This document shows, piece after piece, positions 1 to 64,000 of a stretch of 64,000 bases of DNA. Source of the stretch: Spiroplasma litorale (GTDB lineage Bacteria; Bacillota_I; Bacilli_A; Mycoplasmatales; Mycoplasmataceae). A program made the position numbers and the translations under genes. Under the pieces are notes generated by a model. The model saw nothing but the letters and a program-made list of their open reading frames with translations, searched no databases and had not been told where the DNA came from. Positions within the stretch are counted from its first letter, which is position 1. The number at the start of each line of letters is the position of its first letter. The stretch spans positions 1,054,001-1,118,000 of the forward strand of contig NZ_CP012357.1 of the NCBI RefSeq assembly GCF_001267155.1, read 5' to 3'.

Positions 1-1194
1 ATCTGTTAATTTTTTCTTAGTTACGATTTTTCAATCAGCGGTATTGTGTTTGTATAAATCTTTTTCTTGAACTAAAAGTCCTTGATCAATTGAAACACAT
101 TGCAATTTATTAACAATTTGATGAGTATTGTGGAAGTCTAATTTTAATAACCTTAAATTTTTCTTTTGCTTTAATATTTCTAAAGCTTCTTCTTCAAAAT
201 CTTGGGCTATTATAATTTCTAAAAATAATTTATTTAATGATTGCGCAACTTGTTTTGTAATGATTTGATTTGTTGCTAAAATTCCACCAAATATTGAAAC
301 AGAATCACTATCTAAAACTTTTTGTCACAATTCTTCAACATTTCCTTTAATTGCAACTCCACATGGATTTAAATGTTTAATACCAACCATACATGAATAG
401 TTATTTAAATCTTTAACTATATTTATTGCACTATTTGCATCTAATATATTATTGTATGATAATTGTTTACCATTAAGTTGAATTGAATTATTTAATGATA
501 CTTCATTATAGAATTCGTCAATATATCATGTAGCTTTTTGATGAGGGTTCTCCCCATATCTTAAATCTTCTTTTTTAGTAAAGGAAAGTGTTAGTTTTTC
601 TGGCATATCTTGATTATTAATTTTTGATAATAAATAATTATTAATTTGAGAATCATAGCTTGAAGTATGAGCAAAAGCTTTTTGTGCCAGCTTTAATCTA
701 AACTCTTCATCTAGTTTTTTGTTATTTAAATTTGCAATAACAAGATCATAGTCATTTATATCACATACTGTGATTACATCTTTATAATTTTTTGCCCCAG
801 CTCTTAAAAGACTAACTCCTCCAACATCAATGTTTTCAATTATATCTTCATGAGAACTGTGTGAATTTTTAATGGTTTTTAAAAATGGATATAAATCAAT
901 TGCAACTAAATCAATAAAGTTTATGTTGTGTTCTTTAACTTGGTCAATATGTTTTTTGTTATTTCTTATTGAAAGTATTCCCCCATATAAAGATGGATGA
1001 AGTGTTTTTACCCTTCCATCTAAAATTTCTGGGAACTTTGTTATGTCTTCAACTTTTATTACCTTAATATTATTTTCAACTAAATAACTGTAAGTTCCTC
1101 CTGTGCTTATTATTTTATAACCATGTTTAATAAGATTTTTTGCAAAATTTAATACGTTTGTTTTTTCAAAAACTGATATTAATGCATACTTCAT
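1..1194 (-). CDS. purH: Bifunctional AICAR formyltransferase/IMP cyclohydrolase PurH (partial)
   Basis: PurH performs the last two steps of IMP synthesis in the cytoplasm. The frame is open from ATG at 1194 to the left edge: 398 codons of a family usually near 510, so about 110 C-terminal residues are missing. The N-terminal IMP cyclohydrolase domain begins MKYALISVFEKTN. The formyltransferase domain shows the KHLNPCG signature at about positions 350-370. In-frame TGA codons (for example at 526) sit at conserved Trp. The start has a strong ribosome-binding site (AAGGGGGA). It lies 4 bases after the purN stop and is the last operon gene visible here. purD is not in the window and may lie further left. 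Confidence 0.96.
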
Positions 1195-1198
1195 TCTT

Positions 1199-1768
1199 TT
1201 ATCCCCCTTTAATAATTTTATCAATAATTTGCCAATAGTACTTATGTTCTTGTTTTTGTATTCTTTTTGTAAGTTTTTCTACGTTGTCAGTTTTATAAAC
1301 TCTTACTTGTTTTTGAAAAATTATTTCTCCAGCATCCATCTCGTGATTAACATAATGAATTGTTAATCCTGATAAATAAACTTTATTATCTAATGCTTCT
1401 TTAATTGCATCTTTACCCTTAAAACTAGGCAATAAAGATGGGTGGATGTTTATAATTTTCTTATCATATTTTTTAAGTAAAACATCAGTTATCATCATCA
1501 TGTATCCTGCAAGAAAAATTCATTTAATATCTTCTTTAACTAATGTTCTTACAATATCTAATTCATATTCTTCTTTTGAGTTATAATCTTTTAATACAAA
1601 AGTATAATTTTTTATATTATTTTCATAAGCTCTTTGTATTGCATAACAATTTTTTTTATTTGTTATCAATATAATTTTATCAAGTTTTAGTTTTTTGTTC
1701 TTATAAGCATCAACAATCGATTGAAAGTTACTCCCATTTCCAGAAGCAAATATTGCAATATTATTCAT
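1199..1768 (-). CDS. purN: Phosphoribosylglycinamide formyltransferase PurN
   Basis: PurN transfers a formyl group from 10-formyl-THF to GAR, the third step of purine synthesis. The protein is 189 aa, normal for the family. It shows N-terminal GSNFQ, the HPSLLPSFKG substrate/folate signature and the catalytic Asp region (HEMDAGEI). One in-frame TGA near 1518-1520 is read as Trp (KW-IFLAGYM). A translation that stops at TGA would split the gene in two and could look like a pseudogene; it is intact. The start overlaps the purM stop by 8 bases, suggesting translational coupling. Confidence 0.96.
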
Positions 1769-2804
1769 ATATAATGTTTATTTTTTTATCATTATGTTCT
1801 ATGATTTGACCTATGATTGATGCTTCATAATCTTTATAACCGTTAATAAAATTTAAAATACTTTCAGAATTTTCTTTATTAGTTATTATCACAAAACCAA
1901 CACCCATATTAAAAACATTATACATTTCTTCTTGATTGATATTGCCAATTGATTGCATAATATCAAAAATTTTAGGTGTGCTAATATTTTTTTGATATAT
2001 TTCAGCACATAAACCTGTTGGTATTACTCTGGGTATATTTTCTATTAACCCTCCACCAGTTATATTTGCCATTCCAGATATATAAAATTTATTAGTTATT
2101 AATTCATTTACAATATCAGCATATATTTTTGTAGGTTTTAATAATTCAGTAATTAAATCGCAATCTAATTCTTCAAACTTGTGTTTAAAATCATAGTTAT
2201 TATCTTTAAAAAATATTTTTCTTACTAAAGAATAACCATTTGAATGAATACCCGAAGACTTAATTGATATAATTTGATCATCTTTTTTAACATTATTAAA
2301 ATCTATTATACTATCTTTATCAACTGCACCCGTAATGAAACCTGCCAAATCATAATGACCTTTAATATACATGTCTCTCATTTCGGCTGTTTCACCACCC
2401 AATAAAGAACAATCACTTTGTAAACAACCTTCTACAATTCCACTTATTATATCAGTTACTATTTCTACATTTATTTTATCAACTGCAATATAGTCTAAAA
2501 AATATAATGGCTTAGCCCCTAAAGTTAATATGTCATTAACACACATTGCTACAAGATCAATACCAATTGTTTTATGATTATCAGATTCAATAGCCAATAA
2601 AAGTTTAGTACCAACACCATCTGTACCAGAAACTAATACAGGTTTTTTAAAATCATAAGGAGATAAATCAAAAGCACAACCGAAGTTACCAATATTATTT
2701 TTATACTTTCCACCAAATTTCTCGCTAACAATTTTTTTTATATTATCTACAACTTCATAACCTTTATTTAAATCAACACCTGATTTTTTATAACTTTCGC
2801 TCAT
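1761..2804 (-). CDS. purM: Phosphoribosylformylglycinamidine cyclo-ligase PurM
   Basis: PurM (AIR synthetase) closes the imidazole ring using ATP. It has 347 aa, the usual length. The ATP/substrate signature GTDGVGTKLLLA lies near residues 60-72, followed by GIDLVAMCVNDIL and the GLIENIPRVIP segment typical of the AIRS family. The frame has no internal TGA. The ATG is one base from the purF stop, and the 3' end overlaps purN by 8 bases, so it sits in a tightly packed operon. Confidence 0.97.
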   Translation of the reverse strand: MSESYKKSGVDLNKGYEVVDNIKKIVSEKFGGKYKNNIGNFGCAFDLSPYDFKKPVLVSGTDGVGTKLLLAIESDNHKTIGIDLVAMCVNDILTLGAKPLYFLDYIAVDKINVEIVTDIISGIVEGCLQSDCSLLGGETAEMRDMYIKGHYDLAGFITGAVDKDSIIDFNNVKKDDQIISIKSSGIHSNGYSLVRKIFFKDNNYDFKHKFEELDCDLITELLKPTKIYADIVNELITNKFYISGMANITGGGLIENIPRVIPTGLCAEIYQKNISTPKIFDIMQSIGNINQEEMYNVFNMGVGFVIITNKENSESILNFINGYKDYEASIIGQIIEHNDKKINIIYE

Positions 2805-2805
2805 T

Positions 2806-4185
2806 TTATTCTCCTTTATTTAAGTCATAAATATCTACTGGATATTCTCCTGTAAATATATCAAAACATCCTTGACCTGGTTCAAATAATTTTTTTAAAT
2901 TATCTAGTGTTAAAAAACTTAAACTGTCACATCCAATATAATTTTTCATTTCTTCAAGCGACATGTTTGCAGCTAACAATTCTTTATAAGTAGATATATC
3001 AATACCATAGTAACTCGGATATTTAATTGGAGGAGAAGCAACTCTTATATGAACTTCTTTTGCGCCATTATTTTTTAATAACTTAACAATATATTTTGAA
3101 GTAGTTCCTCTTACAATCGAATCATCAATTAAAATAACTTTTTTATTATTTATAACATCTTTTATTACAGAAAGTTTTGTTCTTACTCCAATTTCTCTCA
3201 ATTCAGTTGTTGGTTGAATAAAAGTTCTACCAGAGTATTTATTTTTTATTAAACCAATATTAAATGGTATATTAGAAAAGTTTGAATAACCTAATGCTGC
3301 TGAAGTTGAAGAATCTGGAACACCAATTACAACATCACCTAAATATTTTTCTTCTTGTGATGCTAACAACTCTCCTGATTTAAGTCTAAAATTATGAACA
3401 TTTATATTGTTAATAGTACTGCTTGGATGTGAAAAATATATATATTCCATTGAACAGACATTATTGAAATTTTTTTTAGAAAAATAAAAACTTTCTAATC
3501 CCTTATCACTTATTTTTACAATTTCTCCTGGATTAATATCTCTAATAAATTGTGCTCCAGTAACATCGAATGCATAAGTTTCAGAAGAAATAACATAACC
3601 ATCTGCTAGTTTTGCAATTGATAGAGGTCTTAAACCATTTCTATCTCTAATTGCATACATTTCATTTTCAAAAATTAATATGAAGGCAAAAGCACCATTA
3701 ATTATATTTAGTGCACTCTTAATTTTTTCTATTGTTGAAGTTTCTTTACTTTTTGTTATAAGATGAGCTAATATTTCTGAATCACTTGTAGCTTGGAAGA
3801 TACTTCCTTCATCTTCAAGTTTATTTTTAATAATATGTGCATTTGTTAAATTTCCATTATGAACAAGTCCAAACTTATTATTTTTTAAATTGAAATAAAA
3901 TGGTTGAACATTACAATCAATTGATCCTCCGGTTGTTGAATAAAGTACATGACCAATTGAGTTTTTTGCATTCCAACTTTCAAAATCTTTTAATCTAAAA
4001 TTTTCTGTTACAAGTCCCATGCCTTTTTTTAAAATAAACTTTTTATCTTTGTCATAGCCTAATATTCCACAACCTTCTTGTCCTCTGTGTTGTAGAGCGT
4101 GTAACCCATAATAATTTACTAAAGGAGCTTTATCAATGTTAAAGCAACCAAACACACCACACTTCTCTTTTAAAACTTCGCTCAT
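2806..4185 (-). CDS. purF: Amidophosphoribosyltransferase PurF
   Basis: PurF makes phosphoribosylamine from PRPP and glutamine, the committed step of purine synthesis. It has 459 aa. The class II glutamine amidotransferase domain would begin at Cys9 after removal of an 8-residue propeptide (KEKCGVFG). The PRPP loop VILIDDSIVRGTTS lies near residue 350. Of the four Fe-S ligands of Bacillus subtilis PurF, two equivalents are visible as Cys, while the others are Ser (YPSYYGID) and Ile (CFDIFTG). This enzyme therefore probably lacks the cluster. One base separates it from the purC stop. Confidence 0.96.
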   Translation of the reverse strand: MSEVLKEKCGVFGCFNIDKAPLVNYYGLHALQHRGQEGCGILGYDKDKKFILKKGMGLVTENFRLKDFESWNAKNSIGHVLYSTTGGSIDCNVQPFYFNLKNNKFGLVHNGNLTNAHIIKNKLEDEGSIFQATSDSEILAHLITKSKETSTIEKIKSALNIINGAFAFILIFENEMYAIRDRNGLRPLSIAKLADGYVISSETYAFDVTGAQFIRDINPGEIVKISDKGLESFYFSKKNFNNVCSMEYIYFSHPSSTINNINVHNFRLKSGELLASQEEKYLGDVVIGVPDSSTSAALGYSNFSNIPFNIGLIKNKYSGRTFIQPTTELREIGVRTKLSVIKDVINNKKVILIDDSIVRGTTSKYIVKLLKNNGAKEVHIRVASPPIKYPSYYGIDISTYKELLAANMSLEEMKNYIGCDSLSFLTLDNLKKLFEPGQGCFDIFTGEYPVDIYDLNKGE

Positions 4186-4186
4186 A

Positions 4187-4891
4187 TTATAATTTAATTC
4201 CTTCTAACTTATTTAGGATTATTGAATAAATTGAAGTCACATCATCTAAATCTTCTCTAAAACAATCTTTATCAAGTTTACGATTATTTTCATCTCAAAA
4301 TCTACAAGTATCAGGGCTAATTTCATCACCTAAACATATATTATTTTCAGAATCTAACCCTAGTTCTATTTTAAAATCTACAACTTTAATATTAATTTTT
4401 TTAAATAAGTCAATTAATAAATTATTTATTTTAAGTGTAATGTCTTTTATTTTTTGTAATTCTTCTAATGTAGTTAAACCAAGAACAACACAATGATCAT
4501 CATTAATTAATGGATCTCCAAAGTCATCATTTTTATAGCACAATTCAAAAATTGGTTTATCAAATGTTGTTGCTTCTTTAATTCCTAATCTTTTTGTAAT
4601 ACTTCCTGCTGCTATATTTCTAATAATAATTTCAATATTAAACATTTTTAATTTTTTTACCAAAACATTTTGATCGTCTATAACTTTCAATAAATGTGTA
4701 TTTATATTATTTTTTTCTAAATACTTGAATATAATGTTTGATATTTTTGCGGTTAATACACCTTTTGACTCTATTGTCGCTTTTTTCAATTTATTAAATG
4801 CTGTAATTTCATTTTTAAAAAAAATATTTAATTCATTTTCGTTATCAGTTGCATAACATATTTTAGATTTGCCTTCATATAATTTTGTCAT
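4187..4891 (-). CDS. purC: SAICAR synthetase PurC
   Basis: PurC joins CAIR and aspartate using ATP. The protein is 234 aa, matching the single-domain family. It starts with LYEGKSKICY, the nucleotide-binding first strands, and contains GDEISPDTCRFWDENN, the SAICAR synthetase signature. The Trp in that signature is encoded by TGA at 4295-4297, and translation continues to TAA at 4187. It starts 4 bases after purL and stops one base before purF. Confidence 0.95.
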
Positions 4892-4895
4892 TTTT

Positions 4896-7800
4896 TTACT
4901 CCTCCAAGTTTAAAAAGTATCTTATTGCACTTTTAAATATATTTTGTTCTTTATTTCCATAAATGTTTTTACAAATATCTTGTCCAAATCTTTCGCTGTG
5001 TCCCATTTTACCAAGAATCAAGCCACACTTTGAAACAATTCCTTCTATATTATAGTATGAACCATTTGGATTATTATCTTCATTTAAATATTCAAATACA
5101 ATTTGGTTATTTTTTTTAAGTTCCTTATACATTGATTCATTTATAACAAATCGACCTTCACCATGTGATATAGGTATTACATTTATTTCATTTATTTTTA
5201 AATCTTGTGTTCATGGTGAAGAATTATTTACCGTTCTACAAGAAACATATTTTGAAACATGTCGATTAACATTATTTTTTATTAAAGAAGGATCATTTTC
5301 TTTTAAACCACATGGTTCCCCATAAATTAATAATCCTGATTTTAATAATGCTTGAAATCCATTACAAATTCCTAATATCAATTTTTTTTGTTTTAAATGT
5401 TCAATTAAAGCTTCTTTGACAATTTTACTTTTTAAAACATTTGATATGTACTTTCCACTTCCATCAGGTTCATCACCAAGACTAAAACCTCCTGGAATTA
5501 CAATAATGTGTTGATCTTTTATTTTATTTGCAAGATTTTTTAAAGATAAGTTGAGTTGTTCAACATTCATATTATTAAATACGAAATCTTCATAAGATAC
5601 ACTTTCATTTTTGAAAGACCTTTTAATGTCATATTCACAATTAGTTCCAGGAAAAATTATAGACATAATATTTATTTTACTTATTTTATTAGGATAATAA
5701 ACTTTTTTATTTTCTTTATAGCTTAAATCATTTAATGGTAAAGGATAATTTTGATTATTACTTAAATAGACTTTTTTAATTGGATTTAAATAACAATTCA
5801 ACGCCTTTACTTTATCAATATTAAATCCATTAATAGAATAATTGTTTGAAACAACACCTAAATAAATTAAGTTTTCGTCATTTATTTTTTCATTAGTTTC
5901 TACTATTATTGATCCATACATATAATCAAATATATTTAAATTTGTATTTATATCAAACCCTAAATCATTTCCAAAACTCATTTTTGCTAATGCTTCTGCA
6001 ATACCACCTGATTGAATTGCAAATGATGATAATATTTTATTTTCTAAAATATTTTTTTCCATTGATTTATATATATTTTTTAATTGGTTAAAGTTTGGAT
6101 AGTTATTAATTGCATTATGTTTAAATAAATATATATGATTATTTTTTTCTTTAAAGTCAGTAGAAATAATTTTATCTGATTGTCCAATTGATAATGCAAA
6201 ACTTACTAAAGTTGGTGGTACGCTAATATTTTCATAAGTTCCACTCATACTATCTTTACCACCGATTGCTGGAATATTAAATTCTTTTTGTACAATAAGC
6301 GCTCCTAATAAAGCTACAAAAGGCTTAGCTCATTTTTCTTTATCTTTATTTAATTTTTCAAAGTACTCTTGTAAAGTTAGTTTTAATTTTTTAAAGTTTC
6401 CACCTGATGCAATAACTTTTGTTATGCTTTCTATTATTGCATACATTGAACCTAATAATATATTATTTTCAAATATAAATGGATTATAACCATAACTCAT
6501 TATTGTACATATATTTTTATTATCAGATAGAGGGATTTTTTGACAACTAACTTGTACTTCTGATAATTGCTTTGTACCTCCATATGGGGCCAGAACTGTT
6601 GTACCTCCAATTGAAAAATCAAATTGTTCAATCATCGGTTTTTGTGACATAACGTTTAAACAAGATATATTAACTAAAAAATCGTTTTCTAAATTATTTG
6701 TAAAAGTCATGTCTTCTCTTTGGAAATCTTTAAATAAATTATTTGTAATTAAAACATCATTTTTATTTTTTATACCACCAGTATTTATAAAATCTCTTGG
6801 TAAATTAACAATTGTTTTATTTTTATATTCAACAACAAAACTATTTTCTGATGTTACTTCTCCTAATTTTACTGCAACTAAATTTTCTTTATTTGCTTCT
6901 TCAATAAAAGTATTTAAATTACTTTTATCAATCACAACTACCATTCTTTCTTGAGATTCTGATATTAAAATTTCTTTTCCTGATAATCCTAAATATTTTA
7001 AATGTACATTATTTAAATTAAGTTTTACACCATCAGCTAGTTCACCGGCTCCAACTCCAATACCACCAGCACCTAAGTCATTTGCTTTTTTTATAATTTT
7101 TGAAACCTTTGGATTTGAAAAAAGTCTTTGTAGTTTTCTTTCTTCAACAGGATTTCCTTTTTGTACTTCACTATATGAATTTTTGATTGAATTTTGGTTT
7201 TGGTTTTTTGATGAACCAGTTGCTCCACCAATTCCATCTTTACCAGTTGCTCCACCAACCAGTACAATTAAATCGCCTGGTTTTGGTTCTTCTCTTATTA
7301 AATTATTTATTTTTGTAACACCAACAACAGCACCAATCTCAAGTCTTTTAGCAACATAGTTTTTGTGATAAAACTCTTTAACTAAAGTTGTGGGTATACC
7401 AATTTGATTTCCATAACTTGAAAAACCATCTGCTGCGAGTTTTGAAATTTTTGATTGAGGAAGTTTGTTGCTCATTGAGTTTTGAATATCCTCTAATATA
7501 TTTCCTGCACCCGTAACTCTAATTCCTTGATAAACGTACGCTCTACCTGAAAGTGGATCTCTTATTGCCCCTCCCAGACAAGTAGCGGCACCTCCAAATG
7601 GTTCAATTTCTGTAGGGTGATTGTGCGTTTCGTTTTTAAATTGCACAATACATTTTTTATTATCATCAAGATCAACATAAATAGATGAAGCATTTATTTC
7701 ATCTGATACTTCAATGTCAATTGCATTATTTGTTTTTAACATGTATTTAATATAACTGGTTGCTATGTTCATTAGTGTTATATCTTTTTTTGAAGTTATA

Positions 7801-8558
7801 CTCTTATAATAATTTAAAGCTTCTTCAATTTTATCTTTGTAAAATGGATTTATGTTTTTATCAAAAGATATATTTTCTAAAACTGTTTCAAATGTTTTAT
7901 GTCTACAATGATCACTTCAATATGTATCAATTAAATATATTTCAGAGTCAGTTGCATTTCTTTTTAGTTCATTATTAAAATAATTAACAGTGAAACTAAA
8001 ATCTTCAAAACTCATAGCTAAATTTAATTCATAATATATTTTTTCTAATTCATTTTTATTAATGTTGTTAAAATTATATTCTATTAATTCTTGTGTAGTG
8101 AATTTTTCTTCAAATTCATTTTTATTCATATCAAATTCATAACATTCGATTGGATTTATAATATAATTTTTAATTTCTTTTAATTGGCTTTCGCTAATTT
8201 CACTATTGAAAATATATAATTTAAAAGTTTTTATTTTTGTTTTATTTAAATATAGAAGGTTACAACATTCACTTGCGCTTTCTTCTCTAGGGTTAAATTG
8301 ACTATCAAACATTTTTACTGCAAAATATTTTTTTGAGTTTAATTCTAAATCAAAACTTATATCATCAATATTTGGTTCTGCTAAAATGTAATTTGAAATT
8401 TCAGCTACTTTTGTTTTATCCTCTTCATGAACATCATAAACATTAAATACTTTTATATTTAAATTTTTTATATTAAAGTTTTTTGCTAATTCTTCTGATA
8501 ACTTTTTTGATTCAATATCAAACTCATCTTTTTTATTTATATATACTCTATTAATCAT
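4896..8558 (-). CDS. purL: Phosphoribosylformylglycinamidine synthase, single-chain PurL
   Basis: PurL converts FGAR to FGAM with glutamine and ATP. This is the large one-polypeptide type, 1220 aa, rather than the PurL/PurQ/PurS complex of Bacillus. The frame is continuous in code 4, with TGA-Trp codons near 5133, 5210, 6249-6329 and 7917. Visible motifs are KNETHNHPTEIEPFGGAAT (synthase domain, around residue 310), GGIGVGAGELADGVKL, and a C-terminal class I glutaminase domain with nucleophile Cys1065 (GICNGFQ), PGGFSLGDE and the terminal GHSERFG. The N-terminal 210 residues are the divergent linker-type domain. Its start overlaps the purK stop by 8 bases. Confidence 0.95.
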
Positions 8559-9633
8559 TTAATCCCCCTAAAATTTTTTTTACTTGGTTATATTTATCTA
8601 ATAAATCTTTTTGGTTTTTTGCAATAATGTTTATATGACCCATTTTTCTATTTTTTATAATACCTTTTTTATGATAGTCATATTTTTTTACTCAATTGCA
8701 ATCAAAATTTGTTTTAATATTTTCTCCCAAAAGATTTATCATAATAGTTTTATATTTTAATTTTGGTTTAATTATTTTTTTATTTGTAATTGCTAGTATG
8801 TGATTTTTAAATTGACTGACATTACATCCATCAAGAGTATAATGACCTGTATTATGAACCCTTGGTGCCATTTCGTTAAAATAAAATTTATTATCTTTCA
8901 CAAAAAATTCAAATGCAACTGTGCCAACTAAATTTAAATCTACTAAAACTTTTTTTATTATTTTTATCGTTTTTTTATCAACAGTTACTTTTTTATTTGT
9001 TACTTTAGACGTTATAAGAATTCCATTTTCATGTTTGTTAATAGCGTTGGGAAAAAAATATATTTGGTTTGAATTACTTCTTGTTACAACTAAACTTGTT
9101 TCATAATCAAATTCACAAAACTCTTCAAGAATATATTTATTAGAAATAAAGTTTACAGATTCTATTTCGTTGTAATTATTTATTTTATACTGACCTTTAC
9201 CATCATAACCCCCAGAGAGTGTTTTTAGAATAAATGGATATGTAATATCATTTTTATTTAATAAAGTTTCAATATCTTTTTTATTTTCAACTAAAAAAAA
9301 TTTTGTTGTTAATAATCCATTTTCTTTAGCAAAGTTTTTTTCTTGGATTCTGTTTTTTGAAATCTCTAAAAAGTTTATAGACGGTTTTACTAAGTTAAAA
9401 TATTTTTTTAATGCATCTGAGTCTATGTTTTCAAATTCGTATGTAATAACATCTGTATTAGTAACTAAATTATCAATTGCGATTTTATCATCATAATTTT
9501 TATTAATAATATTTACATTAAGATCCATACAACAATTTATTTCATTAGGTTCAAGGATAAAATATTCATTACTATTGTCAGATTCTACTAGCATTTTAGC
9601 TAGCTGACCACCACCTATAATTCCCACTTTCAT
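8551..9633 (-). CDS. purK: N5-carboxyaminoimidazole ribonucleotide synthase PurK
   Basis: PurK carboxylates AIR to N5-CAIR using ATP and bicarbonate. It is a 360-aa ATP-grasp protein with N-terminal GIIGGGQLAKML, central FILKTLSGGYDGKGQYK (ATP lid) and FNEMAPRVHNTGHYTLDG (metal/substrate signature). TGA at 8692 is read as Trp and the protein continues about 47 more residues to TAA at 8551. It lies 3 bases after purE and overlaps purL by 8 bases. Confidence 0.95.
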
Positions 9634-9636
9634 ATA

Positions 9637-10116
9637 CTAAACTACCTCTGTTTTTAAAACATTATTAGTTTGGTTTTTTATAAACTGTTCTAATTTTATT
9701 TTAATTTTTTCATTTGATAAAGAAAGAATTCTTGCAGCATAAAGTGCAGCATTTTTTGCTCCACTATCTCCAATCGCCATTGTAGCAACTGGTACACCAC
9801 CTGGCATTTGAACTATTGATAATAAAGAATCAACTCCGTTTAGATTACTTGATCTTACAGGAACTCCAATAACTGGTAATATAGTTAAACTTGCAATCAT
9901 ACCCGGTAAATGAGCACTACCCCCAGCAGCAGCAATTACAATATCATATTCTTCATGTGCATTTTTTGAGAAATTAAATAAAAGTTCTGGTGTTCTATGA
10001 GCAGATACTATTTTTGCTTCATACTCAATATTTAGCTCTTCTAATATATTTAAACAATTATCAATCGTTTTCTTGTCGGATATTGAACCCATTACTACTG
10101 CAACTTTATTTTTCAT
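9637..10116 (-). CDS. purE: N5-CAIR mutase PurE (class I)
   Basis: PurE moves the carboxylate of N5-CAIR to give CAIR and works directly after PurK. It has 159 aa, with the class I signatures VMGSISD near the N-terminus, SAHRTPE near residue 43, and [12 protein letters not shown] in the middle. It is the first gene of the operon, with ribosome-binding site AGAAAGG. The terminator and purine aptamer upstream imply transcriptional control by guanine-type ligands. Confidence 0.97.
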
Positions 10117-10133
10117 TAATTTACCTTTCTTAT

Positions 10134-10163
10134 AAAAAAAGACCCCTTATATAAAAGGAGCCC
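10134..10163 (-). terminator. Riboswitch expression platform: intrinsic terminator
   Basis: Minus-strand GGCUCCUU pairs with AAGGGGUC around a 6-base loop (10141-10162) and is followed by seven U. An alternative pairing of GAGUC (10192-10196, at the 3' edge of P1) with GGCUC of the terminator would act as antiterminator. Ligand-stabilised P1 would favour termination, giving an OFF switch. The alternative pairing is inferred from complementarity only. Confidence 0.85.
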
Positions 10164-10194
10164 ACAACAAAAATTTATGTTATTGTTATATGAC

Positions 10195-10267
10195 TCATTT
10201 TATAGAAAATAATTTAAGGTTATTTGTAGAAACGCTCGACCATATTTCAAGCATATATAAAATGATA
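10195..10267 (-). ncRNA. Purine riboswitch aptamer (guanine-type core)
   Basis: Read on the minus strand, the segment folds as a purine aptamer. P1 pairs UCAUUUUAU with AUAAAAUGA. P2 is GCUUGA/UCGAGC closing loop AAUAUGG. J2/3 is GUUUCUAC. P3 is AAAUAA/UUAUUU closing loop CCUUAAA. The loop GG and CC needed for the L2-L3 kiss are present, as are equivalents of U22, U47, U51 and C74 (xpt numbering). C74 predicts guanine-class ligands rather than adenine. Deviations are A24 to U, A73 to U and CCGUAAA to CCUUAAA. Placement before purE fits feedback control of purine synthesis. Confidence 0.88.
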
Positions 10268-10277
10268 TTATAAATTT

Positions 10278-10283
10278 ATTATA
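10278..10283 (-). promoter_or_regulatory. Extended -10 promoter of the purine operon
   Basis: Minus-strand TGCTATAAT (TGn extended -10). Transcription would start near 10271, only a few bases before riboswitch P1. No good -35 is evident, which is usual for extended -10 promoters. Confidence 0.65.
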
Positions 10284-10311
10284 GCATATCTATAAAATTC
10301 TATATATTTAT

Positions 10312-10340
10312 AAAAAAAATATAAGGATAACCTTATATTT
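10312..10340 (-). terminator. Terminator after truA
   Basis: Nine-bp stem AATATAAGG/CCTTATATT with loop ATAA. On the minus strand it is followed by a run of eight U. It ends the ecfA1-ecfA2-ecfT-truA unit just before the purine operon promoter. Confidence 0.8.
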
Positions 10341-10489
10341 TGGCCAACAAATTTAATTAACAGATATTGAATAATTTTTCCTTATTAATACATCCAAAAA
10401 AATCTTAAAATATCTAATAATTATTAGTGTACTTTTTTGTTGACTTGTATTTATTGTACATTAAAATCATTGATAAAACTAAAAATTTA
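10341..10489. other. Intergenic stretch between truA and its terminator
   Basis: No gene is seen in the 373 bases between purE and truA apart from the riboswitch, promoter and terminator listed. This part holds a perfect 14-base palindrome, CTAATAATTATTAG (10414-10427), and a plus-strand TTGACT-N16-TAAAAT promoter-like pair near 10440 that points into truA antisense with no gene behind it. Confidence 0.5.
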
Positions 10490-11230
10490 TTAGTTATTTA
10501 CAATTTTTAATAAAGTTAATCCGCATGATTCTGCTTTATATGGCATTTTTTTATCTTTAAGGTTTAGTACATTAATAATTTTATTTAAATCAATTTTATT
10601 ATTCGCAAAGGCAATTGTTGCACCCATCATCATTCGAATTTGATATCTTATAAAACCTTTTGCTTTAAAAAAGATTTGATAACCATCATTACTTTTTTTT
10701 ACTCAAATTTTATCGACTGATCTATTTGGATTTATTTCTTTTGCTTCAGCTTCATTTAAGCCAGAATAGTTAATGAAATTATGCTTACCCTCAAAACATT
10801 TTAATGCTTTTTTAAGCTTATTTAAATCAAGTATTCTTTTTGAGAAATATGAAAATCTATTATTTGAAATATCTAAATTATTAAACTTAATTGAATACAT
10901 ATAGATTTTATATTTACAATTCCTTACTCTATATTCTTTTTCAATTTTTTCCATCTTCAGTATCTTAATTCCAATAGGCAGCGTTTTGTTAATTGCCAAT
11001 AAAAAACCAGAAACATTTGGTTCAAAACTTAGTTCTGTCCAAACTTTCTGATCTTTTGCATGAACACCTGAATCAGTTTTTGAAGCTCCCACCATCCTAA
11101 ATTTAGAATTAGGTGCGACCTTTTCAAAAGCTTTTTCAATTTCACCTTGTATTGTTTTTTTATTTTTTTGTTTTGCTCATCCAGCGAAATCTGTGCCATC
11201 ATACGCAGTTGTTAACAAATAATAAAACAT
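10490..11230 (-). CDS. truA: tRNA pseudouridine(38-40) synthase TruA
   Basis: TruA isomerises uridines 38-40 of the tRNA anticodon arm. It has 246 aa, typical for the family. It starts MFYYLLTTAYDGTDFAGW (TGA-encoded Trp) and has the catalytic Asp motif KTDSGVHA at about residues 50-57. TGA-Trp also occurs near 10701. The ATG shares one base with the ecfT stop (TAATG), so it is translationally coupled to the ECF transporter genes, a common arrangement in Firmicutes and Mollicutes. Confidence 0.94.
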
Positions 11231-12126
11231 TATACTCTTAAACCAAGTATCATATCAATTCTTGGAATTTGAATACTGTGTAATTCTGGAATGTAAGGAT
11301 AGCAGAATAAAGTTATAGCTACTCCCATACCAACTAAAAAGATAATAACGTCTAAAAATCTAAATTTTACTTGTCTATATCTAGTTCTTTTAGCATGAGG
11401 ATCATATCCTCTTGAATCCATTGCGTATGCTAAGTCCTCAGCTTTTTGAAATGCAGAAACTAGTAAAGGAATTATCAATGAAGTCATAGCTTTTGCTTTG
11501 TCTTTTAGTTTTCCATTTTTAAAATCTATACCTCTCGAAGACTGTGCTTTCATTATTCTTCCAGCTTCATCAATTAATGTTGGTATCATTCTTAATGCAA
11601 TTGAAATAATTGTTGAAAAAATATAAACTGGAATTTTAATTAATTTTAAAGGTCATAATAAGTCTTCAATTGCTAAAGTAAGCTCTAAAGGTTGAGTAGT
11701 TCCAGTTAAAATTGTTGTTAAAGTAATCATTAAAAATATTCTAATAGTCATATATATTGCACTATATATTGCTTTTTCAGAAAAATATAATCTTTTTCAT
11801 TTATAAATATAACCAAAATCAGTGAAATTATATACACCGTCAGCGGAGTCTGCAATTGAGTTTGGATGCAACATAAAAATATTAATAATGACTAAAACAA
11901 TAAAAATGAACGTTATTGGTAAAAAAAGTTTAAATAGCATTTTAAAACTCAATTTACTTATAAAATACATTAAAATTATAAAACTTCCAACAAGCACAAA
12001 ACCAGTAAAACCAATAGGAAAGAATACAACTACAATTAATGATATTATCATTAATAACTTAAGTCTTGGATCCATTTTGTGAATTATTGAATTGTAGGAC
12101 ATGTACCTACCAAAAACCATTCTCAT
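11230..12126 (-). CDS. ecfT: Energy-coupling factor transporter transmembrane protein EcfT
   Basis: EcfT is the membrane scaffold of the group II ECF vitamin transporter, coupling the two ATPases to exchangeable S components. It has 298 aa with several hydrophobic segments. The coupling motif SSRGIDF (an S-R-G form of the family's A-R-G motif) lies near residue 190, and a second motif, AMDSRGYDPHAKRTRYR, lies near residue 233. TGA-Trp occurs at 11797. The start MRMVFGRYM sits 12 bases after ecfA2, behind an AGGAGGATA-type ribosome-binding site. Confidence 0.93.
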
Positions 12127-12138
12127 TATGTTATCCTC

Positions 12139-13329
12139 CTATTTAATTCTTTCTTTTATATGTTTTGCAAGTTCTTCAATAGTTCTGAAATTTTTATCAG
12201 TTACATCTAAACCTTTATCTTTAAGTTTATGAGCTAATTTATAAAGCTTAGGTGGTTCTATTTCAATTTTTTTCAATAGTTCATTATTTGAAAATATTTC
12301 AAATGGTGTACCAATAGAAATCACTTTACCTTTGTGCATAACTATTACTTCGTCTGCAATTTGAAGTACATGATCCATATTGTGTGTAACAATAATTATT
12401 CTTTTATTTTGTTTTTTATTTAAATCATAAAACAATTTCATAAAGTCTTCTTCACCATGAGGGTCTAACCCTCCTGTAGGTTCGTCTAAGACAAGTGTAT
12501 TACCATCCATTGCAATTATACCTGCAATAGCAACCCTTCTTTTTTGACCACCACTTAAATCAAACGGGCTTCTTTTAGCATAATCTTCAGGTAAATCAAC
12601 TAATCTTAATAGTTCAGGTACCTTTTTAATTGATGTCTCTTTATCAGCACCAAGATTTATTGGTCCAAATGCAATATCACTTTCAATTGTATTTTGAAAT
12701 AATTGATACTCGGGAAATTGAAACACAAGTCCAATCTCTCTTCTAAGTTCTTTAACAAATTTGATCTTTTTTGTTTTTGCAATTATAGGAAAGTTTCCAA
12801 CTAATGTTCTTCCTGTTTCTGAAATGATTAAACCATTAGTTAATTGTATTAATGTTGATTTACCACTACCAGTCATACCAATAACAGCAGTTATTTTCCC
12901 TTTTTTTATAACAAGATCTGCACTATCTAATGCTTTAAATTCGAATGGAGTCCCTCAACCATATGTATAAGATACATTTTCAAAACTTATTGGACCACTA
13001 AAATCATACATTGATTTTTTGGCCCTTTGAAGTTTGCTTTTGAAATGTTTTTTAGTAATATTTTCTTTTTCTTTGTTTTCAGAATATCAAGTCAATACTT
13101 CTTTAACTTTATCTTGGACAATCCCTTTTGAATCTTTTAAAAATTTTTTATTTTCCTTATTGAAAGCGACTAAGTTTTTTTTGTCTTCTTTCATTAATTT
13201 TTTAGTTTCGTTATGCTTTTTTTTACGTTTAATTGAATCTGTTTTATGTTTTAGATTGAGTTCTTTCATTTGTTCTTTATGTTTAATTTTATTTTCTTTT
13301 TTATTAGCGTAGTTATCTATATTTGACAT
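12139..13329 (-). CDS. ecfA2: ECF transporter ATPase EcfA2 with Lys-rich N-terminal extension
   Basis: The second ATPase of the ECF module, 396 aa against about 280-290 in Bacillus. Residues 1-110 are a highly charged Lys/Glu-rich, probably coiled segment. The ABC domain starts near [18 protein letters not shown], with Walker [10 protein letters not shown] at about residue 150, signature [10 protein letters not shown], Walker [11 protein letters not shown] and H-loop [11 protein letters not shown]-Trp codons at 13087 and 12955 join the extension to the ATPase domain, so a start at the internal Met would be wrong. It overlaps the ecfA1 stop by 13 bases. Confidence 0.92.
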
Positions 13330-14519
13330 ATCTTATCCACCAACTCATCTAAATTTTCACTTCCTGAGATTTTAAGACCTAAATTTTGAAGAGCTTCTTC
13401 AACTTGTGCAACAAATGGAATATCTAAATTAATTGATCTTAAAAAGTCCTTGTCAGACAATATTTCTTTTGGGGTTCCAAACTTAACTAATTGGCCTTTA
13501 TTCATAACCATTACTTTATCAGCGTTTAGAATCTCATCCATATCATGAGTTATTGAAAATATTGTTTTTTCTCTTGTATTTTTTAGTTCAATCATAATTT
13601 GTTTTACTTCATTTTTACCTTTTGGGTCTAACATACTTGTAGCTTCATCAAAAATAAGAATATTTGGCGATAAAGCAAGTGCTGAAGCAATAGCAACCCT
13701 TTGTTTTTGACCACCACTAAGCATTAATGGTTCATGATCTAAAAAGTCTTGCATATTTACTTTTTTAGCAGCATTAATAATAATATCACTCATTTTTGAA
13801 GGTTCAATACGTCTATTTTCTAAACCAAAAGCAATATCATCTCTAACTGTTGAACCTATAAATTGATTATCTGGGTTTTGAAAAACTATCCCTAAAAATT
13901 TTCTTACAATGTTAATGTTACTTTTTGTAACTTTATTTCCATACACTTCAATATTACCTTTTGTTGGTTCAAGTACACCAATAATTATTTTTGATAATGT
14001 AGATTTTCCACTACCATTATGTCCAATAATTGCAACATAATTACCATGTTCGATTTCAACACTAACACCATTAACAGCATAAGGGTGATCTTCTCTATAT
14101 TTAAATTTAATGTCATCTAATTTTAAAGCGACATTATTTAAAGCATATAATTCTCCACCAAAACCACGTTCTTTTACAGCTATTTTATAACCTTTAAAAA
14201 GTGCTTTTGAATATTTATATTGGTTATATAAATCTTGATAATTATCATCACTTTTTTTGGCATTTTTTAATTGAGACTTTGCATTATTAAAATTATCTAT
14301 AAACTTAGAATCTTTACAGGCTTCTAAATAATTTGCTTTTGCTTGTTTATATTCTTCTGAATATTTAATTACAAATTCTTTATCAACTTCTCTTTTAGAG
14401 AACTTACTTTTTGCAATAACTAATTTTTTACCAGATCTTGTAAGTTTGTCATTTAAATCGTTAAGTTTTAATTTAAACTCGTTTAAATCGGTATCCTTTA
14501 AAAATTTATTATTAGACAT
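13317..14519 (-). CDS. ecfA1: ECF transporter ATPase EcfA1 with N-terminal extension
   Basis: The first ATPase of the ECF module, 400 aa. Residues 1-130 are a charged, helical extension absent from the usual 280-aa enzymes. The ABC domain starts at [15 protein letters not shown], with Walker [10 protein letters not shown] (166-174), signature [13 protein letters not shown], Walker [14 protein letters not shown] and H-loop ITHDMDEI. The downstream order ecfA2-ecfT-truA is the conserved one. The unit has its own extended -10 promoter after the rplQ terminator. Confidence 0.93.
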
Positions 14520-14542
14520 AAAATACTCCTTATACTTTTAAC

Positions 14543-14548
14543 ATTATA
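14543..14548 (-). promoter_or_regulatory. Extended -10 promoter of ecfA1
   Basis: Minus-strand TGTTATAATG, a TGn-TATAAT extended -10, 24 bases before the ecfA1 start. Ribosome-binding site AAGGAGT follows. The -35 region is weak. Confidence 0.6.
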
Positions 14549-14610
14549 ACAAAATTTTATTTATAAAAAATATAAATTACTTTTGAACTATTTTTTTATA
14601 TTATATATTA

Positions 14611-14637
14611 AAAACCACACAATTTATGTGTGGTTTT
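14611..14637 (-). terminator. Terminator after rplQ
   Basis: Eleven-bp perfect stem AAAACCACACA/TGTGTGGTTTT with loop ATTTA, directly after the rplQ stop. The U-tract is short on the minus strand. It ends the ribosomal superoperon. Confidence 0.75.
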
Positions 14638-14642
14638 ATAAT

Positions 14643-15002
14643 TTAAACTAATTCAATAATACACATAGGAGCATTATCACCACGTCTATTATCTAATTTT
14701 AAGATTCTAGTGTACCCACCGTTTCTTGTTTTAAATTTTTTTGCTAATTTAGTAAACAATTTTTGTAGTGCATTTTCTTTTTCGTTAACATCAACATGTC
14801 TTAATCATGCAGCTGCTTGTCTTCTTGAATGAAGATCACCTTTTTTTGCAAGAGTTACCATATTATCGAAGTGTCTTCTTAGTTCTTTTGCTCTAGCTTC
14901 TGTAATTTCTAATTTTTCAAAAATAATTAATTCAGTAGTAAGATTTCTTAAAAGCGCAACTTTTCAAGCGGTATTCTTTCCTTGTTTTTGAATATATGAC
15001 AT
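14643..15002 (-). CDS. rplQ: 50S ribosomal protein L17
   Basis: Large-subunit protein near the peptide exit tunnel, 119 aa. It starts [13 protein letters not shown], with the family pattern [10 protein letters not shown] near residue 20 and an R/K-rich middle. Two Trp are TGA (near 14967 and 14808), so the gene is easily missed when TGA is read as stop. It is the last gene of the alpha operon, 13 bases after rpoA. Confidence 0.94.
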
Positions 15003-15015
15003 AATTTACCCCCTT

Positions 15016-15972
15016 CTATTCTTGTCTAAATGTAAGTCCTAGTTGAACTACTTTGTCTTTTATTTCTTTTAATGACTTTCTACCTAGATTACGAATTTCT
15101 TGGATGTCATCTTCGCTCTTAGATACTAAATCACGTAATGTGTTTATATTTGCACGTTTTAAACAATTTAAACTTCTTTGAGTAAAGTCTAATTCCTCAA
15201 CTAATTTATCAAGCTCTTTTTCGTCTTCTTCACTAGTTGCTCCAATTACTTTAATATCACTTATTTCTTCGTTTAAGTTTACAAAGAACTCTAAGTGTTC
15301 TACTAATATTTTAGCAGCAGTTGCAATAGCATCTCCAACAGATAGAGTACCATTAGTTTCAACTTTCATAACAAGTTTTTCTAAATCAACTGATTTACCA
15401 ATTTTTGTAGTTTCAACTTCATATGAAACATTTAAAATTGGTGAGTAATTTGAGTCAATTGTTATAGCATCTGCTAACAACATTTTTTCTTTTTTATTAT
15501 CTTTGAATGTTCTATAACCTCTTGAGTTTTTAGCAAACATTATTAAATTTATACTTCCACCATCAGCGATTGTACATAATTTTAAATCTTTATTTACTAT
15601 TTCAACTCCAGTTGGTACTTCTACATCTCCTGCAGTTACAACTCCAACTGTTGAAGTTTTTAATTTTAACTCAACCACTTCGTCATCTTCAAACATTTTA
15701 GTATCAATTCTAATTGCAAGTTTTTTAATATTTAAAATAATTCTACTTACATTTTCTACGATACCTTCAATTGAAGTAAATTCATGTGCTGCTTTTTCTA
15801 GTTTAATCGCATAAACTGCTGCACCTGGTGTTGAAGATAGTAAAGTTCTTCTTAAAGCATTACCTAAAGTAATACCAAAACCTCTTTCAAGAGGTTCTAC
15901 TTGAAATTCCCCATAATTTTTACTTTTTTCTTCTTTTAATAATTTAAATTCAGGTCTTGAAAATTGTTTCAT
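15016..15972 (-). CDS. rpoA: RNA polymerase alpha subunit
   Basis: Scaffold subunit of RNA polymerase, 318 aa. The N-terminal dimerisation domain contains ERGFGITLGNALRRTLLSS. The C-terminal domain contains LKRANINTLRDLVSKSEDDI and IRNLGRKSLKEI, the helix-hairpin motifs that contact UP elements and activators. No internal TGA. It lies between rpsK and rplQ as in Firmicutes. Confidence 0.98.
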   Translation of the reverse strand: MKQFSRPEFKLLKEEKSKNYGEFQVEPLERGFGITLGNALRRTLLSSTPGAAVYAIKLEKAAHEFTSIEGIVENVSRIILNIKKLAIRIDTKMFEDDEVVELKLKTSTVGVVTAGDVEVPTGVEIVNKDLKLCTIADGGSINLIMFAKNSRGYRTFKDNKKEKMLLADAITIDSNYSPILNVSYEVETTKIGKSVDLEKLVMKVETNGTLSVGDAIATAAKILVEHLEFFVNLNEEISDIKVIGATSEEDEKELDKLVEELDFTQRSLNCLKRANINTLRDLVSKSEDDIQEIRNLGRKSLKEIKDKVVQLGLTFRQE

Positions 15973-15975
15973 GTA

Positions 15976-16368
15976 TTATCCTCTTGGTCTCTTTGGGGGA
16001 CGAACACCATTATGGGGTATTGGTGTTGTGTCTTTAATTGAAGTTATTTCTAATCCTATACCTTGTAAACTTCTAACAGCAGCATCCCTACCTGGGCCTG
16101 GTCCTTTTACTTCTACAGAAATAGTTTTAACTCCGTTTTCAATTGCGCCTTTACCAGCTGCTTCTGCAATTAATTGTGCAGCGTAAGGAGTTGATTTTTT
16201 ACTTCCTTTAAAACCGATAGCACCAGCACTTGATCAAGCTATAACGTTACCTTTTTCATCAGAGATTGTAACGATTGTATTATTGAATGTTGAATGGATG
16301 TGAGCAATACCTTTAGCAATATTTTTTTTGACTTTTTTCTTTGTTGTATTTTGTTTAGTTTTTGCCAT
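15976..16368 (-). CDS. rpsK: 30S ribosomal protein S11
   Basis: Small-subunit platform protein, 130 aa. The body [16 protein letters not shown], the [13 protein letters not shown] signature and the C-terminal [10 protein letters not shown] are all recognisable. A TGA-Trp interrupts the frame near 16234. The start follows a GGAGTATAGACT ribosome-binding site after rpsM; the stop lies 3 bases before the rpoA ATG. Confidence 0.95.
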
Positions 16369-16384
16369 AGTCTATACTCCTTTT

Positions 16385-16750
16385 CTATTTTTTCTTGTTA
16401 GCCACAGTTTTACGTGGACCTTTTCTTGTACGGGCGTTTTGCTTAGTTGATTGACCCCTTACTGGAAGACCTTTTCTGTGTCTCATTCCTCTATAACATC
16501 CAATTTCCATTAATCTTTTAATGTTTAAAGCAACTTCTCTACGTAAATCACCTTCGGTTTTAAACTTTGCTATTTCTTGTGAAATTAATTTTATATTTTG
16601 TTCAGATAAATCTTTTACTCTTGTGTCTTCGCTTATTTTTGAAGCTTCTAATACTTTTTGTGAAGTTGATAATCCAATTCCATAAATATATGTAAGTGCA
16701 ATAACAACTCTCTTTTCATTTGGAATCTCTACACCGTTTATACGAGCCAT
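16385..16750 (-). CDS. rpsM: 30S ribosomal protein S13
   Basis: Head protein of the small subunit that contacts the P-site tRNA. It has 121 aa, beginning [15 protein letters not shown]. The C-terminal [17 protein letters not shown] signature and basic tail are intact. Trp-free frame. It follows rpmJ and precedes rpsK in the standard order. Confidence 0.97.
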
Positions 16751-16792
16751 TAATTCGTTTCCTTTCTAAATAAAAATAATTATGTATTTATT

Positions 16793-16906
16793 CTAACCTT
16801 GACGTTGTTTATGTTTAGGTTGCTCACAAATAACCATTACACGTCTTTTTCTTTTAATTACACGACATTTATCGCATATTTTCTTTACAGATGATCTAAC
16901 TTTCAT
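16793..16906 (-). CDS. rpmJ: 50S ribosomal protein L36
   Basis: A 37-aa zinc-binding protein of the large subunit. The zinc ligands are visible as C11-x2-C14, C27 and H32 in the pattern CDKC...CEQPKH, so this is the zinc-containing form. It stops at TAG and lies between infA and rpsM as in Bacillus. Confidence 0.95.
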
Positions 16907-16940
16907 CTATTTGGACCTCCCATTTCAATTATTTAGGTAC

Positions 16941-17168
16941 TTATTTTGCGTTTTTAAATCTATAAGTAATCCTTCCACGTGTGTGATCGTATGGTGAAAT
17001 TGCTACAGTTACTTTGTCACCTGGTAAAATGCGGATGTAATTCATACGGATTTTACCAGACACGTGGGCGTCAATAACTATTTCGTTTTCTAATTTCACC
17101 TTGAAAGTAGCGTTTGGCAATACTTCTAAAACGATTCCATCTACTTCTAAGTAATCTTCTTTTGCCAT
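16941..17168 (-). CDS. infA: Translation initiation factor IF-1
   Basis: Single OB-fold protein that binds the 30S A site during initiation, 75 aa. It has the family core [33 protein letters not shown] and [15 protein letters not shown]. It sits 14 bases downstream of map and is followed by rpmJ. Confidence 0.97.
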
Positions 17169-17182
17169 TTAAAAATCTCCTT

Positions 17183-17938
17183 TTATTTAAATAAAGTTAA
17201 TACTTCTGGATCGCCTTCTGTTACTAAAATTGTATGCTCAAAGTGAGCAGTCATGCTACCATCTTTAGATAACACTGTTCATTTGTCATCATCTACGACT
17301 GTTTCATCAGTACTTACTTGTACCATTGGTTCTATACAAATTGTCATTCCAGGAACTAATCTCATTCCTGTATTTGCAATACCCACATTTGGAATAAAGG
17401 GGTCTTCGTGCATTTCTAAACCGATACCGTGTCCTGAATAACTAGTTGGCAAGTGAAAACCATTTTCTTCAATAAAATTCTGAACAGTAGCAGAAATGGT
17501 TCCGATGCGTACACCGGCTCTTACCTGTTCAATTGCCAAGTATAGTGACGTTTCAGTCAATTCTACTAGTTTTTTATGTAATTGATTAGTTGTAGCTCCA
17601 CATATGACAGTAAAAGCACTATCACTATTGTAGCCTTCATAAATGCAACCAGCATCAATCGATACTATGTCACCTTCTTCAATAACTCTATCTTTTGGAA
17701 TCCCATGGATTAATTGTTCATTAATTGAAACACAAATGTGTGCTGGATAACCATAATAACCTTTAAAATTACTTTTACAACCCTTTGAACTAATAAAATC
17801 AATAAAAGCTTTGTCTAATTCTAAACAATTTACTCCTGGTTTTATCATGTTTTTTAACATATTTAAGGCTTCTGATAAAACTTTTCCTGCAAAACGCATT
17901 TTGCCAATTTGTTCAACATTTTTAATTGTAATTGTCAT
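17183..17938 (-). CDS. map: Methionine aminopeptidase type I
   Basis: Removes N-terminal Met from nascent proteins, 251 aa. The dinuclear metal ligands are visible: two Asp in SIDAGCIYEGYNSDSAF, His in GHGIGLEMHEDP and Glu in CIEPMV; the last Glu lies after a TGA-Trp at 17279, in TEGDPEVLT. The C-terminus is therefore complete at TAA 17183. The ATG abuts the adk stop. Confidence 0.95.
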
Positions 17939-18574
17939 TTATTTTTTTAATGCCTCAATAATGTCTTTATAAACTTCTATTGGTTTTTTGTTGTTGGCAT
18001 TAATTTTTATAAGTCTATCTTTATAAAAATCAATTAAGGGTTTTGTTTGGTTATTGTATGTTTCAAGTCTTTTGCTAACTTTGTCTAATTTATCATCTTC
18101 TCTTGATTGAAGATCTGCATTATCAAAATCACATTTATTTGCAACTTTTGGTTTTCTATTTATTAAGTGGTAACTTCTCTTACAAACAGGACAAACCACT
18201 CTATTCACAATTCTATCAATTAAAACTGAGTCATCAATATCAAGATAAACAACACAATTTAGCATTTTATTAATAGAATTTAGCATTTTATCTAGTTCTT
18301 TTGCTTGTTCAACATTTCTAGGATAACCATCAAATATAACATTGTCTGAATTATCTTTCAAATATTCTTCCACCATTTTATTGGTAACTTCATCAGGCAC
18401 TAAAATACCTTTATTAATATATGATTTTGCAAGAACTCCTAGTTCAGTTTCATTACCAATATTTTTTCTGAACAAATCACCTGTTGAAAGATGTATATAG
18501 TTATTTTTTTCACACAAAAACTCAGATTGAGTTCCTTTACCGCTTCCTGGGGCACCCAATAATAATATATTCAT
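17939..18574 (-). CDS. adk: Adenylate kinase
   Basis: Interconverts ATP, ADP and AMP, 211 aa, long-lid form. P-loop GAPGSGKGT is near the N-terminus; FDGYPRN and the LID zinc site C-x2-C-x16-C-x2-D follow, as in Bacillus. The start is ATG at 18574, 15 bases after secY. secY-adk-map-infA is the usual order. Confidence 0.97.
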   Translation of the reverse strand: MNILLLGAPGSGKGTQSEFLCEKNNYIHLSTGDLFRKNIGNETELGVLAKSYINKGILVPDEVTNKMVEEYLKDNSDNVIFDGYPRNVEQAKELDKMLNSINKMLNCVVYLDIDDSVLIDRIVNRVVCPVCKRSYHLINRKPKVANKCDFDNADLQSREDDKLDKVSKRLETYNNQTKPLIDFYKDRLIKINANNKKPIEVYKDIIEALKK

Positions 18575-18589
18575 TATTTTAACCTCATC

Positions 18590-20029
18590 CTATCAAATAT
18601 GTGAGTTATGTTCATCAACAGATTTTGTAAATTTATCATCTTTTTTATCCAAGAATGATTGTTGAATTAATCTTCCTTTTAATTGTTGAACAGTTTGTAT
18701 TGCAACAGATATAACAATTATTAATCCAGTACCACCAATAGCTAAACTACTTGGTAAACTTGTTAATTTTGATATAATGTATGGCAATACGGCAATACCT
18801 GCTAAGAATATTGATCCCAATATACTTAACCTATTAACAGTTCCTTGAATAAATTTTTCAGTATCTTTTCCAGGTTTAATACCAGGTATAAAAGTTCCTG
18901 ATTTTTTAAAGTTTTCTGCTATTTTTTCTGGGTTTATTTGTACTTGAGCATACAAGAAAGTGAACAGGATTGTTAACACTCCATATATTCCAATACCCCA
19001 TCAAGTTCCAAATGATAAATATGATTGTGTAAACAATACAAATCCATTTTGAGGATTACTTGCCCCAATTATTTGCGCAACGGTCATTGGGGTTGAAATA
19101 ATTGCCGATGCGAATATGACGGGGATAACCCCAGCATTATTAATTTTTAGAGGTAAGTGTGGCGTGTGCTCTTTTGTATCCACAAGTCCTGATCCAGTTT
19201 GTTGAATTGGTATTTTTCTTTCTGCTTCATTCATTAAAACAACAACAAAAATAACCAATAAGAATGATACTACGTAAATTAAGAATTTAAGAATTCCATC
19301 AAATAATATAGTCGCATCTTCATTACCTTTAACTCAAAATTGGAATGTTGATTTAAAGTTATTTGGCATTTGAGCTACAATACCAGCAAAAATTATAATT
19401 GATATACCATTACCAATACCTTTTATTGTAATTTGATCAGCAATTCATAACATTAAGAATGTACCACCAAGCATTACCATTGGTATAAGCATGTAATAGA
19501 ATCAAGAAGGACCTGAACCTAATTCACTAGTTCCTCATTTTGCGCTTATTAAGCCTTGACTAGACAAAGTAAAGATTGTTGCAGTTGATTGCATTATCGC
19601 AAAAGGAATTGCAAGTACTTTTGTTAATCTATCAAGTTTTCTTCTTCCTCTTTCACCAGATTTATTTCATCTTGTTAAAACAGGAATAACATCAGTTGAA
19701 AGTAATTGAACTATAATTGATGCAGTAATATATGGTGATACACCAAGTGCAATTATAGAAAATTGTCCTATAGAACCCCCTCCAAGTGTTGAAAGAAGTT
19801 GGAAGAACTCTTGATTACCAATGCTATTTTGAAAATCTGCGCTTAAACTAACACCTGGTACAGTTAATAGAGTACCAGCTCTTATTAAAATCAAAACTAA
19901 TAAAGTAAAAACGATTCGTTTAATTAGGTCTTTGTTACGAATAAAGAAATTACCCTTAGCGAATTCGTTTTTATTTTTTAATGATTTAGCTTTTTTGATT
20001 TTTGTTTTTTTGTTAGCTTTTAATGCCAC
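18590..20029 (-). CDS. secY: Preprotein translocase subunit SecY
   Basis: Central channel of the Sec translocon, 479 aa, with about ten membrane segments. The N-terminus has a basic 45-residue leader before the first span (RIVFTLLVLILIRAGTLL). The plug/TM2 region and GIKPGKDTEKFIQGTVNRL near residue 375 are recognisable SecY motifs. Several TGA-Trp codons (for example 19667, 19001, 18593) split the frame under the standard code. The last residue is a TGA-encoded Trp followed by TAG. The start directly abuts the rplO stop. Confidence 0.95.
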
Positions 20030-20467
20030 CTAAATCACCTCTACTGTGCCTCCGGCACTTTTTATTGCCTCTTCGGCACTTTTTGAAACTTTATTTACTT
20101 TAAAAACAATACCTTTTGTTATTTTACCATTACCAAGTACTTTAATTAAAGTTTTTTCATTTTTAATTACTTTTTTTTCTAATAATGTTTTATGATTTAC
20201 TTCTTTTAAACCAAGTTGTTCAATCATATCTAAGTTAAGAATTTTGTATTCTTTTCTATTTAAACTTGTAAAACCAACTTTTGGAATTCTTCTGAATAAA
20301 GGAGTTTGTCCCCCTTCAAATCCTGGTCTTACCCCTCCACCTGAACGTGAATTTTGACCTTTATGTCCTCTAGTTGATGTTTTACCTTTTCCTGAAGCAT
20401 TACCTCTACCAACACGAGTAGCTTTTTGTTTGCTTCCCTCAGTATATTTTAATTCATGTAATTTCAT
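20030..20467 (-). CDS. rplO: 50S ribosomal protein L15
   Basis: Large-subunit assembly protein, 145 aa. The N-terminal extended basic region contains [19 protein letters not shown] and [18 protein letters not shown], both L15 signatures. It follows rpsE by 16 bases; rpmD (L30), usually between them, is absent. Confidence 0.97.
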
Positions 20468-20483
20468 AAAATATCTCCTTTAA

Positions 20484-21146
20484 CTAATTAGCCTTACTTG
20501 CTAATTGTTTTTTATCATCAACTTGTTTTCCACGTAATCTTGCAATTTGATCAGGTGTTTGCATTACTTTTAAGCCTTCTAATGTAGCGCGAATCATGTT
20601 AATTGGTGAGTTTGATCCTAATGATTTTGTATAAATGTCTGAAATTCCTGCTAACTCAACAACTGCACGAACAGGTCCACCAGCAATTACACCAGTACCT
20701 TTTCTTGCAGGTTTAATCATTACTTTTCCTGCTCCAAAGTGTCCGATAGTATCATGTGGTACTGTTGTATCAAGTAAAGGTACTCTTATTAAAGATTTTT
20801 TAGCTTCTTTTATAGCTTTTTTAATTGCATCTGGAACTTCGTTTGCTTTACCAGTTCCTAAACCAACTCTACCTTTTTTATCTCCAATTACAACAACTGC
20901 TGCAAATCTAAAACGTCTACCACCTTTTGTAACTTTAGTAACACGATTTATTGTAACAACTCTTTCTTCGAAAGGATTATCTTCTTTTCTTCCGAATTTA
21001 TTATCTCTTTTGAATCTGTCTCCACCTTGTCTTGGACCTTTTTTGAAATCTCCACCTTGTTGTGGACTTCTTGGATTAGCATCTTTTTTTATTTCACTAT
21101 TTTGTGCAGTCTTGTTTTGAACATCGACTTTTTTATCTTCTGCCAT
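20484..21146 (-). CDS. rpsE: 30S ribosomal protein S5 with N-terminal extension
   Basis: S5 helps decoding fidelity and mRNA entry. It has 220 aa against about 166 in Bacillus and E. coli. The extra 50 residues are a charged, Gly/Arg/Lys/Gln-rich leader with repeated GGDFK/GGDRFK-like units. The core starts at [20 protein letters not shown] and contains [10 protein letters not shown] and the [18 protein letters not shown] signature. The start has a GGAG ribosome-binding site and there is no later in-frame Met before the core. Confidence 0.96.
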
Positions 21147-21163
21147 TTTGCAAATCTCCTCTT

Positions 21164-21514
21164 TTAGAATTTCATACCATTTTCTTTTGCAGAATCTGCA
21201 AAAGCTTTTACTTTACCATGAAATAAATACCCACCACGATCAAACACTACATTGCTTATTTTTTTATCTTTAGCTTTTTTTGCAATATCTTTACCAACTG
21301 CTATTGCAGCTTCAATGTTAGCACCATTTTTTAAACCTAACTTCATTGAAGAAGAGGCTACAAGTGTAACACCTTTTGAGTCATCTATAATTTGAGCATA
21401 AAAGAATGAATTTGATTTGAAAACATTTAATCTAGGTTTATCGCTTGTTCCAGTGACTTTTTTTCTTACCCTGAAGTGTCTTCTTTTTCTTGCTTCTTGT
21501 TTTGTGTATTTCAT
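21164..21514 (-). CDS. rplR: 50S ribosomal protein L18
   Basis: 5S rRNA-binding protein, 116 aa. It has [19 protein letters not shown] near the N-terminus and [19 protein letters not shown] at the C-terminus, both typical. No TGA inside. It lies between rplF and rpsE. Confidence 0.97.
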
Positions 21515-21536
21515 AAAATCTCCTTATAACCGGTTA

Positions 21537-22079
21537 TTATTTACCAGCTGCTTTACCTTGTTTTCTAATAATTTTTTCATCCCTGTATTTAACACCTTTA
21601 CCTTTATAAGGTTCAGGTTTTCTATATGCTCTAATATCTGCGGCAACTTGACCTACTAATTGTTTGTCAATTCCCATAATTTTAACTTCAGTTGGTTTAG
21701 GAATCTCTACTGTTATTCCTTGTGGAATTTGATATTCCACTGGATGTGAGAATCCTAGTGATAAATTTATTTTATTACCTGCAAGAGCGGCACGATAACC
21801 AACCCCTACTATGTCTAATATTTTTTCAAAACCTTTATTTGCACCATTTAACATACCCTCTAACAATGAGTTTGTTGTTCCGTGTAATTGTTTTGTATGT
21901 TTAATTTCATTAGCTCTAATTGTTGAAAGTTTTTGATCTTCAACTTTTATTTGAATAAGTGGACTAAATTTTTGTTTTAGTTCACCTTTTGGTCCTTTTA
22001 TAGTTACAACATTGTTTGGTTCAACTTTAACTTCAACTCCTGAAGGGATTGATAATATTCTATTTCCTATACGTGACAT
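21537..22079 (-). CDS. rplF: 50S ribosomal protein L6
   Basis: Large-subunit protein near the sarcin-ricin loop, 180 aa. Two tandem L6 folds are visible, starting [15 protein letters not shown], with the C-terminal signature [14 protein letters not shown]. It follows rpsH by 15 bases. Confidence 0.97.
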
Positions 22080-22094
22080 AAAATATCCTCTTTC

Positions 22095-22484
22095 CTATCA
22101 AATAAATGCAAGCACTTCTCCACCAACATTTTGTTGACGTGCTTCTTTATCTGTCATAATACCCTTTGAAGTTGAAACAACAGCAATACCAAGTCCATTT
22201 AAGACGCTAGGAATTTTATCTGCATTTGAGTATACTCTTAGTCCTGGTTTTGAGATTCTTTTTAACCCTTTAATAACTCTGATTTTCCCTTTGTATTTTA
22301 AAGTAATTGTAATACCTTTTTTAAAGTCATCTGCTACTGAAAAATCTTCAATGAAGCCTTCTTTTTTTAAGATATTTGCAATTTCTAGTTTAACTCTGCT
22401 TCCTGGAACAAAGACTTCTTTATGAAAACGTTGGTTTGCATTTCTTATTCTAGTAAGCATATCTGCTATTACATCTGTAGTCAT
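22095..22484 (-). CDS. rpsH: 30S ribosomal protein S8
   Basis: Primary 16S rRNA binder, 129 aa. It starts [16 protein letters not shown] and has the C-terminal signature [20 protein letters not shown]. The last residue is a TGA-encoded Trp at 22098, then TAG. Confidence 0.96.
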
Positions 22485-22504
22485 ATCTTATAATTTTCCT
22501 TTCA

Positions 22505-22690
22505 CTATCATGATGCTTTTTTAACACCAGGGATTTGTCCTTCATATGCAAAGTTTCTGAAACATACTCTACATAAGTTAAATTTTCTCAAAACTGCATG
22601 TGGTCTACCACAATGCCCACAACGTGTATATTCTCTAACCTTAAATTTTTGAACTTTGGTTTGTTTTACTTTTAATGATTTTTTTGCCAT
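22505..22690 (-). CDS. rpsZ: 30S ribosomal protein S14, zinc-binding type Z
   Basis: A 61-aa short S14, the zinc-containing form. Ligands are visible as CGHC (about residues 24-27) and CRVC (39-42). It begins [10 protein letters not shown]. The terminal residue is TGA-Trp, then TAG. It lies between rplE and rpsH. Confidence 0.96.
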
Positions 22691-22703
22691 ATAATCTTCC
22701 TCA

Positions 22704-23261
22704 CTACTTAGCGAATGGCATTCCTAATTTTTGAATTAGTGAGAATGCGTCTTCTTTATTCTTTGCTGTTGTAACCAATGTAATGTCCATACCACGAACT
22801 TTATTAACTTTATCATAATCAATTTCTGGGAAAATGATTTGTTCTTTTACACCAACTGTGTAATTACCTTGTTTGTCAAAACTATTTTTAGGTACTCCTC
22901 TAAAGTCTCTAACACGAGGTAATGCAACGTTTATCAATTTTTGTAAAAATTCATACATTCTTTTTCCTCTTAGTGTGACCTTAGCTCCGATTGGCATACC
23001 TTCACGTAATTTGAATGCTGCTAATGATTTTTTTGCTTTAGTGACTAACGGTTTTTGTCCTGTTATTAAAGAAAGTTCATGTACAGCTGCATCTAATTTT
23101 TTAGAATCTTGAACTGCATCTCCAACTCCCATATTAATAACAACTTTGCTAACTTTTGGAACTTCCATAATTGATTTATATTTTTTTTCTTTAAATAGTT
23201 CGGGAACAATCTTATCTTTGTAAAGAGCTTCTAAACTATTTTTAGTTTCTTTTTTTGCCAT
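22704..23261 (-). CDS. rplE: 50S ribosomal protein L5
   Basis: 5S rRNA-binding protein that contacts P-site tRNA, 185 aa. It shows [16 protein letters not shown], the [13 protein letters not shown] signature and [12 protein letters not shown]. No internal stop in either code. Confidence 0.97.
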
Positions 23262-23275
23262 TTGATTTTCCCTCT

Positions 23276-23593
23276 CTATTTAATTTCTGCTCCAGATTTT
23301 TTAGCAAATCTTACTTTTTTACCGTCTGTTATTTTATAACCAACTCTTGTTGTATTACCTTTACTTTTTGGATCTACTAAAGCAACATTTGATATATTTA
23401 CAGATACAGCAATTTCTTTAATTCCACCTTCTTGATCAGTCTCAGAAGGTTTAACGTGTTTTATACCATTTACGCCTTCAACGTAAACTTTTGTTTTATC
23501 TTTTGATATTTTTTTAACTGGTCCAGTTTTTCCTTTATGACTTCCTGAGATAACTTTTACAACGTCACCTTTTAAAATTTTTGATTTATTCAT
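23276..23593 (-). CDS. rplX: 50S ribosomal protein L24
   Basis: Assembly initiator protein, 105 aa, with the KOW motif [18 protein letters not shown] at the N-terminus followed by [15 protein letters not shown]. Order rplN-rplX-rplE is standard. Confidence 0.97.
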
Positions 23594-23604
23594 AAAAGCA
23601 CCTC

Positions 23605-23973
23605 CTATAAAACTTCTGGAGCAAGTGATGCAATTTTGTTAAATCCTGCATCCTTTACTTCTCTAGCGATTGGACCAAATATACGTGTACCTCTTGGGTT
23701 TTTATCATCTTTTATAATAACTGCAGCATTTTCAGAAAAACGAATGTATGTACCATCATTTCTTCTTAAACCTCTTACAGTTCTAACAATAACAGCTTTT
23801 ACAACTTGACCTTTTTTAACAGCACCACCCGGTGTTGCAGCTTTAACAGTTGCAACAACAATATCACCAATGTTTGTAAATTTTCTAACACTACCACCTA
23901 AATTACGAATTACTAATATTTCCTTGGCTCCAGAGTTATCAGCGACTTTTAATCTTGATTCATTTTGTATCAT
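23605..23973 (-). CDS. rplN: 50S ribosomal protein L14
   Basis: Large-subunit interface protein, 122 aa. It starts [19 protein letters not shown] and carries [20 protein letters not shown], both hallmark segments. It follows rpsQ by 16 bases. Confidence 0.98.
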
Positions 23974-23989
23974 ACTTAAACCCTCTTAA

Positions 23990-24247
23990 TTAAATAATTG
24001 CTTTCTCTACAACTTTAACTAACCTAAAGTTTTTAGTTTTACTTAAAGGTCTAGTTTCCATTATTTCTACTCTATCGCCTAAGTGAGCTTGTTGATTTTC
24101 ATCATGAGCTTTATACTTTTTAGAATATTTAACACGTTTTTTGTAAATTGGGTGGTTTTTGTAAGTTTCAACTAGTACTGTAATAGTTTTATCCATTTTG
24201 TCTGAAACTACCTTACCAACGTAAGTTTTTCTAAGATTACGATCCAT
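23990..24247 (-). CDS. rpsQ: 30S ribosomal protein S17
   Basis: OB-fold 16S rRNA binder, 85 aa. [19 protein letters not shown] is at the start and [14 protein letters not shown] at the end. The start is 2 bases after the rpmC stop, behind a ribosome-binding site inside the rpmC tail. Confidence 0.97.
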
Positions 24248-24249
24248 AA

Positions 24250-25293
24250 CTAGTTTTCTCCTTTTTTAGTGCTTGTTTTTTTTGCTGTTGTTTTTTTTGC
24301 TGTTGTTTCATCAACTTCAACTGTTTTAATTTTTTTAGAAGCTAATTTTTTATTTGCTTCATCAAGTTGTTTTTTTGCTTCTTGAGCATTTGAACCAAAT
24401 GTATATGTCTTAGCATTTTTTGGTTTTGCTGAAAGTTTTAAATCAATTCCTTCAACATTTTCAGCTTTAACTGTACCAACTTTAACAGTTTTAGGCTTTA
24501 CATCTTTTAAAGCAGCCTTACCTTTTCCAGTTGCTTTAGCCTCTGAAACATCAATTGAAGAATGATCTTCAATAACTTTTGAAGATGCTTTACCAGTTTT
24601 TTTAGCTGATTCTTTAGTTAAAACAGCTTTTACTTCTACTTCTTCAACTTGTTTTTTTGCTGGTTTAGCAGCTGTTGATTTAGTAGTAGCTGGTTTTGCT
24701 TCTGCTTTTGTAGAAGGTGCTTTTGTAGTTTTTGTTTCTTTAGCAGCTGTTGATTTAGTAGTTGCTTCTTTAGCAGCTTTTGGCTTTGTTTCTTTTGCAG
24801 CAACCTCTTTTACAGCTTTTGGTTTTGCCTCAACTTTAGCTTCTGCTTTTTTAGCTGGTGCTTTTGTAGTTTTTGTTTCTTTTACTTCAGATTCATCTAC
24901 TGCTGCATTCATTGCGGCAAGTATTGCATCTTCAGATACTTGTGCTTGGTTTGCATTTCCAAATTGCTCTTGTTGCATTTTTTCAAGCATTTCACGTTGT
25001 TTTTTACGAACTTCTTTACCTGCTTTTTCAGCATTTTCTACAGCTTTACTATAATCAGGTTTAACAACAATTTTGTCAACTTCTTCTCCAGATCTTTTTC
25101 TTTCCCCTAATAACAATTCAATTCTTGCAATATCTTTTTTTAAAGATTTTATTTTGTGAGTTTGTTCTAAACTACCAACAGCAGCTTGGAATTTTAATGC
25201 AAATAATTCTGCACGACGGTCTTCACCTAATTTAATAAGATCTTCTATTTTTTTAGTTCTTAATTCCATTACTAAGTCTGCGCTTTTAGACAT
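24250..25293 (-). CDS. rpmC: 50S ribosomal protein L29 with a 280-residue Ala/Lys-rich C-terminal extension
   Basis: L29 is normally about 65 aa and sits at the peptide exit tunnel. Residues 1-70 are an ordinary L29 ([20 protein letters not shown] ... LLGERKR). The single frame continues to 347 aa. Residues 70-135 are a charged helical linker. The rest is low-complexity A/K/T/E, with a near-repeat of ETKTTKAP...KAEAK, and ends [17 protein letters not shown]. There is no stop or new start between the parts. The ATG overlaps the rplP stop (TAATG). The tail looks like the Lys/Ala tails of nucleic-acid-binding proteins; a role is not known. Confidence 0.93.
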
Positions 25294-25706
25294 TATTCAT
25301 CACCTCTTTTGATAATTTTGCAAGTAACAGGTAATTTATGCATTGCAAGTCTTAAAGCTTCACGAGCTACCTCTTCAGAAACTCCTGCAACTTCAAACAT
25401 AAATTGTCCAGTTTTAACTATTGCTACTCACTCTTCTGGTGAACCTTTACCTGAACCCATACGTACTTCTAAAGGTTTCTTTGTTTTTGCCATATGTGGG
25501 AATATTCTAATTCAAACTTTACCAAAACGTTTCATATAACGAGTCATTGCAATACGTGCTGCTTCAATTTGTCTTGAAGTAATTCATGCACCATCAAGTG
25601 ACATTAAACCATATTCTCCAAAAACAATTGTTTTTCCACCTTTTGCTTTACCTTCGTAGCTAACTCTGTGAGGTCTACGATATTTAACTCTTTTAGGCAT
25701 TAACAT
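25293..25706 (-). CDS. rplP: 50S ribosomal protein L16
   Basis: A-site-proximal large-subunit protein, 137 aa. It starts [17 protein letters not shown] at 25706 is preferred over the one at 25700 because the GGGAGGG ribosome-binding site is 9 bases from it and Bacillus L16 also begins MLxPKRV. It has [10 protein letters not shown] and [16 protein letters not shown], with Trp as TGA, so the frame is broken under the standard code. Confidence 0.94.
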
Positions 25707-25712
25707 AAGTTT

Positions 25713-26426
25713 TTACCCTCCCTTTGAAACTTTCTTATAAGTTTTGTTTTCTTCGATAACTTTTGAATCTTTGTTGTTTTGGTGCATTTTACCAAGAATT
25801 TCTCCATGGTTTATTCAAACTTTTACACCGATTTGACCATATGTTGTTCTTGCTTCGTATAAAGCATAATCTATATCACTTCTTAGAGTTGATAATGGTA
25901 CTGAACCTTCTAGATAACCTTCAGTTCTTGCCATATCAACTCCACCAAGTCTTCCAGAAACTGCAGTTTTAATTCCTTTAGCTCCTGCTTTTAAAGCTTT
26001 TCTAATTGCTAATTTTTGTACAGTTCTAAAACTTGCACGGTTTGTTATTTGATCTCCGATAAATTGTGCTACTAATCTAGCATCAACATCAGGATTTTTA
26101 ACTTCTACTACTTTAACTTTTACAACTGCTTTTTTATCATGTATTGTTTTTTTAACAGTTAAAACAATTGATTCAACATTTTTTCCTTCTTGACCTAAAA
26201 CTATTGCTGGACGAGCAGAACGAATAACTAGAGTAATTTCTTTTTTGGTTCTTTCAATTTCAACTTTTGAAACTGCTGCATTTTTTAATTTTTTAAGAAC
26301 TGCTTCTCGTATTTTAATATCTTGATGTAATCATTTAACATATTCGCCTTTTTCAGCATATCAACGATTATCTCAACTTCTAATAATTCCAATTCTTAAA
26401 ACATTAGGAGATACTTTTTGTCCCAT
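25713..26426 (-). CDS. rpsC: 30S ribosomal protein S3
   Basis: Head protein at the mRNA entry channel, 237 aa. It starts MGQKVSPNVLRIGIIRSW and contains a KH domain (PAIVLGQEGKNVESIV) and the C-terminal domain signature with GRLGGVDMARTEGYLEGSV. It has five TGA-Trp codons, so no long frame exists in the standard code. Confidence 0.94.
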
Positions 26427-26440
26427 ACTTCTAACCCTTT

Positions 26441-26776
26441 CTAGTTATCATCACTAACTACAATAGTTATGTGACTTGTTCTTTTTAAAATTTCATATGC
26501 TCTTCCGTGTGCTCTTGGTCTAAATCTTTTTAATGTTGGTCCTTCGTTTACGAAGATTGTTTTAACAACTAATCTGTCTGCTTCCATACCGTTATTATTA
26601 ACAGCATTTGCAACAGCTGAGTTCAATAATTTTAAAACTGGTTCTGATGATCTTTTGTCTTGGTTTTGAAGAATTGCGATTGCATTTGCAATCTTTTTAT
26701 TTCTGATAGAGTCTGCTACTAGTCTAACTTTTCTTGGTGATATTCTAATCATTGTTAATTTTGCTTTTGCTTCCAT
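26441..26776 (-). CDS. rplV: 50S ribosomal protein L22
   Basis: Lines the peptide exit tunnel, 111 aa. It has [17 protein letters not shown] near the start and the beta-hairpin region [20 protein letters not shown], which reaches into the tunnel. Standard position between rpsS and rpsC. Confidence 0.97.
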
Positions 26777-26795
26777 AATGAACCTCTCTTAATGA

Positions 26796-27065
26796 TTATT
26801 TTTTCTTTTTCTTGTCATCACCATGTCCACCAAACTTACGTGTTGGTGCAAATTCTCCTAATTTATGACCTACCATATCTTCTGTTACATAAACTGAAAT
26901 AAATTCTTTACCGTTGTGAACGCTGAATGTGTGACCTACAAAAGTTGGGAATATTGTTGAACGACGTGATCAAGTTTTTATTGTTTCTTTTTTACCAGTC
27001 ATTGCATCTACTTTTTTTAATAAGTAGTCATCTGCAAATGGACCTTTTTTTAATGATCTTGACAT
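26796..27065 (-). CDS. rpsS: 30S ribosomal protein S19
   Basis: Head protein, 89 aa. It begins [18 protein letters not shown] and carries [20 protein letters not shown] with [12 protein letters not shown] near the end, then a poly-Lys tail. A TGA-Trp near 26971 hides it under the standard code. Confidence 0.95.
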
Positions 27066-27077
27066 ATGTATTCCCTC

Positions 27078-27920
27078 CTATTTACTTTCTTTACGTCTTC
27101 TAACAATTAATTTAGTTGACGCCTTTTTAGGATCACGAGTTTTAACACCCAATGCTTTTTTACCTCAAGGTGTTAAAGGTGCTTTTCTACCAATTGGAGC
27201 TTTACCTTCACCACCACCATGTGGGTGATCAATTGGGTTCATAACTGAACCACGAACTGTTGGTCTGATTCCTCTTCAACGATTTCTTCCGGCTTTACCT
27301 CAGTTTATTAAGTTGTATTCTTCATTACCTACTTCACCGATTGTTGCAAAACAATCAGCTAACACTTTTCTAACCTCACCTGAGTTTAGTTTTAGTGTTA
27401 CGTATTTTCCATTTTCATCTTTACCTAAAATTTGAACTTTACTTCCAGCACTTCTTGCCATTTGTCCACCTTTACCAGGTTTTAATTCAACATTATGAAC
27501 TAATGTACCTTCAGGGATATTTTTTAGCGGTGCTGCATTTCCTAATTTTATATCTGCGTTGATAGATGAGACAACTTCTTGTCCAACTTTCATACCTTTT
27601 GCAAATAAAATATATCTTTTTTCACCATCGATATAGTTAACAAGACAAATGAATGTGTTTCTATTTGGGTCATATTCAATTGTTTTAATTTTTCCAACTA
27701 TATCTAATTTATTTCTTTTAAAGTCTATAATACGATATTTTCTTTTGTGTCCCCCACCTTTATGGCGAGTAGTAATTTGACCGTGATTATTTCTTCCTGC
27801 CTTTTCATTAATTTTAGAAAGCAATGAGCTCTCAGGCTTTGAAGTTGTAAGGATACTATAATCTAAGCTTGTCATATTTCTTCGACCATTAGTCGTTGGC
27901 TTATATTTTTTGATTGGCAT
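27078..27920 (-). CDS. rplB: 50S ribosomal protein L2
   Basis: Core 23S rRNA-binding protein needed for peptidyl transfer, 280 aa. The N-terminal domain has [19 protein letters not shown]. The C-terminal signature [20 protein letters not shown], with the conserved functional His, lies after TGA-Trp codons at 27300 and 27279. The gene ends at TAG, so it is complete. Confidence 0.96.
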
Positions 27921-27967
27921 AATTATCCTCCTTTTATCGCCGAATCTTTTTTAAAAAATAATTATAA

Positions 27968-28252
27968 TTATTCTTCGTTTAAGATATCTAGTTTTTCGCC
28001 ATCTTTTAGAACGATAATAGCTTTTTTGAATGATGCAGTTTTACCAGCATATTTACCCATTCTTTTATCTTTACCATCATAATTCATTGTTCTGACGTCT
28101 TTTACTTTAACTTTAAAGATTTCCTCGAAAGTTTTTTTAATTTGTGTTTTGTTAGTTCTTTTATCAACGATAAATGTGTATGAATTGTTTTGATGACCAA
28201 TGTATGTTTTTTCTGTTAACAAAGGTTTTTTGATTACTTCTGTTAAGTGCAT
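27968..28252 (-). CDS. rplW: 50S ribosomal protein L23
   Basis: Exit-tunnel protein and docking site for trigger factor and SRP, 94 aa. It starts [16 protein letters not shown] and has the [17 protein letters not shown] core. Its ATG shares one base with the rplD stop (TAATG). Confidence 0.96.
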
Positions 28253-28878
28253 TATGCATACACCTCCTCAATTTTGTTTACAGCTTCTTCTGTAACTAAC
28301 AATTTAGTTGCATTTAATAAATCAAATAGATTCATTTTTTGGAAATCTAATGTTTTAACACCTTGAATGTTTCCAGCAGATCTAACAACAACATCTTCAT
28401 GTTCTCTAGTAACAATTAATGTTTTTGTATTTTCAGCTTTTAAATTTTTCATAACTTCAATCATTTCTTTTGTTGAAGGTTTTGCGAAACTGAATTTATC
28501 AAGAATAATTAAATTATTTTCTTTTGCCTTAATGCTCAATGCACTTCTAATAGCAAGTCTTCTTATTTTTTTATTAACTGCTTTTTTGTAATTTATGTTT
28601 GGTGTTGGACCAAATACAATTCCTCCACCCCTTCATTGTGGTGCTCTAATTGAACCTTGACGTGCACGTCCAGTACCTTTTTGTCTTCAAGGTTTTCTTC
28701 CTCCACCACTAACTTCTGCTCTAGTTTTTGTTTTTCTTGTACCTTGTCTCAAAGCTGCTTGTTGTGAAATAAGTGTGTCATACAAAGCTTGATTATGTGG
28801 TTCAATTGATCAAATACTATCATTTAAATTAATGTCTTTAACTGATGAACCTTTTACGTCTAAAACTTTTGCTTTCAT
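28252..28878 (-). CDS. rplD: 50S ribosomal protein L4
   Basis: Large-subunit protein with a loop into the exit tunnel, 208 aa. The tunnel loop region contains [20 protein letters not shown] (Trp as TGA). The start is ATG at 28878 ([10 protein letters not shown]), not the internal Met that heads the longest standard-code frame. In other bacteria L4 can repress its own operon; no such leader site was recognised here. Confidence 0.95.
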
Positions 28879-28897
28879 ATTAACTTACCTTTCTCAA

Positions 28898-29596
28898 TTA
28901 AGCTGCAACTTCTTCTGCTTCATTTTTAACTGCATTATTAGAATTTCTATTTAATAATACTGAAGCTGTTGATGCTTTTTTGCCTTTTGCGTTTTCTTTA
29001 ATTACAACAAAACTTTTTCTTGGTCCTGGTACTGAACCTTTTACTAGAACTACATTTTTTTCTGTATCAATTTTTATTATTTCTAAATTTTGGATTGTTA
29101 CTTGTTCATGTCCCAAATGACCTGCCATTTTTTTAGATTTGAATATTCTATTAATAATAGCACCCATTGATCCAATACCACGGTGGTATCCTGAACCGTG
29201 ACCCATTGGTCCTCTTGCATAATTATGTCTTTTTATAGCACCCGCAAATCCTTTACCTTTAGATATACCTGTTACATCCACAAATTGACCTGAAGTAAAT
29301 AAATCTTCAATTTTAACTTGTGAACCAATTTCATATCCGTCCATATCTCGAATTTCTTTTACGAAGCGCTTAGGTTCTGAGTTAATTTTTTTAAATTGAC
29401 CCATATCTGGTTTATTTAATAAGTTAGCTCTCTTATTACCACAAGCTAGCTTAAGTGCTTTGTAACCGTCTTTTTCAGTTGTTTTTGTTTGTAGAACAAC
29501 ATTTGGTTGTACTTCAATAACAGTAACTGGGATTAACTTACCACTTTCGCTAAAAATTTGTGTCATTTCTAACTTACGTCCTAAGATTCCTTTCAT
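28898..29596 (-). CDS. rplC: 50S ribosomal protein L3
   Basis: Large-subunit assembly protein near the peptidyl transferase centre, 232 aa. It begins [15 protein letters not shown]. The loop [14 protein letters not shown] lies at about residues 137-150. About 25 extra residues form an Ala/Asn/Glu-rich C-terminal tail. Confidence 0.97.
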
Positions 29597-29639
29597 TTGA
29601 TATTTCCTCCTGAATTTTTTTCATGTATATCGTGTTTTT

Positions 29640-29948
29640 TTATAGTTTGATTTCTATATTAACACCTGTAGGTAATTGAACTCTTGTTAGTGAATCCATT
29701 GTTTTAGGTGTAGGTTCCACAATTTCAAGTATTCTTTTATGTGTTCTCATTTCAAATTGTTCTCTACTATCTTTGTATTTGTGAGTAGCTCTCAAAATTG
29801 TAATGATTTGTTTTTCTGTTGGTAAAGGTATTGGTCCACGAACTTGAGCTCCTGTTGATTCAGCAACTTCAATTATTTTTGCAATAGACTGATCAATTAT
29901 TGCATGATCATAACCTTTTATTTTTATTTTAATTTTTTGTTGGGCCAT
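29640..29948 (-). CDS. rpsJ: 30S ribosomal protein S10
   Basis: Head protein and NusE antitermination factor, 102 aa. It starts [19 protein letters not shown] and contains [10 protein letters not shown] and the signature [15 protein letters not shown] (as [15 protein letters not shown]). First gene of the ribosomal superoperon, with ribosome-binding site AAGGAGGAAAA. Confidence 0.97.
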
Positions 29949-30003
29949 TTTTCCTCCTTTTTATCTAACAACTATTTCTAGTGTATTGCAATAATGAACA
30001 CAA

Positions 30004-30049
30004 AATATACATGCTTTTTGATTATTACACAATAAAGAAATCATTGCAA
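30004..30049 (-). promoter_or_regulatory. Promoter(s) of the rpsJ superoperon
   Basis: Two overlapping candidates on the minus strand: TTGTGT-N17-TATATT (30032 to 30004), and further upstream TTGCAA-N16-TAATAA (30049 to 30022). The first gives a leader of about 50 bases before rpsJ. Which one is used cannot be decided from sequence. Confidence 0.6.
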
Positions 30050-30067
30050 GTAATTTTAAAATAAAGT

Positions 30068-30098
30068 TAAAAAAAACACCCATGTTATTTGAGTGTTT
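30068..30098 (-). terminator. Terminator after the large ABC permease
   Basis: Minus-strand AAACACUC pairs with GGGUGUUU (one G-U pair) around a 9-base loop, then runs into U8. It separates the permease gene from the rpsJ promoter. Confidence 0.8.
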
Positions 30099-30102
30099 AA
30101 AT

Positions 30103-33100
30103 TTAGTTATTTGATATACCAGTTAATGACGCTAATTTTACTCTAAATAATGATTTTAAGATAATAATGTACGCGATTGAGAATATCGCAATTGAAACTC
30201 CCAATATTGAAACAAAGACTCATCATTTAATCATTAGTGGTATTGCAATTTCGATTGACAATAGCATTCTTGGCACAAGACCAAACATTAAGCCTGCTGT
30301 CATTCCAATTGCTAATGCAGCAAATAATAATGTAAGTGGTAAGAAAATTCACATTATTATTGAGTTAATTTCTCCTAGAGAGTAACCTTGAACCCGCATA
30401 TAGTTCATGAAGTTTTTGTATTTTCCAACAAAAAGGTCTGTAATAACATAAATAATAATGATACCAACAATCATTGATATAGTGATAAATACCACTGAAA
30501 TACTTGCTACAGATTTAATCAAATCATTTGTAGCAGCTTTTTTAAGATTAATATAGTCTGTAAATCCAATTGCATCAACTAAATATCTGTCAGCATTTGC
30601 TGTTGCATTATTTCAATTTTTAAATTTAACTATTGATCTATTGTATTTATCAATTGGTTCTATATTTTTACTTAATTTTGCATTACTTCATATATTAATT
30701 TTTGAGTTTTTTGCATCAATTTTATAAGAGTCATATTTTGGATATCCTATTGCTTTATTAAGTTTAACTTGGTCCATATAAATTTTTGGTGAATCATAAA
30801 CTTTTTCAACTTTAACAACTGTTGCATCAATTGATTTAGTTGTTAATTCAGTTTTAATTAACTCATTTTCAAGTGCTATATTTCACCAACTATTAGTACC
30901 TGACATCAAATCAGTTAGACCGATATCTACAGGTTTACCATTTTCATATTTTCTTACATCAAAAGGATTAAAAGTTAGCTCATTACTATTGTTTAATTTA
31001 TTTCCAGAAACATTTAAATACTCTTCATTAACACCTTGAAATACTTTACTATCAAATTTACTTGTATCTTTAATAGTTAATGATAGTTTACCTAAATCAT
31101 TATATTTTTTATATTCACCATCTTCATAATAATATAATTGATCAGATTGGTTACCTTCTTCTGTTGGTGCAAATGCAAAGTGACCTAAATCCATTTCGTT
31201 TACATTTATTTCTTTACCATCATATTTTCAAACAAAGTTATCATTAATGTTAGCGTAGCTATTATTATTTGCTTTATATTCTAATTCTTCTACATCAAAG
31301 AACATTTTAATTACTTTACCAACATCATAACCTTTTAACTTCATTGTTTCATTGATTGAAACATTGATTGAATCATTTTCATTATATAGTAAATCTCTTC
31401 TTTCAAGATTAATGTTTTTGACTGTTGTGTCTTTATTTAAACCATAAATTTTAAAGTCGACTTTTTTATCATCTCTAGCTTTTATGTTTGTATAAATTTC
31501 ATCTTCATCTAAGTTATAAGGGATTAAATTGAAATTAAAAGCAAAATTTTGGAATGATTCTGGTTCGTCTTCTCATTTTTGTTTAATAACTGATGGAATA
31601 ATGTTGTTAGTCATAGATTTTATACAATCTTGATAGTCCATATTAGCATCATCAATTGGTGGTTGATTAAATAAAGTTGGTAGAATTTTACATGAAATTT
31701 GTTTTACTTGTTCAGTTGGTGGGTTATTTTTTGACCCATATACAGATCTAGAAGTATTAACTATTTGTTGCATAATTCCTGGTGAAAATAAATAACCATT
31801 TAACCCTAAGGCTTTATATTTAATAATACTTTCAAACAATCTATGATAATCATCTTTATTATTTGATCAACCTTCTTCATTTAGGGTTGTTAAGTATTTA
31901 TTGTCTGATGTTTTTTTGTATGCTGAAAATAATGAATTGTTGTAGTTAAATTCTTTATCGCTTCCATTAGTTTCTCTTCAATTAAATTTAGTAAATGGAT
32001 TATTATTGACAATATTTGTATAAGAATAATCATTATTATAATTTATCGCATTATAGTACTCCGTTGACATTGTGGACAACGCATTTGGAATGGATGCTGA
32101 AACCGTTAATATTGTTGTACTAACAAAAATTACAAATGAGAATATAAATAAATCTTTAACTGATAATGCAATAAGCGATCCTCTAATTTTGTTTGTAAAT
32201 TTAACAAAAGAAAACCTATTAAAGAATTTTGTAAGGGTAATATTTGGTTTGTTACCTCTACTTGGCTGCATTAAAGTTAATGGGTCTTTTTTTACAGTTT
32301 TATAAGAAATAAACCATATTAAAAGTATTGCTAACATACCAAATATAAATCATTCAACTAATAAAAATTTTCAATCAATTATTGTGACTATTGGTACATT
32401 AAAGTAAATCCCAAAAATGTTCATAAGCGGCCTTTGCATAGCTATGCTTAACCCTCAACCAATTGGAACCATTATAATAATCGGTAGACTTAAATAAAGA
32501 ATGAAGTTCATTATTATTTTTGTTTTTCTAACTCCCAAAGCTTTTAGGTTACCAATTTGTCCTCTTTGAGCGTTTAAGAATTTTTTTGTTAAATTATAAG
32601 TTATAAACAAAATAACTGATAGCAATATTATGCAGAACAAGAATGAAACAAGCAAGAATATAGAAGAAGCTTGACCAAAGAATCCGCTTCTCATATTAAA
32701 TACTTTTGTTTCTTTAAATGATTTAGGGTTTAACCTGGTAAGAACTGAATAATCAAATTTTTCATCAAAAGTTGAAGTTGATAAGTATTCACCAATCTTT
32801 TTAGATACATCTCCAATTTTTAATACGTTATCTGCTGCAAACAATTTGTATAAATTTATTGAGCTTTCCATATCTTTTGGATTACCATTATATTTCATAT
32901 AAGCTTTTGAAACATCTTGGTATTTTGTATTAGATATAAGACTTTCACCTTTATCATTATCATTAAAAAAATCTTTATACATATCAGAGTTAATATAATA
33001 AATTGCATCATTTACTTGATTTGCAAGTATATCTTCATCATAAATTGTTGGATATATATTAAGTGCATCAACACCAACTGCATCTAGTCTTGCTTTTCCA

Positions 33101-34554
33101 TCCTTTGCAACACTTTGACCTGGTAGAATTGCATCTTTTGGAATTAATTGATATTCTTCACCTAATGACAAATTATTATTCTTATAATAACCATAAGTTG
33201 TCATAAAAGTTTTCTGAGTTAAATAATCATCTTTATCTGAATCTTGTTCATATACTGTATACAAATCTTCATTATTGAACTTACCATGTTTTTTTCCTGT
33301 TTCAGGATCAATATAGTTTGAAAAAGCAGATATAAATCGATATTTACCTTTAACATCTCACATAACAACTTCATTAGTATAAGTTATATCAAAATTTGTA
33401 AGATCTGATAATAAATCATAATATGAATTAAAAAAGTCTTTTGCTTTTAAAAACTTTATATCATCAATAAAGTAACTAGATGGACTGTTTTTTGTTGAAA
33501 AAAAGTCTTTTGACTCATAGTTTTTTAATAAAAAGCTTCCATAATCTTTTAGCGTTTTATTATCTCATAATTTACCACTATTCATTAACAAAGAGTCTTC
33601 ATCAGTTATAAAATATCTTATTGTGTCTTCATCAGTTTTTGGATTAGTTTCTACATAAGTATTACCAATTCTTCCATTAAATCCATACTTTTTAAAATCA
33701 TCAATACTTTGGTATTTGATATTTTCTGATGAATTATTTACAAATTGATTTACTTTTTCATTTAAATCTTTATCTTTTATATTATTTATTATTACATTAT
33801 CAATTATAAAAGACTTAAAAGCAGACATAATTGGGCTATTGTTTAAATAGAACATATAGTCAAAAATATCTAATGCCACTTTCTTTTGAGAATTATTTAA
33901 TTCACCTATAAAGTTATTATTTTTTGCATACAATTGTCCAATTAGAGAGTTTTTAAATTGATTTGAATTTTCATTAAATCTAAAGAAACGACCAAATTCT
34001 TTTTTTGCAACAAAATTATTTATTTTTTCTTCATTTGTTAGATTTAATATTGCATTATCTGTTGGAGTATAACTATATTTGCTTGCATTTTTATCTTTTT
34101 TATAACCTTCTGTATCTCCAAAACCAAAATTTAATAAGTAAATCTTGCTACTATTTTTATCTTCATATTTATATAAATATGAATCATAGTTAGAAGTACC
34201 GTCATCTTTTAAGTTTGAAACAAAATTAAAAGGTAGTAATACTGAATCTTTATCATTTCCAATTGTTAATGTAGGAAAACTATATTGTCCATCAGTTACA
34301 TAATCATTGCTAAATGCAAAAAAAGGAGAAATTGTTTGTGTATCATTTGAACTATAAGAACTAGATGTGAATTTATAGCTATAATCATATCCTTTGAAAT
34401 TTCTTGATATTTGACTATTTGTTCTAACTAAGTTTGCAGAAACAATCCCAAAAGCTGATGTAAATAGCACACCAATACTTATTAGTATTAAATAGATTAA
34501 GAATTGAAGCCAATCTTTAAATAACTGTTTAATACCGTTCTTAAATAAAAGCAT
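30103..34554 (-). CDS. Giant FtsX-like ABC transporter permease
   Basis: One continuous code-4 frame of 1483 codons; I checked the joins between standard-code fragments and found only TGA. An N-terminal membrane anchor (residues 10-40) is followed by a ~550-residue extracellular Asn/Ser/Lys-rich domain. Membrane spans lie near 620-760, including the FtsX/MacB signature RGQIGNLKALGVRKTKI. Another span near 800 and a second extracellular domain follow, and a final bundle of spans fills about 1330-1480. This topology (two FtsX units around large ectodomains) fits mollicute efflux-type permeases. No ATPase gene is adjacent. The substrate is unknown. Confidence 0.82.
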
Positions 34555-34592
34555 AAATACATCCCATTTCTAATAACTAGTTTAAAATAAAC

Positions 34593-34615
34593 TTGCTTTA
34601 CTATTATAATTAATA
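34593..34615 (-). promoter_or_regulatory. Candidate promoter of the large permease
   Basis: Minus-strand AATTATAATAG supplies a TATAAT box about 50 bases before the permease start, within the 165-base gap after alaS. The -35 region is weak. The ribosome-binding site (GGGATG) is also weak. No clear terminator for alaS is visible in this gap. Confidence 0.45.
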
Positions 34616-34719
34616 TTACAAAATAATACTAGTCATTAAATTTATTATATATTATTTATTATTGTGTTTTTGCTTTTAACAAATTCATAAATAATTTTAC
34701 AAAAGATAAAATAAATTTA

Positions 34720-37398
34720 TTAGTTGATAATTTTTCCTTGGGCTAAAACTGAATTTCCTCCACCTTTTAAATTGTGTGATTTTACAGATTTGAATATATC
34801 AATCGCACTGAAATTAGGATTTAATTTTTTAGATACTGAAACATAGTATGTTTGTTTTGCGTTGTTAATAATGTGTATTATCAAATTATCATTTATGTTT
34901 TGTAATTCATCAATTAAAACTTTTGTCTCAAAATCATCTAAATCATTTATTTCAAGTTTAATCTCATTAAATCCATCTTTTGGGTTAGGACTAATAGATT
35001 TATAATTTTTAATTTTATCTTCAACACTAATATCGCGATATTTTTTTTGTAAATTTTTAAATAATTCTTTAATTTCTAACAATATGTCTTTTAAGTCATC
35101 AATATTATCTTTTTTAATTTTTAAAGTTTTAAATTTATCAACTAATTTATAAATTTGATTACAATCTATTTTTTGTTCAAACTCTTTTGCTTTTGCAAAC
35201 ATAGAATCAACTTCATCTTTTATAGAATTATATAGATCACTTAAATAATTATTAATTGTTGAGTGACTTGTTAAAGCGGTGTAACGATAAAGACCACTAC
35301 CTTTTGATTCAACATTTATTATTAATAAATCTTCTAATTCTTTTGTTGAATTTACGTGAGTTCCACCACAAAGTTCACATGAAAAACTACCAAATTTTAT
35401 AACTCTAACAACTTCGTCATATTTTTCAGTAAATAAAGCGAGTGCATTATATTTGTCTAACGCCTCTTTTAAGCTACAATGAATAATTTCTCTTTTTAAA
35501 TCATTTTTTATTTCTCTTTCAACTACTTTATGAATTTTCATAACTTCATCTTTTGAAGGAGGTCTTTTATAAGAAATATCAATTCTAAATCCATTTTCAT
35601 CATTGTAACTACCATTTTGTAACGCTTCTTTTCCTAAAACTTCTTGAATTGCTGCTTGTAAAATGTGTGTCCCAGAGTGATTTTTCATAGTTAAAAATCT
35701 TTTATCTTTATCAATGATAGCTTTAAAAGTTTGGTTTACTTTTACCTTATCTGTAAAAATAATTGTATGAATGTTTTGTTTATTTGGACCTTGCTGAACA
35801 TCAATAACTTTAAAATAGTTATTATTTTCATCAATTATAAAACCATTATCTGCAGCTTGACCACCTTTTTCAGCGTAAAATGGTGTTTTATCAAAGATTA
35901 CATAAACTGTTTGGTTATTTGCTTCTTTAATTTCTTTGTCATCAACAAACATATAGATTATTTTAACTTCGCATTCTTCTTTTTCATAACCCACAAATTC
36001 TGATTCAACCTTTAGTGATGTTAATATTGGTGATTGTTTATTTCATGCTTTATTTGCTTTTCTTGCTTTTCTTGATAAATCTTTAACATTTTCAAGTAGT
36101 TCATTATATTTATCTATATCTACATTTACATTATTTTCATTTGCAATTTCAGTTGTTAATTCAATTGGAAACCCATATGATTCAAATAATAAAAGAGCAT
36201 TTTCAGCACTAACTACTTTATTATCCTTAATAATTGATTCTAATAACTCATAACCTTTATTTAAAGTATTTAAAAATTTTTCTTCCTCATTTAAAATAAC
36301 TTCAGAAACAATAGCTTTTTTTTCAATAATATATGGATAAAAATAACTCATACTATCAATTACTTTATCGACTAATTTATGCAAAAATGATCCTTTTATT
36401 TCTAATTTTCTACCATAAACTGAGCTTCTTCTAATTAATCTTCTAATTATATATCCTCTGTCTTTATTACTTGGGAACACTCCATCACTTATAGCAAAGA
36501 CAACTGCTCTTATATGGTCTGCAATAACTTTAAAAGCAGTATTAATTTTAGTTTGGTTTTCATCAATATTTTGATAATCATTGTATATATATTTAAATTT
36601 ATTATCACTTAGTTTTTCTAATTCTTTTATTGTTGGTAAAAAGATGTCAGTTTCAAAGTTAGTTGGTGTATTTTGAAAAATAGATGCCAATCTCTCTAAA
36701 CCTGCACCTGTATCAATATTTTTTCTTGGTAAATCAGTATAATTGTTATTACCATCATTGTTATATTGTGAAAAAACAATATTTCATATTTCAATGTATC
36801 TATCATTTTCAATATCATCTTTTAATAATTTTGTACCTAAATTGTTTTTATCTCACTCAACTCCACGATCAAAGAAGATTTCAGTATTAGGTCCACATGG
36901 TCCTTGACCAACATCTCAAAAATTTGTATCTCGACTACCTTTAAATATGTGATCTTTTTCTATTTTAATTTCTTTTGTTCATATATCATATGCTTCTATA
37001 TCTTCTTCATAAACAGTTATGTAAAGAAGGTTCTTATCTATTCCAAATCATTTTTCTGAAGTTAGTAGTTCTCAAGCCATTGTAATAGCTTCTTTTTTAA
37101 AATAATCCCCAATTGAAAAATTACCAAGCATTTCAAACATTGTTTGGTGTCTTGCTGTAACACCAACATTTTCAATATCATTTGTTCTAATTGATTTTTG
37201 TGAGTTTGTAAGTCTTGGTGAAGGAGGTGTAAGTCTTCCATCAAAATAAGGTTTTAAAGTTGCCACACCCGAGTTTATTCATAATAAACTAGGGTCATTT
37301 ACAGGAACAAGACTAACTGGTTCTAAAAAATGATGTTCTTTTTTCTTAAAAAAATCTATTCACATATCTCTAATTTGGTTTGTCGATAGTTTCTTCAT
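34720..37398 (-). CDS. alaS: Alanyl-tRNA synthetase
   Basis: Charges tRNA-Ala; 892 aa, full length. Order: class II catalytic core ([37 protein letters not shown]), tRNA-recognition domain, then the editing domain with zinc ligands HSGTH (residues 574-578) and CGGTH (Cys677, His681). The C-terminal DHHA1-like domain ends [15 protein letters not shown]. At least ten Trp are TGA. Ribosome-binding site AAGGAG lies within the end of the upstream small gene, which is 10 bases away. The context suggests co-transcription with pepF. Confidence 0.95.
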
Positions 37399-37408
37399 AA
37401 TTTCTCCT

Positions 37409-37666
37409 TTAAATTATGCACTTCTTGTGCACTGCTAGTGTTATTCCACTGAATTGATTGTCATTGTAAAATTCGTTGTTACAAAATTTAATGTTTCAAC
37501 AATCATCAGTATAGTCTTTTGAATAATGTTTGTTATAATTCATTGGTTTTTGACATACCAAACATAGTCTATGTATATCAAATTCATCTTCTTTTGCACC
37601 ACATTTACATTCTAGAGCATTGCTTCATGCATTTGTTGCAATCTTATCTAAGTCAATCTTTTTCAT
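37409..37666 (-). CDS. Small Cys-rich, possibly zinc-binding protein
   Basis: An 85-aa protein, not recognised as a named family. Cysteines at 20, 22, 35 and 38 (C-x-C and C-x2-C) could bind one zinc; further Cys at 56, 62 and 83 and His80 could form a second site. Two Trp codons are TGA, which hides the frame under the standard code. It starts one base after the pepF stop and ends 10 bases before alaS, so it is part of that operon. Reality is supported by this coupling and by the regular metal-site spacing. Confidence 0.75.
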
Positions 37667-37667
37667 T

Positions 37668-39452
37668 TTATCCTCTTTTCATGATAGTTTTTAGTTGTTT
37701 AAGTAGATTTTTAATTTCATTTATTAATGGAAGATATACATTTTCATCTTCAAAATCAACACCAACTTGTTTTAAGGCGACTAAAGGATCTTTTGAACCC
37801 CCTAATTTTAAAAAGTTTATTATATTTTCTTTTTTATTGTTTTTGAAATCTTCATAAAGTTTGAAACTCGCAACAATATCAATTGCGTATTTATAAACAT
37901 AGTATGGAGAATAAAAGAAATGTGATATGTATGGTCAATTATATGTTTTTCTATCTTTATCTGAAAAAATATTATAACCAAAATTATTTTCGACGCTTTT
38001 AAATATTTCTTCTAGTTTAGAAGCGTTTAGAACTTCTCCCTTTGCGACTGTTTGATGAGCAATATGTTCAAACTCTGCAAACTGAATTTGTCTATAAAAT
38101 GTTGAAATTAAATCAAATATTCTTTGTTGAATTAATAGTATTTTTTCATTTTTTTCATTTGTTTTATTCAATAAATAATCAAATAATATGTGCTCATTAA
38201 AAGTAGAAGCAACTTCTGCTAATATGATAGGATATTCATTTAAAGGGTATTGTTGTACATCATTTGCAAATAATGAATGAACAGAGTGCCCTATTTCGTG
38301 TGCTAATGTATTTAATGAAGAGAATTGATCATCTCAATTCATTAAAATTATCGGGTCCAAATTATAGTTTGATGAAGAATACGCCCCGCTAACTTTATTA
38401 ACATCCTCATAATAATCAATCATATGGTCTTTGAATGCAATCTCTAAATTATGTTCATATTCATTTCCTAGTTCTTTTAAAGCTTCTTTAACAATTGATA
38501 TTCCTTCCTCAACACTATATTTTTTGGTCTCAACATTAACAAGCTTTAGTTCTCTATCAGTTGTATATATTTCGTTAAGACTTAAAACTTCTTTTATAAA
38601 TAAAAAGTAATCTTCAAATGCATTAATGTGTTTTTTTCCAGTGCTTATTAGTTTTTCATATATTTTTTCACTAACTTTATCTGAGTTTAAATACATACTT
38701 ATACTTGATTTGTAATTTCTTAAATTAAAATCCTCTTTATCTTTTAACAAAATACTTTCATAAATCTTTGCATATGTGTGTTTATTTTTGCTATATCTTA
38801 AAAAGTATTTATCTCATACTTTTTTTCTAAACTCTTGATCTTTAATTGGGTCTGAATTTTGCATTATGTTTTTAAATGCAGTTGTATCTAAAGTAATTTC
38901 TTTATTTTCATACATAATTTTTTCTTCAACCGAATCAGCATATGTTAAAGATTCATATAAATCAATATAATTAGACCTACTTTGTTCTAATTTAGATATT
39001 AACTCTTCTTCTTCAGACTTTAATATGTGTTTTTTACAATCAAATAAGTCAATATAACATTTAATATAATTATCTAATTTATTATTTTTTAAAATATCAA
39101 TTATGTAATTTAAGTCTAATTCTAGTGTTTCAGGGACAACAAAACTTGTTAAAACATCAGCTTGTTGTGAAATATTGCTATATATAGAGTCTATTTCTTG
39201 TAATTTTTCACTAGTTTTATCTAAATCATAAAGATGTAAATATCTTGATAACTTAGAGTCAACCTCATCTAGTTGTTCTTCTAACTTAACTAATTCAACA
39301 AAACAATCTTTATTTTTTAATTTTCCTTTTAACTTGGCAATATTTTTTGCAATATCAAGTACTTTTTTAGAGTCTTTCTTTCATTCTTCGATGCTATTAT
39401 ATAAATTTTCAAAATTTCATTTATATTTTGATTGTGCTTCTGATCTTTTCAT
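37668..39452 (-). CDS. pepF: Oligoendopeptidase F (M3 family)
   Basis: Cytoplasmic zinc oligopeptidase that degrades peptides imported by Opp-type systems, 594 aa. The active site HEIGH lies at residues 385-389 in SSLNTLAHEIGHSV. The N-terminal helical domain is typical of PepF. Trp codons are mostly TGA. There is no ribosome-binding site before ATG 39452; a TATAAT box ends 6 bases upstream, so the transcript is probably leaderless. It is followed by the small Cys-rich protein and alaS. Confidence 0.93.
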
Positions 39453-39458
39453 AAGATT

Positions 39459-39464
39459 ATTATA
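39459..39464 (-). promoter_or_regulatory. -10 box of pepF, leaderless transcript predicted
   Basis: Minus-strand TATAAT with only six bases (AATCTT) between it and the pepF ATG. Initiation at the normal distance would begin at or beside the start codon. No Shine-Dalgarno sequence is present. Confidence 0.6.
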
Positions 39465-39586
39465 AAATAAATTTAACAAATACTTGTAACTATCTGTATT
39501 TGTTTAATATAATCCTAATAAAAATATTTTATATTCTAAAATAAATTTATAAAATAATTTAGTTTTTTATTATATTTTAGGTGTAG

Positions 39587-39592
39587 TATAAT
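39587..39592 (+). promoter_or_regulatory. -10 box of array membrane protein 1, leaderless or near-leaderless
   Basis: TATAAT followed by nine bases and then ATG 39602. The -35 region is only T-rich. No Shine-Dalgarno sequence. Confidence 0.6.
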
Positions 39593-39601
39593 GTAATTAC
39601 T

Positions 39602-40300
39602 ATGAAAAAGGATGAACTAATAATTGATAAAAATGAAATCAAAAAACACATAAAACTTTTGATTTTAGGTTTATTATTTATTGCAAACTACTACATATTT
39701 ATTAAATTTAATTACAGAACAATTTTAACTGTAATTAATTTAGATTTCACATTACTAATAGGAATATTAGTTTCTTTCATTTACAAACAAAAAAAATCAA
39801 TTAGTAAAAAAGAAACTTTAAAAGGCTTTAATATACTATTTTTGAATCTAATTACAATTGGGTTTATTTTTATAATATTTATTTTACTAATTATTTCAAA
39901 AAATGATGGTTCAGTCATAGTTAATAAAAATATTACATTAATTAATGATTTAAATAGAACAAGAAAGCCAGCTAATTTACAAAGATATGTTAATTCAGTA
40001 TCAATCTTTTTTACAATATTATCTTTAGTATTTTGAATTCTTGCAGCTTCAAATTATTTTAAAATATTAGAAACCATGTACAATAGCATTAAAAAAATAA
40101 TATTTACTTTTGCAAATGCAATAAAAAGAAATATCCAAAAAATTGTTTCTTGATTTAAATACTTATTAAGATTTTTTAAAAACTTTGTAATAAATGATTT
40201 AATTAATTTCTCAAGTTTTTTGTTTAACCGTTTTATATTTTTAATTTTATTTAAATTAAATAAATTAAATAGTTTTTATAGATGGAGCATTATTCCTTAA
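39602..40300 (+). CDS. Array membrane protein 1 (module 1)
   Basis: A 232-aa membrane protein of unknown function. Predicted spans lie near residues 17-36, 44-61, 75-98 and 128-150. A basic, hydrophobic C-terminal half follows (ANAIKRNIQKIVSWF ... FLILFKLNKL). It ends in FYRWSIIP, the tail shared with the other two array membrane proteins. Other Trp codons are TGA, but this tail Trp is TGG. The lipoprotein of the same module starts 47 bases downstream. Similarity to the paralogs is in layout and tail rather than overall sequence. Confidence 0.85.
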
Positions 40301-40328
40301 TATAAATATTTATTTTTAATATTTATAT
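40300..40328 (+). promoter_or_regulatory. Intergenic hairpin before lipoprotein 1
   Basis: Eleven-bp stem ATATAAATATT/AATATTTATAT with a 7-base loop, between the membrane-protein stop and the lipoprotein ribosome-binding site (AGAGAGGA). No U-tract follows, so it is not a simple terminator. The other two modules have unrelated hairpins in the same place. Confidence 0.6.
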
Positions 40329-40346
40329 AAGAGAGGAAAAATAAAA

Positions 40347-42689
40347 ATGAAAAAATTAATTCAATTACTATCAAGTATGAGTCTTTTTGCGACTTCATTA
40401 ACAACTGTAGTTTCATGTGGTGGTGGTGAATCAAATCCAACCAAACCCACAGATCCAACAGATCCAACAGATCCGACTAACCCTACCGACCCAACATTGA
40501 CAGACACACAAAATCAAATGATTAGTGGTGCTGAATTTATGTCTAGATTTATTTTGGCAAGTAGACATGAAAACCTAAACTTTAATCTAAACGAAATTTT
40601 ATCAATGTACTTAACACCTGTGCCAACTGCACTTATGATGCCGGTTGCATATAAATATAAAAATACAGATGTTAATTTTAGTTCAGCTTTACAAAAATAT
40701 AAAACTTTGCTTGCACCATCAATTGAAAAAATAAATAACGATAACTATTCAGGTGTATTTGCAAGTTATGTAATGGGTATGTATGATGATAGTTTTTATA
40801 GAGATTTTATAAATACTGGGCACTTTAATGACTCATTCAATGAACAAGGAGGAGTCGGCTTTAATAAAAAAGATAAAAATAATGAAATGGGAATATTAGC
40901 AGGTCTAGATAAAGATTTAAAATTATCAGGTGATCAAAGTAGAAGAGATTTATCATGAGCAATCCAAGATACTGGTGCATTAACAAATTATCTATTAGAT
41001 ATGGGCTATGATGGAGTTAATCCTGGTGATACAAATGGAACATCAAGTCCTGCAAGCGCAACAAAGCAAGAAAAAGGCGGAACTAATGGTAGTGGTTATT
41101 TGTATTACAATTCAGGTGTTTCAAGAGGACAAGGTAAACAAAACGCATTAAAAATTAATAAAACAGTTCAAGATAAAATTGGTGAAAAAAATAAATATAC
41201 AGCAGCAGATTTTAGCAATGGAAAATACTCTTCATCAATAAATGAAACTACATTTAATGGAATGGGTTCTATGATTGCAAATACTGCTGGTAACTTAAAT
41301 TTAAAAGGATACATAAACAACTTCTCATCTTTAAAAGATAGTCTATCTGAATCTAGTTTTGGAGCAGAGGGACTATTGACAATTGCCAATTATATAACTC
41401 CAATGCTTGCAACTGAAGAAAAAGAATCAGACTTAAAAATTCAAAGTGTTGCATTTAGTTTATTATATAATGTACAATCTGTAATTAATGCAATTCAAAA
41501 AGATTCAAGTACTGGAAATGAACTTAAAGAGTTTTTAAAAACTAACGGATTTGATAGCACAACATTAGGCAAAACATTAGACCAAAAAAAAGCTCTTGGC
41601 GCAGTTGATATATTATTTCCAAAACTTGATAATGTTAAAGCTACTAGATTTTATAAAAAAGATAAAACTGACAAAAATGAACCAATTGAAAATATGCAAA
41701 TAGTATTTAATTTCTTAAAAGAGCTAAAAAAATTCCAAGAAAACCTTGGAACAAAAGAGCTTAAAGAAGAGTTTGCTAATAAATTCTTTTTATCAAAAAG
41801 TGCACCTTTTAAAAAAGATTATTCATTAATCATTAGCGCACCAATGATGGGTGGTCTTGGTGAAGATGGATGAGTTGATTTAGTAAAAGAAGATGGTTCT
41901 GGGGCTGTAAATATATTAAATCTTGTTTCTGAAGCATATAATGGACTATCAAAACAAGATACAATGGAGTTGATACAAGCAACTGAATCAAAATATAAAG
42001 ATAAATCAATTTCTGATTTAAGTAGATCTGAAAAACTTAAACTAATTAAAGATTTAGGGTTTGATAGTTCAACTGGTAAATATACAGAAAACTCATTTTT
42101 TGCAAATTACTTTAAACTATTAACCGATACTAAAACACCTGGTGTTAACGAACTAAGTGATTTATTCAATAGATTAAAAGATAGCACTAATGAAAGCATG
42201 CAACCAACTCACGAAAAAGCACTTCAATATATTTATGATAAAAAATATTGAGATATTTCAAATAAATCATTAAATGTTACTGATCCTTCAGAAATAAACG
42301 GAAAAATGGAATTTACTCTAGAATACAAAGGTAATGGTGATGCTGATTCAAGTGCAGATCAACAAACTACTAAAATTGATGTTCCAGAAAACTTTAACCC
42401 CTACCAAACAAACATAGAACATCAAAAAGATTATGCTCAAAGTGATGCAATAAAAAATAAAATTGATACTTCAAGAATTTCAGGTAAAGTTCTTGGAAAA
42501 GAAAAACTAAAAATGAGTAGTGAAGATTTAATGAAATATGATGGTAAAGGTGAAAACTATAAAGAAGTAAATCATAAATATAAAGTTGTATGACAAAATG
42601 TAAGTAGTGATTCAAATAATCCACACTGAGTTGTTGTAGAAGTTAAATCATACAATAATCAAGGAAAAGAGTTTTATAATATATACTAA
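40347..42689 (+). CDS. Array lipoprotein 1 (tandem paralogous lipoprotein family)
   Basis: A 780-aa surface lipoprotein. The signal peptide ends in a lipobox with Cys at residue 24 (TTVVSCGG). Then comes a Pro-Thr-Asp linker of about 20 residues. The body contains RFILASRHENLNFNLNEILS, SYVMGMYDDSFYRDF, the conserved DMGYDGVNPGDTNGTSSP and GGTNGSGYLYYNSG, and a C-terminal domain ending KEFYNIY. Several TGA-Trp codons join the frame. Strong ribosome-binding site. It may belong to the family annotated as MOLPALP in Spiroplasma-group genomes, recalled from knowledge and not tested. Function unknown. Confidence 0.88.
40437..40497 (+). repeat. Short Pro-Thr-Asp coding repeat in lipoprotein 1
   Basis: Imperfect 9-base units (like ACAGATCCA) encode PTDPTDPTDPTNPTDPT directly after the lipid-anchor region. 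The two paralogs have a short Asn/Pro linker instead. It is likely a flexible stalk; copy number could vary by slippage. Confidence 0.7.
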
Positions 42690-42715
42690 AAGATGTTAAA
42701 ACATCTTTTTTTATT
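42688..42715 (+). terminator. Terminator of module 1
   Basis: Stem AGATGT/ACATCT with loop TAAA, extended by A/T pairs and followed by seven T. It starts at the lipoprotein 1 stop. Confidence 0.85.
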
Positions 42716-42743
42716 TGCTATTTAAACATATTTTGAAATTATA

Positions 42744-42749
42744 TATAAT
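42744..42749 (+). promoter_or_regulatory. -10 box of array membrane protein 2, leaderless
   Basis: TATAAT seven bases before ATG 42757, with TTTAAA 17 bases upstream as a weak -35. No Shine-Dalgarno sequence. The promoter follows the module 1 terminator by about 30 bases, so modules are separate transcription units. Confidence 0.65.
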
Positions 42750-42756
42750 AAATGTA

Positions 42757-43440
42757 ATGAACATAAAAGAAAATATTTTTACAAATAATTTTATAAAAAA
42801 GCACTTGTTTTTTCTTTTTTGTGTTATTTCCATATTTTTGAATATATTTGTATTTAAAATTTGTGATTTTAATTGTATTCTTATTTTAATACACTATGAC
42901 TTAATTATACTGATCGTTATTTTTACAAGATATTTAATTAGATTATATAAATCAAAATCATATTTTGAAAAAATCTCATTCAAGAGAAAACTTACTTTAT
43001 ACTTTTTAATATTTAGCTTATTTATAATGTTTTTTTTATTAATATTTACTTTAAGTATTGATTATTCCTCATTTTATAATGAAACATATAACGTTTGAAG
43101 TAAAATTAAAGAAAATGAAGAAGAATCTGTTTTATTTATCAACTCCATTGTTATTTTTATAATAGAAATTTATTTATTTTCTTTTTTTATTAATTCTTTA
43201 AGTCTTTTATTTTATTTATTTAGTACTGTTATAAAAATAATTTATAACCTATCAGCGAGTTTAAAGACAAATTTTGTTAGTTTATTTACATTATTAAATT
43301 TCTTATTTATTTCAATTGTTAAAAAAATAATAATTGAAGCATTTAACTCATTTAAACACTTTCTTAATATTTTTAAGTTACTAGTATCTTTTAAATTAAA
43401 TAATTTATATTCATTTTATAGATGGAGTATGATTCCTTAA
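42757..43440 (+). CDS. Array membrane protein 2 (module 2)
   Basis: A 227-aa membrane protein, paralog of the module 1 and 3 proteins by position, topology and C-terminal FYRWSMIP. Spans lie near 16-34, 42-60, 78-103 and 127-150. A long hydrophobic-basic C-terminal region follows. ATG 42757 was chosen over the ATG at 42715 because it sits 7 bases after the TATAAT box and aligns with the paralogs' starts. One TGA-Trp occurs mid-gene; the tail Trp is TGG. Function unknown. Confidence 0.83.
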
Positions 43441-43441
43441 C

Positions 43442-43466
43442 ATTGTTTAAAATTTTTAAAAACAAT
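43442..43466 (+). promoter_or_regulatory. Intergenic hairpin before lipoprotein 2
   Basis: Seven-bp stem ATTGTTT/AAACAAT with an A/T-rich 11-base loop, just before the GAAAGGA ribosome-binding site. Same position as in modules 1 and 3, different sequence. Confidence 0.5.
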
Positions 43467-43483
43467 TTGAAAGGAAAAAACTA

Positions 43484-45790
43484 ATGAAAAAATTAACACA
43501 AATTTTAGCAGTTGTGAGTCTTTTAAGTACTTCAATTACAACTGTAGTATCATGTGGGGGAAGTAATAAAGATAAAAACTCACCAAGCAACCCTACTGGC
43601 AACTTGACTGAAACACAAAAACAAATGGTTGAAGGAGCAGAAACTTTATCAAGATTTATATTATCAAGTAGACATGAAAATTTAAATTATAACCTTAATG
43701 AGATTTTATCTATGTATTTAACTCCAATACCAACAATGCTAATGATGCCTGTTTCTTACAAATTTGAAGATATGGACATTAATTTCGGAACAAAAATTAG
43801 TAAGTATAAAAAATTATTAGCACCGTCAATTGAAAAAATTAATAATGATAACTATTCTGCTGTATTTGCAAGTTATGTAATGGGTATGTATGATGATAGT
43901 TTTTATAGAGACTTTATTGAAAACGGTCATTTTAAGGACTCATTCAATGAAAAAGGTGGTGTAGGATTTAATAAAAAAGATAAAAATAATGAAATGGGAA
44001 TTCTAGCAGGATTAGATAAAAACTTAAAACTTTCTAATGACGAAAATAGAAGAAACCTGTCATGAGCAATCCAAGATACTGGTGCACTATCAAACTATTT
44101 ATTAGATATGGGATATGATGGGGTTAATCCTGGTGATACAAATGGAACATCAAGTCCGATGAGCCCAACAAGTCAAGAAAAAGGTGGCACTAATGGAAGT
44201 GGGTACTTGTATTACAATTCAGGTATTTCAACTGGTAAAGGTAATAGGAACTCATTGAATATAACAAAAACAGTTAAAGATAAAATTGGTGAAAAAAATC
44301 AATATGAACCAGCAAAAATTGATAAAAATCAATACTCATCAAAAATTAATGATATATCTTTTAATAGAACTGGTTCTATGATTGCAAATACTGCTGGTAG
44401 AATGAATTTAAATGGATATATAAATAACTTTGCATCATTAAAAGATAGTATATCTGAATCAAGTTTTGGGGCTGAAGCGCTGCTTTCTGTTGTAAACTAC
44501 ATAACTCCTATGCTTGCAAGTTCTGAAAAAATAACTGACTTAAAAATGCAAATAGTCGCATTAAGTTTAATTTATAATATGCAATCTGTAATTAATCAAA
44601 TACAAAGCAATGATAATGCAATGAATAATTTTTTAAAAACAAATGGCTTTAATAAGGATGTATTAAGTAAATTAATTAATGTAAGAAAACCAATTGATTC
44701 ATTAGAAGCTGTGAAAGACATAAAACCTGAACAAGTAAAAATAACAAGGTTGTATCAAAAAAATAGCGATGATAAAAATGATCCGATTGATAATTTAAAA
44801 ATTGTTTCTAGTTTTATAAAAGAATTAAAAATGTTTTACAATAACTTAAAAACAGATGATCTTAAAGAGGAATTTGCAAGTAAATTATTTATTAGTAAAG
44901 ATTCACCATTCAAAAAAAACTATGATTTAATCATTAACCCTCCATTAATGGGAGGCCTTGGAGAATCTGGATGATTAGATCTTGTTGGGGACAAAGGTTC
45001 TAATGCAATGAACTTGTTAAATATGCTTGATTATACATATGAAAGTTTTTCAAAAAATGAAACTAAAGAGTTTGTTCAAGAAGTTATAAATAATTATTAT
45101 GGTCGTTCAATTACAGATTTAAGTAGAACTGAAAAACAAAATTTAATAAAAGAACTTGGTTTTGATACATCTAGTAATAAATATGTCAAAGATTCATTTT
45201 TTGCAAATTATTACAATGTACTAACAAATGAAGAGTTTGAAGGTTCAAATGAATTAAGTAATTTATTTAAAAGATTAAGTGATAACACAAGTAAAGATAT
45301 GATGGAAGTTCATCAAAGTGCACTTCAATATATCTATGATGATAATTTTTGGTCAATGAGCAGTCCTAAAATAAATGTAACAGATCCTTCTGAAGTAAAT
45401 GGGGAAATGGAATTTACTCTTGAATACAAAGGTAATGGTGATGAAGAATCAAATGCAGATCAACAAACTACTAAAATTGATGTTCCAGAAAACTTTAACC
45501 CCTATCAAACAAACATAGAACATCAAAAAGAATTTGCACAAAGTGATGCACTTAAAGATAAAATTGATACTTCAAGAATTTCAGGTAAAGTTCTTGGAAA
45601 AGAAAAACTAAATATGAGTAGTGAAGATTTAATGAAATATGATGGTAAAGGTCAATTATATAAAAAAGTTAATCATAAATATAAAATTATATGAAGAAAT
45701 ATAAGTAGTGACATTAACAATCCTCATTGAGTTGTTGTTGATATAAAATCGTTTAATAGTGATGGTAAAGAATTTTATAATATATACTAA
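43484..45790 (+). CDS. Array lipoprotein 2 (tandem paralogous lipoprotein family)
   Basis: A 768-aa lipoprotein with lipobox Cys (TTVVSCGG) and a short Asn/Pro linker. Its first ~125 coding bases are almost identical to lipoprotein 3. Its C-terminal region (about 45430-45660) contains blocks nearly identical in DNA to lipoprotein 1. The conserved central segment AIQDTGALSNYLLDMGYDGV and the final KEFYNIY are present. One Trp near 45350 is TGG, the rest TGA. Surface protein of unknown role, paired with the membrane protein upstream. Confidence 0.88.
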
Positions 45791-45815
45791 AAGGTTTAAT
45801 AAACCTTTTTTTATT
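45789..45815 (+). terminator. Terminator of module 2
   Basis: Stem AAGGTTT/AAACCTT with loop AAT followed by seven T, at the lipoprotein 2 stop. Confidence 0.85.
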
Positions 45816-45843
45816 TGGAATATAAGAATAAAAAATATATAAT
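45815..45843 (+). promoter_or_regulatory. Promoter of array membrane protein 3, leaderless
   Basis: TTGGAA-N17-TATAAT, then seven bases to ATG 45851. This is the best-formed of the three array promoters and the clearest case for a leaderless mRNA. It overlaps the end of the module 2 terminator. Confidence 0.72.
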
Positions 45844-45850
45844 TTAATTA

Positions 45851-46543
45851 ATGAAAAAAACAGATTTTAATGTTATAAAAAAGCAATTGAAAAAGCATTT
45901 TATAATCCCGCTTTGGATATTTTTTACAATAATAAATTTTTATATATTTAATTTATGTAAGTTTAATTGCGTTCTTATTTTAATCAACATTGATCTAATT
46001 TTATTATTAGTTATATTGTTTAAATATATTTTTAAAAGTGAGAATTTTAAAATAAATAAACATAAAAATTATTATAAAAATTTAATATTTTTTAATATCC
46101 TAATATTTATAGTTCTATTTACAATAATTTTTTTGTTATTTTTAACAAGTATTAATTACTTTATTATTTATAATGAAACTAATTTAATATTAAGTAATTT
46201 AAAAGAAAAAAATCATTCACCAATTAAATTTATAAACTCTGTAACAATTTTTTTAATAACAATAATATTAATTTGTTTCATTTTATTATTGATTAATTCT
46301 ATTAGCTTATTAAATTATTTTTATAAAAATATGATAAAAGTAATTCATCATATAATAAATACTTTAAAAAATAATATAGTAAAACTTTTATCATGATTCA
46401 AATTTATTTTTATCTCAATCAAAACAAAATACATTAAGTTTACAAAAAAAATATTAAATGAAATTTTTTTAATCTTTGAGTTGCTTATATCTCATAAAAT
46501 AAATAGTTTATATACTTTTTATCGATGGAGTATGATTCCTTAA
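45851..46543 (+). CDS. Array membrane protein 3 (module 3)
   Basis: A 230-aa membrane protein. Spans lie near 18-35, 42-60, 76-100 and 126-150, then a basic-hydrophobic C-terminal region ending FYRWSMIP. A TGA-Trp occurs near 46395; the tail Trp is TGG. The lipoprotein starts 50 bases downstream. It shares LCKFNCVLILINIDLILL with KICDFNCILILIHYDLIIL of module 2, which shows common descent. Function unknown. Confidence 0.84.
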
Positions 46544-46545
46544 TT

Positions 46546-46576
46546 AAGTTTTATTAATCTAAGAAAAATAAAACTT
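46546..46576 (+). promoter_or_regulatory. Intergenic hairpin before lipoprotein 3
   Basis: Ten-bp perfect stem AAGTTTTATT/AATAAAACTT with an 11-base loop. It ends right before the GAAAGGA ribosome-binding site of lipoprotein 3. Confidence 0.6.
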
Positions 46577-46592
46577 GAAAGGAAAAATAAAT

Positions 46593-48914
46593 ATGAAAAA
46601 ATTAACACAAATTTTAGCAGTTGTGAGTCTTTTAAGTACTTCAATTACAACTGTAGTATCATGTGGAGGAAGCAATAAAGATAAAAACTCACCAAACAAC
46701 CCTACTGGTAACTTAACTGAAACACAAAAACAAATGCTTGAAGGTGCAGAAATAATGTCTAGATTTATATTATCAAGTAGACACGAAAATCTAAATTATA
46801 ATTTAAATGAAATTCTTTCAATGTACTTGGCCCCTATTCCAACAGCGATGATGATGCCTGTTAATTATAAATACGATAACTCAAATATTAATTTTGGTTC
46901 AATGTTAGAGAAGTATAAAAAACTACTAGCACCATCAATTGATAAGATTAATAATGATAATTACTCTGGTATATTTGCAAGTTATGTAATGGGAATGTAC
47001 GATGATAGTTTTTATAGAGACTTTATAAAAACTGGTCATTTTAATGATTCTTTTAGTCCTAACGGTGGTGTTGGGTTTAATAAAACTGATAATGATAATG
47101 AAATGGGAATATTAGCTGGTTTAGATAAAGAACTTAAACTTTCTAATGATCAAAGTAGAAGAGATTTATCCTGAGCAATTCAAGATACTGGTGCACTATC
47201 GAACTATTTATTAGATATGGGATATGATGGAGTCAATCCTGGAGATACAAATGGAACATCAAGCCCAAAATCTGCTTCAACTCAAAAACAAGGCGGTACT
47301 AATGGAAGCGGATACTTGTATTATAATTCTGGAATATCAAGTGGTAAAGGACGTTATAATGCACTTAAAATTAAAAAAAATGTTCAAGATAAGCTTTCAG
47401 AAAAAAATAAATACACAGCGGCAAATCTAAAAGAAAATGATTACTCATCAAAAATTAATGATATCGCTTTTAACAAAACAGGTTCTATGATTGCAAATAC
47501 TGCTGGAAGTTTAAATTTAAAAGGTTATATTAATAACTTTACTGCATTAAAAAATAATATTTCAGAATCTGATTTTGGATCTGAAGCATTACTTACAATT
47601 GCAAATTATTTAACTCCAATGCTTGCAACTAAAGAAAAATCATCTGATTTAAGAATACAAAGTGTTGCATTTAGCTTATTATATAATGTACAAGCAGTTA
47701 TAAATGATATACAAAGTGAAGAAGAAGAATTAGGTCTTAAAGAGTTTTTAACAACTAATGGATTTAATCAAGATGTATTGAGTAGTATTCTTGACGAAAA
47801 AGAGGCATTTAGTACTGGCAGTTTACTTTTACCATCTGTTGATAATGTAAAAACAACAAGATTTTATAAAAAAGATAAAGATGATAAAAATGATCCAATT
47901 GACAATTTAAAAATTGTAACAAGTTTTTTAAATGAGTTGCAAAAATTTCATAAAAATTTGAAAACCGATGAACTTAAAAAAGAGTTTGCAAACAAATTCT
48001 TTATTTCAGAAGATGCACCATTTAAAGATGAGTACTCACTTATTATTAGCGCTTCTGCATTTGGTATGGATTTTGGTGGTCTTGGAGAAGATGGGTGAAT
48101 TGATTTAGTTAAAGACGATGCTTCTGGAGCTATGAATTTATTAAATTTAATATCATCAGCTTATGATAATTTATCAAAAGAAGAAACTAAAAATTTAATA
48201 ACTGAAGTTGATAGTAAATACGAAGGGAAGTCAATTTCTGATTTAAGTAGAACTGAAAAACAGAATTTAATAAAAGATCTAGGTTATGATAAATCTAATA
48301 GTAAGTTTTTAGAAAATTCATTTTTTGAAAATTATTTTAAATTATTAACAGATGAATCAGTTCCTGGGGTAAGCGAGTTAAATAATTTATTTATTAGGTT
48401 AGCTGATAGTACTAATGATAGTATGAAAAATGTTCATGAAGAAGCACTTCAATATATTTATGATAATAAATATTGAAATATGACAGATACAAATATAAAT
48501 GTTACAGATCCATCAGAGATAAATAGTAAAATGGAATTTACTATTGAATACAAAGGTAATGGTGATGCTGATTCAAACGCTGATCAACAAACTACTAAAA
48601 TAAATGTTCCAGAAAATTTTAATCCATATCAAACCAAAATTGAACATCAAAAAGAATATGCACAAAGTGATGCAATTAAAGATAAAATTGATGAATCAAA
48701 AATTTCAGGTAAAGTTTTAGGTAAAGATATTTTAAAAATGGAATCAAATGATTTAATGAAATATGATGGTAAAGGTGAAAATTATAAATCTGTAAACCAT
48801 AAATATAAAGTTGTTTGACAAAACATAAGTAGCGATATTAACAATCCTCATTGAGTTATTGTTGATATAAAATCATTTAACAGTGATGGAAAAGAATTTT
48901 ATAATATATATTAA
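46593..48914 (+). CDS. Array lipoprotein 3 (tandem paralogous lipoprotein family)
   Basis: A 773-aa lipoprotein starting MKKLTQILAVVSLLSTS with Cys in TTVVSCGG. The upstream in-frame ATG at 46575 lies inside the hairpin and before the ribosome-binding site, so 46593 is the start. The domain layout matches lipoproteins 1 and 2: RFILSSRHENLNYNLNEILS, the GVNPGDTNGTSSP segment, GGTNGSGYLYYNSG and a KEFYNIY end. The C-terminal region is more diverged at DNA level than between 1 and 2. Unknown function. Confidence 0.88.
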
Positions 48915-48935
48915 CAAATAAAACTAACATTATAT

Positions 48936-48968
48936 AAAATGCACATAATTATTTAGTGCATTTTTTAT
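48936..48968 (+). terminator. Terminator of module 3
   Basis: AAAATGCAC pairs with GTGCATTTT around an 11-base loop, followed by a T-run. It lies 22 bases after the lipoprotein 3 stop. Confidence 0.8.
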
Positions 48969-49046
48969 TTAATATAAATTATAATATAAAAAAAATATTT
49001 ATATATTATTGTATTTAGTGTAATATTTACTTAATAAGGTTATATT

Positions 49047-49646
49047 ATGAAAAAAATAAATAATGACACAAAATTTTTATATTTAATTACAATAGTTTTA
49101 TTAATTATTATTTCAATAAACCAATTTGTTGGAAACATATTATTTTTATTTATAATTTTTTCTTTTATAGTTTTTTATTTATATAAAATTTTAAAAAATA
49201 TGAAAAATGATAAGTTTAGAAAAATTTTAATACAAAATTTCAAAAAATTATTTAATTTTATTTTACCCATAATTTTTTTATTGCAAGCATATAATTCATA
49301 CTTTATAAATCATTATCAAAAATTATTTTTGGAGTTATTTTCATATCATATATCATTAATACTAATTAGCTTTATAAGTTTGTATTTATTATTGAGTTTT
49401 TTTAAATTTACTATTAAAGTAGTTTACAAAGTTTTAAAAAGAATATATCTTTTAAATATTTATTTAGTTTGTAAATATTTATTTAAAATAAAATATAAAT
49501 TTATTAAAATAAGTTACTATTGAGTTATTATAAATAGTTTTTGCTCTTATTATTTAATAAATATTTTTAGCAAATACAATTTAAAAATATTTAGGATTAT
49601 TAAAACATTTATCTGGAAAGATCAACAACATTTACCTCTTATTTAA
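49047..49646 (+). CDS. Array-end membrane protein 4, no partner lipoprotein
   Basis: A 199-aa membrane protein with about four spans (near 10-27, 28-46, 68-84, 100-120) and a basic C-terminal region. Size, topology and position echo the three array membrane proteins, but it ends FIWKDQQHLPLI instead of the FYRWSMIP tail and is not followed by a lipoprotein. A weak AAGG precedes ATG, and TAATAT lies 20 bases upstream, so this one may have a leader. One Trp is TGA. Function unknown. Confidence 0.75.
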
Positions 49647-49666
49647 ATTTATTTAAAGGAGGAAAC

Positions 49667-50095
49667 ATGAATTTAGAAATATTAAATAAAAAAATTAAGT
49701 TTTTTATTTTTAGTGTGTATATAGTTATTTTTTTTGATATAGCAATATTTTTGTCAATTTTTATAAGAAATATAATTTATTTTTCAATGGGTATGTTACT
49801 GGCTCCACTTTTACAATTAATTCCACTAATAATAATGTTGATAATTGTAATTATGGGCTTAAAATTCATTACACATTTTTGAAAGTTATATAAGAAAAGC
49901 ACATCTGATTATAAATATTTATATGCATTACACAATCTATCAATAAGTAATAAAAAATTTTATAAAATTGAAATTGTAATAATATTTATTAGCTGTTCAT
50001 TGCTTGCTCTAATTGGTGGTATCGGAATAGCTCCTTTGGTTTTTATTATAAAAGGAAATAACTCATATAGATATTATTCTAAAAATATTGATTAA
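49667..50095 (+). CDS. Small multi-span membrane protein
   Basis: A 142-aa hydrophobic protein with about four spans (12-35, 38-70 as two, and 104-126). It has a strong AAAGGAGGA ribosome-binding site 20 bases after the previous gene, so the two are probably co-transcribed. It contains GGIGIAPLVFIIKGNNSYRYY near the end. One TGA-Trp near residue 72. No family recognised. Confidence 0.75.
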
Positions 50096-50113
50096 TTTTT
50101 ATACAAATAAAAA

Positions 50114-50147
50114 ATAAAATCTAAACAAATTAATGTTTAGATTTTAT
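50114..50147. terminator. Bidirectional terminator
   Basis: Thirteen-bp stem ATAAAATCTAAAC/GTTTAGATTTTAT with an 8-base loop and A/T runs on both sides. It serves the plus-strand membrane gene and the convergent ASCH-domain gene. Confidence 0.85.
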
Positions 50148-50157
50148 TTTTAAATTT

Positions 50158-50613
50158 TTATTTATAAACTAACTTAAATTCTTCGAACACTATGACTAAA
50201 TCTTCATTAAAAACAAAATTATTTTCATCAGCAATGCGTTTAAAAAAAGTATAGTGTTTATTTTTTCAAGATTCTAGGTTATCGTCTTCTCCTTCTAGTT
50301 TACAAATATCGAAAGTCATATCTTTATATTTTATAAATCTTACATTTGTTGTTTTTATTATACATTTTGGATTACCTTTAAAATCTGTAACAATTGAGTA
50401 TTGATCAACTTTTGGTATATTTTCATTTTCAATTTCATATTGTTTTAATAATGACGACGTAGCTTTTTTAGTTCCATTTAAAACTAATTTCCCCAGGTCG
50501 TTAGCCATTTCTTCTGTATTACCAAAATAAAAATGTTCTGTATATATAATTTTTTCATTTAATTTATTTTCTTTGATAAATTTCTTTCAATAGTTTTCAA
50601 CATTTATGTTCAT
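50158..50613 (-). CDS. ASCH domain-containing protein
   Basis: A 151-aa cytoplasmic protein. The C-terminal two thirds fit an ASCH (RNA-binding-like) domain: ATSSLLKQYEIENENIP, then VTDFKGNPKCIIKTTNVRF and LEGEDDNLESW. The Trp at 50266 is TGA, and 35 more residues follow to TAA. The start MNINVENYWKKF includes another TGA-Trp. ASCH proteins are thought to bind RNA or modified nucleosides; the precise substrate is unknown. It lies downstream of a Vat-like acetyltransferase gene on the same strand. Confidence 0.78.
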
Positions 50614-50647
50614 TTAATGTTTTCCTTTATAAATTATAATATTATAT

Positions 50648-51241
50648 TTATTTTTGTTCCTTGGTTAGCATAGGTATCATTTTTTTAATTTCATGAATTG
50701 ATTTATCTCATCACTTTATATTTAATAATTTTTCAATTGTTTTTTCACTAAATCTTTTTTTAATAAATTTAGCAGGATTACCTGCAACAACAGTATAGGG
50801 TTCCACATTTTTTGTAACTACACTCATTGCGCCAACTATTGCACCATTTCCGATTTTTACTCCTGGCATAATGGTTGCCCCATATCCAATTCACACATCA
50901 TTTTCTATAATGGTATCGCCTTTGTAAGTATAGTTATTTTTATTTATGTTATTAAAAGTTTGAAATTCTTTAAATATTTCAAAAGGAAATGATGACAATG
51001 AATTAATTCGATGATTTGCCCCACTCATTATAAATTTTACATTATCTGCAATTGCACAAAACCTACCTATTACTAGTTTATTCTTTGTGATTTTTGGAAA
51101 ATGATAGATTACATTTTTATTTTGAAATTCTATTAAACCTTTTTCGCCATCAAAAGAGTAATAATAGGTATAATCTCCGATTTCAATAGCCTCATTAGTA
51201 ATATAATCTTTTAAAAAACTAACCTTATTAGATTTACTCAT
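50648..51241 (-). CDS. Vat/Xat-family acetyltransferase (streptogramin A acetyltransferase-like)
   Basis: A 197-aa hexapeptide-repeat acetyltransferase. Left-handed beta-helix repeats are visible ([36 protein letters not shown]). [14 protein letters not shown] carries the catalytic His of Vat enzymes, and the C-terminal [11 protein letters not shown] ... LLNIKWW closely follows Vat(D). The Trp after IIENDV is TGA at 50891. Vat proteins acetylate group A streptogramins, but many Xat relatives act on other substrates, so resistance is not proven. Weak ribosome-binding site (AGAGGT). Confidence 0.85.
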
Positions 51242-51284
51242 TTTTACCTCTAAAATATTTTATTAGTTATAATTTGTGCAAAAT

Positions 51285-52100
51285 TTATTGTTTTTTATTT
51301 TTTATTTTTTTAATATTTATTAATAAATTGTCTCATCAAGTGTTATGCAATTTTACTTTTTGTTCTTTATCATAAATTGGTTTAAAGAAATAAGCAAAAC
51401 TTAGGCCAATAGATATATATATTGAACCTGCGGCTAGAATAAATACAAATAAAATTGGTCTTGATCAATGTAAATTAAATGCTCCTGCAACTTCACCCAT
51501 TATAAAATTAGTTCTAAAATATAAATTATATAACTCTACCATTGATAATGTCATTAAACCTGTGATTACACTTTTATAAATTGCCTTTTTACCAAATTTA
51601 TATCCTGTATATCCATATAAATAAACATACATAGTACCAAATAATGTAAATGCATGACCAAAGAAAAATGTAAACCAGTTGACAAAATTACTTGTTCAAA
51701 ATAAAGGTTTTTCTGTTGGAAATATAAATGTTACTATTGGTCCCATAATCATGTATGGGAAAAAACATTCCATTATTTGCTTATTAGGATAGATTAGTAT
51801 TATTATCATTGTCCATGCTGAAATTGTACAAAAATATAATAAAAAATAATTAACTGGATTTTTATATCATTGTTGGCCAATGAACGCTCCTGATTCTGGA
51901 TCTCTTGCATATTCTGCTTGATGAATTGGACCTAGATAAACTGTTCTTTGAATTTGAGTAAATAATAAAAATGTAATTAAACTTATTCTAATTGCAAGAT
52001 AAACTTTCTCTTTATTATAATAATTTGTAAAAATAGATAAAGATGCTCAAGCACCAACAGCTAAGAATATTGCAATTACTCATGATAAATTTTCTAACAT
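51285..52100 (-). CDS. Multi-span membrane protein, possibly YwaF/TMEM164-like
   Basis: A 271-aa protein with about seven hydrophobic segments. It starts MLENLSWVIAIFLAVGAWAS and ends in a basic tail (KIKNKKQ). Polar positions inside spans include FFFGHAFTLFGTMYVYL. Eleven or more Trp are TGA, so the standard code shows no frame. The length, His-in-span pattern and topology suggest the YwaF (TIGR02206) family; this assignment is tentative. It lies 43 bases upstream of the Vat-like gene on the same strand. Confidence 0.72.
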
Positions 52101-52375
52101 AACTTTTTTTCTTTCTTTAAATACTCAAAATAAAAAACTTAAATTATTAAATAGTTTTTTTTACTTTATATAAATATACCATAATTTATGAAATAAACAC
52201 AACTTCATTAGATTCATTAAATACACATAAATAAAACTTATAAAATATATTTTTATTTTTTTAATAACTTCCAAATTATTTCAATAATTAGCATATATAT
52301 TGTTAAATATATATTCTTAAATTTAAATTTACTATTAAAATAATTATATAAAGAAAGACTTAATGAAGGTTGTGT

Positions 52376-52738
52376 ATGGAAAAATTATACTTAAAAGATG
52401 TATCCAAGGAATTAAATGTTCCAGAATATGTACTAAGATTTTATGATAAAAAGGGTTTATTCCCCTTTTTAGAGCGGGATATCAATAATTATAGATACAT
52501 ATCAAAAGATAAGTTAGAATGACTTAAGGTAGTAGTTTGTTTAAAAAAATCTGGAATGCCACTAAAAGAAATTAAGAAATATGTAGAACTTGCTGTAGAA
52601 GGAGATAGTACCATTATCTCTAGATTTGAAATGATGAAAAAACAAGAAATAGCGACAATTAAAAAAATAGAATGTTTAAAAGAACAATTAGAATTTATAC
52701 AATATAAAAAAAGTTTATATGAGAAAAAAATAAAATAA
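52376..52738 (+). CDS. MerR-family transcriptional regulator
   Basis: A 120-aa regulator. The winged HTH starts YLKDVSKELNVPEYVLRFYD and ends in the wing, with NNYRYISKDKLEWL. A C-terminal coiled coil for dimerisation begins near residue 76. Cys55 in VVVCLKKSGMPLKEI sits where AdhR/NmlR-type aldehyde sensors have a reactive Cys; this is inference. One TGA-Trp. It lies 72 bases upstream of an aldo/keto reductase whose promoter has MerR-type spacing. Confidence 0.88.
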
Positions 52739-52751
52739 TTACAAAAAACAC

Positions 52752-52782
52752 TTGCATTAACCTTAGTTCAATGTTTTATCAT
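52752..52782 (+). promoter_or_regulatory. MerR-type promoter with 19-bp spacer
   Basis: TTGCAT-N19-TATCAT between the MerR gene and the aldo/keto reductase. The spacer contains AACCTTAG-TTCAATGTT, an imperfect dyad. A 19-bp spacer centred on a dyad is characteristic of promoters that MerR proteins activate by DNA untwisting. Confidence 0.7.
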
Positions 52783-52801
52783 TAAATTGAAAGGTAAATA
52801 A

Positions 52802-53800
<999 letters not shown>

Positions 53801-53817
53801 AAAAATATTAAGTATAA

Positions 53818-55569
53818 TTATTTATAAAAATTCTTTTTATAAATAAAATATGACATCAATAATATAAATGAAGAATAAATTATTATTAAAAATATTAATA
53901 ATGCGGCATTTGGTCCTTTATAAATATAGTCATTAATAATAATTTTTTCATTTTCATTAATTTCGTATTCTACTTTAAATAAATTATTAGTTTTAACTAA
54001 GTGGCTTTCATTTATAACTACAAAATTATCAAATGTTTTTTTAACAAATCCATATTTTGATAAAAACTCTAATCATAAAAATGGACTTGTGTAATAATTA
54101 GACATCTTTAATGCATTTGGGGTGTAACTGTTGGGTTGGTTTACTGTATCATTTAAATATTGATCATCTCCATTAAAGTGATTAACTATATAAAATAAAA
54201 TTCCTTGATAAACTAACTTAGCACTTGAGTTATTTTGGATATTAAAAATATTATCCGAGTGTTTAGAATAGTCAAATAAATCTCCCCTATATATATCGTC
54301 GAAATATTTATTAACATTATTAGTAGGAATACTATTAAAACTTGAGTTCATTGTTGCTAAAAATGTTTTATCATTATTAAAATAAAATGCTTTATATATA
54401 ATATTCAATATCAGCTCGTTAACCCTTTTCACTTCTTCATAATAGATAGAAGTGTTTGTATCATTTAAAATACTTTTTTCAAAGCCCTTAATAAATTTAT
54501 TTAATTCTTTAATTAAAGTTGTTGGTTTTAATAATGTATTTTTTCAACCTAATGCTGAAAATTCATTAATATTATAATTATTTTTGACTATATCAAAATC
54601 ATTTAACTTATCTATTAAAAAATTTGTTTTAACAACATTATTGTTAATATTTAATCTTACATAATTATCTTTATCTAATAAATATTTTTTATTAAAGTCA
54701 TTAACTATATTAACATTTTGAAATAAGTTTCCATTTTTATAAAAATCATTACTAACTTGATAAATTAAACTTTCATAATAATTTTTTAGATTTTCATTAA
54801 GATTATTTAATTTATCATCATAATATAAAATATTTTTAATATCTAAATTGTTTTTGTTAATATCAGATAATTTATTTATATAGTTGTTATCATTATTACT
54901 TTTTTTGAAATTTCATATGTTGTAATTATAATATATGTCATAGTTACTTAAATAGTTTGTTCCAGTTGAAGCATAACTATCAAAGTCATAAGCAAAAGCG
55001 TTAAAAAAATTAAACAAACTTAAAACTCCTAAAAAGAAACTTGAGAAAATTAAGCATGCTTTACTTCAATTTAAAGATAGCATTATTAAATTGATAGACA
55101 TTAAAAATAATGGTGTTAAAAATATTAAGTATAGGTTTGAAAAAATAAGTTTTGATATATAAATGTTATCATTAAAAATACTTAGACTTAGAATTATAAT
55201 TATAGTGCTTGTTAAAAAGCTTGTTAACAAAACTATTACAATTATTGATAACAACTTAGATAAAAATATTTGTCAAATCTTCATACCATTTTTAACTTCA
55301 ATAGTTTTAATTCCATTTTTTTTCTGAGTATAAAAAAACTCTATTGAAAAGATTATAGAAATTACTGTTAGTTGTATAGTTATTAAAACAACATCTATAT
55401 AATCTAATATAAATAACATAGACATATTTGATTGAGATATTTTAGTATATGCATCAATTACAACATTAATTAAAAATATTAAAATAATAAAAGTTGATGT
55501 AAAAAATATAAAAAGCTTAGATTTTAGAATTGTAAGAAGTGAATACTTTAGAGATGTTTTAAATGCCAT
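53818..55569 (-). CDS. ABC-2-type permease with large extracellular domain
   Basis: A 583-aa membrane protein. Spans lie near residues 18-40, 50-78, 103-128, 140-165 and 172-188. A ~360-residue extracellular Asn-rich domain (about 190-550) follows, and a final span (558-577) ends in YFIYKKNFYK. TGA-Trp codons at 55273, 55066 and 54073 are read through. It starts 8 bases after the ATPase gene, so the two form one transporter. A long A/T inverted repeat within its last codons (53821-53844) may act as a weak terminator. Confidence 0.82.
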
Positions 55570-55577
55570 TATTTATT

Positions 55578-56294
55578 TCACTCCATTAAATCGTTAAATG
55601 AATTATCATCACTACTTTTTATTGTATTAAAATATATTTCTTCTAAATTCTCTTTATCTTTATTAAACTTTTTATCTAGTTTTATAATACCGTTTTCAAT
55701 TATTATTACTCTATCTATTATATTTTGGAGTTCATCTAATATATGACTAGTTATAACAATAGATTTATTATTATTTTTCATTTTTAAAATTAAGTTTAAA
55801 AGTTCTCTTCTTGATGATATGTCTAAATTTGCTGTTGGTTCATCAAAAAATATAAAATCTGGATCATTAATCAATGTTGCTGCTAGCATAGCTTTCTTTT
55901 GCATACCCGCAGATAAAAATCTAAATAACTTATTTTTATACTCATATAATGATAATGATTCAAGTAGGTGTTTGGTTCTTTTTTTAGCTTCTTTATATTT
56001 TATACCTGCAAGTTCAGCACTATACATACAAAAAAAGTTCAAAGATATATTTTTAGGAAATAGAGATTGATCTGTAAAAAAACTAAATTTGTTTAAACTA
56101 TTATTTTTAGTTTTATAAATTATTTCTCCACTATCTCTTTTATATTCTTTAAATATTAGTTTTAATAAAGTTGATTTACCAGCTCCATTTGGACCAAGTA
56201 TAGCTGCAATTTCTCCTTTATTTAATTTTAGATTTATATTTTTTATTCCATTACCACCTTTAAAGGTTTTATTTAAGTTAACTATTTTTAACAT
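55578..56294 (-). CDS. ABC transporter ATP-binding protein
   Basis: A 238-aa ATPase: Walker A GPNGAGKST (residues 34-42), signature FLSAGMQKKAMLA, Walker B FIFFDEPTANLD and H-loop VITSHILDEL. The signature is LSAGM, a mild variant of LSGGQ. ATG 56294 has an AGGAAG ribosome-binding site and aligns with family starts; the longer frame to 56363 overlaps the upstream terminator and is rejected. It works with the permease directly downstream. Confidence 0.9.
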   Translation of the reverse strand: MLKIVNLNKTFKGGNGIKNINLKLNKGEIAAILGPNGAGKSTLLKLIFKEYKRDSGEIIYKTKNNSLNKFSFFTDQSLFPKNISLNFFCMYSAELAGIKYKEAKKRTKHLLESLSLYEYKNKLFRFLSAGMQKKAMLAATLINDPDFIFFDEPTANLDISSRRELLNLILKMKNNNKSIVITSHILDELQNIIDRVIIIENGIIKLDKKFNKDKENLEEIYFNTIKSSDDNSFNDLME

Positions 56295-56323
56295 TTCTTC
56301 CTGCTTTCTATAAAAAAATAACA

Positions 56324-56367
56324 AAAAAGTGCTTTTAAATGAATGCCATTTAATTTTTAGCACTTTA
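56324..56367 (-). terminator. Nested hairpin terminator after the secreted-protein gene
   Basis: Minus-strand outer stem AAAGTGCT/AGCACTTT and inner stem TTAAATG/CATTTAA, then a U-rich run. It lies between the secreted protein and the ABC genes; read-through may set their ratio, since no separate ATPase promoter is obvious. Confidence 0.8.
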
Positions 56368-56374
56368 AATAAGT

Positions 56375-57094
56375 TTAGTTAATAAAGACATTTGTAAAAT
56401 AAAATCCTGTGTATGCAGCATGTGCATAATTAGAACCTTTATTATAGTCTAAAGATGAAATTGAACTAAATGATAGTTGATAATTATAACTTGAAATTCA
56501 TTCACCTTTAATAGTCATTTTTATTTTATGTTTTGAACTAGACGTGTGTTTAAATTCGTCTTCTTTAACAACCACTTCCATTCTATCGTTAGATAAAGAA
56601 ATTTTTGTATTACCATTTTCAGGTGTTCCCATATTTACACCTAACTCAGATTTTTGCCAACCTTTATTTCCATTATTTGTAAAATTATAACCATAATTAT
56701 ATACTAACTCTATGTTAGAATAGTCTTTCATAAAATCTTCTTTATTCTCATAACCTAAATCCTTTTGAATATTAAATTCAGATACTTTTATATTTTGTAA
56801 ACCAAATCAATTGTTTCTATCACTTTGAGATACTTCTTTAAAATAATCAAGATTATCTTCTCATTTGTCTGATTTACCTACAGACTTGGGGTATCTTGAT
56901 GTTATGCTTCTTTGATACTTATCTTTATTTATCGTTGTCAATTCTTTATAATTAACATTATTAATACTTGTACTTTTATATTTTTGAAAATAATTGTATT
57001 CACTTAGATTTGTATATTTAGTTTCTGTTACAAAAAAACTTGTAACATTTGATGTAATAGCAAATACACCTATTAATGCAATGTATTTTTTCAT
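56375..57094 (-). CDS. Secreted protein beside ABC transporter, unknown function
   Basis: A 239-aa protein with an N-terminal signal sequence (MKKYIALIGVFAITSNVTSF) and no lipobox Cys. The mature part has a Tyr/Asn-rich middle and ends with KGSNYAHAAYTGFYFTNVFI. Trp codons at 56861 and 56498 are TGA. Strong AGGAGAT ribosome-binding site. The layout (exported protein, ATPase, permease with a big ectodomain) recalls lactococcin 972-type bacteriocin loci. This is a hypothesis from layout and a loose C-terminal resemblance; I do not recognise the family. Confidence 0.75.
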
Positions 57095-57587
57095 TTGTTT
57101 TATCTCCTATTTTTAAATATTTTAATAAGATTTGTAATGTCTATTTTTTAGACATTTATATTATATTAGTTTTAATGATAAAATAAGTTTCAAATAATAA
57201 AATTAGTTTTGAATTTAATTTGTAATCAACTACATTTTTAATTAAAGAAAATTAAGATAATAAAAAATGTTATTTGTGAATATAGTTTATATAATTATGA
57301 AATAAATTTATTATTTTGAAATTAATTGCTTTGATTTTTTTAATTATTTAGGTAATAATACTAGTGGGTAATAAATTACTCTGGAAGAAATAAAAAGATA
57401 TTTTAATCATTGAAAAATTTAATATTTACATACGCATTATTGAAATACTAAAAAAAGGCTAAGGCCTTTTTTTATTTAATGATTTTAAAATAAATTTTAT
57501 TATGTGAAATATATTTCAATATTTTATTTTAAAAAGTATCTTAATATGAATAGATTAAAATTTTATTGGTGAAAGGTTGTAGATTTA
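57095..57587 (+). other. Gene-free stretch with an orphan transcription unit candidate
   Basis: This 493-base stretch has no convincing gene. It contains a plus-strand promoter-like pair (TTGATT-N16-TAATAA, about 57330-57357), about 95 A/T-rich bases, then a strong terminator. A perfect 14-base palindrome TGAAATATATTTCA (57505-57518) lies in the leader of the ABC genes that follow. A short frame ITLEEIKRYFNHW near 57375-57415 may be a gene remnant. Confidence 0.45.
57452..57478 (+). terminator. Strong terminator with no gene in front of it
   Basis: Eight-bp stem AAAAAGGC/GCCTTTTT with loop TAAG and a T-run. It may end a small RNA starting near 57363 or be left from a lost gene. Confidence 0.8.
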
Positions 57588-58334
57588 ATGATATTTATAA
57601 ATAAAATAAATAAAACTTATGGTTCATATGTAGCTAATAAAAATATTAGTATAAAAGTTGAAAAAGGATTGACATATGGAATATTAGGTACTAATGGAGC
57701 TGGAAAAACAACATTGATTAATCAAGTTATGGGTTTTATTAAATCAGATTCAGGCGACATAAAAGTTCATGATAATAATCCTTGAAAAAATAGAGAGTTA
57801 ATTATGGATAAAATTGGTTTTGTAGCTGGAGAAATAAAGCAATACCAGAATCTTAAATCAAAAAACTATATTAAGATTCATAAAGATTTTATTAAAGATT
57901 TTGATGAAAATTATTATAATAATTTGATTAACTTATTAGAGATTAATCTTAATACAAAAATTAAAAATTTATCAAAAGGAAATAAACAAAAGTTAGAGTT
58001 ATTATGTGCACTAATGAAAAAACCTGAAATATTAGTTCTTGATGAACCAACATCAGGTTTAGATCCTGTTATGCAAAATAAATTTTATGATATTTTAAAA
58101 TACATTAAACAATTTAATGTAACTATCTTTATATGTTCACATATATTTCAGGAAATAAAATTGTTGTGTGATAAAGTCTCATTTATTAATTCTGGGTCAA
58201 TTATTAAAGAATTCGAAATTGATGATAATTGTGATTTAGAAGACGAATTTAATAAATGCTTTGGAAATAATAAAAATATAAAAAATTTATTTGACTCAAA
58301 TATAAATTTAGGGGGTAAAAATGAAAAAGTATAA
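57588..58334 (+). CDS. ABC transporter ATP-binding protein
   Basis: A 248-aa ATPase of the ABC-2/CcmA type: Walker A GTNGAGKTT, signature LSKGNKQKLELL, Walker B ILVLDEPTSGLDP and H-loop ICSHIFQEI. One TGA-Trp near 57783. GAAAGG precedes the ATG by 11 bases. It overlaps the permease start by 14 bases, so it is translationally coupled. Substrate unknown; the YtrB/BcrA-like subgroup is possible. Confidence 0.9.
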
Positions 58335-59265
58335 TGACTCTTTTAGAATAAATAAAAAACTTATAAAGAACATGCTTTATATCAATAAAAATATGACAAT
58401 GTTTTTTTCAGTTTTATATTTGTTAACAATAGTCCCTTTAATTGGATTTTTATTTATTAATAACTATGATTTTGATAGTGGTTTTTTTATTGCACCCACA
58501 TCTATAAACTATGAAAAATTTACGGGTGGAAATTTTGGTTCAACTAAAATGAGTATTTATTCAATAACTCACTATGTTGCGTATGAAGGTCCCGGTCAAA
58601 TTATTTTTTTAATTGCTAATATTGTATTTGTAAATAAAATAATTATTAAAGAACTAAACGATGGACAAATGACAATGTGATTAACTTTTAAAACTTCTAG
58701 AAAAAATATAATTCTTTCAAAAATATTATCAATAGTTATTAACAATTTAATTATTTTTGCTCCTTCATTTATTATTTTATTAGTATTTTCAACATTGAGT
58801 ATGGATGCAAGCCAAAATTTAGGATTAATGTTTTATCAATCTATACAATTTATTGTTATCAATTTATTATTATTATCAATTATTTTATTCTTTTCAATTT
58901 TGTTTAATGAAAAAAATACACTTTTAAATATAGTATTTGCATTAATAGGTTTATACATATTAATTGGTTGAGTATTAAACATCGTTGACGAATTTATGGG
59001 CGGAGAAATTAAATTACTTTCATATGTAAAATATTTTCAAATACAATATTTAGTTTTCATGGTAATGAACTTTGATTATAATCAAACAGAACTATTAAAA
59101 GATTTTGAATGAAATAATAATGGAGTTGTTTCAATATTGCAATCAAAAAACCATAATATAAATTGGTATCTATCAACAATATTTCCTATGATTTTATTAT
59201 TATTAATATTTGGTTTAATATATTTATCAATTAATAAATTTAATAACAAAGATATAAAAATATAA
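58321..59265 (+). CDS. ABC-2-type permease
   Basis: A 314-aa protein with six predicted spans (near 27-48, 92-108, 130-150, 168-190, 198-215 and 282-300). GPGQIIFLIANIVFVNK and a cytoplasmic segment TFKTSRKNIILSKILS match ABC-2 permeases. GGGGG precedes the ATG inside the ATPase gene. Several Trp are TGA. It partners with the ATPase upstream. Confidence 0.82.
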
Positions 59266-59288
59266 ATTTGTTATTAATGATTTTTAAA

Positions 59289-59333
59289 AAAAACTTTATT
59301 TATTAGCTCGAAGCTTAATGAATAAAGTTTTTT
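59289..59333 (+). terminator. Terminator after the ABC permease
   Basis: Long stem AAACTTTATTTATTAGCT against AGCTTAATGAATAAAGTTT (one bulge, one G-T) with loop CGA and seven T. Confidence 0.85.
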
Positions 59334-59430
59334 TAATATTTATTATTTAAATATTTAATTATTAAATTTGTTTTTTTGTTTTTATTTTTATTCGTAAACT
59401 TGCATAATAAATATCAAATTTTATTTATAT

Positions 59431-59465
59431 AAAAAACTCTATAAAATTATATATTTTATAGAGTT
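59431..59465 (-). terminator. Terminator after pepA
   Basis: Thirteen-bp stem AACTCTATAAAAT/ATTTTATAGAGTT followed on the minus strand by a U-run, 7 bases after the pepA stop. Confidence 0.85.
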
Positions 59466-59471
59466 AAGGTT

Positions 59472-60806
59472 TTATTTTAATAATTCAAACATTGTTTTTA
59501 GCATTGGAGCTCTTCCTCTGTGGTCCGCATCCGCAGTTGCTGCAATATCTAAATGTAAGTATTCTTTTCCTTCTGCAAATGAATCTAAAAACGCAGCCGC
59601 AGTTGATGAACCAGCTTCTCTACCTGGTTCTGAGTTAGTTAAATCTGCTATTTTTGAACATTTCATTGCTTCTAGGTGATCACAAATTAATGGTTGTCTT
59701 CATATTGGTTCTAAAGAATTATCTGAAGCATTGCTAAAATCATTAAAGAAGTCATCAGATTTAGTAAATACTCCTGTAAATCATTTACCTAAAGCAATAA
59801 CAATTGCACCAGTTAGAGTTGCTACAGTTATAACTCTATCTGCTTTTTGATTTCTTACTGCATAAGTTATACCATCAGCTAAAACTAATCTTCCTTCTGC
59901 ATCAGTATTATTTATTTCAACAGTCATACCATTCATTGATTTTATAACTGATTCAGTAAGTGTTGCATTTCCACCAATTCTGTTATCAGTAAACAATCCT
60001 ACTGCAACAACATTACATTTAGCTTTTCTTTTAGCTAATGCCATTACTGTTGATAAAGTAATTGCAGCTCCTGACATATCAAATTTCATATCATCTAAGT
60101 AGTTTGATGGTTTTAAGTTATATCCACCAGAGTCAAATGTAATTCCTTTACCAACAAGCGCAACTTTTTTTGCTTTTGGGTCTCCTGTATATTCTAAAAC
60201 AACAACTCTTGGATCAACATATGAACCTGCATTTACACCAAGAAGTAGCCCCATTTCCATATTTTGAATTTGTTTTTTGTCAAATATTGTAAGTTTAACA
60301 TTATCAACAGTTTTTGCTTTTTCTTCAATTCTTTTAGCAAGTTCAATTGATGTTCCGATATTTGGTGGTAAATCTTGTAAATCTCTTGCAAAGTTTACAA
60401 ATTCTAACTTTGTTGATGATTCTTCATATAAATCATTAAATTTACTTTCAAATATAAAGTTATAATTTTTACATTTACAATCTTCTTTTTTCATTGAAAT
60501 TTGTTTATGAGTTTCGAAAAGAGTTGTCTCTACGACTGCTTTGAATGCTTTTTCTTCATTCTTAAATTTTTTAGTAAATGAATTTACATCAATGTTTATA
60601 TCATATTTGTTTGTTTTAAAAAATGGTGCTAAAACCTTTATTAATCCTTTTACACAACAATCATCTTTTATATAAAAATATATTGTTTTTTCACTTTCTA
60701 TCAATGTAGTTGAACCATGTTCTTTTAACACAAGTTCATTTAATTTATCTTTAGAATCAACTGCTTTAAGAGTTAATCCTAATTCTTTATCGTTAATTGT
60801 TATCAT
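59472..60806 (-). CDS. pepA: Leucyl aminopeptidase (M17 family)
   Basis: A cytosolic metallo-aminopeptidase, 444 aa. The catalytic C-terminal domain has GKGITFDSGGYNLKP, FDMSGAA and the M17 signature NTDAEGRL. TGA-Trp at 59781 and 59690 join the last 110 residues, which include HLDIAATAD. It lies 16 bases after the GIY-YIG gene, behind AAAGGAGAAA. It probably completes breakdown of imported peptides, alongside PepF. Confidence 0.94.
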
Positions 60807-60822
60807 ATTATTTCTCCTTTAT

Positions 60823-61434
60823 TTATATTCTATTATAAAGCAATTCTTTATTATCATATAAATTAATTATTTCTTTGCATAATTTATTTTTACATTTTAA
60901 AGATACACCTATTCTTAATTTTGAGTTATTTAGATTATTTAATCTTGATGCAAGATTTCCGTGATTATTACTACATTTAGCTCTTTTAGATACTAGTTTA
61001 GAATTTAAGTTTAATCTTTTTGATCTTAAAACATAAATATAATATGTTTCTAAAAATAGTCTAATGTTTTGGTTTTTTTCTAAACTTAGTATAATAAAAT
61101 TAATATTTTCTTCATTAGCACCAAGACTTTTCATTATTCTATAATTTCTTTTTTTTGTATTTAGTGATTGAATATGTTGTTTGAATCTTTTAAATAAATC
61201 AATTGATTCACCAACATAAGTAAAAATAGTTTTATTATCTATTTTACAATACATTAAATATACGCCTGATAGAATCGTTTTTTCTTTTTTAATAGAATTA
61301 AAATTAATATTTATTTTATTGTTTATAAAGTAATTTATCACTTTATTAATATAATCATCTTCTATATTTTGATAATCTTTTATTAGCTTTGTTTTCATAT
61401 CATATATTATTTTATATTTTTGTGACACGTCCAT
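60823..61434 (-). CDS. GIY-YIG domain protein
   Basis: A 203-aa protein. The GIY-YIG nuclease core is visible as SGVYLMYC ... TYVGES ... FKRFKQHIQSL (about residues 56-90), with Glu in LFLETYYIYVL (about 128) as the likely metal ligand. The N-terminal 50 residues and the Cys/Asn/Lys-rich tail are not recognised. No other UvrC domain is present, so this is a free-standing protein. ATG at 61434 has a GAGGTT ribosome-binding site. It may be a repair or homing-type nuclease, or be inactive. It forms a two-gene unit with pepA. Confidence 0.78.
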   Translation of the reverse strand: MDVSQKYKIIYDMKTKLIKDYQNIEDDYINKVINYFINNKININFNSIKKEKTILSGVYLMYCKIDNKTIFTYVGESIDLFKRFKQHIQSLNTKKRNYRIMKSLGANEENINFIILSLEKNQNIRLFLETYYIYVLRSKRLNLNSKLVSKRAKCSNNHGNLASRLNNLNNSKLRIGVSLKCKNKLCKEIINLYDNKELLYNRI

Positions 61435-61543
61435 AATAACCTCATAACATCATTTATAAATATAATATATCTTTTATGCTAATATTTAAATTTATATTAA
61501 AATTTAGTTCATATTATGAAATTTAATTCTAAATTTACGAATA

Positions 61544-61549
61544 TATAAT
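61544..61549 (+). promoter_or_regulatory. -10 box of small lipoprotein A
   Basis: TATAAT 29 bases before ATG 61579, with a GAGGT ribosome-binding site between. The -35 is not clear. Confidence 0.5.
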
Positions 61550-61578
61550 TTAAGTGTAGAAATAAAATTGAGGTAAAT

Positions 61579-62151
61579 ATGAAAAAAATTATAACTATGT
61601 TGAGCAGCATTATTTTTTTTACATCTATTTTTAATTTGATATTAAATACAATTTCATGTAGCAATGATAATGTAAAAGAATTACTTTTTAGCGAAAATAA
61701 AACTGATGAAAATTTAATTAATTTATTAAAATCAGATGAAATTTCAATTGAAACTGAATATGATAACAAACCATTACAAATTAATGCTGAAAATAATACT
61801 TTAGCAATTGATTATGGTGATACAAAAAATTTACATGGCTTTAGTGAAAATATTTCATCATTCGAAGGTAGCCAAGTAATTTATGGATTATATGAAGACA
61901 ATAAATATTTAGGTTTTAAAAAAAGTGTTTGATCAATTTTCTACCAACTTTTTGGTCTTGAATTTTATTTAAAAGAAAACATGGATTCTTTGGAAAGTCA
62001 AATATATTTTATGAGCGTTAAAGGTTATATGAACAATAGACTATTTGATATATTTATTTATAAATTAAATTATAAAGTTAAAATTATAAATGATGAAATA
62101 GAGTACTTTAATTTAAATAAAGTATATAAAAAAAGTATATCTATATATTAA
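61579..62151 (+). CDS. Small lipoprotein A
   Basis: A 190-aa lipoprotein. The signal peptide ends in the lipobox LNTISC with Cys27. The body starts with acidic NLINLLKSDEISIETEYDNK and KPLQINAENNTLAIDYGDT, which match small lipoprotein B in order and spacing. The C-terminal half is hydrophobic-aromatic. TGA-Trp near 61930. No terminator separates it from gene B, which has its own promoter. Function unknown. Confidence 0.82.
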
Positions 62152-62203
62152 AAATTCTAAATGGTATTTTTTCTATTTTAATTTTATTCCATAAAAAAAA
62201 TGA

Positions 62204-62209
62204 TATAAT
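62204..62209 (+). promoter_or_regulatory. Extended -10 promoter of small lipoprotein B
   Basis: TGATATAAT (TGn-TATAAT), 32 bases before ATG 62242, followed by AGGAGGA. Confidence 0.65.
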
Positions 62210-62241
62210 TACCATAATAGCAAAAGCTATAGGAGGAATAT

Positions 62242-62790
62242 ATGAAAAAATTATTAACTTTATTTGGAGCAATTGGTCTTATGTCATCAAGTGCAATCTT
62301 ATCAGCAAATGTAGTTTCATGTGGAGATACAACTACTGAAGATAACTCAAAACCCTTAACTTATAAAGAAGGTAAAAAAGATTCTGACATTGTTGAATTA
62401 TTAAAAAAAGAAGATACTAAAATTGGCACTGAAGGAAAACCTTTACAAACAGAAGCTTCAAAGTTAGCTTCAGATTATAAAGATACAACTAGCGAAGAAT
62501 ATGGTGGCATTCAAATTGAAGGTACAGTAATATCATCATTTTTAGGTACAGGCGGAAAGGCTTTCATTGATGAAGTAAATGAAATCTATAACGAAACTGG
62601 AGACCTTAAAATCGGTCAAGAAGGTACAAAATTGGTTGCATACCTAATGACAATAAAAGGAACTAAAGGTGAAAGTAAATTTAATTTAGCAGTTATAAAA
62701 GTTGAAATGGAAGCAAATGCAGAAACTGGAAAAATGTCAACAAAATTTTCAAAAGACTTTAAAATAGAAGTAACAATACCTGCAGAATAA
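62242..62790 (+). CDS. Small lipoprotein B
   Basis: A 182-aa lipoprotein with signal peptide and lipobox Cys (NVVSCGD). The mature part is charged: DIVELLKKEDTKIGTEGKPL then KLASDYKDT, clearly related to small lipoprotein A. The remainder is beta-rich (QIEGTVISSFLG; KLVAYLMTIKGTKGESKFNL). No Trp. Very strong ribosome-binding site, so probably well expressed. Unknown function. Confidence 0.85.
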   Translation: MKKLLTLFGAIGLMSSSAILSANVVSCGDTTTEDNSKPLTYKEGKKDSDIVELLKKEDTKIGTEGKPLQTEASKLASDYKDTTSEEYGGIQIEGTVISSFLGTGGKAFIDEVNEIYNETGDLKIGQEGTKLVAYLMTIKGTKGESKFNLAVIKVEMEANAETGKMSTKFSKDFKIEVTIPAE

Positions 62791-62798
62791 CATTTTAT

Positions 62799-62826
62799 AA
62801 AATGGTTAAATAACCATTTTTTTTAT
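62799..62826 (+). terminator. Terminator of small lipoprotein B
   Basis: Ten-bp stem AAAATGGTTA/TAACCATTTT with loop AA and a T-run, 9 bases after the stop. Confidence 0.85.
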
Positions 62827-62841
62827 TTAGAATAATTAACC

Positions 62842-63564
62842 TTAAACAATTTGTAAATTATTAATTTCAGGGTTTTGGTTTTTTATTTTTTTATTATATA
62901 AGTTTATTATATTTTGATTTTTAATGAGCTTAGATATATGTAAAATATTCCCAAACTCTACTAAAATTAAGTAATTGTTTATTTCATGGGCATCATTAGA
63001 TATGTGACTTGCAATAATAATTGTTTTTTCTTCTTTTTTTATTGCCTTAATTATATTTACAAGTATATTTTTTAAATATAAATTCTCTTTTAAATTAATT
63101 TCTCTTTCTAAATTATGATCTAATTCTATTATCAATGTGCAAGCAATTATGACTTGTCTAGCTTGTTGAAATGTAAGGTTTTTAATTTTTTTTCTAGTAT
63201 GTTTTTTAATATTCATATAACTTAATAAGTTTTTTAGTATTTTAATATTTTGTTTTTTATTAATATTATTAGAACATATTTGTTTAATGTACTTATTAAC
63301 TTTCATATTTAAAGGCAGGATGTTATTGTTTAAATAATTATAGTTTATAAAATTATTTGAATTTTTATTTATATTAATAATTTTTTTATTTGCATTAATC
63401 TTAAGTTCATTAAAAATTGCTTTTGTGTTAGTTGTATATCCAGATTTGTTATTCCCTACAATTTCAATAATAGGTTTATTAGAAATATCATATTCTATGT
63501 CATATGAATCATATGATAATTGTTTTTTATTATTTTTTTTATGAAACTTAAATTTGTTTGTCAT
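62842..63564 (-). CDS. Degenerate ABC-ATPase-like protein
   Basis: A 240-aa protein with the outline of an ABC ATPase. The Walker A position reads GNNKSGYTT (37-45), with Tyr where the ATP-binding Lys should be. The signature position reads LTFQQARQVIIACTLI (about residue 129). Walker B is IIELDH, without the catalytic Glu-Pro. The H-loop IIIASHISND is kept. It is very rich in Asn and Lys. Ribosome-binding site AAAGGTG. The open, well-signalled frame argues against a dead gene. It may be a non-hydrolysing partner subunit. A partial membrane gene lies upstream on the same strand. Confidence 0.75.
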   Translation of the reverse strand: MTNKFKFHKKNNKKQLSYDSYDIEYDISNKPIIEIVGNNKSGYTTNTKAIFNELKINANKKIININKNSNNFINYNYLNNNILPLNMKVNKYIKQICSNNINKKQNIKILKNLLSYMNIKKHTRKKIKNLTFQQARQVIIACTLIIELDHNLEREINLKENLYLKNILVNIIKAIKKEEKTIIIASHISNDAHEINNYLILVEFGNILHISKLIKNQNIINLYNKKIKNQNPEINNLQIV

Positions 63565-63661
63565 AATAGCACCTTTCTAAATCAATATAAAAAATAAAAG
63601 ATAAACTTTTAATTTTTATATTAATTTTTTAAGTTATGTTCAATGAATTTAAAAAAATGAA

Positions 63662-63704
63662 GATTATCATTTATGTAAGATTTTCTTACATAAATATTAT
63701 AATC
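63662..63704. repeat. Large inverted repeat at a promoter
   Basis: ATTTATGTAAG/CTTACATAAAT (11 bp, loop ATTTT) flanked by GATTAT/ATAATC as an outer pair. On the minus strand it covers a TATAAT box (63696-63701). No U-tract follows, so it looks more like an operator or regulatory hairpin for the ATPase-like gene than a terminator. Confidence 0.6.
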
Positions 63705-63792
63705 AATATTTAAGTATAATATTTGTTTATTAAACATAGTGCAATTAATTTTATAAATTGAAATTAATTTCAACAGTATTTTTAATAAATAT

Positions 63793-64000
63793 TTATATGT
63801 TTAAAGTTTGATAACTTTTTTTAAACTTAATATTTTTATATTTTAGTGTTATTGTATAGATCAATATTAGTGTTGTACCAATCAAAATAATAAAATTAAT
63901 TGGACTTAAAGCTAAAAATACAATTATTAAAAATAATGATGATAGTGGGAATCATATGTTTGGTTTAATAAAATATAATAATGAGATGATCAAAGATATA
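63793..64000 (-). CDS. Membrane protein, C-terminal part (partial)
   Basis: The frame is open from the right edge to TAA at 63793; 68 residues are visible. Hydrophobic stretches (ISLIISLLYFIK, WFPLSSLFLIIVFLALSP, NFIILIGTTLILIYTIT) are followed by a basic tail ending SYQTLNI. One Trp is TGA. Its place upstream of the ATPase-like gene suggests an ABC permease, but this cannot be confirmed from the fragment. Confidence 0.65.

Follow-up and report, generated by a model that had tools for sequence, protein, structure and literature searches.

The pur operon of Bacillus subtilis is controlled by a guanine riboswitch through premature termination of transcription (PMC4223553), the mechanism that we also propose below. 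According to PMC8872408, the 2'-deoxyguanosine (2'-dG) classes carry C51, and the substitution U51C alone turns a guanine riboswitch to a preference for dG. In the 2'-dG-I riboswitch of Mesoplasma florum, the same source gives C at the equivalents of residues 22 and 51 (its C31 and C58), and the aptamer precedes a ribonucleotide reductase gene (nrdF). Guanine-II, xanthine-II and 2'-dG-III riboswitches keep a common scaffold with junction insertions or changed positions. According to PMC9295807, xanthine-II carries G51 together with insertions in J2-3 and J3-1, and guanine-II has a one-nucleotide insertion in J2-3 and is otherwise xanthine-II-like. No paper on pur genes or purine riboswitches of Spiroplasma was among those listed by literature searches.

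Here, we analysed a 64 kb stretch of Spiroplasma DNA (the window), in which a purine aptamer lies before purE. Its leader shares with the guanine-I family RF00167 and the B. subtilis pur leader the three-way junction, residues U22, U47, U51 and C74 and the loop-loop pairs, and with the latter also the place before purE and a terminator/antiterminator switch. The scaffold is likewise that of guanine-II, xanthine-II, 2'-dG-III and the M. florum 2'-dG-I riboswitch, whose host is a related Mollicute; however, the purE leader has U22 and U51 where the M. florum aptamer has C. We regard it as very likely that the leader is a guanine-I purine riboswitch acting as a transcriptional OFF switch for purE-K-L-C-F-M-N-H-D.

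A guanine-type aptamer on the minus strand before purE

A cmscan search of the whole window against Rfam 15 returned a single match above the gathering score, RF00167 (Purine), which covers the aptamer and its flanks on the minus strand at 10280-10183 (59.7 bits against a gathering score of 37; E = 8.4e-08 for 64 kb and 4227 families). Under permissive settings, other Rfam families matched in 10100-10330 all scored far below their cut-offs. The first-pass annotation had proposed a purine riboswitch with a guanine-type core before purE, to be checked with the Rfam purine covariance model; that model, the pocket residues and the identification of purE by TIGR01162 now bear it out. The interval that it marked, 10134-10267, holds an element on the minus strand, from the aptamer core at 10263-10197 to the terminator at 10163-10133.

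When the whole genome (G000; 1,225,519 bp) was searched, the match at purE reached E = 3.9e-10. Only two RF00167 matches at E ≤ 1 occur in this genome, the purE leader and a second aptamer (L002; 40.9 bits, above the cut-off) upstream of a permease gene, which we take from its translation to encode an AzgA/NCS2 purine permease.

Residue numbers follow the B. subtilis xpt scheme. Parsing of the Infernal alignment places the P1 5' strand AUUUUAUA at 10256-10263 on the minus strand, followed by J1/2 at 10253-10255, which consists of U22 (10255), A23 and U24 (10253). The P2-L2 hairpin occupies 10234-10252, and J2/3 GUUUCUAC, 8 nt long, lies at 10226-10233 with U47 at 10232 and U51 at 10228. The P3-L3 hairpin extends over 10207-10225 and leads into the two nucleotides of J3/1 (10205-10206), U73 at 10206 and C74, the guanine-pairing base, at 10205. 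The P1 3' strand AUAAAAUGAGU at 10197-10204, placed by the parse and by folding, is shared with the predicted antiterminator. L2 (AAUAUGG) ends in G37 and G38 and L3 (CCUUAAA) begins with C60 and C61, and the sequence thus provides the loop-loop pairs G37-C61 and G38-C60.

The residues U22, U47, U51 and C74, which the first-pass annotation had already named, are in place both in the sequence and in the alignment, and are the same in all five orthologues. Its account of the unusual features and of the loop-loop pairs also proved correct. The leader differs from RF00167 and the B. subtilis pur leader in U24 (consensus A; U is a common alternative), U73 (consensus A) and U in place of G62 in L3. 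In addition, every pair of P1 (8/8) and of P3 (6/6) is A-U. The 171-nt leader folds more stably than its shuffled versions, with z = -2.49.

The leader combines the aptamer with a terminator and a predicted antiterminator

A putative extended -10 promoter element TGCTATAAT lies at 10278-10286 on the minus strand, as judged by its resemblance to the consensus, and TGnTATAAT occurs in 5/5 leaders. The terminator scan gave one match (10163-10140, minus strand), where 50 shuffles averaged 0.0. It corresponds to an intrinsic terminator stem-loop of nine pairs (10140-10163, minus strand), found in 5/5 orthologues, and the scan and the sequence both place a U tract at 10133-10139 behind it. An RBS-like AGAAAGG precedes purE at 10124-10130 on the same strand, with GAAAGG kept in 5/5. 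All five orthologues show the same order, in which TGnTATAAT lies shortly before P1 and the aptamer is followed by a spacer, a U-tailed terminator, GAAAGG and the purE start.

Folding predicts an antiterminator hairpin at 10150-10204 on the minus strand (-16.3 kcal/mol), which is exclusive with both P1 and the terminator, and a comparable hairpin in 5/5 orthologues. Across the five leaders, the predicted energies are -14.9 to -17.9 kcal/mol for the antiterminators and -9.9 to -12.1 kcal/mol for the terminators. In leaders cut at P1 plus six more bases, P1 is formed first in 5/5, with a probability of 0.77-0.97. In leaders ending before the 3' arm of the terminator, the P1 3' strand pairs with the terminator 5' arm with a probability of 0.60-0.85 and P1 falls to 0.00, again in 5/5. 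Once P1 is enforced, the terminator forms in all five. In every leader, folding thus gives a terminator that is exclusive with an antiterminator using P1.

The free fold of the complete leader varies from species to species: aptamer plus terminator are favoured in G000 (P1 0.94) and the antiterminator in G005 and G009, and G017 and G019 give a misfolded aptamer with the terminator. This lack of uniformity counts against the proposed switch; switching must, on the folding models, be kinetic or ligand-driven.

On the basis of these folds, we propose the following course of events. RNA polymerase would start just before P1 and make the aptamer. An ample supply of guanine (or hypoxanthine) would let this ligand pair with C74 and lock the three-way junction and P1. 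The locked P1 would keep its 3' strand from the antiterminator, the terminator hairpin and U tract would form, and transcription would stop before purE. At low guanine, the terminator 5' arm would instead be taken up by the P1 3' strand, and polymerase would read on into the operon. We read the OFF sign of control from the mutual exclusion of P1 and the antiterminator, and we infer that termination would be ligand-induced.

Downstream genes and distribution of the arrangement

All genes behind the leader lie on the minus strand. purE (9637-10116) is identified by TIGR01162 (194 bits against a cut-off of 149.6). For purK (8551-9633), the best NCBIfam matches are purK models (best E 3.6e-96), all below their curated cut-offs. 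The long single-chain FGAM synthase gene purL (4896-8558; TIGR01857, 1356 bits) is followed by purC (4187-4891; TIGR00081), purF (2806-4185; TIGR01134), purM (1761-2804; TIGR00878) and purN (1199-1768; TIGR00639). purH (1-1194; NF002049, above cut-off) is cut at the window edge, with its remainder in L238. Beyond the edge, in L238, purH is followed by a further frame, which we take from its translation to be purD. The nine pur genes presumably share one transcript. Upstream of the riboswitch, on the same strand, lies truA, whose transcript probably ends at a T-run hairpin at about 10339-10311.

purE is present in 5/20 genomes of the genus and 5/60 of the family, being absent from 55/60. In each of the five (G000, G005, G009, G017 and G019), an aptamer lies before purE. 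The other four have all nine pur genes in unchanged order, with PurE proteins 70-74% identical to that of the window. In the class, at least 19 of the 51 genomes with purE above the cut-off have an aptamer within 400 bp upstream, a lower bound taken from the aptamer matches listed. In at least 5 more class genomes, the aptamer lies 1.8-2.2 kb upstream of purE on the same strand. An aptamer before purE is a usual arrangement, and the Spiroplasma purE leader is a further member of the known guanine riboswitch class in a usual place. In one class member, two purine aptamers stand in tandem directly before purE (G072:C1:395171-395487).

The genus also carries guanine-type aptamers (L002-L046) ahead of many genes for transporters and solute-binding lipoproteins, and some before HPRT, adenosine-deaminase-like and nucleoside-hydrolase-like genes; these gene names are our assumption from the translations.

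Positions 24 and 73 across purine aptamers

We tallied positions 24 and 73 in 173 of 178 purine aptamers that were parsed (genus 46/46, rest of the family 83/88, wider class 44/44), among which nearby species are not independent. U47, U51 and A52 are obligatory for the parser and U22 is preferred, and the invariance of these four bases in the tally is therefore by construction; positions 24 and 73 are unscored. The class sample (n = 44) consists of the 30 best matches and 14 lower ones picked by hand among the matches listed, and is biased to high scorers. Five aptamers were left out, namely L201 (C51), L218 and L221 (both C47), which have no parser motif, and L208 and L219, whose parses score low. 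One partial family match, in G224 (model positions 21-85), also stands outside the tally. In L218 (G234:C2:344409-344503) and L221 (G225:C1:909569-909669), C47 replaces U47, and the frame behind L218 is that of a BMP-like lipoprotein.

Of the 173 aptamers, 98 have A at position 24, 74 have U and one has G; the class sample, from the matches listed, is split evenly into 22 with A and 22 with U. At position 73, that sample has A in 44/44 (from the matches listed). The genus aptamers have U there in 20, A in 15, G in 7 and C in 4, and those of the rest of the family have A in 49, U in 26, G in 7 and C in 1. Among the C74 aptamers of the family, 64/108 have a base other than A at position 73 (genus 30/45, rest of the family 34/63), against 0/44 in the class sample. 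U74 (adenine-type) aptamers retain A73 in 20/21. The sole U74 aptamer among the 46 of the genus, L033 (G018:C2:642160-642256, minus strand), has U73 and lies upstream of a lipoprotein frame.

The U24/U73/C74 combination is found in 15/173 aptamers. By their bases at 24/73, the 108 family aptamers with C74 divide into A/U 30, U/A 28, A/A 15 and U/U 15, with rarer cases of U/G 9, A/C 5, A/G 5 and G/A 1, and no covariation of the two positions as a pair is seen among them. The five purE orthologues show the same independence while their pocket residues stay fixed: three have U/U, G005 has U/A with an extra J3/1 base, and G017 has A/U. U24 and U73, considered as ligand markers, are ruled out by the tally of 173 aptamers.

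PMC6649850 reports a crystal structure of a B. subtilis A24U mutant riboswitch with the guanine analogue hypoxanthine, and a calculated binding that is not weaker. In the adenine aptamer, A24 stacks between A73 and C54-G72, beside the pocket (PMC9588036). The ligand-contacting residues listed in PMC3764141 do not include A73. Taking together the tally, the A24U structure and the stacking role, we consider that the loss of A73 is best read as a family-wide drift of a stacking residue. A73 is a consensus base of the guanine-I class without ligand contact, and the purE leader has U73; we do not treat A73 as defining, because so many C74 aptamers of the family lack it.

Two readings give the loss of A73 more weight. 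It is quite unlikely that Spiroplasma and its relatives in the family hold a lineage-specific subtype, the purE leader included, in which position 73 no longer has to be A, is most often U, and selectivity among guanine-like purines is retuned. A family-wide shift of specificity tied to the loss of A73, for example to hypoxanthine or another guanine-like purine, is quite unlikely. The difference between the family and the class sample and the retention of A73 in U74 aptamers speak for such a shift, but that sample is biased to high-scoring aptamers and the direct ligand contacts are unchanged. Moreover, the regulated genes, namely the pur operon and genes that we take from their translations to encode an AzgA-like permease, HPRT and nucleoside-binding lipoproteins, suit guanine sensing.

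Ligand and class assignment

Judged by its residues, the ligand of the purE aptamer is presumably guanine: C74 would read guanine, and U51 would fit the free base. Adenine riboswitches have U74 at the place of this C74. The C51 of 2'-dG-I and 2'-dG-II is U51 here, and the gene behind the aptamer is purE, not a ribonucleotide reductase gene as for 2'-dG-I. The aptamer has neither the G51 nor the insertions of xanthine-II, and its J2/3 of 8 nt lacks the extra nucleotide of guanine-II. The junctions of guanine-II, xanthine-II and 2'-dG-III are altered, whereas J2/3 and J3/1 (2 nt) here have guanine-I lengths.

The first-pass annotation had left the choice of ligand open and hinted at 2'-dG. The open choice finds no support, since U24 and A24 are equally frequent in the class sample drawn from the matches listed, the A24U structure is published (PMC6649850), and A73 is replaced in more than half of the family C74 aptamers. 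The hint is not supported either, the published marker being C51 (PMC8872408). Junction changes by themselves do not mark a new ligand class, and the unusual bases of the purE leader are common variants and no sign of a new ligand. Its affinity may be low, because P1 and P3 are all A-U, and U73 in place of the stacking A73 may also affect affinity and selectivity.

A shift to 2'-dG or guanosine through the changed J1/2 and J3/1, as in the M. florum 2'-dG-I riboswitch, is very improbable. The bases at 24 and 73 do depart from consensus, and a C51 aptamer, L201, lies before an nrdF-like gene in the same family, so such variants exist nearby. However, the 2'-dG classes have C51 and U51C suffices for the switch (PMC8872408), and all five orthologues have U51; the controlled genes belong to de novo purine synthesis and not to deoxynucleotides, and U24 and U73 are independent among the orthologues. 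That the leader is a decayed riboswitch which has lost its function and persists by chance is hardly credible: its P1 and P3 are A-U only and consensus bases are gone at 24, 62 and 73, but 5/5 leaders retain the promoter, the aptamer, the terminator and the antiterminator despite the divergence of PurE, and the intervening sequence is less conserved.

L201 (G233:C3:60902-60998, plus strand) carries GUCUCCAC with C51 and keeps U22, and from its sequence it looks intermediate between guanine-I and 2'-dG-I. In its context (L243), the nrdF-like frame is followed by nrdI- and nrdE-like frames, names that we presume from the translations. It serves as a contrast to the purE leader, which is without the C51 mark.

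Implications for purine control in Spiroplasma

The reading of the purE leader as a guanine-I OFF switch supplies a mechanism by which a wall-less bacterium would control nine purine genes as one operon; most of its relatives are without purE. According to the folding model, the operon would very probably be shut off when guanine is plentiful. The loss of A73 across the lineage offers a small testable point on how far the second shell of the pocket can drift.

Follow-up and report, generated by a model that had tools for sequence, protein, structure and literature searches.

Three tandem gene pairs and their neighborhood

The window, a 64,000-nucleotide stretch at C1:1054001-1118000 of the complete 1,225,519-base genome of Spiroplasma litorale (G000), was translated with table 4. 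As the preliminary description had reported, it holds three tandem modules on the forward strand, in each of which a gene for a small membrane protein of 229 to 232 aa (4TM) is followed by one for a lipoprotein of 768 to 780 aa (LP). The first module consists of 4TM1 (39602..40300; 232 aa), which matches the A3 profile at 1.5e-46 (the profile includes the 4TM1 row), and LP1 (40347..42689; 780 aa), with an RHENLN motif and EFYNIY at its C-terminus. 4TM2 (42751..43440; 229 aa counted from the ATG) and LP2 (43484..45790; 768 aa) make up the second, and 4TM3 (45851..46543; 230 aa) and LP3 (46593..48914; 773 aa counted from the ATG) the third. The 4TM-LP spacers measure 46, 43, and 49 nt in modules 1, 2, and 3, matching the spacing noted earlier. 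The small protein had been described as four-span; it stands as a membrane protein, but its predicted spans vary from 4 to 6 by copy and threshold.

A terminator-like A/T-rich hairpin with a T-run lies on the forward strand behind every LP stop, at 42687..42720 after LP1 (−7.2 kcal/mol), 45788..45822 after LP2 (−6.2 kcal/mol), and 48931..48970 after LP3 (−10.6 kcal/mol), and each of the three 4TM ATGs has a TATAAT 2 to 9 nt on its 5′ side. These elements make it plausible that every module has its own promoter and terminator, as had been proposed. The generic promoter scan was at background in this AT-rich window (87 found versus 93 expected), so the signals rest on position and not on the scan; the generic terminator scan did not pick up these GC-poor LP hairpins. 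Within the window modules, 4TM and LP are likely transcribed together. A conserved hairpin in the 4TM-LP spacer was considered and set aside, as it is strong only in W3 and L048 and is not general.

Pairwise identities in the window are 67 to 72% for the LPs and 27 to 39% for the 4TMs. Over the first 40 codons (window 43484-43603 and 46593-46712), identity between LP2 and LP3 reaches 97%, compared with 57 to 88% elsewhere, and because the first value lies so far above the remainder, a recent gene conversion is likely. LP1 has a PTDPTDPTNPTDPT repeat spacer 3′ of the lipobox (window 40440-40500) that LP2 and LP3 lack. Behind the third module, window 49047-50095 encodes two more small membrane proteins of a family that we did not recognize; reading 49047-49646 as a fourth, degenerate 4TM was unsupported, its relation to 4TM being undetectable. 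Farther on, at window 61579-62790, lie tandem small lipoproteins of 190 and 182 aa that share similar sequence motifs.

On the reverse strand, 5 kb from the LP array and between the rpsJ/rplC ribosomal operon and alaS (34720..37398, reverse strand), the window encodes a 1483-aa FtsX-type ABC permease (30103..34554; two PF02687 matches, E 2.6e-13), here called PERM, the proposed partner of LP. Its relatives are 1420 to 1500 aa long (∼1450). Transmembrane segments are predicted at positions 20, 632, 680, and 731 and again at 802, 1354, 1399, and 1424/1448, a topology in which one segment, a large outer domain, and three further segments occur twice, as in two MacB-like units in one chain. A type VII (MacB/FtsX-type) ABC system was taken to comprise an FtsX-type transmembrane domain, a MacB/LolD/FtsE-type ATPase, a dedicated extracytoplasmic partner, and ATP-driven movement without translocation of that partner; judged by its sequence, PERM has the FtsX-family transmembrane domain. 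LP and the PERM outer domains were compared as possible sequence relatives and are not (hhalign probability 0.5%). The gene 67 nt behind PERM in TIUS-1 (L133 13761-15353) encodes a protein of 530 aa that starts like an ABC ATPase and has six transmembrane segments.

The window LPs have the lipobox VVSC, and the lipobox cysteine, C24, is invariant in 34/34 LP sequences. With this conserved signal peptide, LP is predicted to be a bacterial lipoprotein; against the LP_plasma signal profile, LP1 reached E 2.3e-4 and 21.6 bits, under the cut-off of 24. Conservation is ∼0.56 to 0.8 over residues 61 to 270 and 0.53 to 0.73 beyond 601, compared with ∼0.36 to 0.49 over residues 331 to 600, a profile that fits ends that may serve in docking and a variable middle. 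The statement that LP and 4TM have no known function was borne out: neither body had any Pfam or NCBIfam match, and sequence searches for solved relatives of LP or PERM returned none. AlphaFold2 with seven sequences gave a middling model of LP (pLDDT 61.5, pTM 0.60) and a better one for the C-terminal 183 aa alone (pLDDT 82.4, pTM 0.68), and Foldseek found no match with E < 0.001 for either. The NTF2-like/CaMKII hub fold scored at best Z 5.9 with the full, middling model and 3.4 to 3.7 with the better C-terminal model, and we did not accept these middling values as an NTF2-like fold for the C-terminal region. A search of viral contigs for LP found none. LPs of the Citri type are strongly diverged and were recognized through their ends, length, and position; they keep the motif RHEN(L/M)N and, in most cases, a C-terminal Y-D/S-G-x-G, and their middle is unrecognizable.

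LP, 4TM, and PERM across related genomes

The preliminary description had held that 4TM and LP are strictly paired and had proposed a side-by-side search in related genomes as the check. We ran this search on 20 genomes of the genus, which contain 35 LP copies including one broken copy in G010. A 4TM gene lies directly in front of LP in 23/35 copies and is missing from the other 12, among them all 5 of G010, the tandem LPs of G019, and both at the second locus of G000. The window genome itself has six LPs; outside the window are a copy at 431 kb with a 4TM and the two at 808 to 814 kb without one. In G010, three consecutive LPs are separated by gaps of 58 to 106 nt, and G019 has one LP 88 nt behind another; such back-to-back LPs leave no space for a 4TM. 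LP without 4TM also occurs in TIUS-1, G051, and Williamsoniiplasma. LPs are thus commonly found without the membrane partner, the very outcome that the description had named as refuting its claim. The triple-LP row of G010 (L050 4030-14156) is flanked by two mreB-like genes, recognized by eye.

The converse also occurs. In four LP-free genomes (G007, G011, G012, and G013), a profile search placed 4TM directly before a ∼1650-aa FtsX-type permease, and G008 and G015 have an extra 4TM copy in the same position. Nearly all strong 4TM matches adjoin either an FtsX-type permease or LP. Since LP neighbors had supplied the profile, independent evidence comes from the four LP-free genomes. Strict pairing therefore does not hold, and the sequence record indicates that 4TM is an optional accessory. 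Of the suggestion that 4TM and LP work together, what remains is a recurrence of the pair far above chance, but the obligate partner of LP appears to be the FtsX-type permease. In several genomes, this ∼1650-aa protein, a second FtsX-type permease, is encoded between rpsJ/rplC and alaS together with a 4TM of its own but no lipoprotein (L175 1-18720 in G008; also L164-L167 and L174). The 6-7-TM proteins upstream in Citri-type loci were considered as 4TM homologues, which went undetected (hhalign probability 0.2%), so their slot is analogous at best.

LP follows PERM closely. Among the 20 genus genomes, 13 have LP and an intact PERM, 6 lack both, and G018 lacks LP and has a broken PERM (Fisher value 1.3e-5, computed by hand and ignoring kinship). 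Of 60 genomes of the family, 34 have PERM, including the broken one of G018, and the remaining 33 of these have LP; in family genomes without PERM, LP matches were of signal-peptide length only. In G018, PERM fragments with many stops lie beside the ribosomal operon (L154, G018:C2:990000-1003000, ∼3360-7290), and the genome is without LP; G018 is a natural joint loss of PERM and LP. The absences may reflect just a few loss events.

Gene order points the same way. At 13 loci of the genus, LP and PERM share a strand and a distance of 3 to 160 nt separates the LP end from PERM. Many relatives have the order 4TM, LP, PERM, often beside alaS (which adjoins in L055, L060, L061, and L175), an arrangement that is ancestral-looking, and in Citri-type genomes, TIUS-1, Williamsoniiplasma, G051, and G023 the gene immediately upstream of PERM is LP. 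The window LPs are outside any operon with PERM; G005 and G019 have PERM at a window-like place and their LPs elsewhere. Where there are several LPs per PERM, the LP:PERM copy ratios are 6:2, 4:1, and 5:1.

Distance matrices of LP and PERM are strongly correlated (Mantel r = 0.942, p = 2e-4). G000 and G019 each have two PERM types, and swapping their two LP types within each genome lowered r to 0.815. PERMs without an adjacent LP form one 100/100 clade (G000, G005, G010, and G019), and the 17 detached LPs of the same four genomes, including the window's three, do so as well. G000 and G019 each have a second PERM-LP pair, with no 4TM in front, that takes a matching place in both trees; the two genes thus moved, or were inherited, as a unit.

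A putative permease-lipoprotein system and its alternatives

A candidate for the ATPase is encoded away from PERM, at L211 6127-7050 (G000:C1:16126-17049). This orphan MacB/LolD/DevA-type protein has an N-terminal extension of ∼70 aa, is closest to DevA, MacB, LolD, and FtsE, below their equivalog cut-offs, and scores 212.6 bits on the MacB/LolD/DevA-like profile, against 146.5 for the next ABC ATPase of the window genome. It is single-copy in 20/20 genus genomes, in the neighborhood tilS-ftsH-hslO-dusB (gene names assigned by eye). Because it is not adjacent to PERM and also occurs where LP and PERM are missing (genomes in which other FtsX-type permeases exist), we assign it by elimination; it is probably the ATPase of PERM.

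From gene content, order, co-occurrence, co-divergence, and the domain type of PERM, which are direct observations, we infer contact between LP and PERM, the identity of the ATPase and of what is moved, and the use of LPs in place of one another. We think it somewhat more probable than its competitors combined that the LPs are dedicated extracytoplasmic partners of PERM and form with it a type VII (mechanotransmission) ABC system. PERM would amount to two 4-TM FtsX units fused as a dimer, with an outer domain of ∼500 to 600 aa on each. ATP hydrolysis inside the cell by the MacB/LolD-type ATPase would move these domains; the membrane-tethered LP would dock on them with its conserved regions at the N- and C-termini, leaving the variable middle to meet the substrate or target. 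4TM would be a small accessory that FtsX-type permeases can do without. The LP gene of the window lineage, alone or along with 4TM, would have left the permease operon and multiplied, so that one permease could be served by several alternative LPs. Tentatively, and at less than even confidence, we propose that wall-less spiroplasmas have a type VII ABC subsystem not described before, in which one permease motor and one shared ATPase may drive amplified, interchangeable lipoprotein heads with conserved docking ends and variable middles.

The main rival to the partner reading is that the LPs are cargo, which a LolCDE-like machine extracts, releases, sheds, or relocates, the arrays being a cargo family. 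PERM and LolC/E belong to one Pfam family, LolD is among the closest families of the orphan ATPase, and there are several LPs per PERM (6:2, 4:1, and 5:1). Yet many lipoproteins share this type of signal peptide and PERM is tracked by the LP family only, the specific co-divergence and 1:1 operons better suit a dedicated partner than general cargo, and there is no second membrane for sorting; we regard cargo as unlikely. Less likely still is a two-protein module in which 4TM anchors or exports LP. The direct placement of 4TM before LP in 23/35 genus copies, despite a 4TM identity of ∼20 to 25%, and the likely shared transcription in the window speak for it. However, LP is commonly found without 4TM, 4TM occurs without LP before a different FtsX-type permease, 4TM diverges much faster (dN among window copies 0.48 to 0.71 versus 0.20 to 0.23 for LP), and LP needs no anchor beyond its own lipid.

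It is about equally improbable that the LPs are variable surface antigens or adhesins, with a merely historical PERM neighborhood and co-inheritance and no contact. Tandem arrays with lineage-specific expansion, the conversion-like LP2/LP3 patch (97% over the first 40 codons versus 57 to 88% elsewhere), and the repeat spacer PTDPTDPT of LP1 would suit such a role. The strongly conserved N-terminal region and C-terminal end, dN/dS of ∼0.2 to 0.3 among the window LPs, loss of LP together with PERM, and the mirror trees argue against it.

Relation to known systems

Several giant FtsX-type permeases with no assigned purpose are retained in mollicutes, minimal cells included. A dedicated, recognizable lipoprotein partner would be a concrete handle on one of these and would unite entries annotated as hypothetical lipoprotein and hypothetical permease in a single complex open to testing. 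The tandem-pair reading is corrected as well, as the decisive partner of LP is encoded outside 39602-48914. Outer partners are already known for type VII ABC systems; a search of a partial library found no description of the LP family, the LP-4TM pair, or the LP-permease link in the papers retrieved.

Two reports concern mollicute proteins directly. Like LP, the "7th protein" of the Spiroplasma mreB locus is a Spiroplasma-specific lipoprotein of unassigned function; it is reported downstream of mreB3 and missing from the Apis clade, and on that reported absence, by description only, we set it aside as an LP family member (PMC10074174). The FtsX-like permeases MMSYN1_0034, 0399, 0531, and 0639 of JCVI-syn3.0 resemble PERM, by description, as mollicute proteins with only generic earlier annotation, and the passages of that report that were consulted describe no link to an LP-like lipoprotein (PMC6629657).

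Among characterized machines, FtsEX-EnvC, LolCDE-LolA, MacAB-TolC, and YbbAP-TesA are examples, in the consulted part of one account, of the outer partners that are common among type VII systems (PMC12646458). FtsEX-EnvC has an FtsX-type permease that acts through an outer partner, as PERM may, but mollicutes are without peptidoglycan and PERM has ∼1450 aa and two FtsX domains. LolCDE-LolA would share an FtsX-type permease, a LolD-like ATPase, and the involvement of a lipoprotein, whereas here one specific lipoprotein family tracks PERM and there is neither an outer membrane nor LolA. MacAB-TolC would be alike as a type VII ABC system with an outer-face adaptor, but we recognized no MacA or TolC homologue and found no sequence relation to LP, and the cells have no outer membrane. 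YbbAP-TesA of E. coli has a hydrolase as its partner, whereas LP is a lipoprotein of ∼770 aa that has neither a known fold nor a known catalytic motif. PERM combines two FtsX domains in one chain, with outer domains of ∼500 to 600 aa each, the candidate ATPase is encoded outside the LP/PERM locus, and Spiroplasma cells have a single membrane. What the two systems would have in common, as far as the consulted part of the account goes, is an FtsX-type permease, a MacB-type ATPase, and a dedicated extracytoplasmic partner encoded nearby (PMC12646458).
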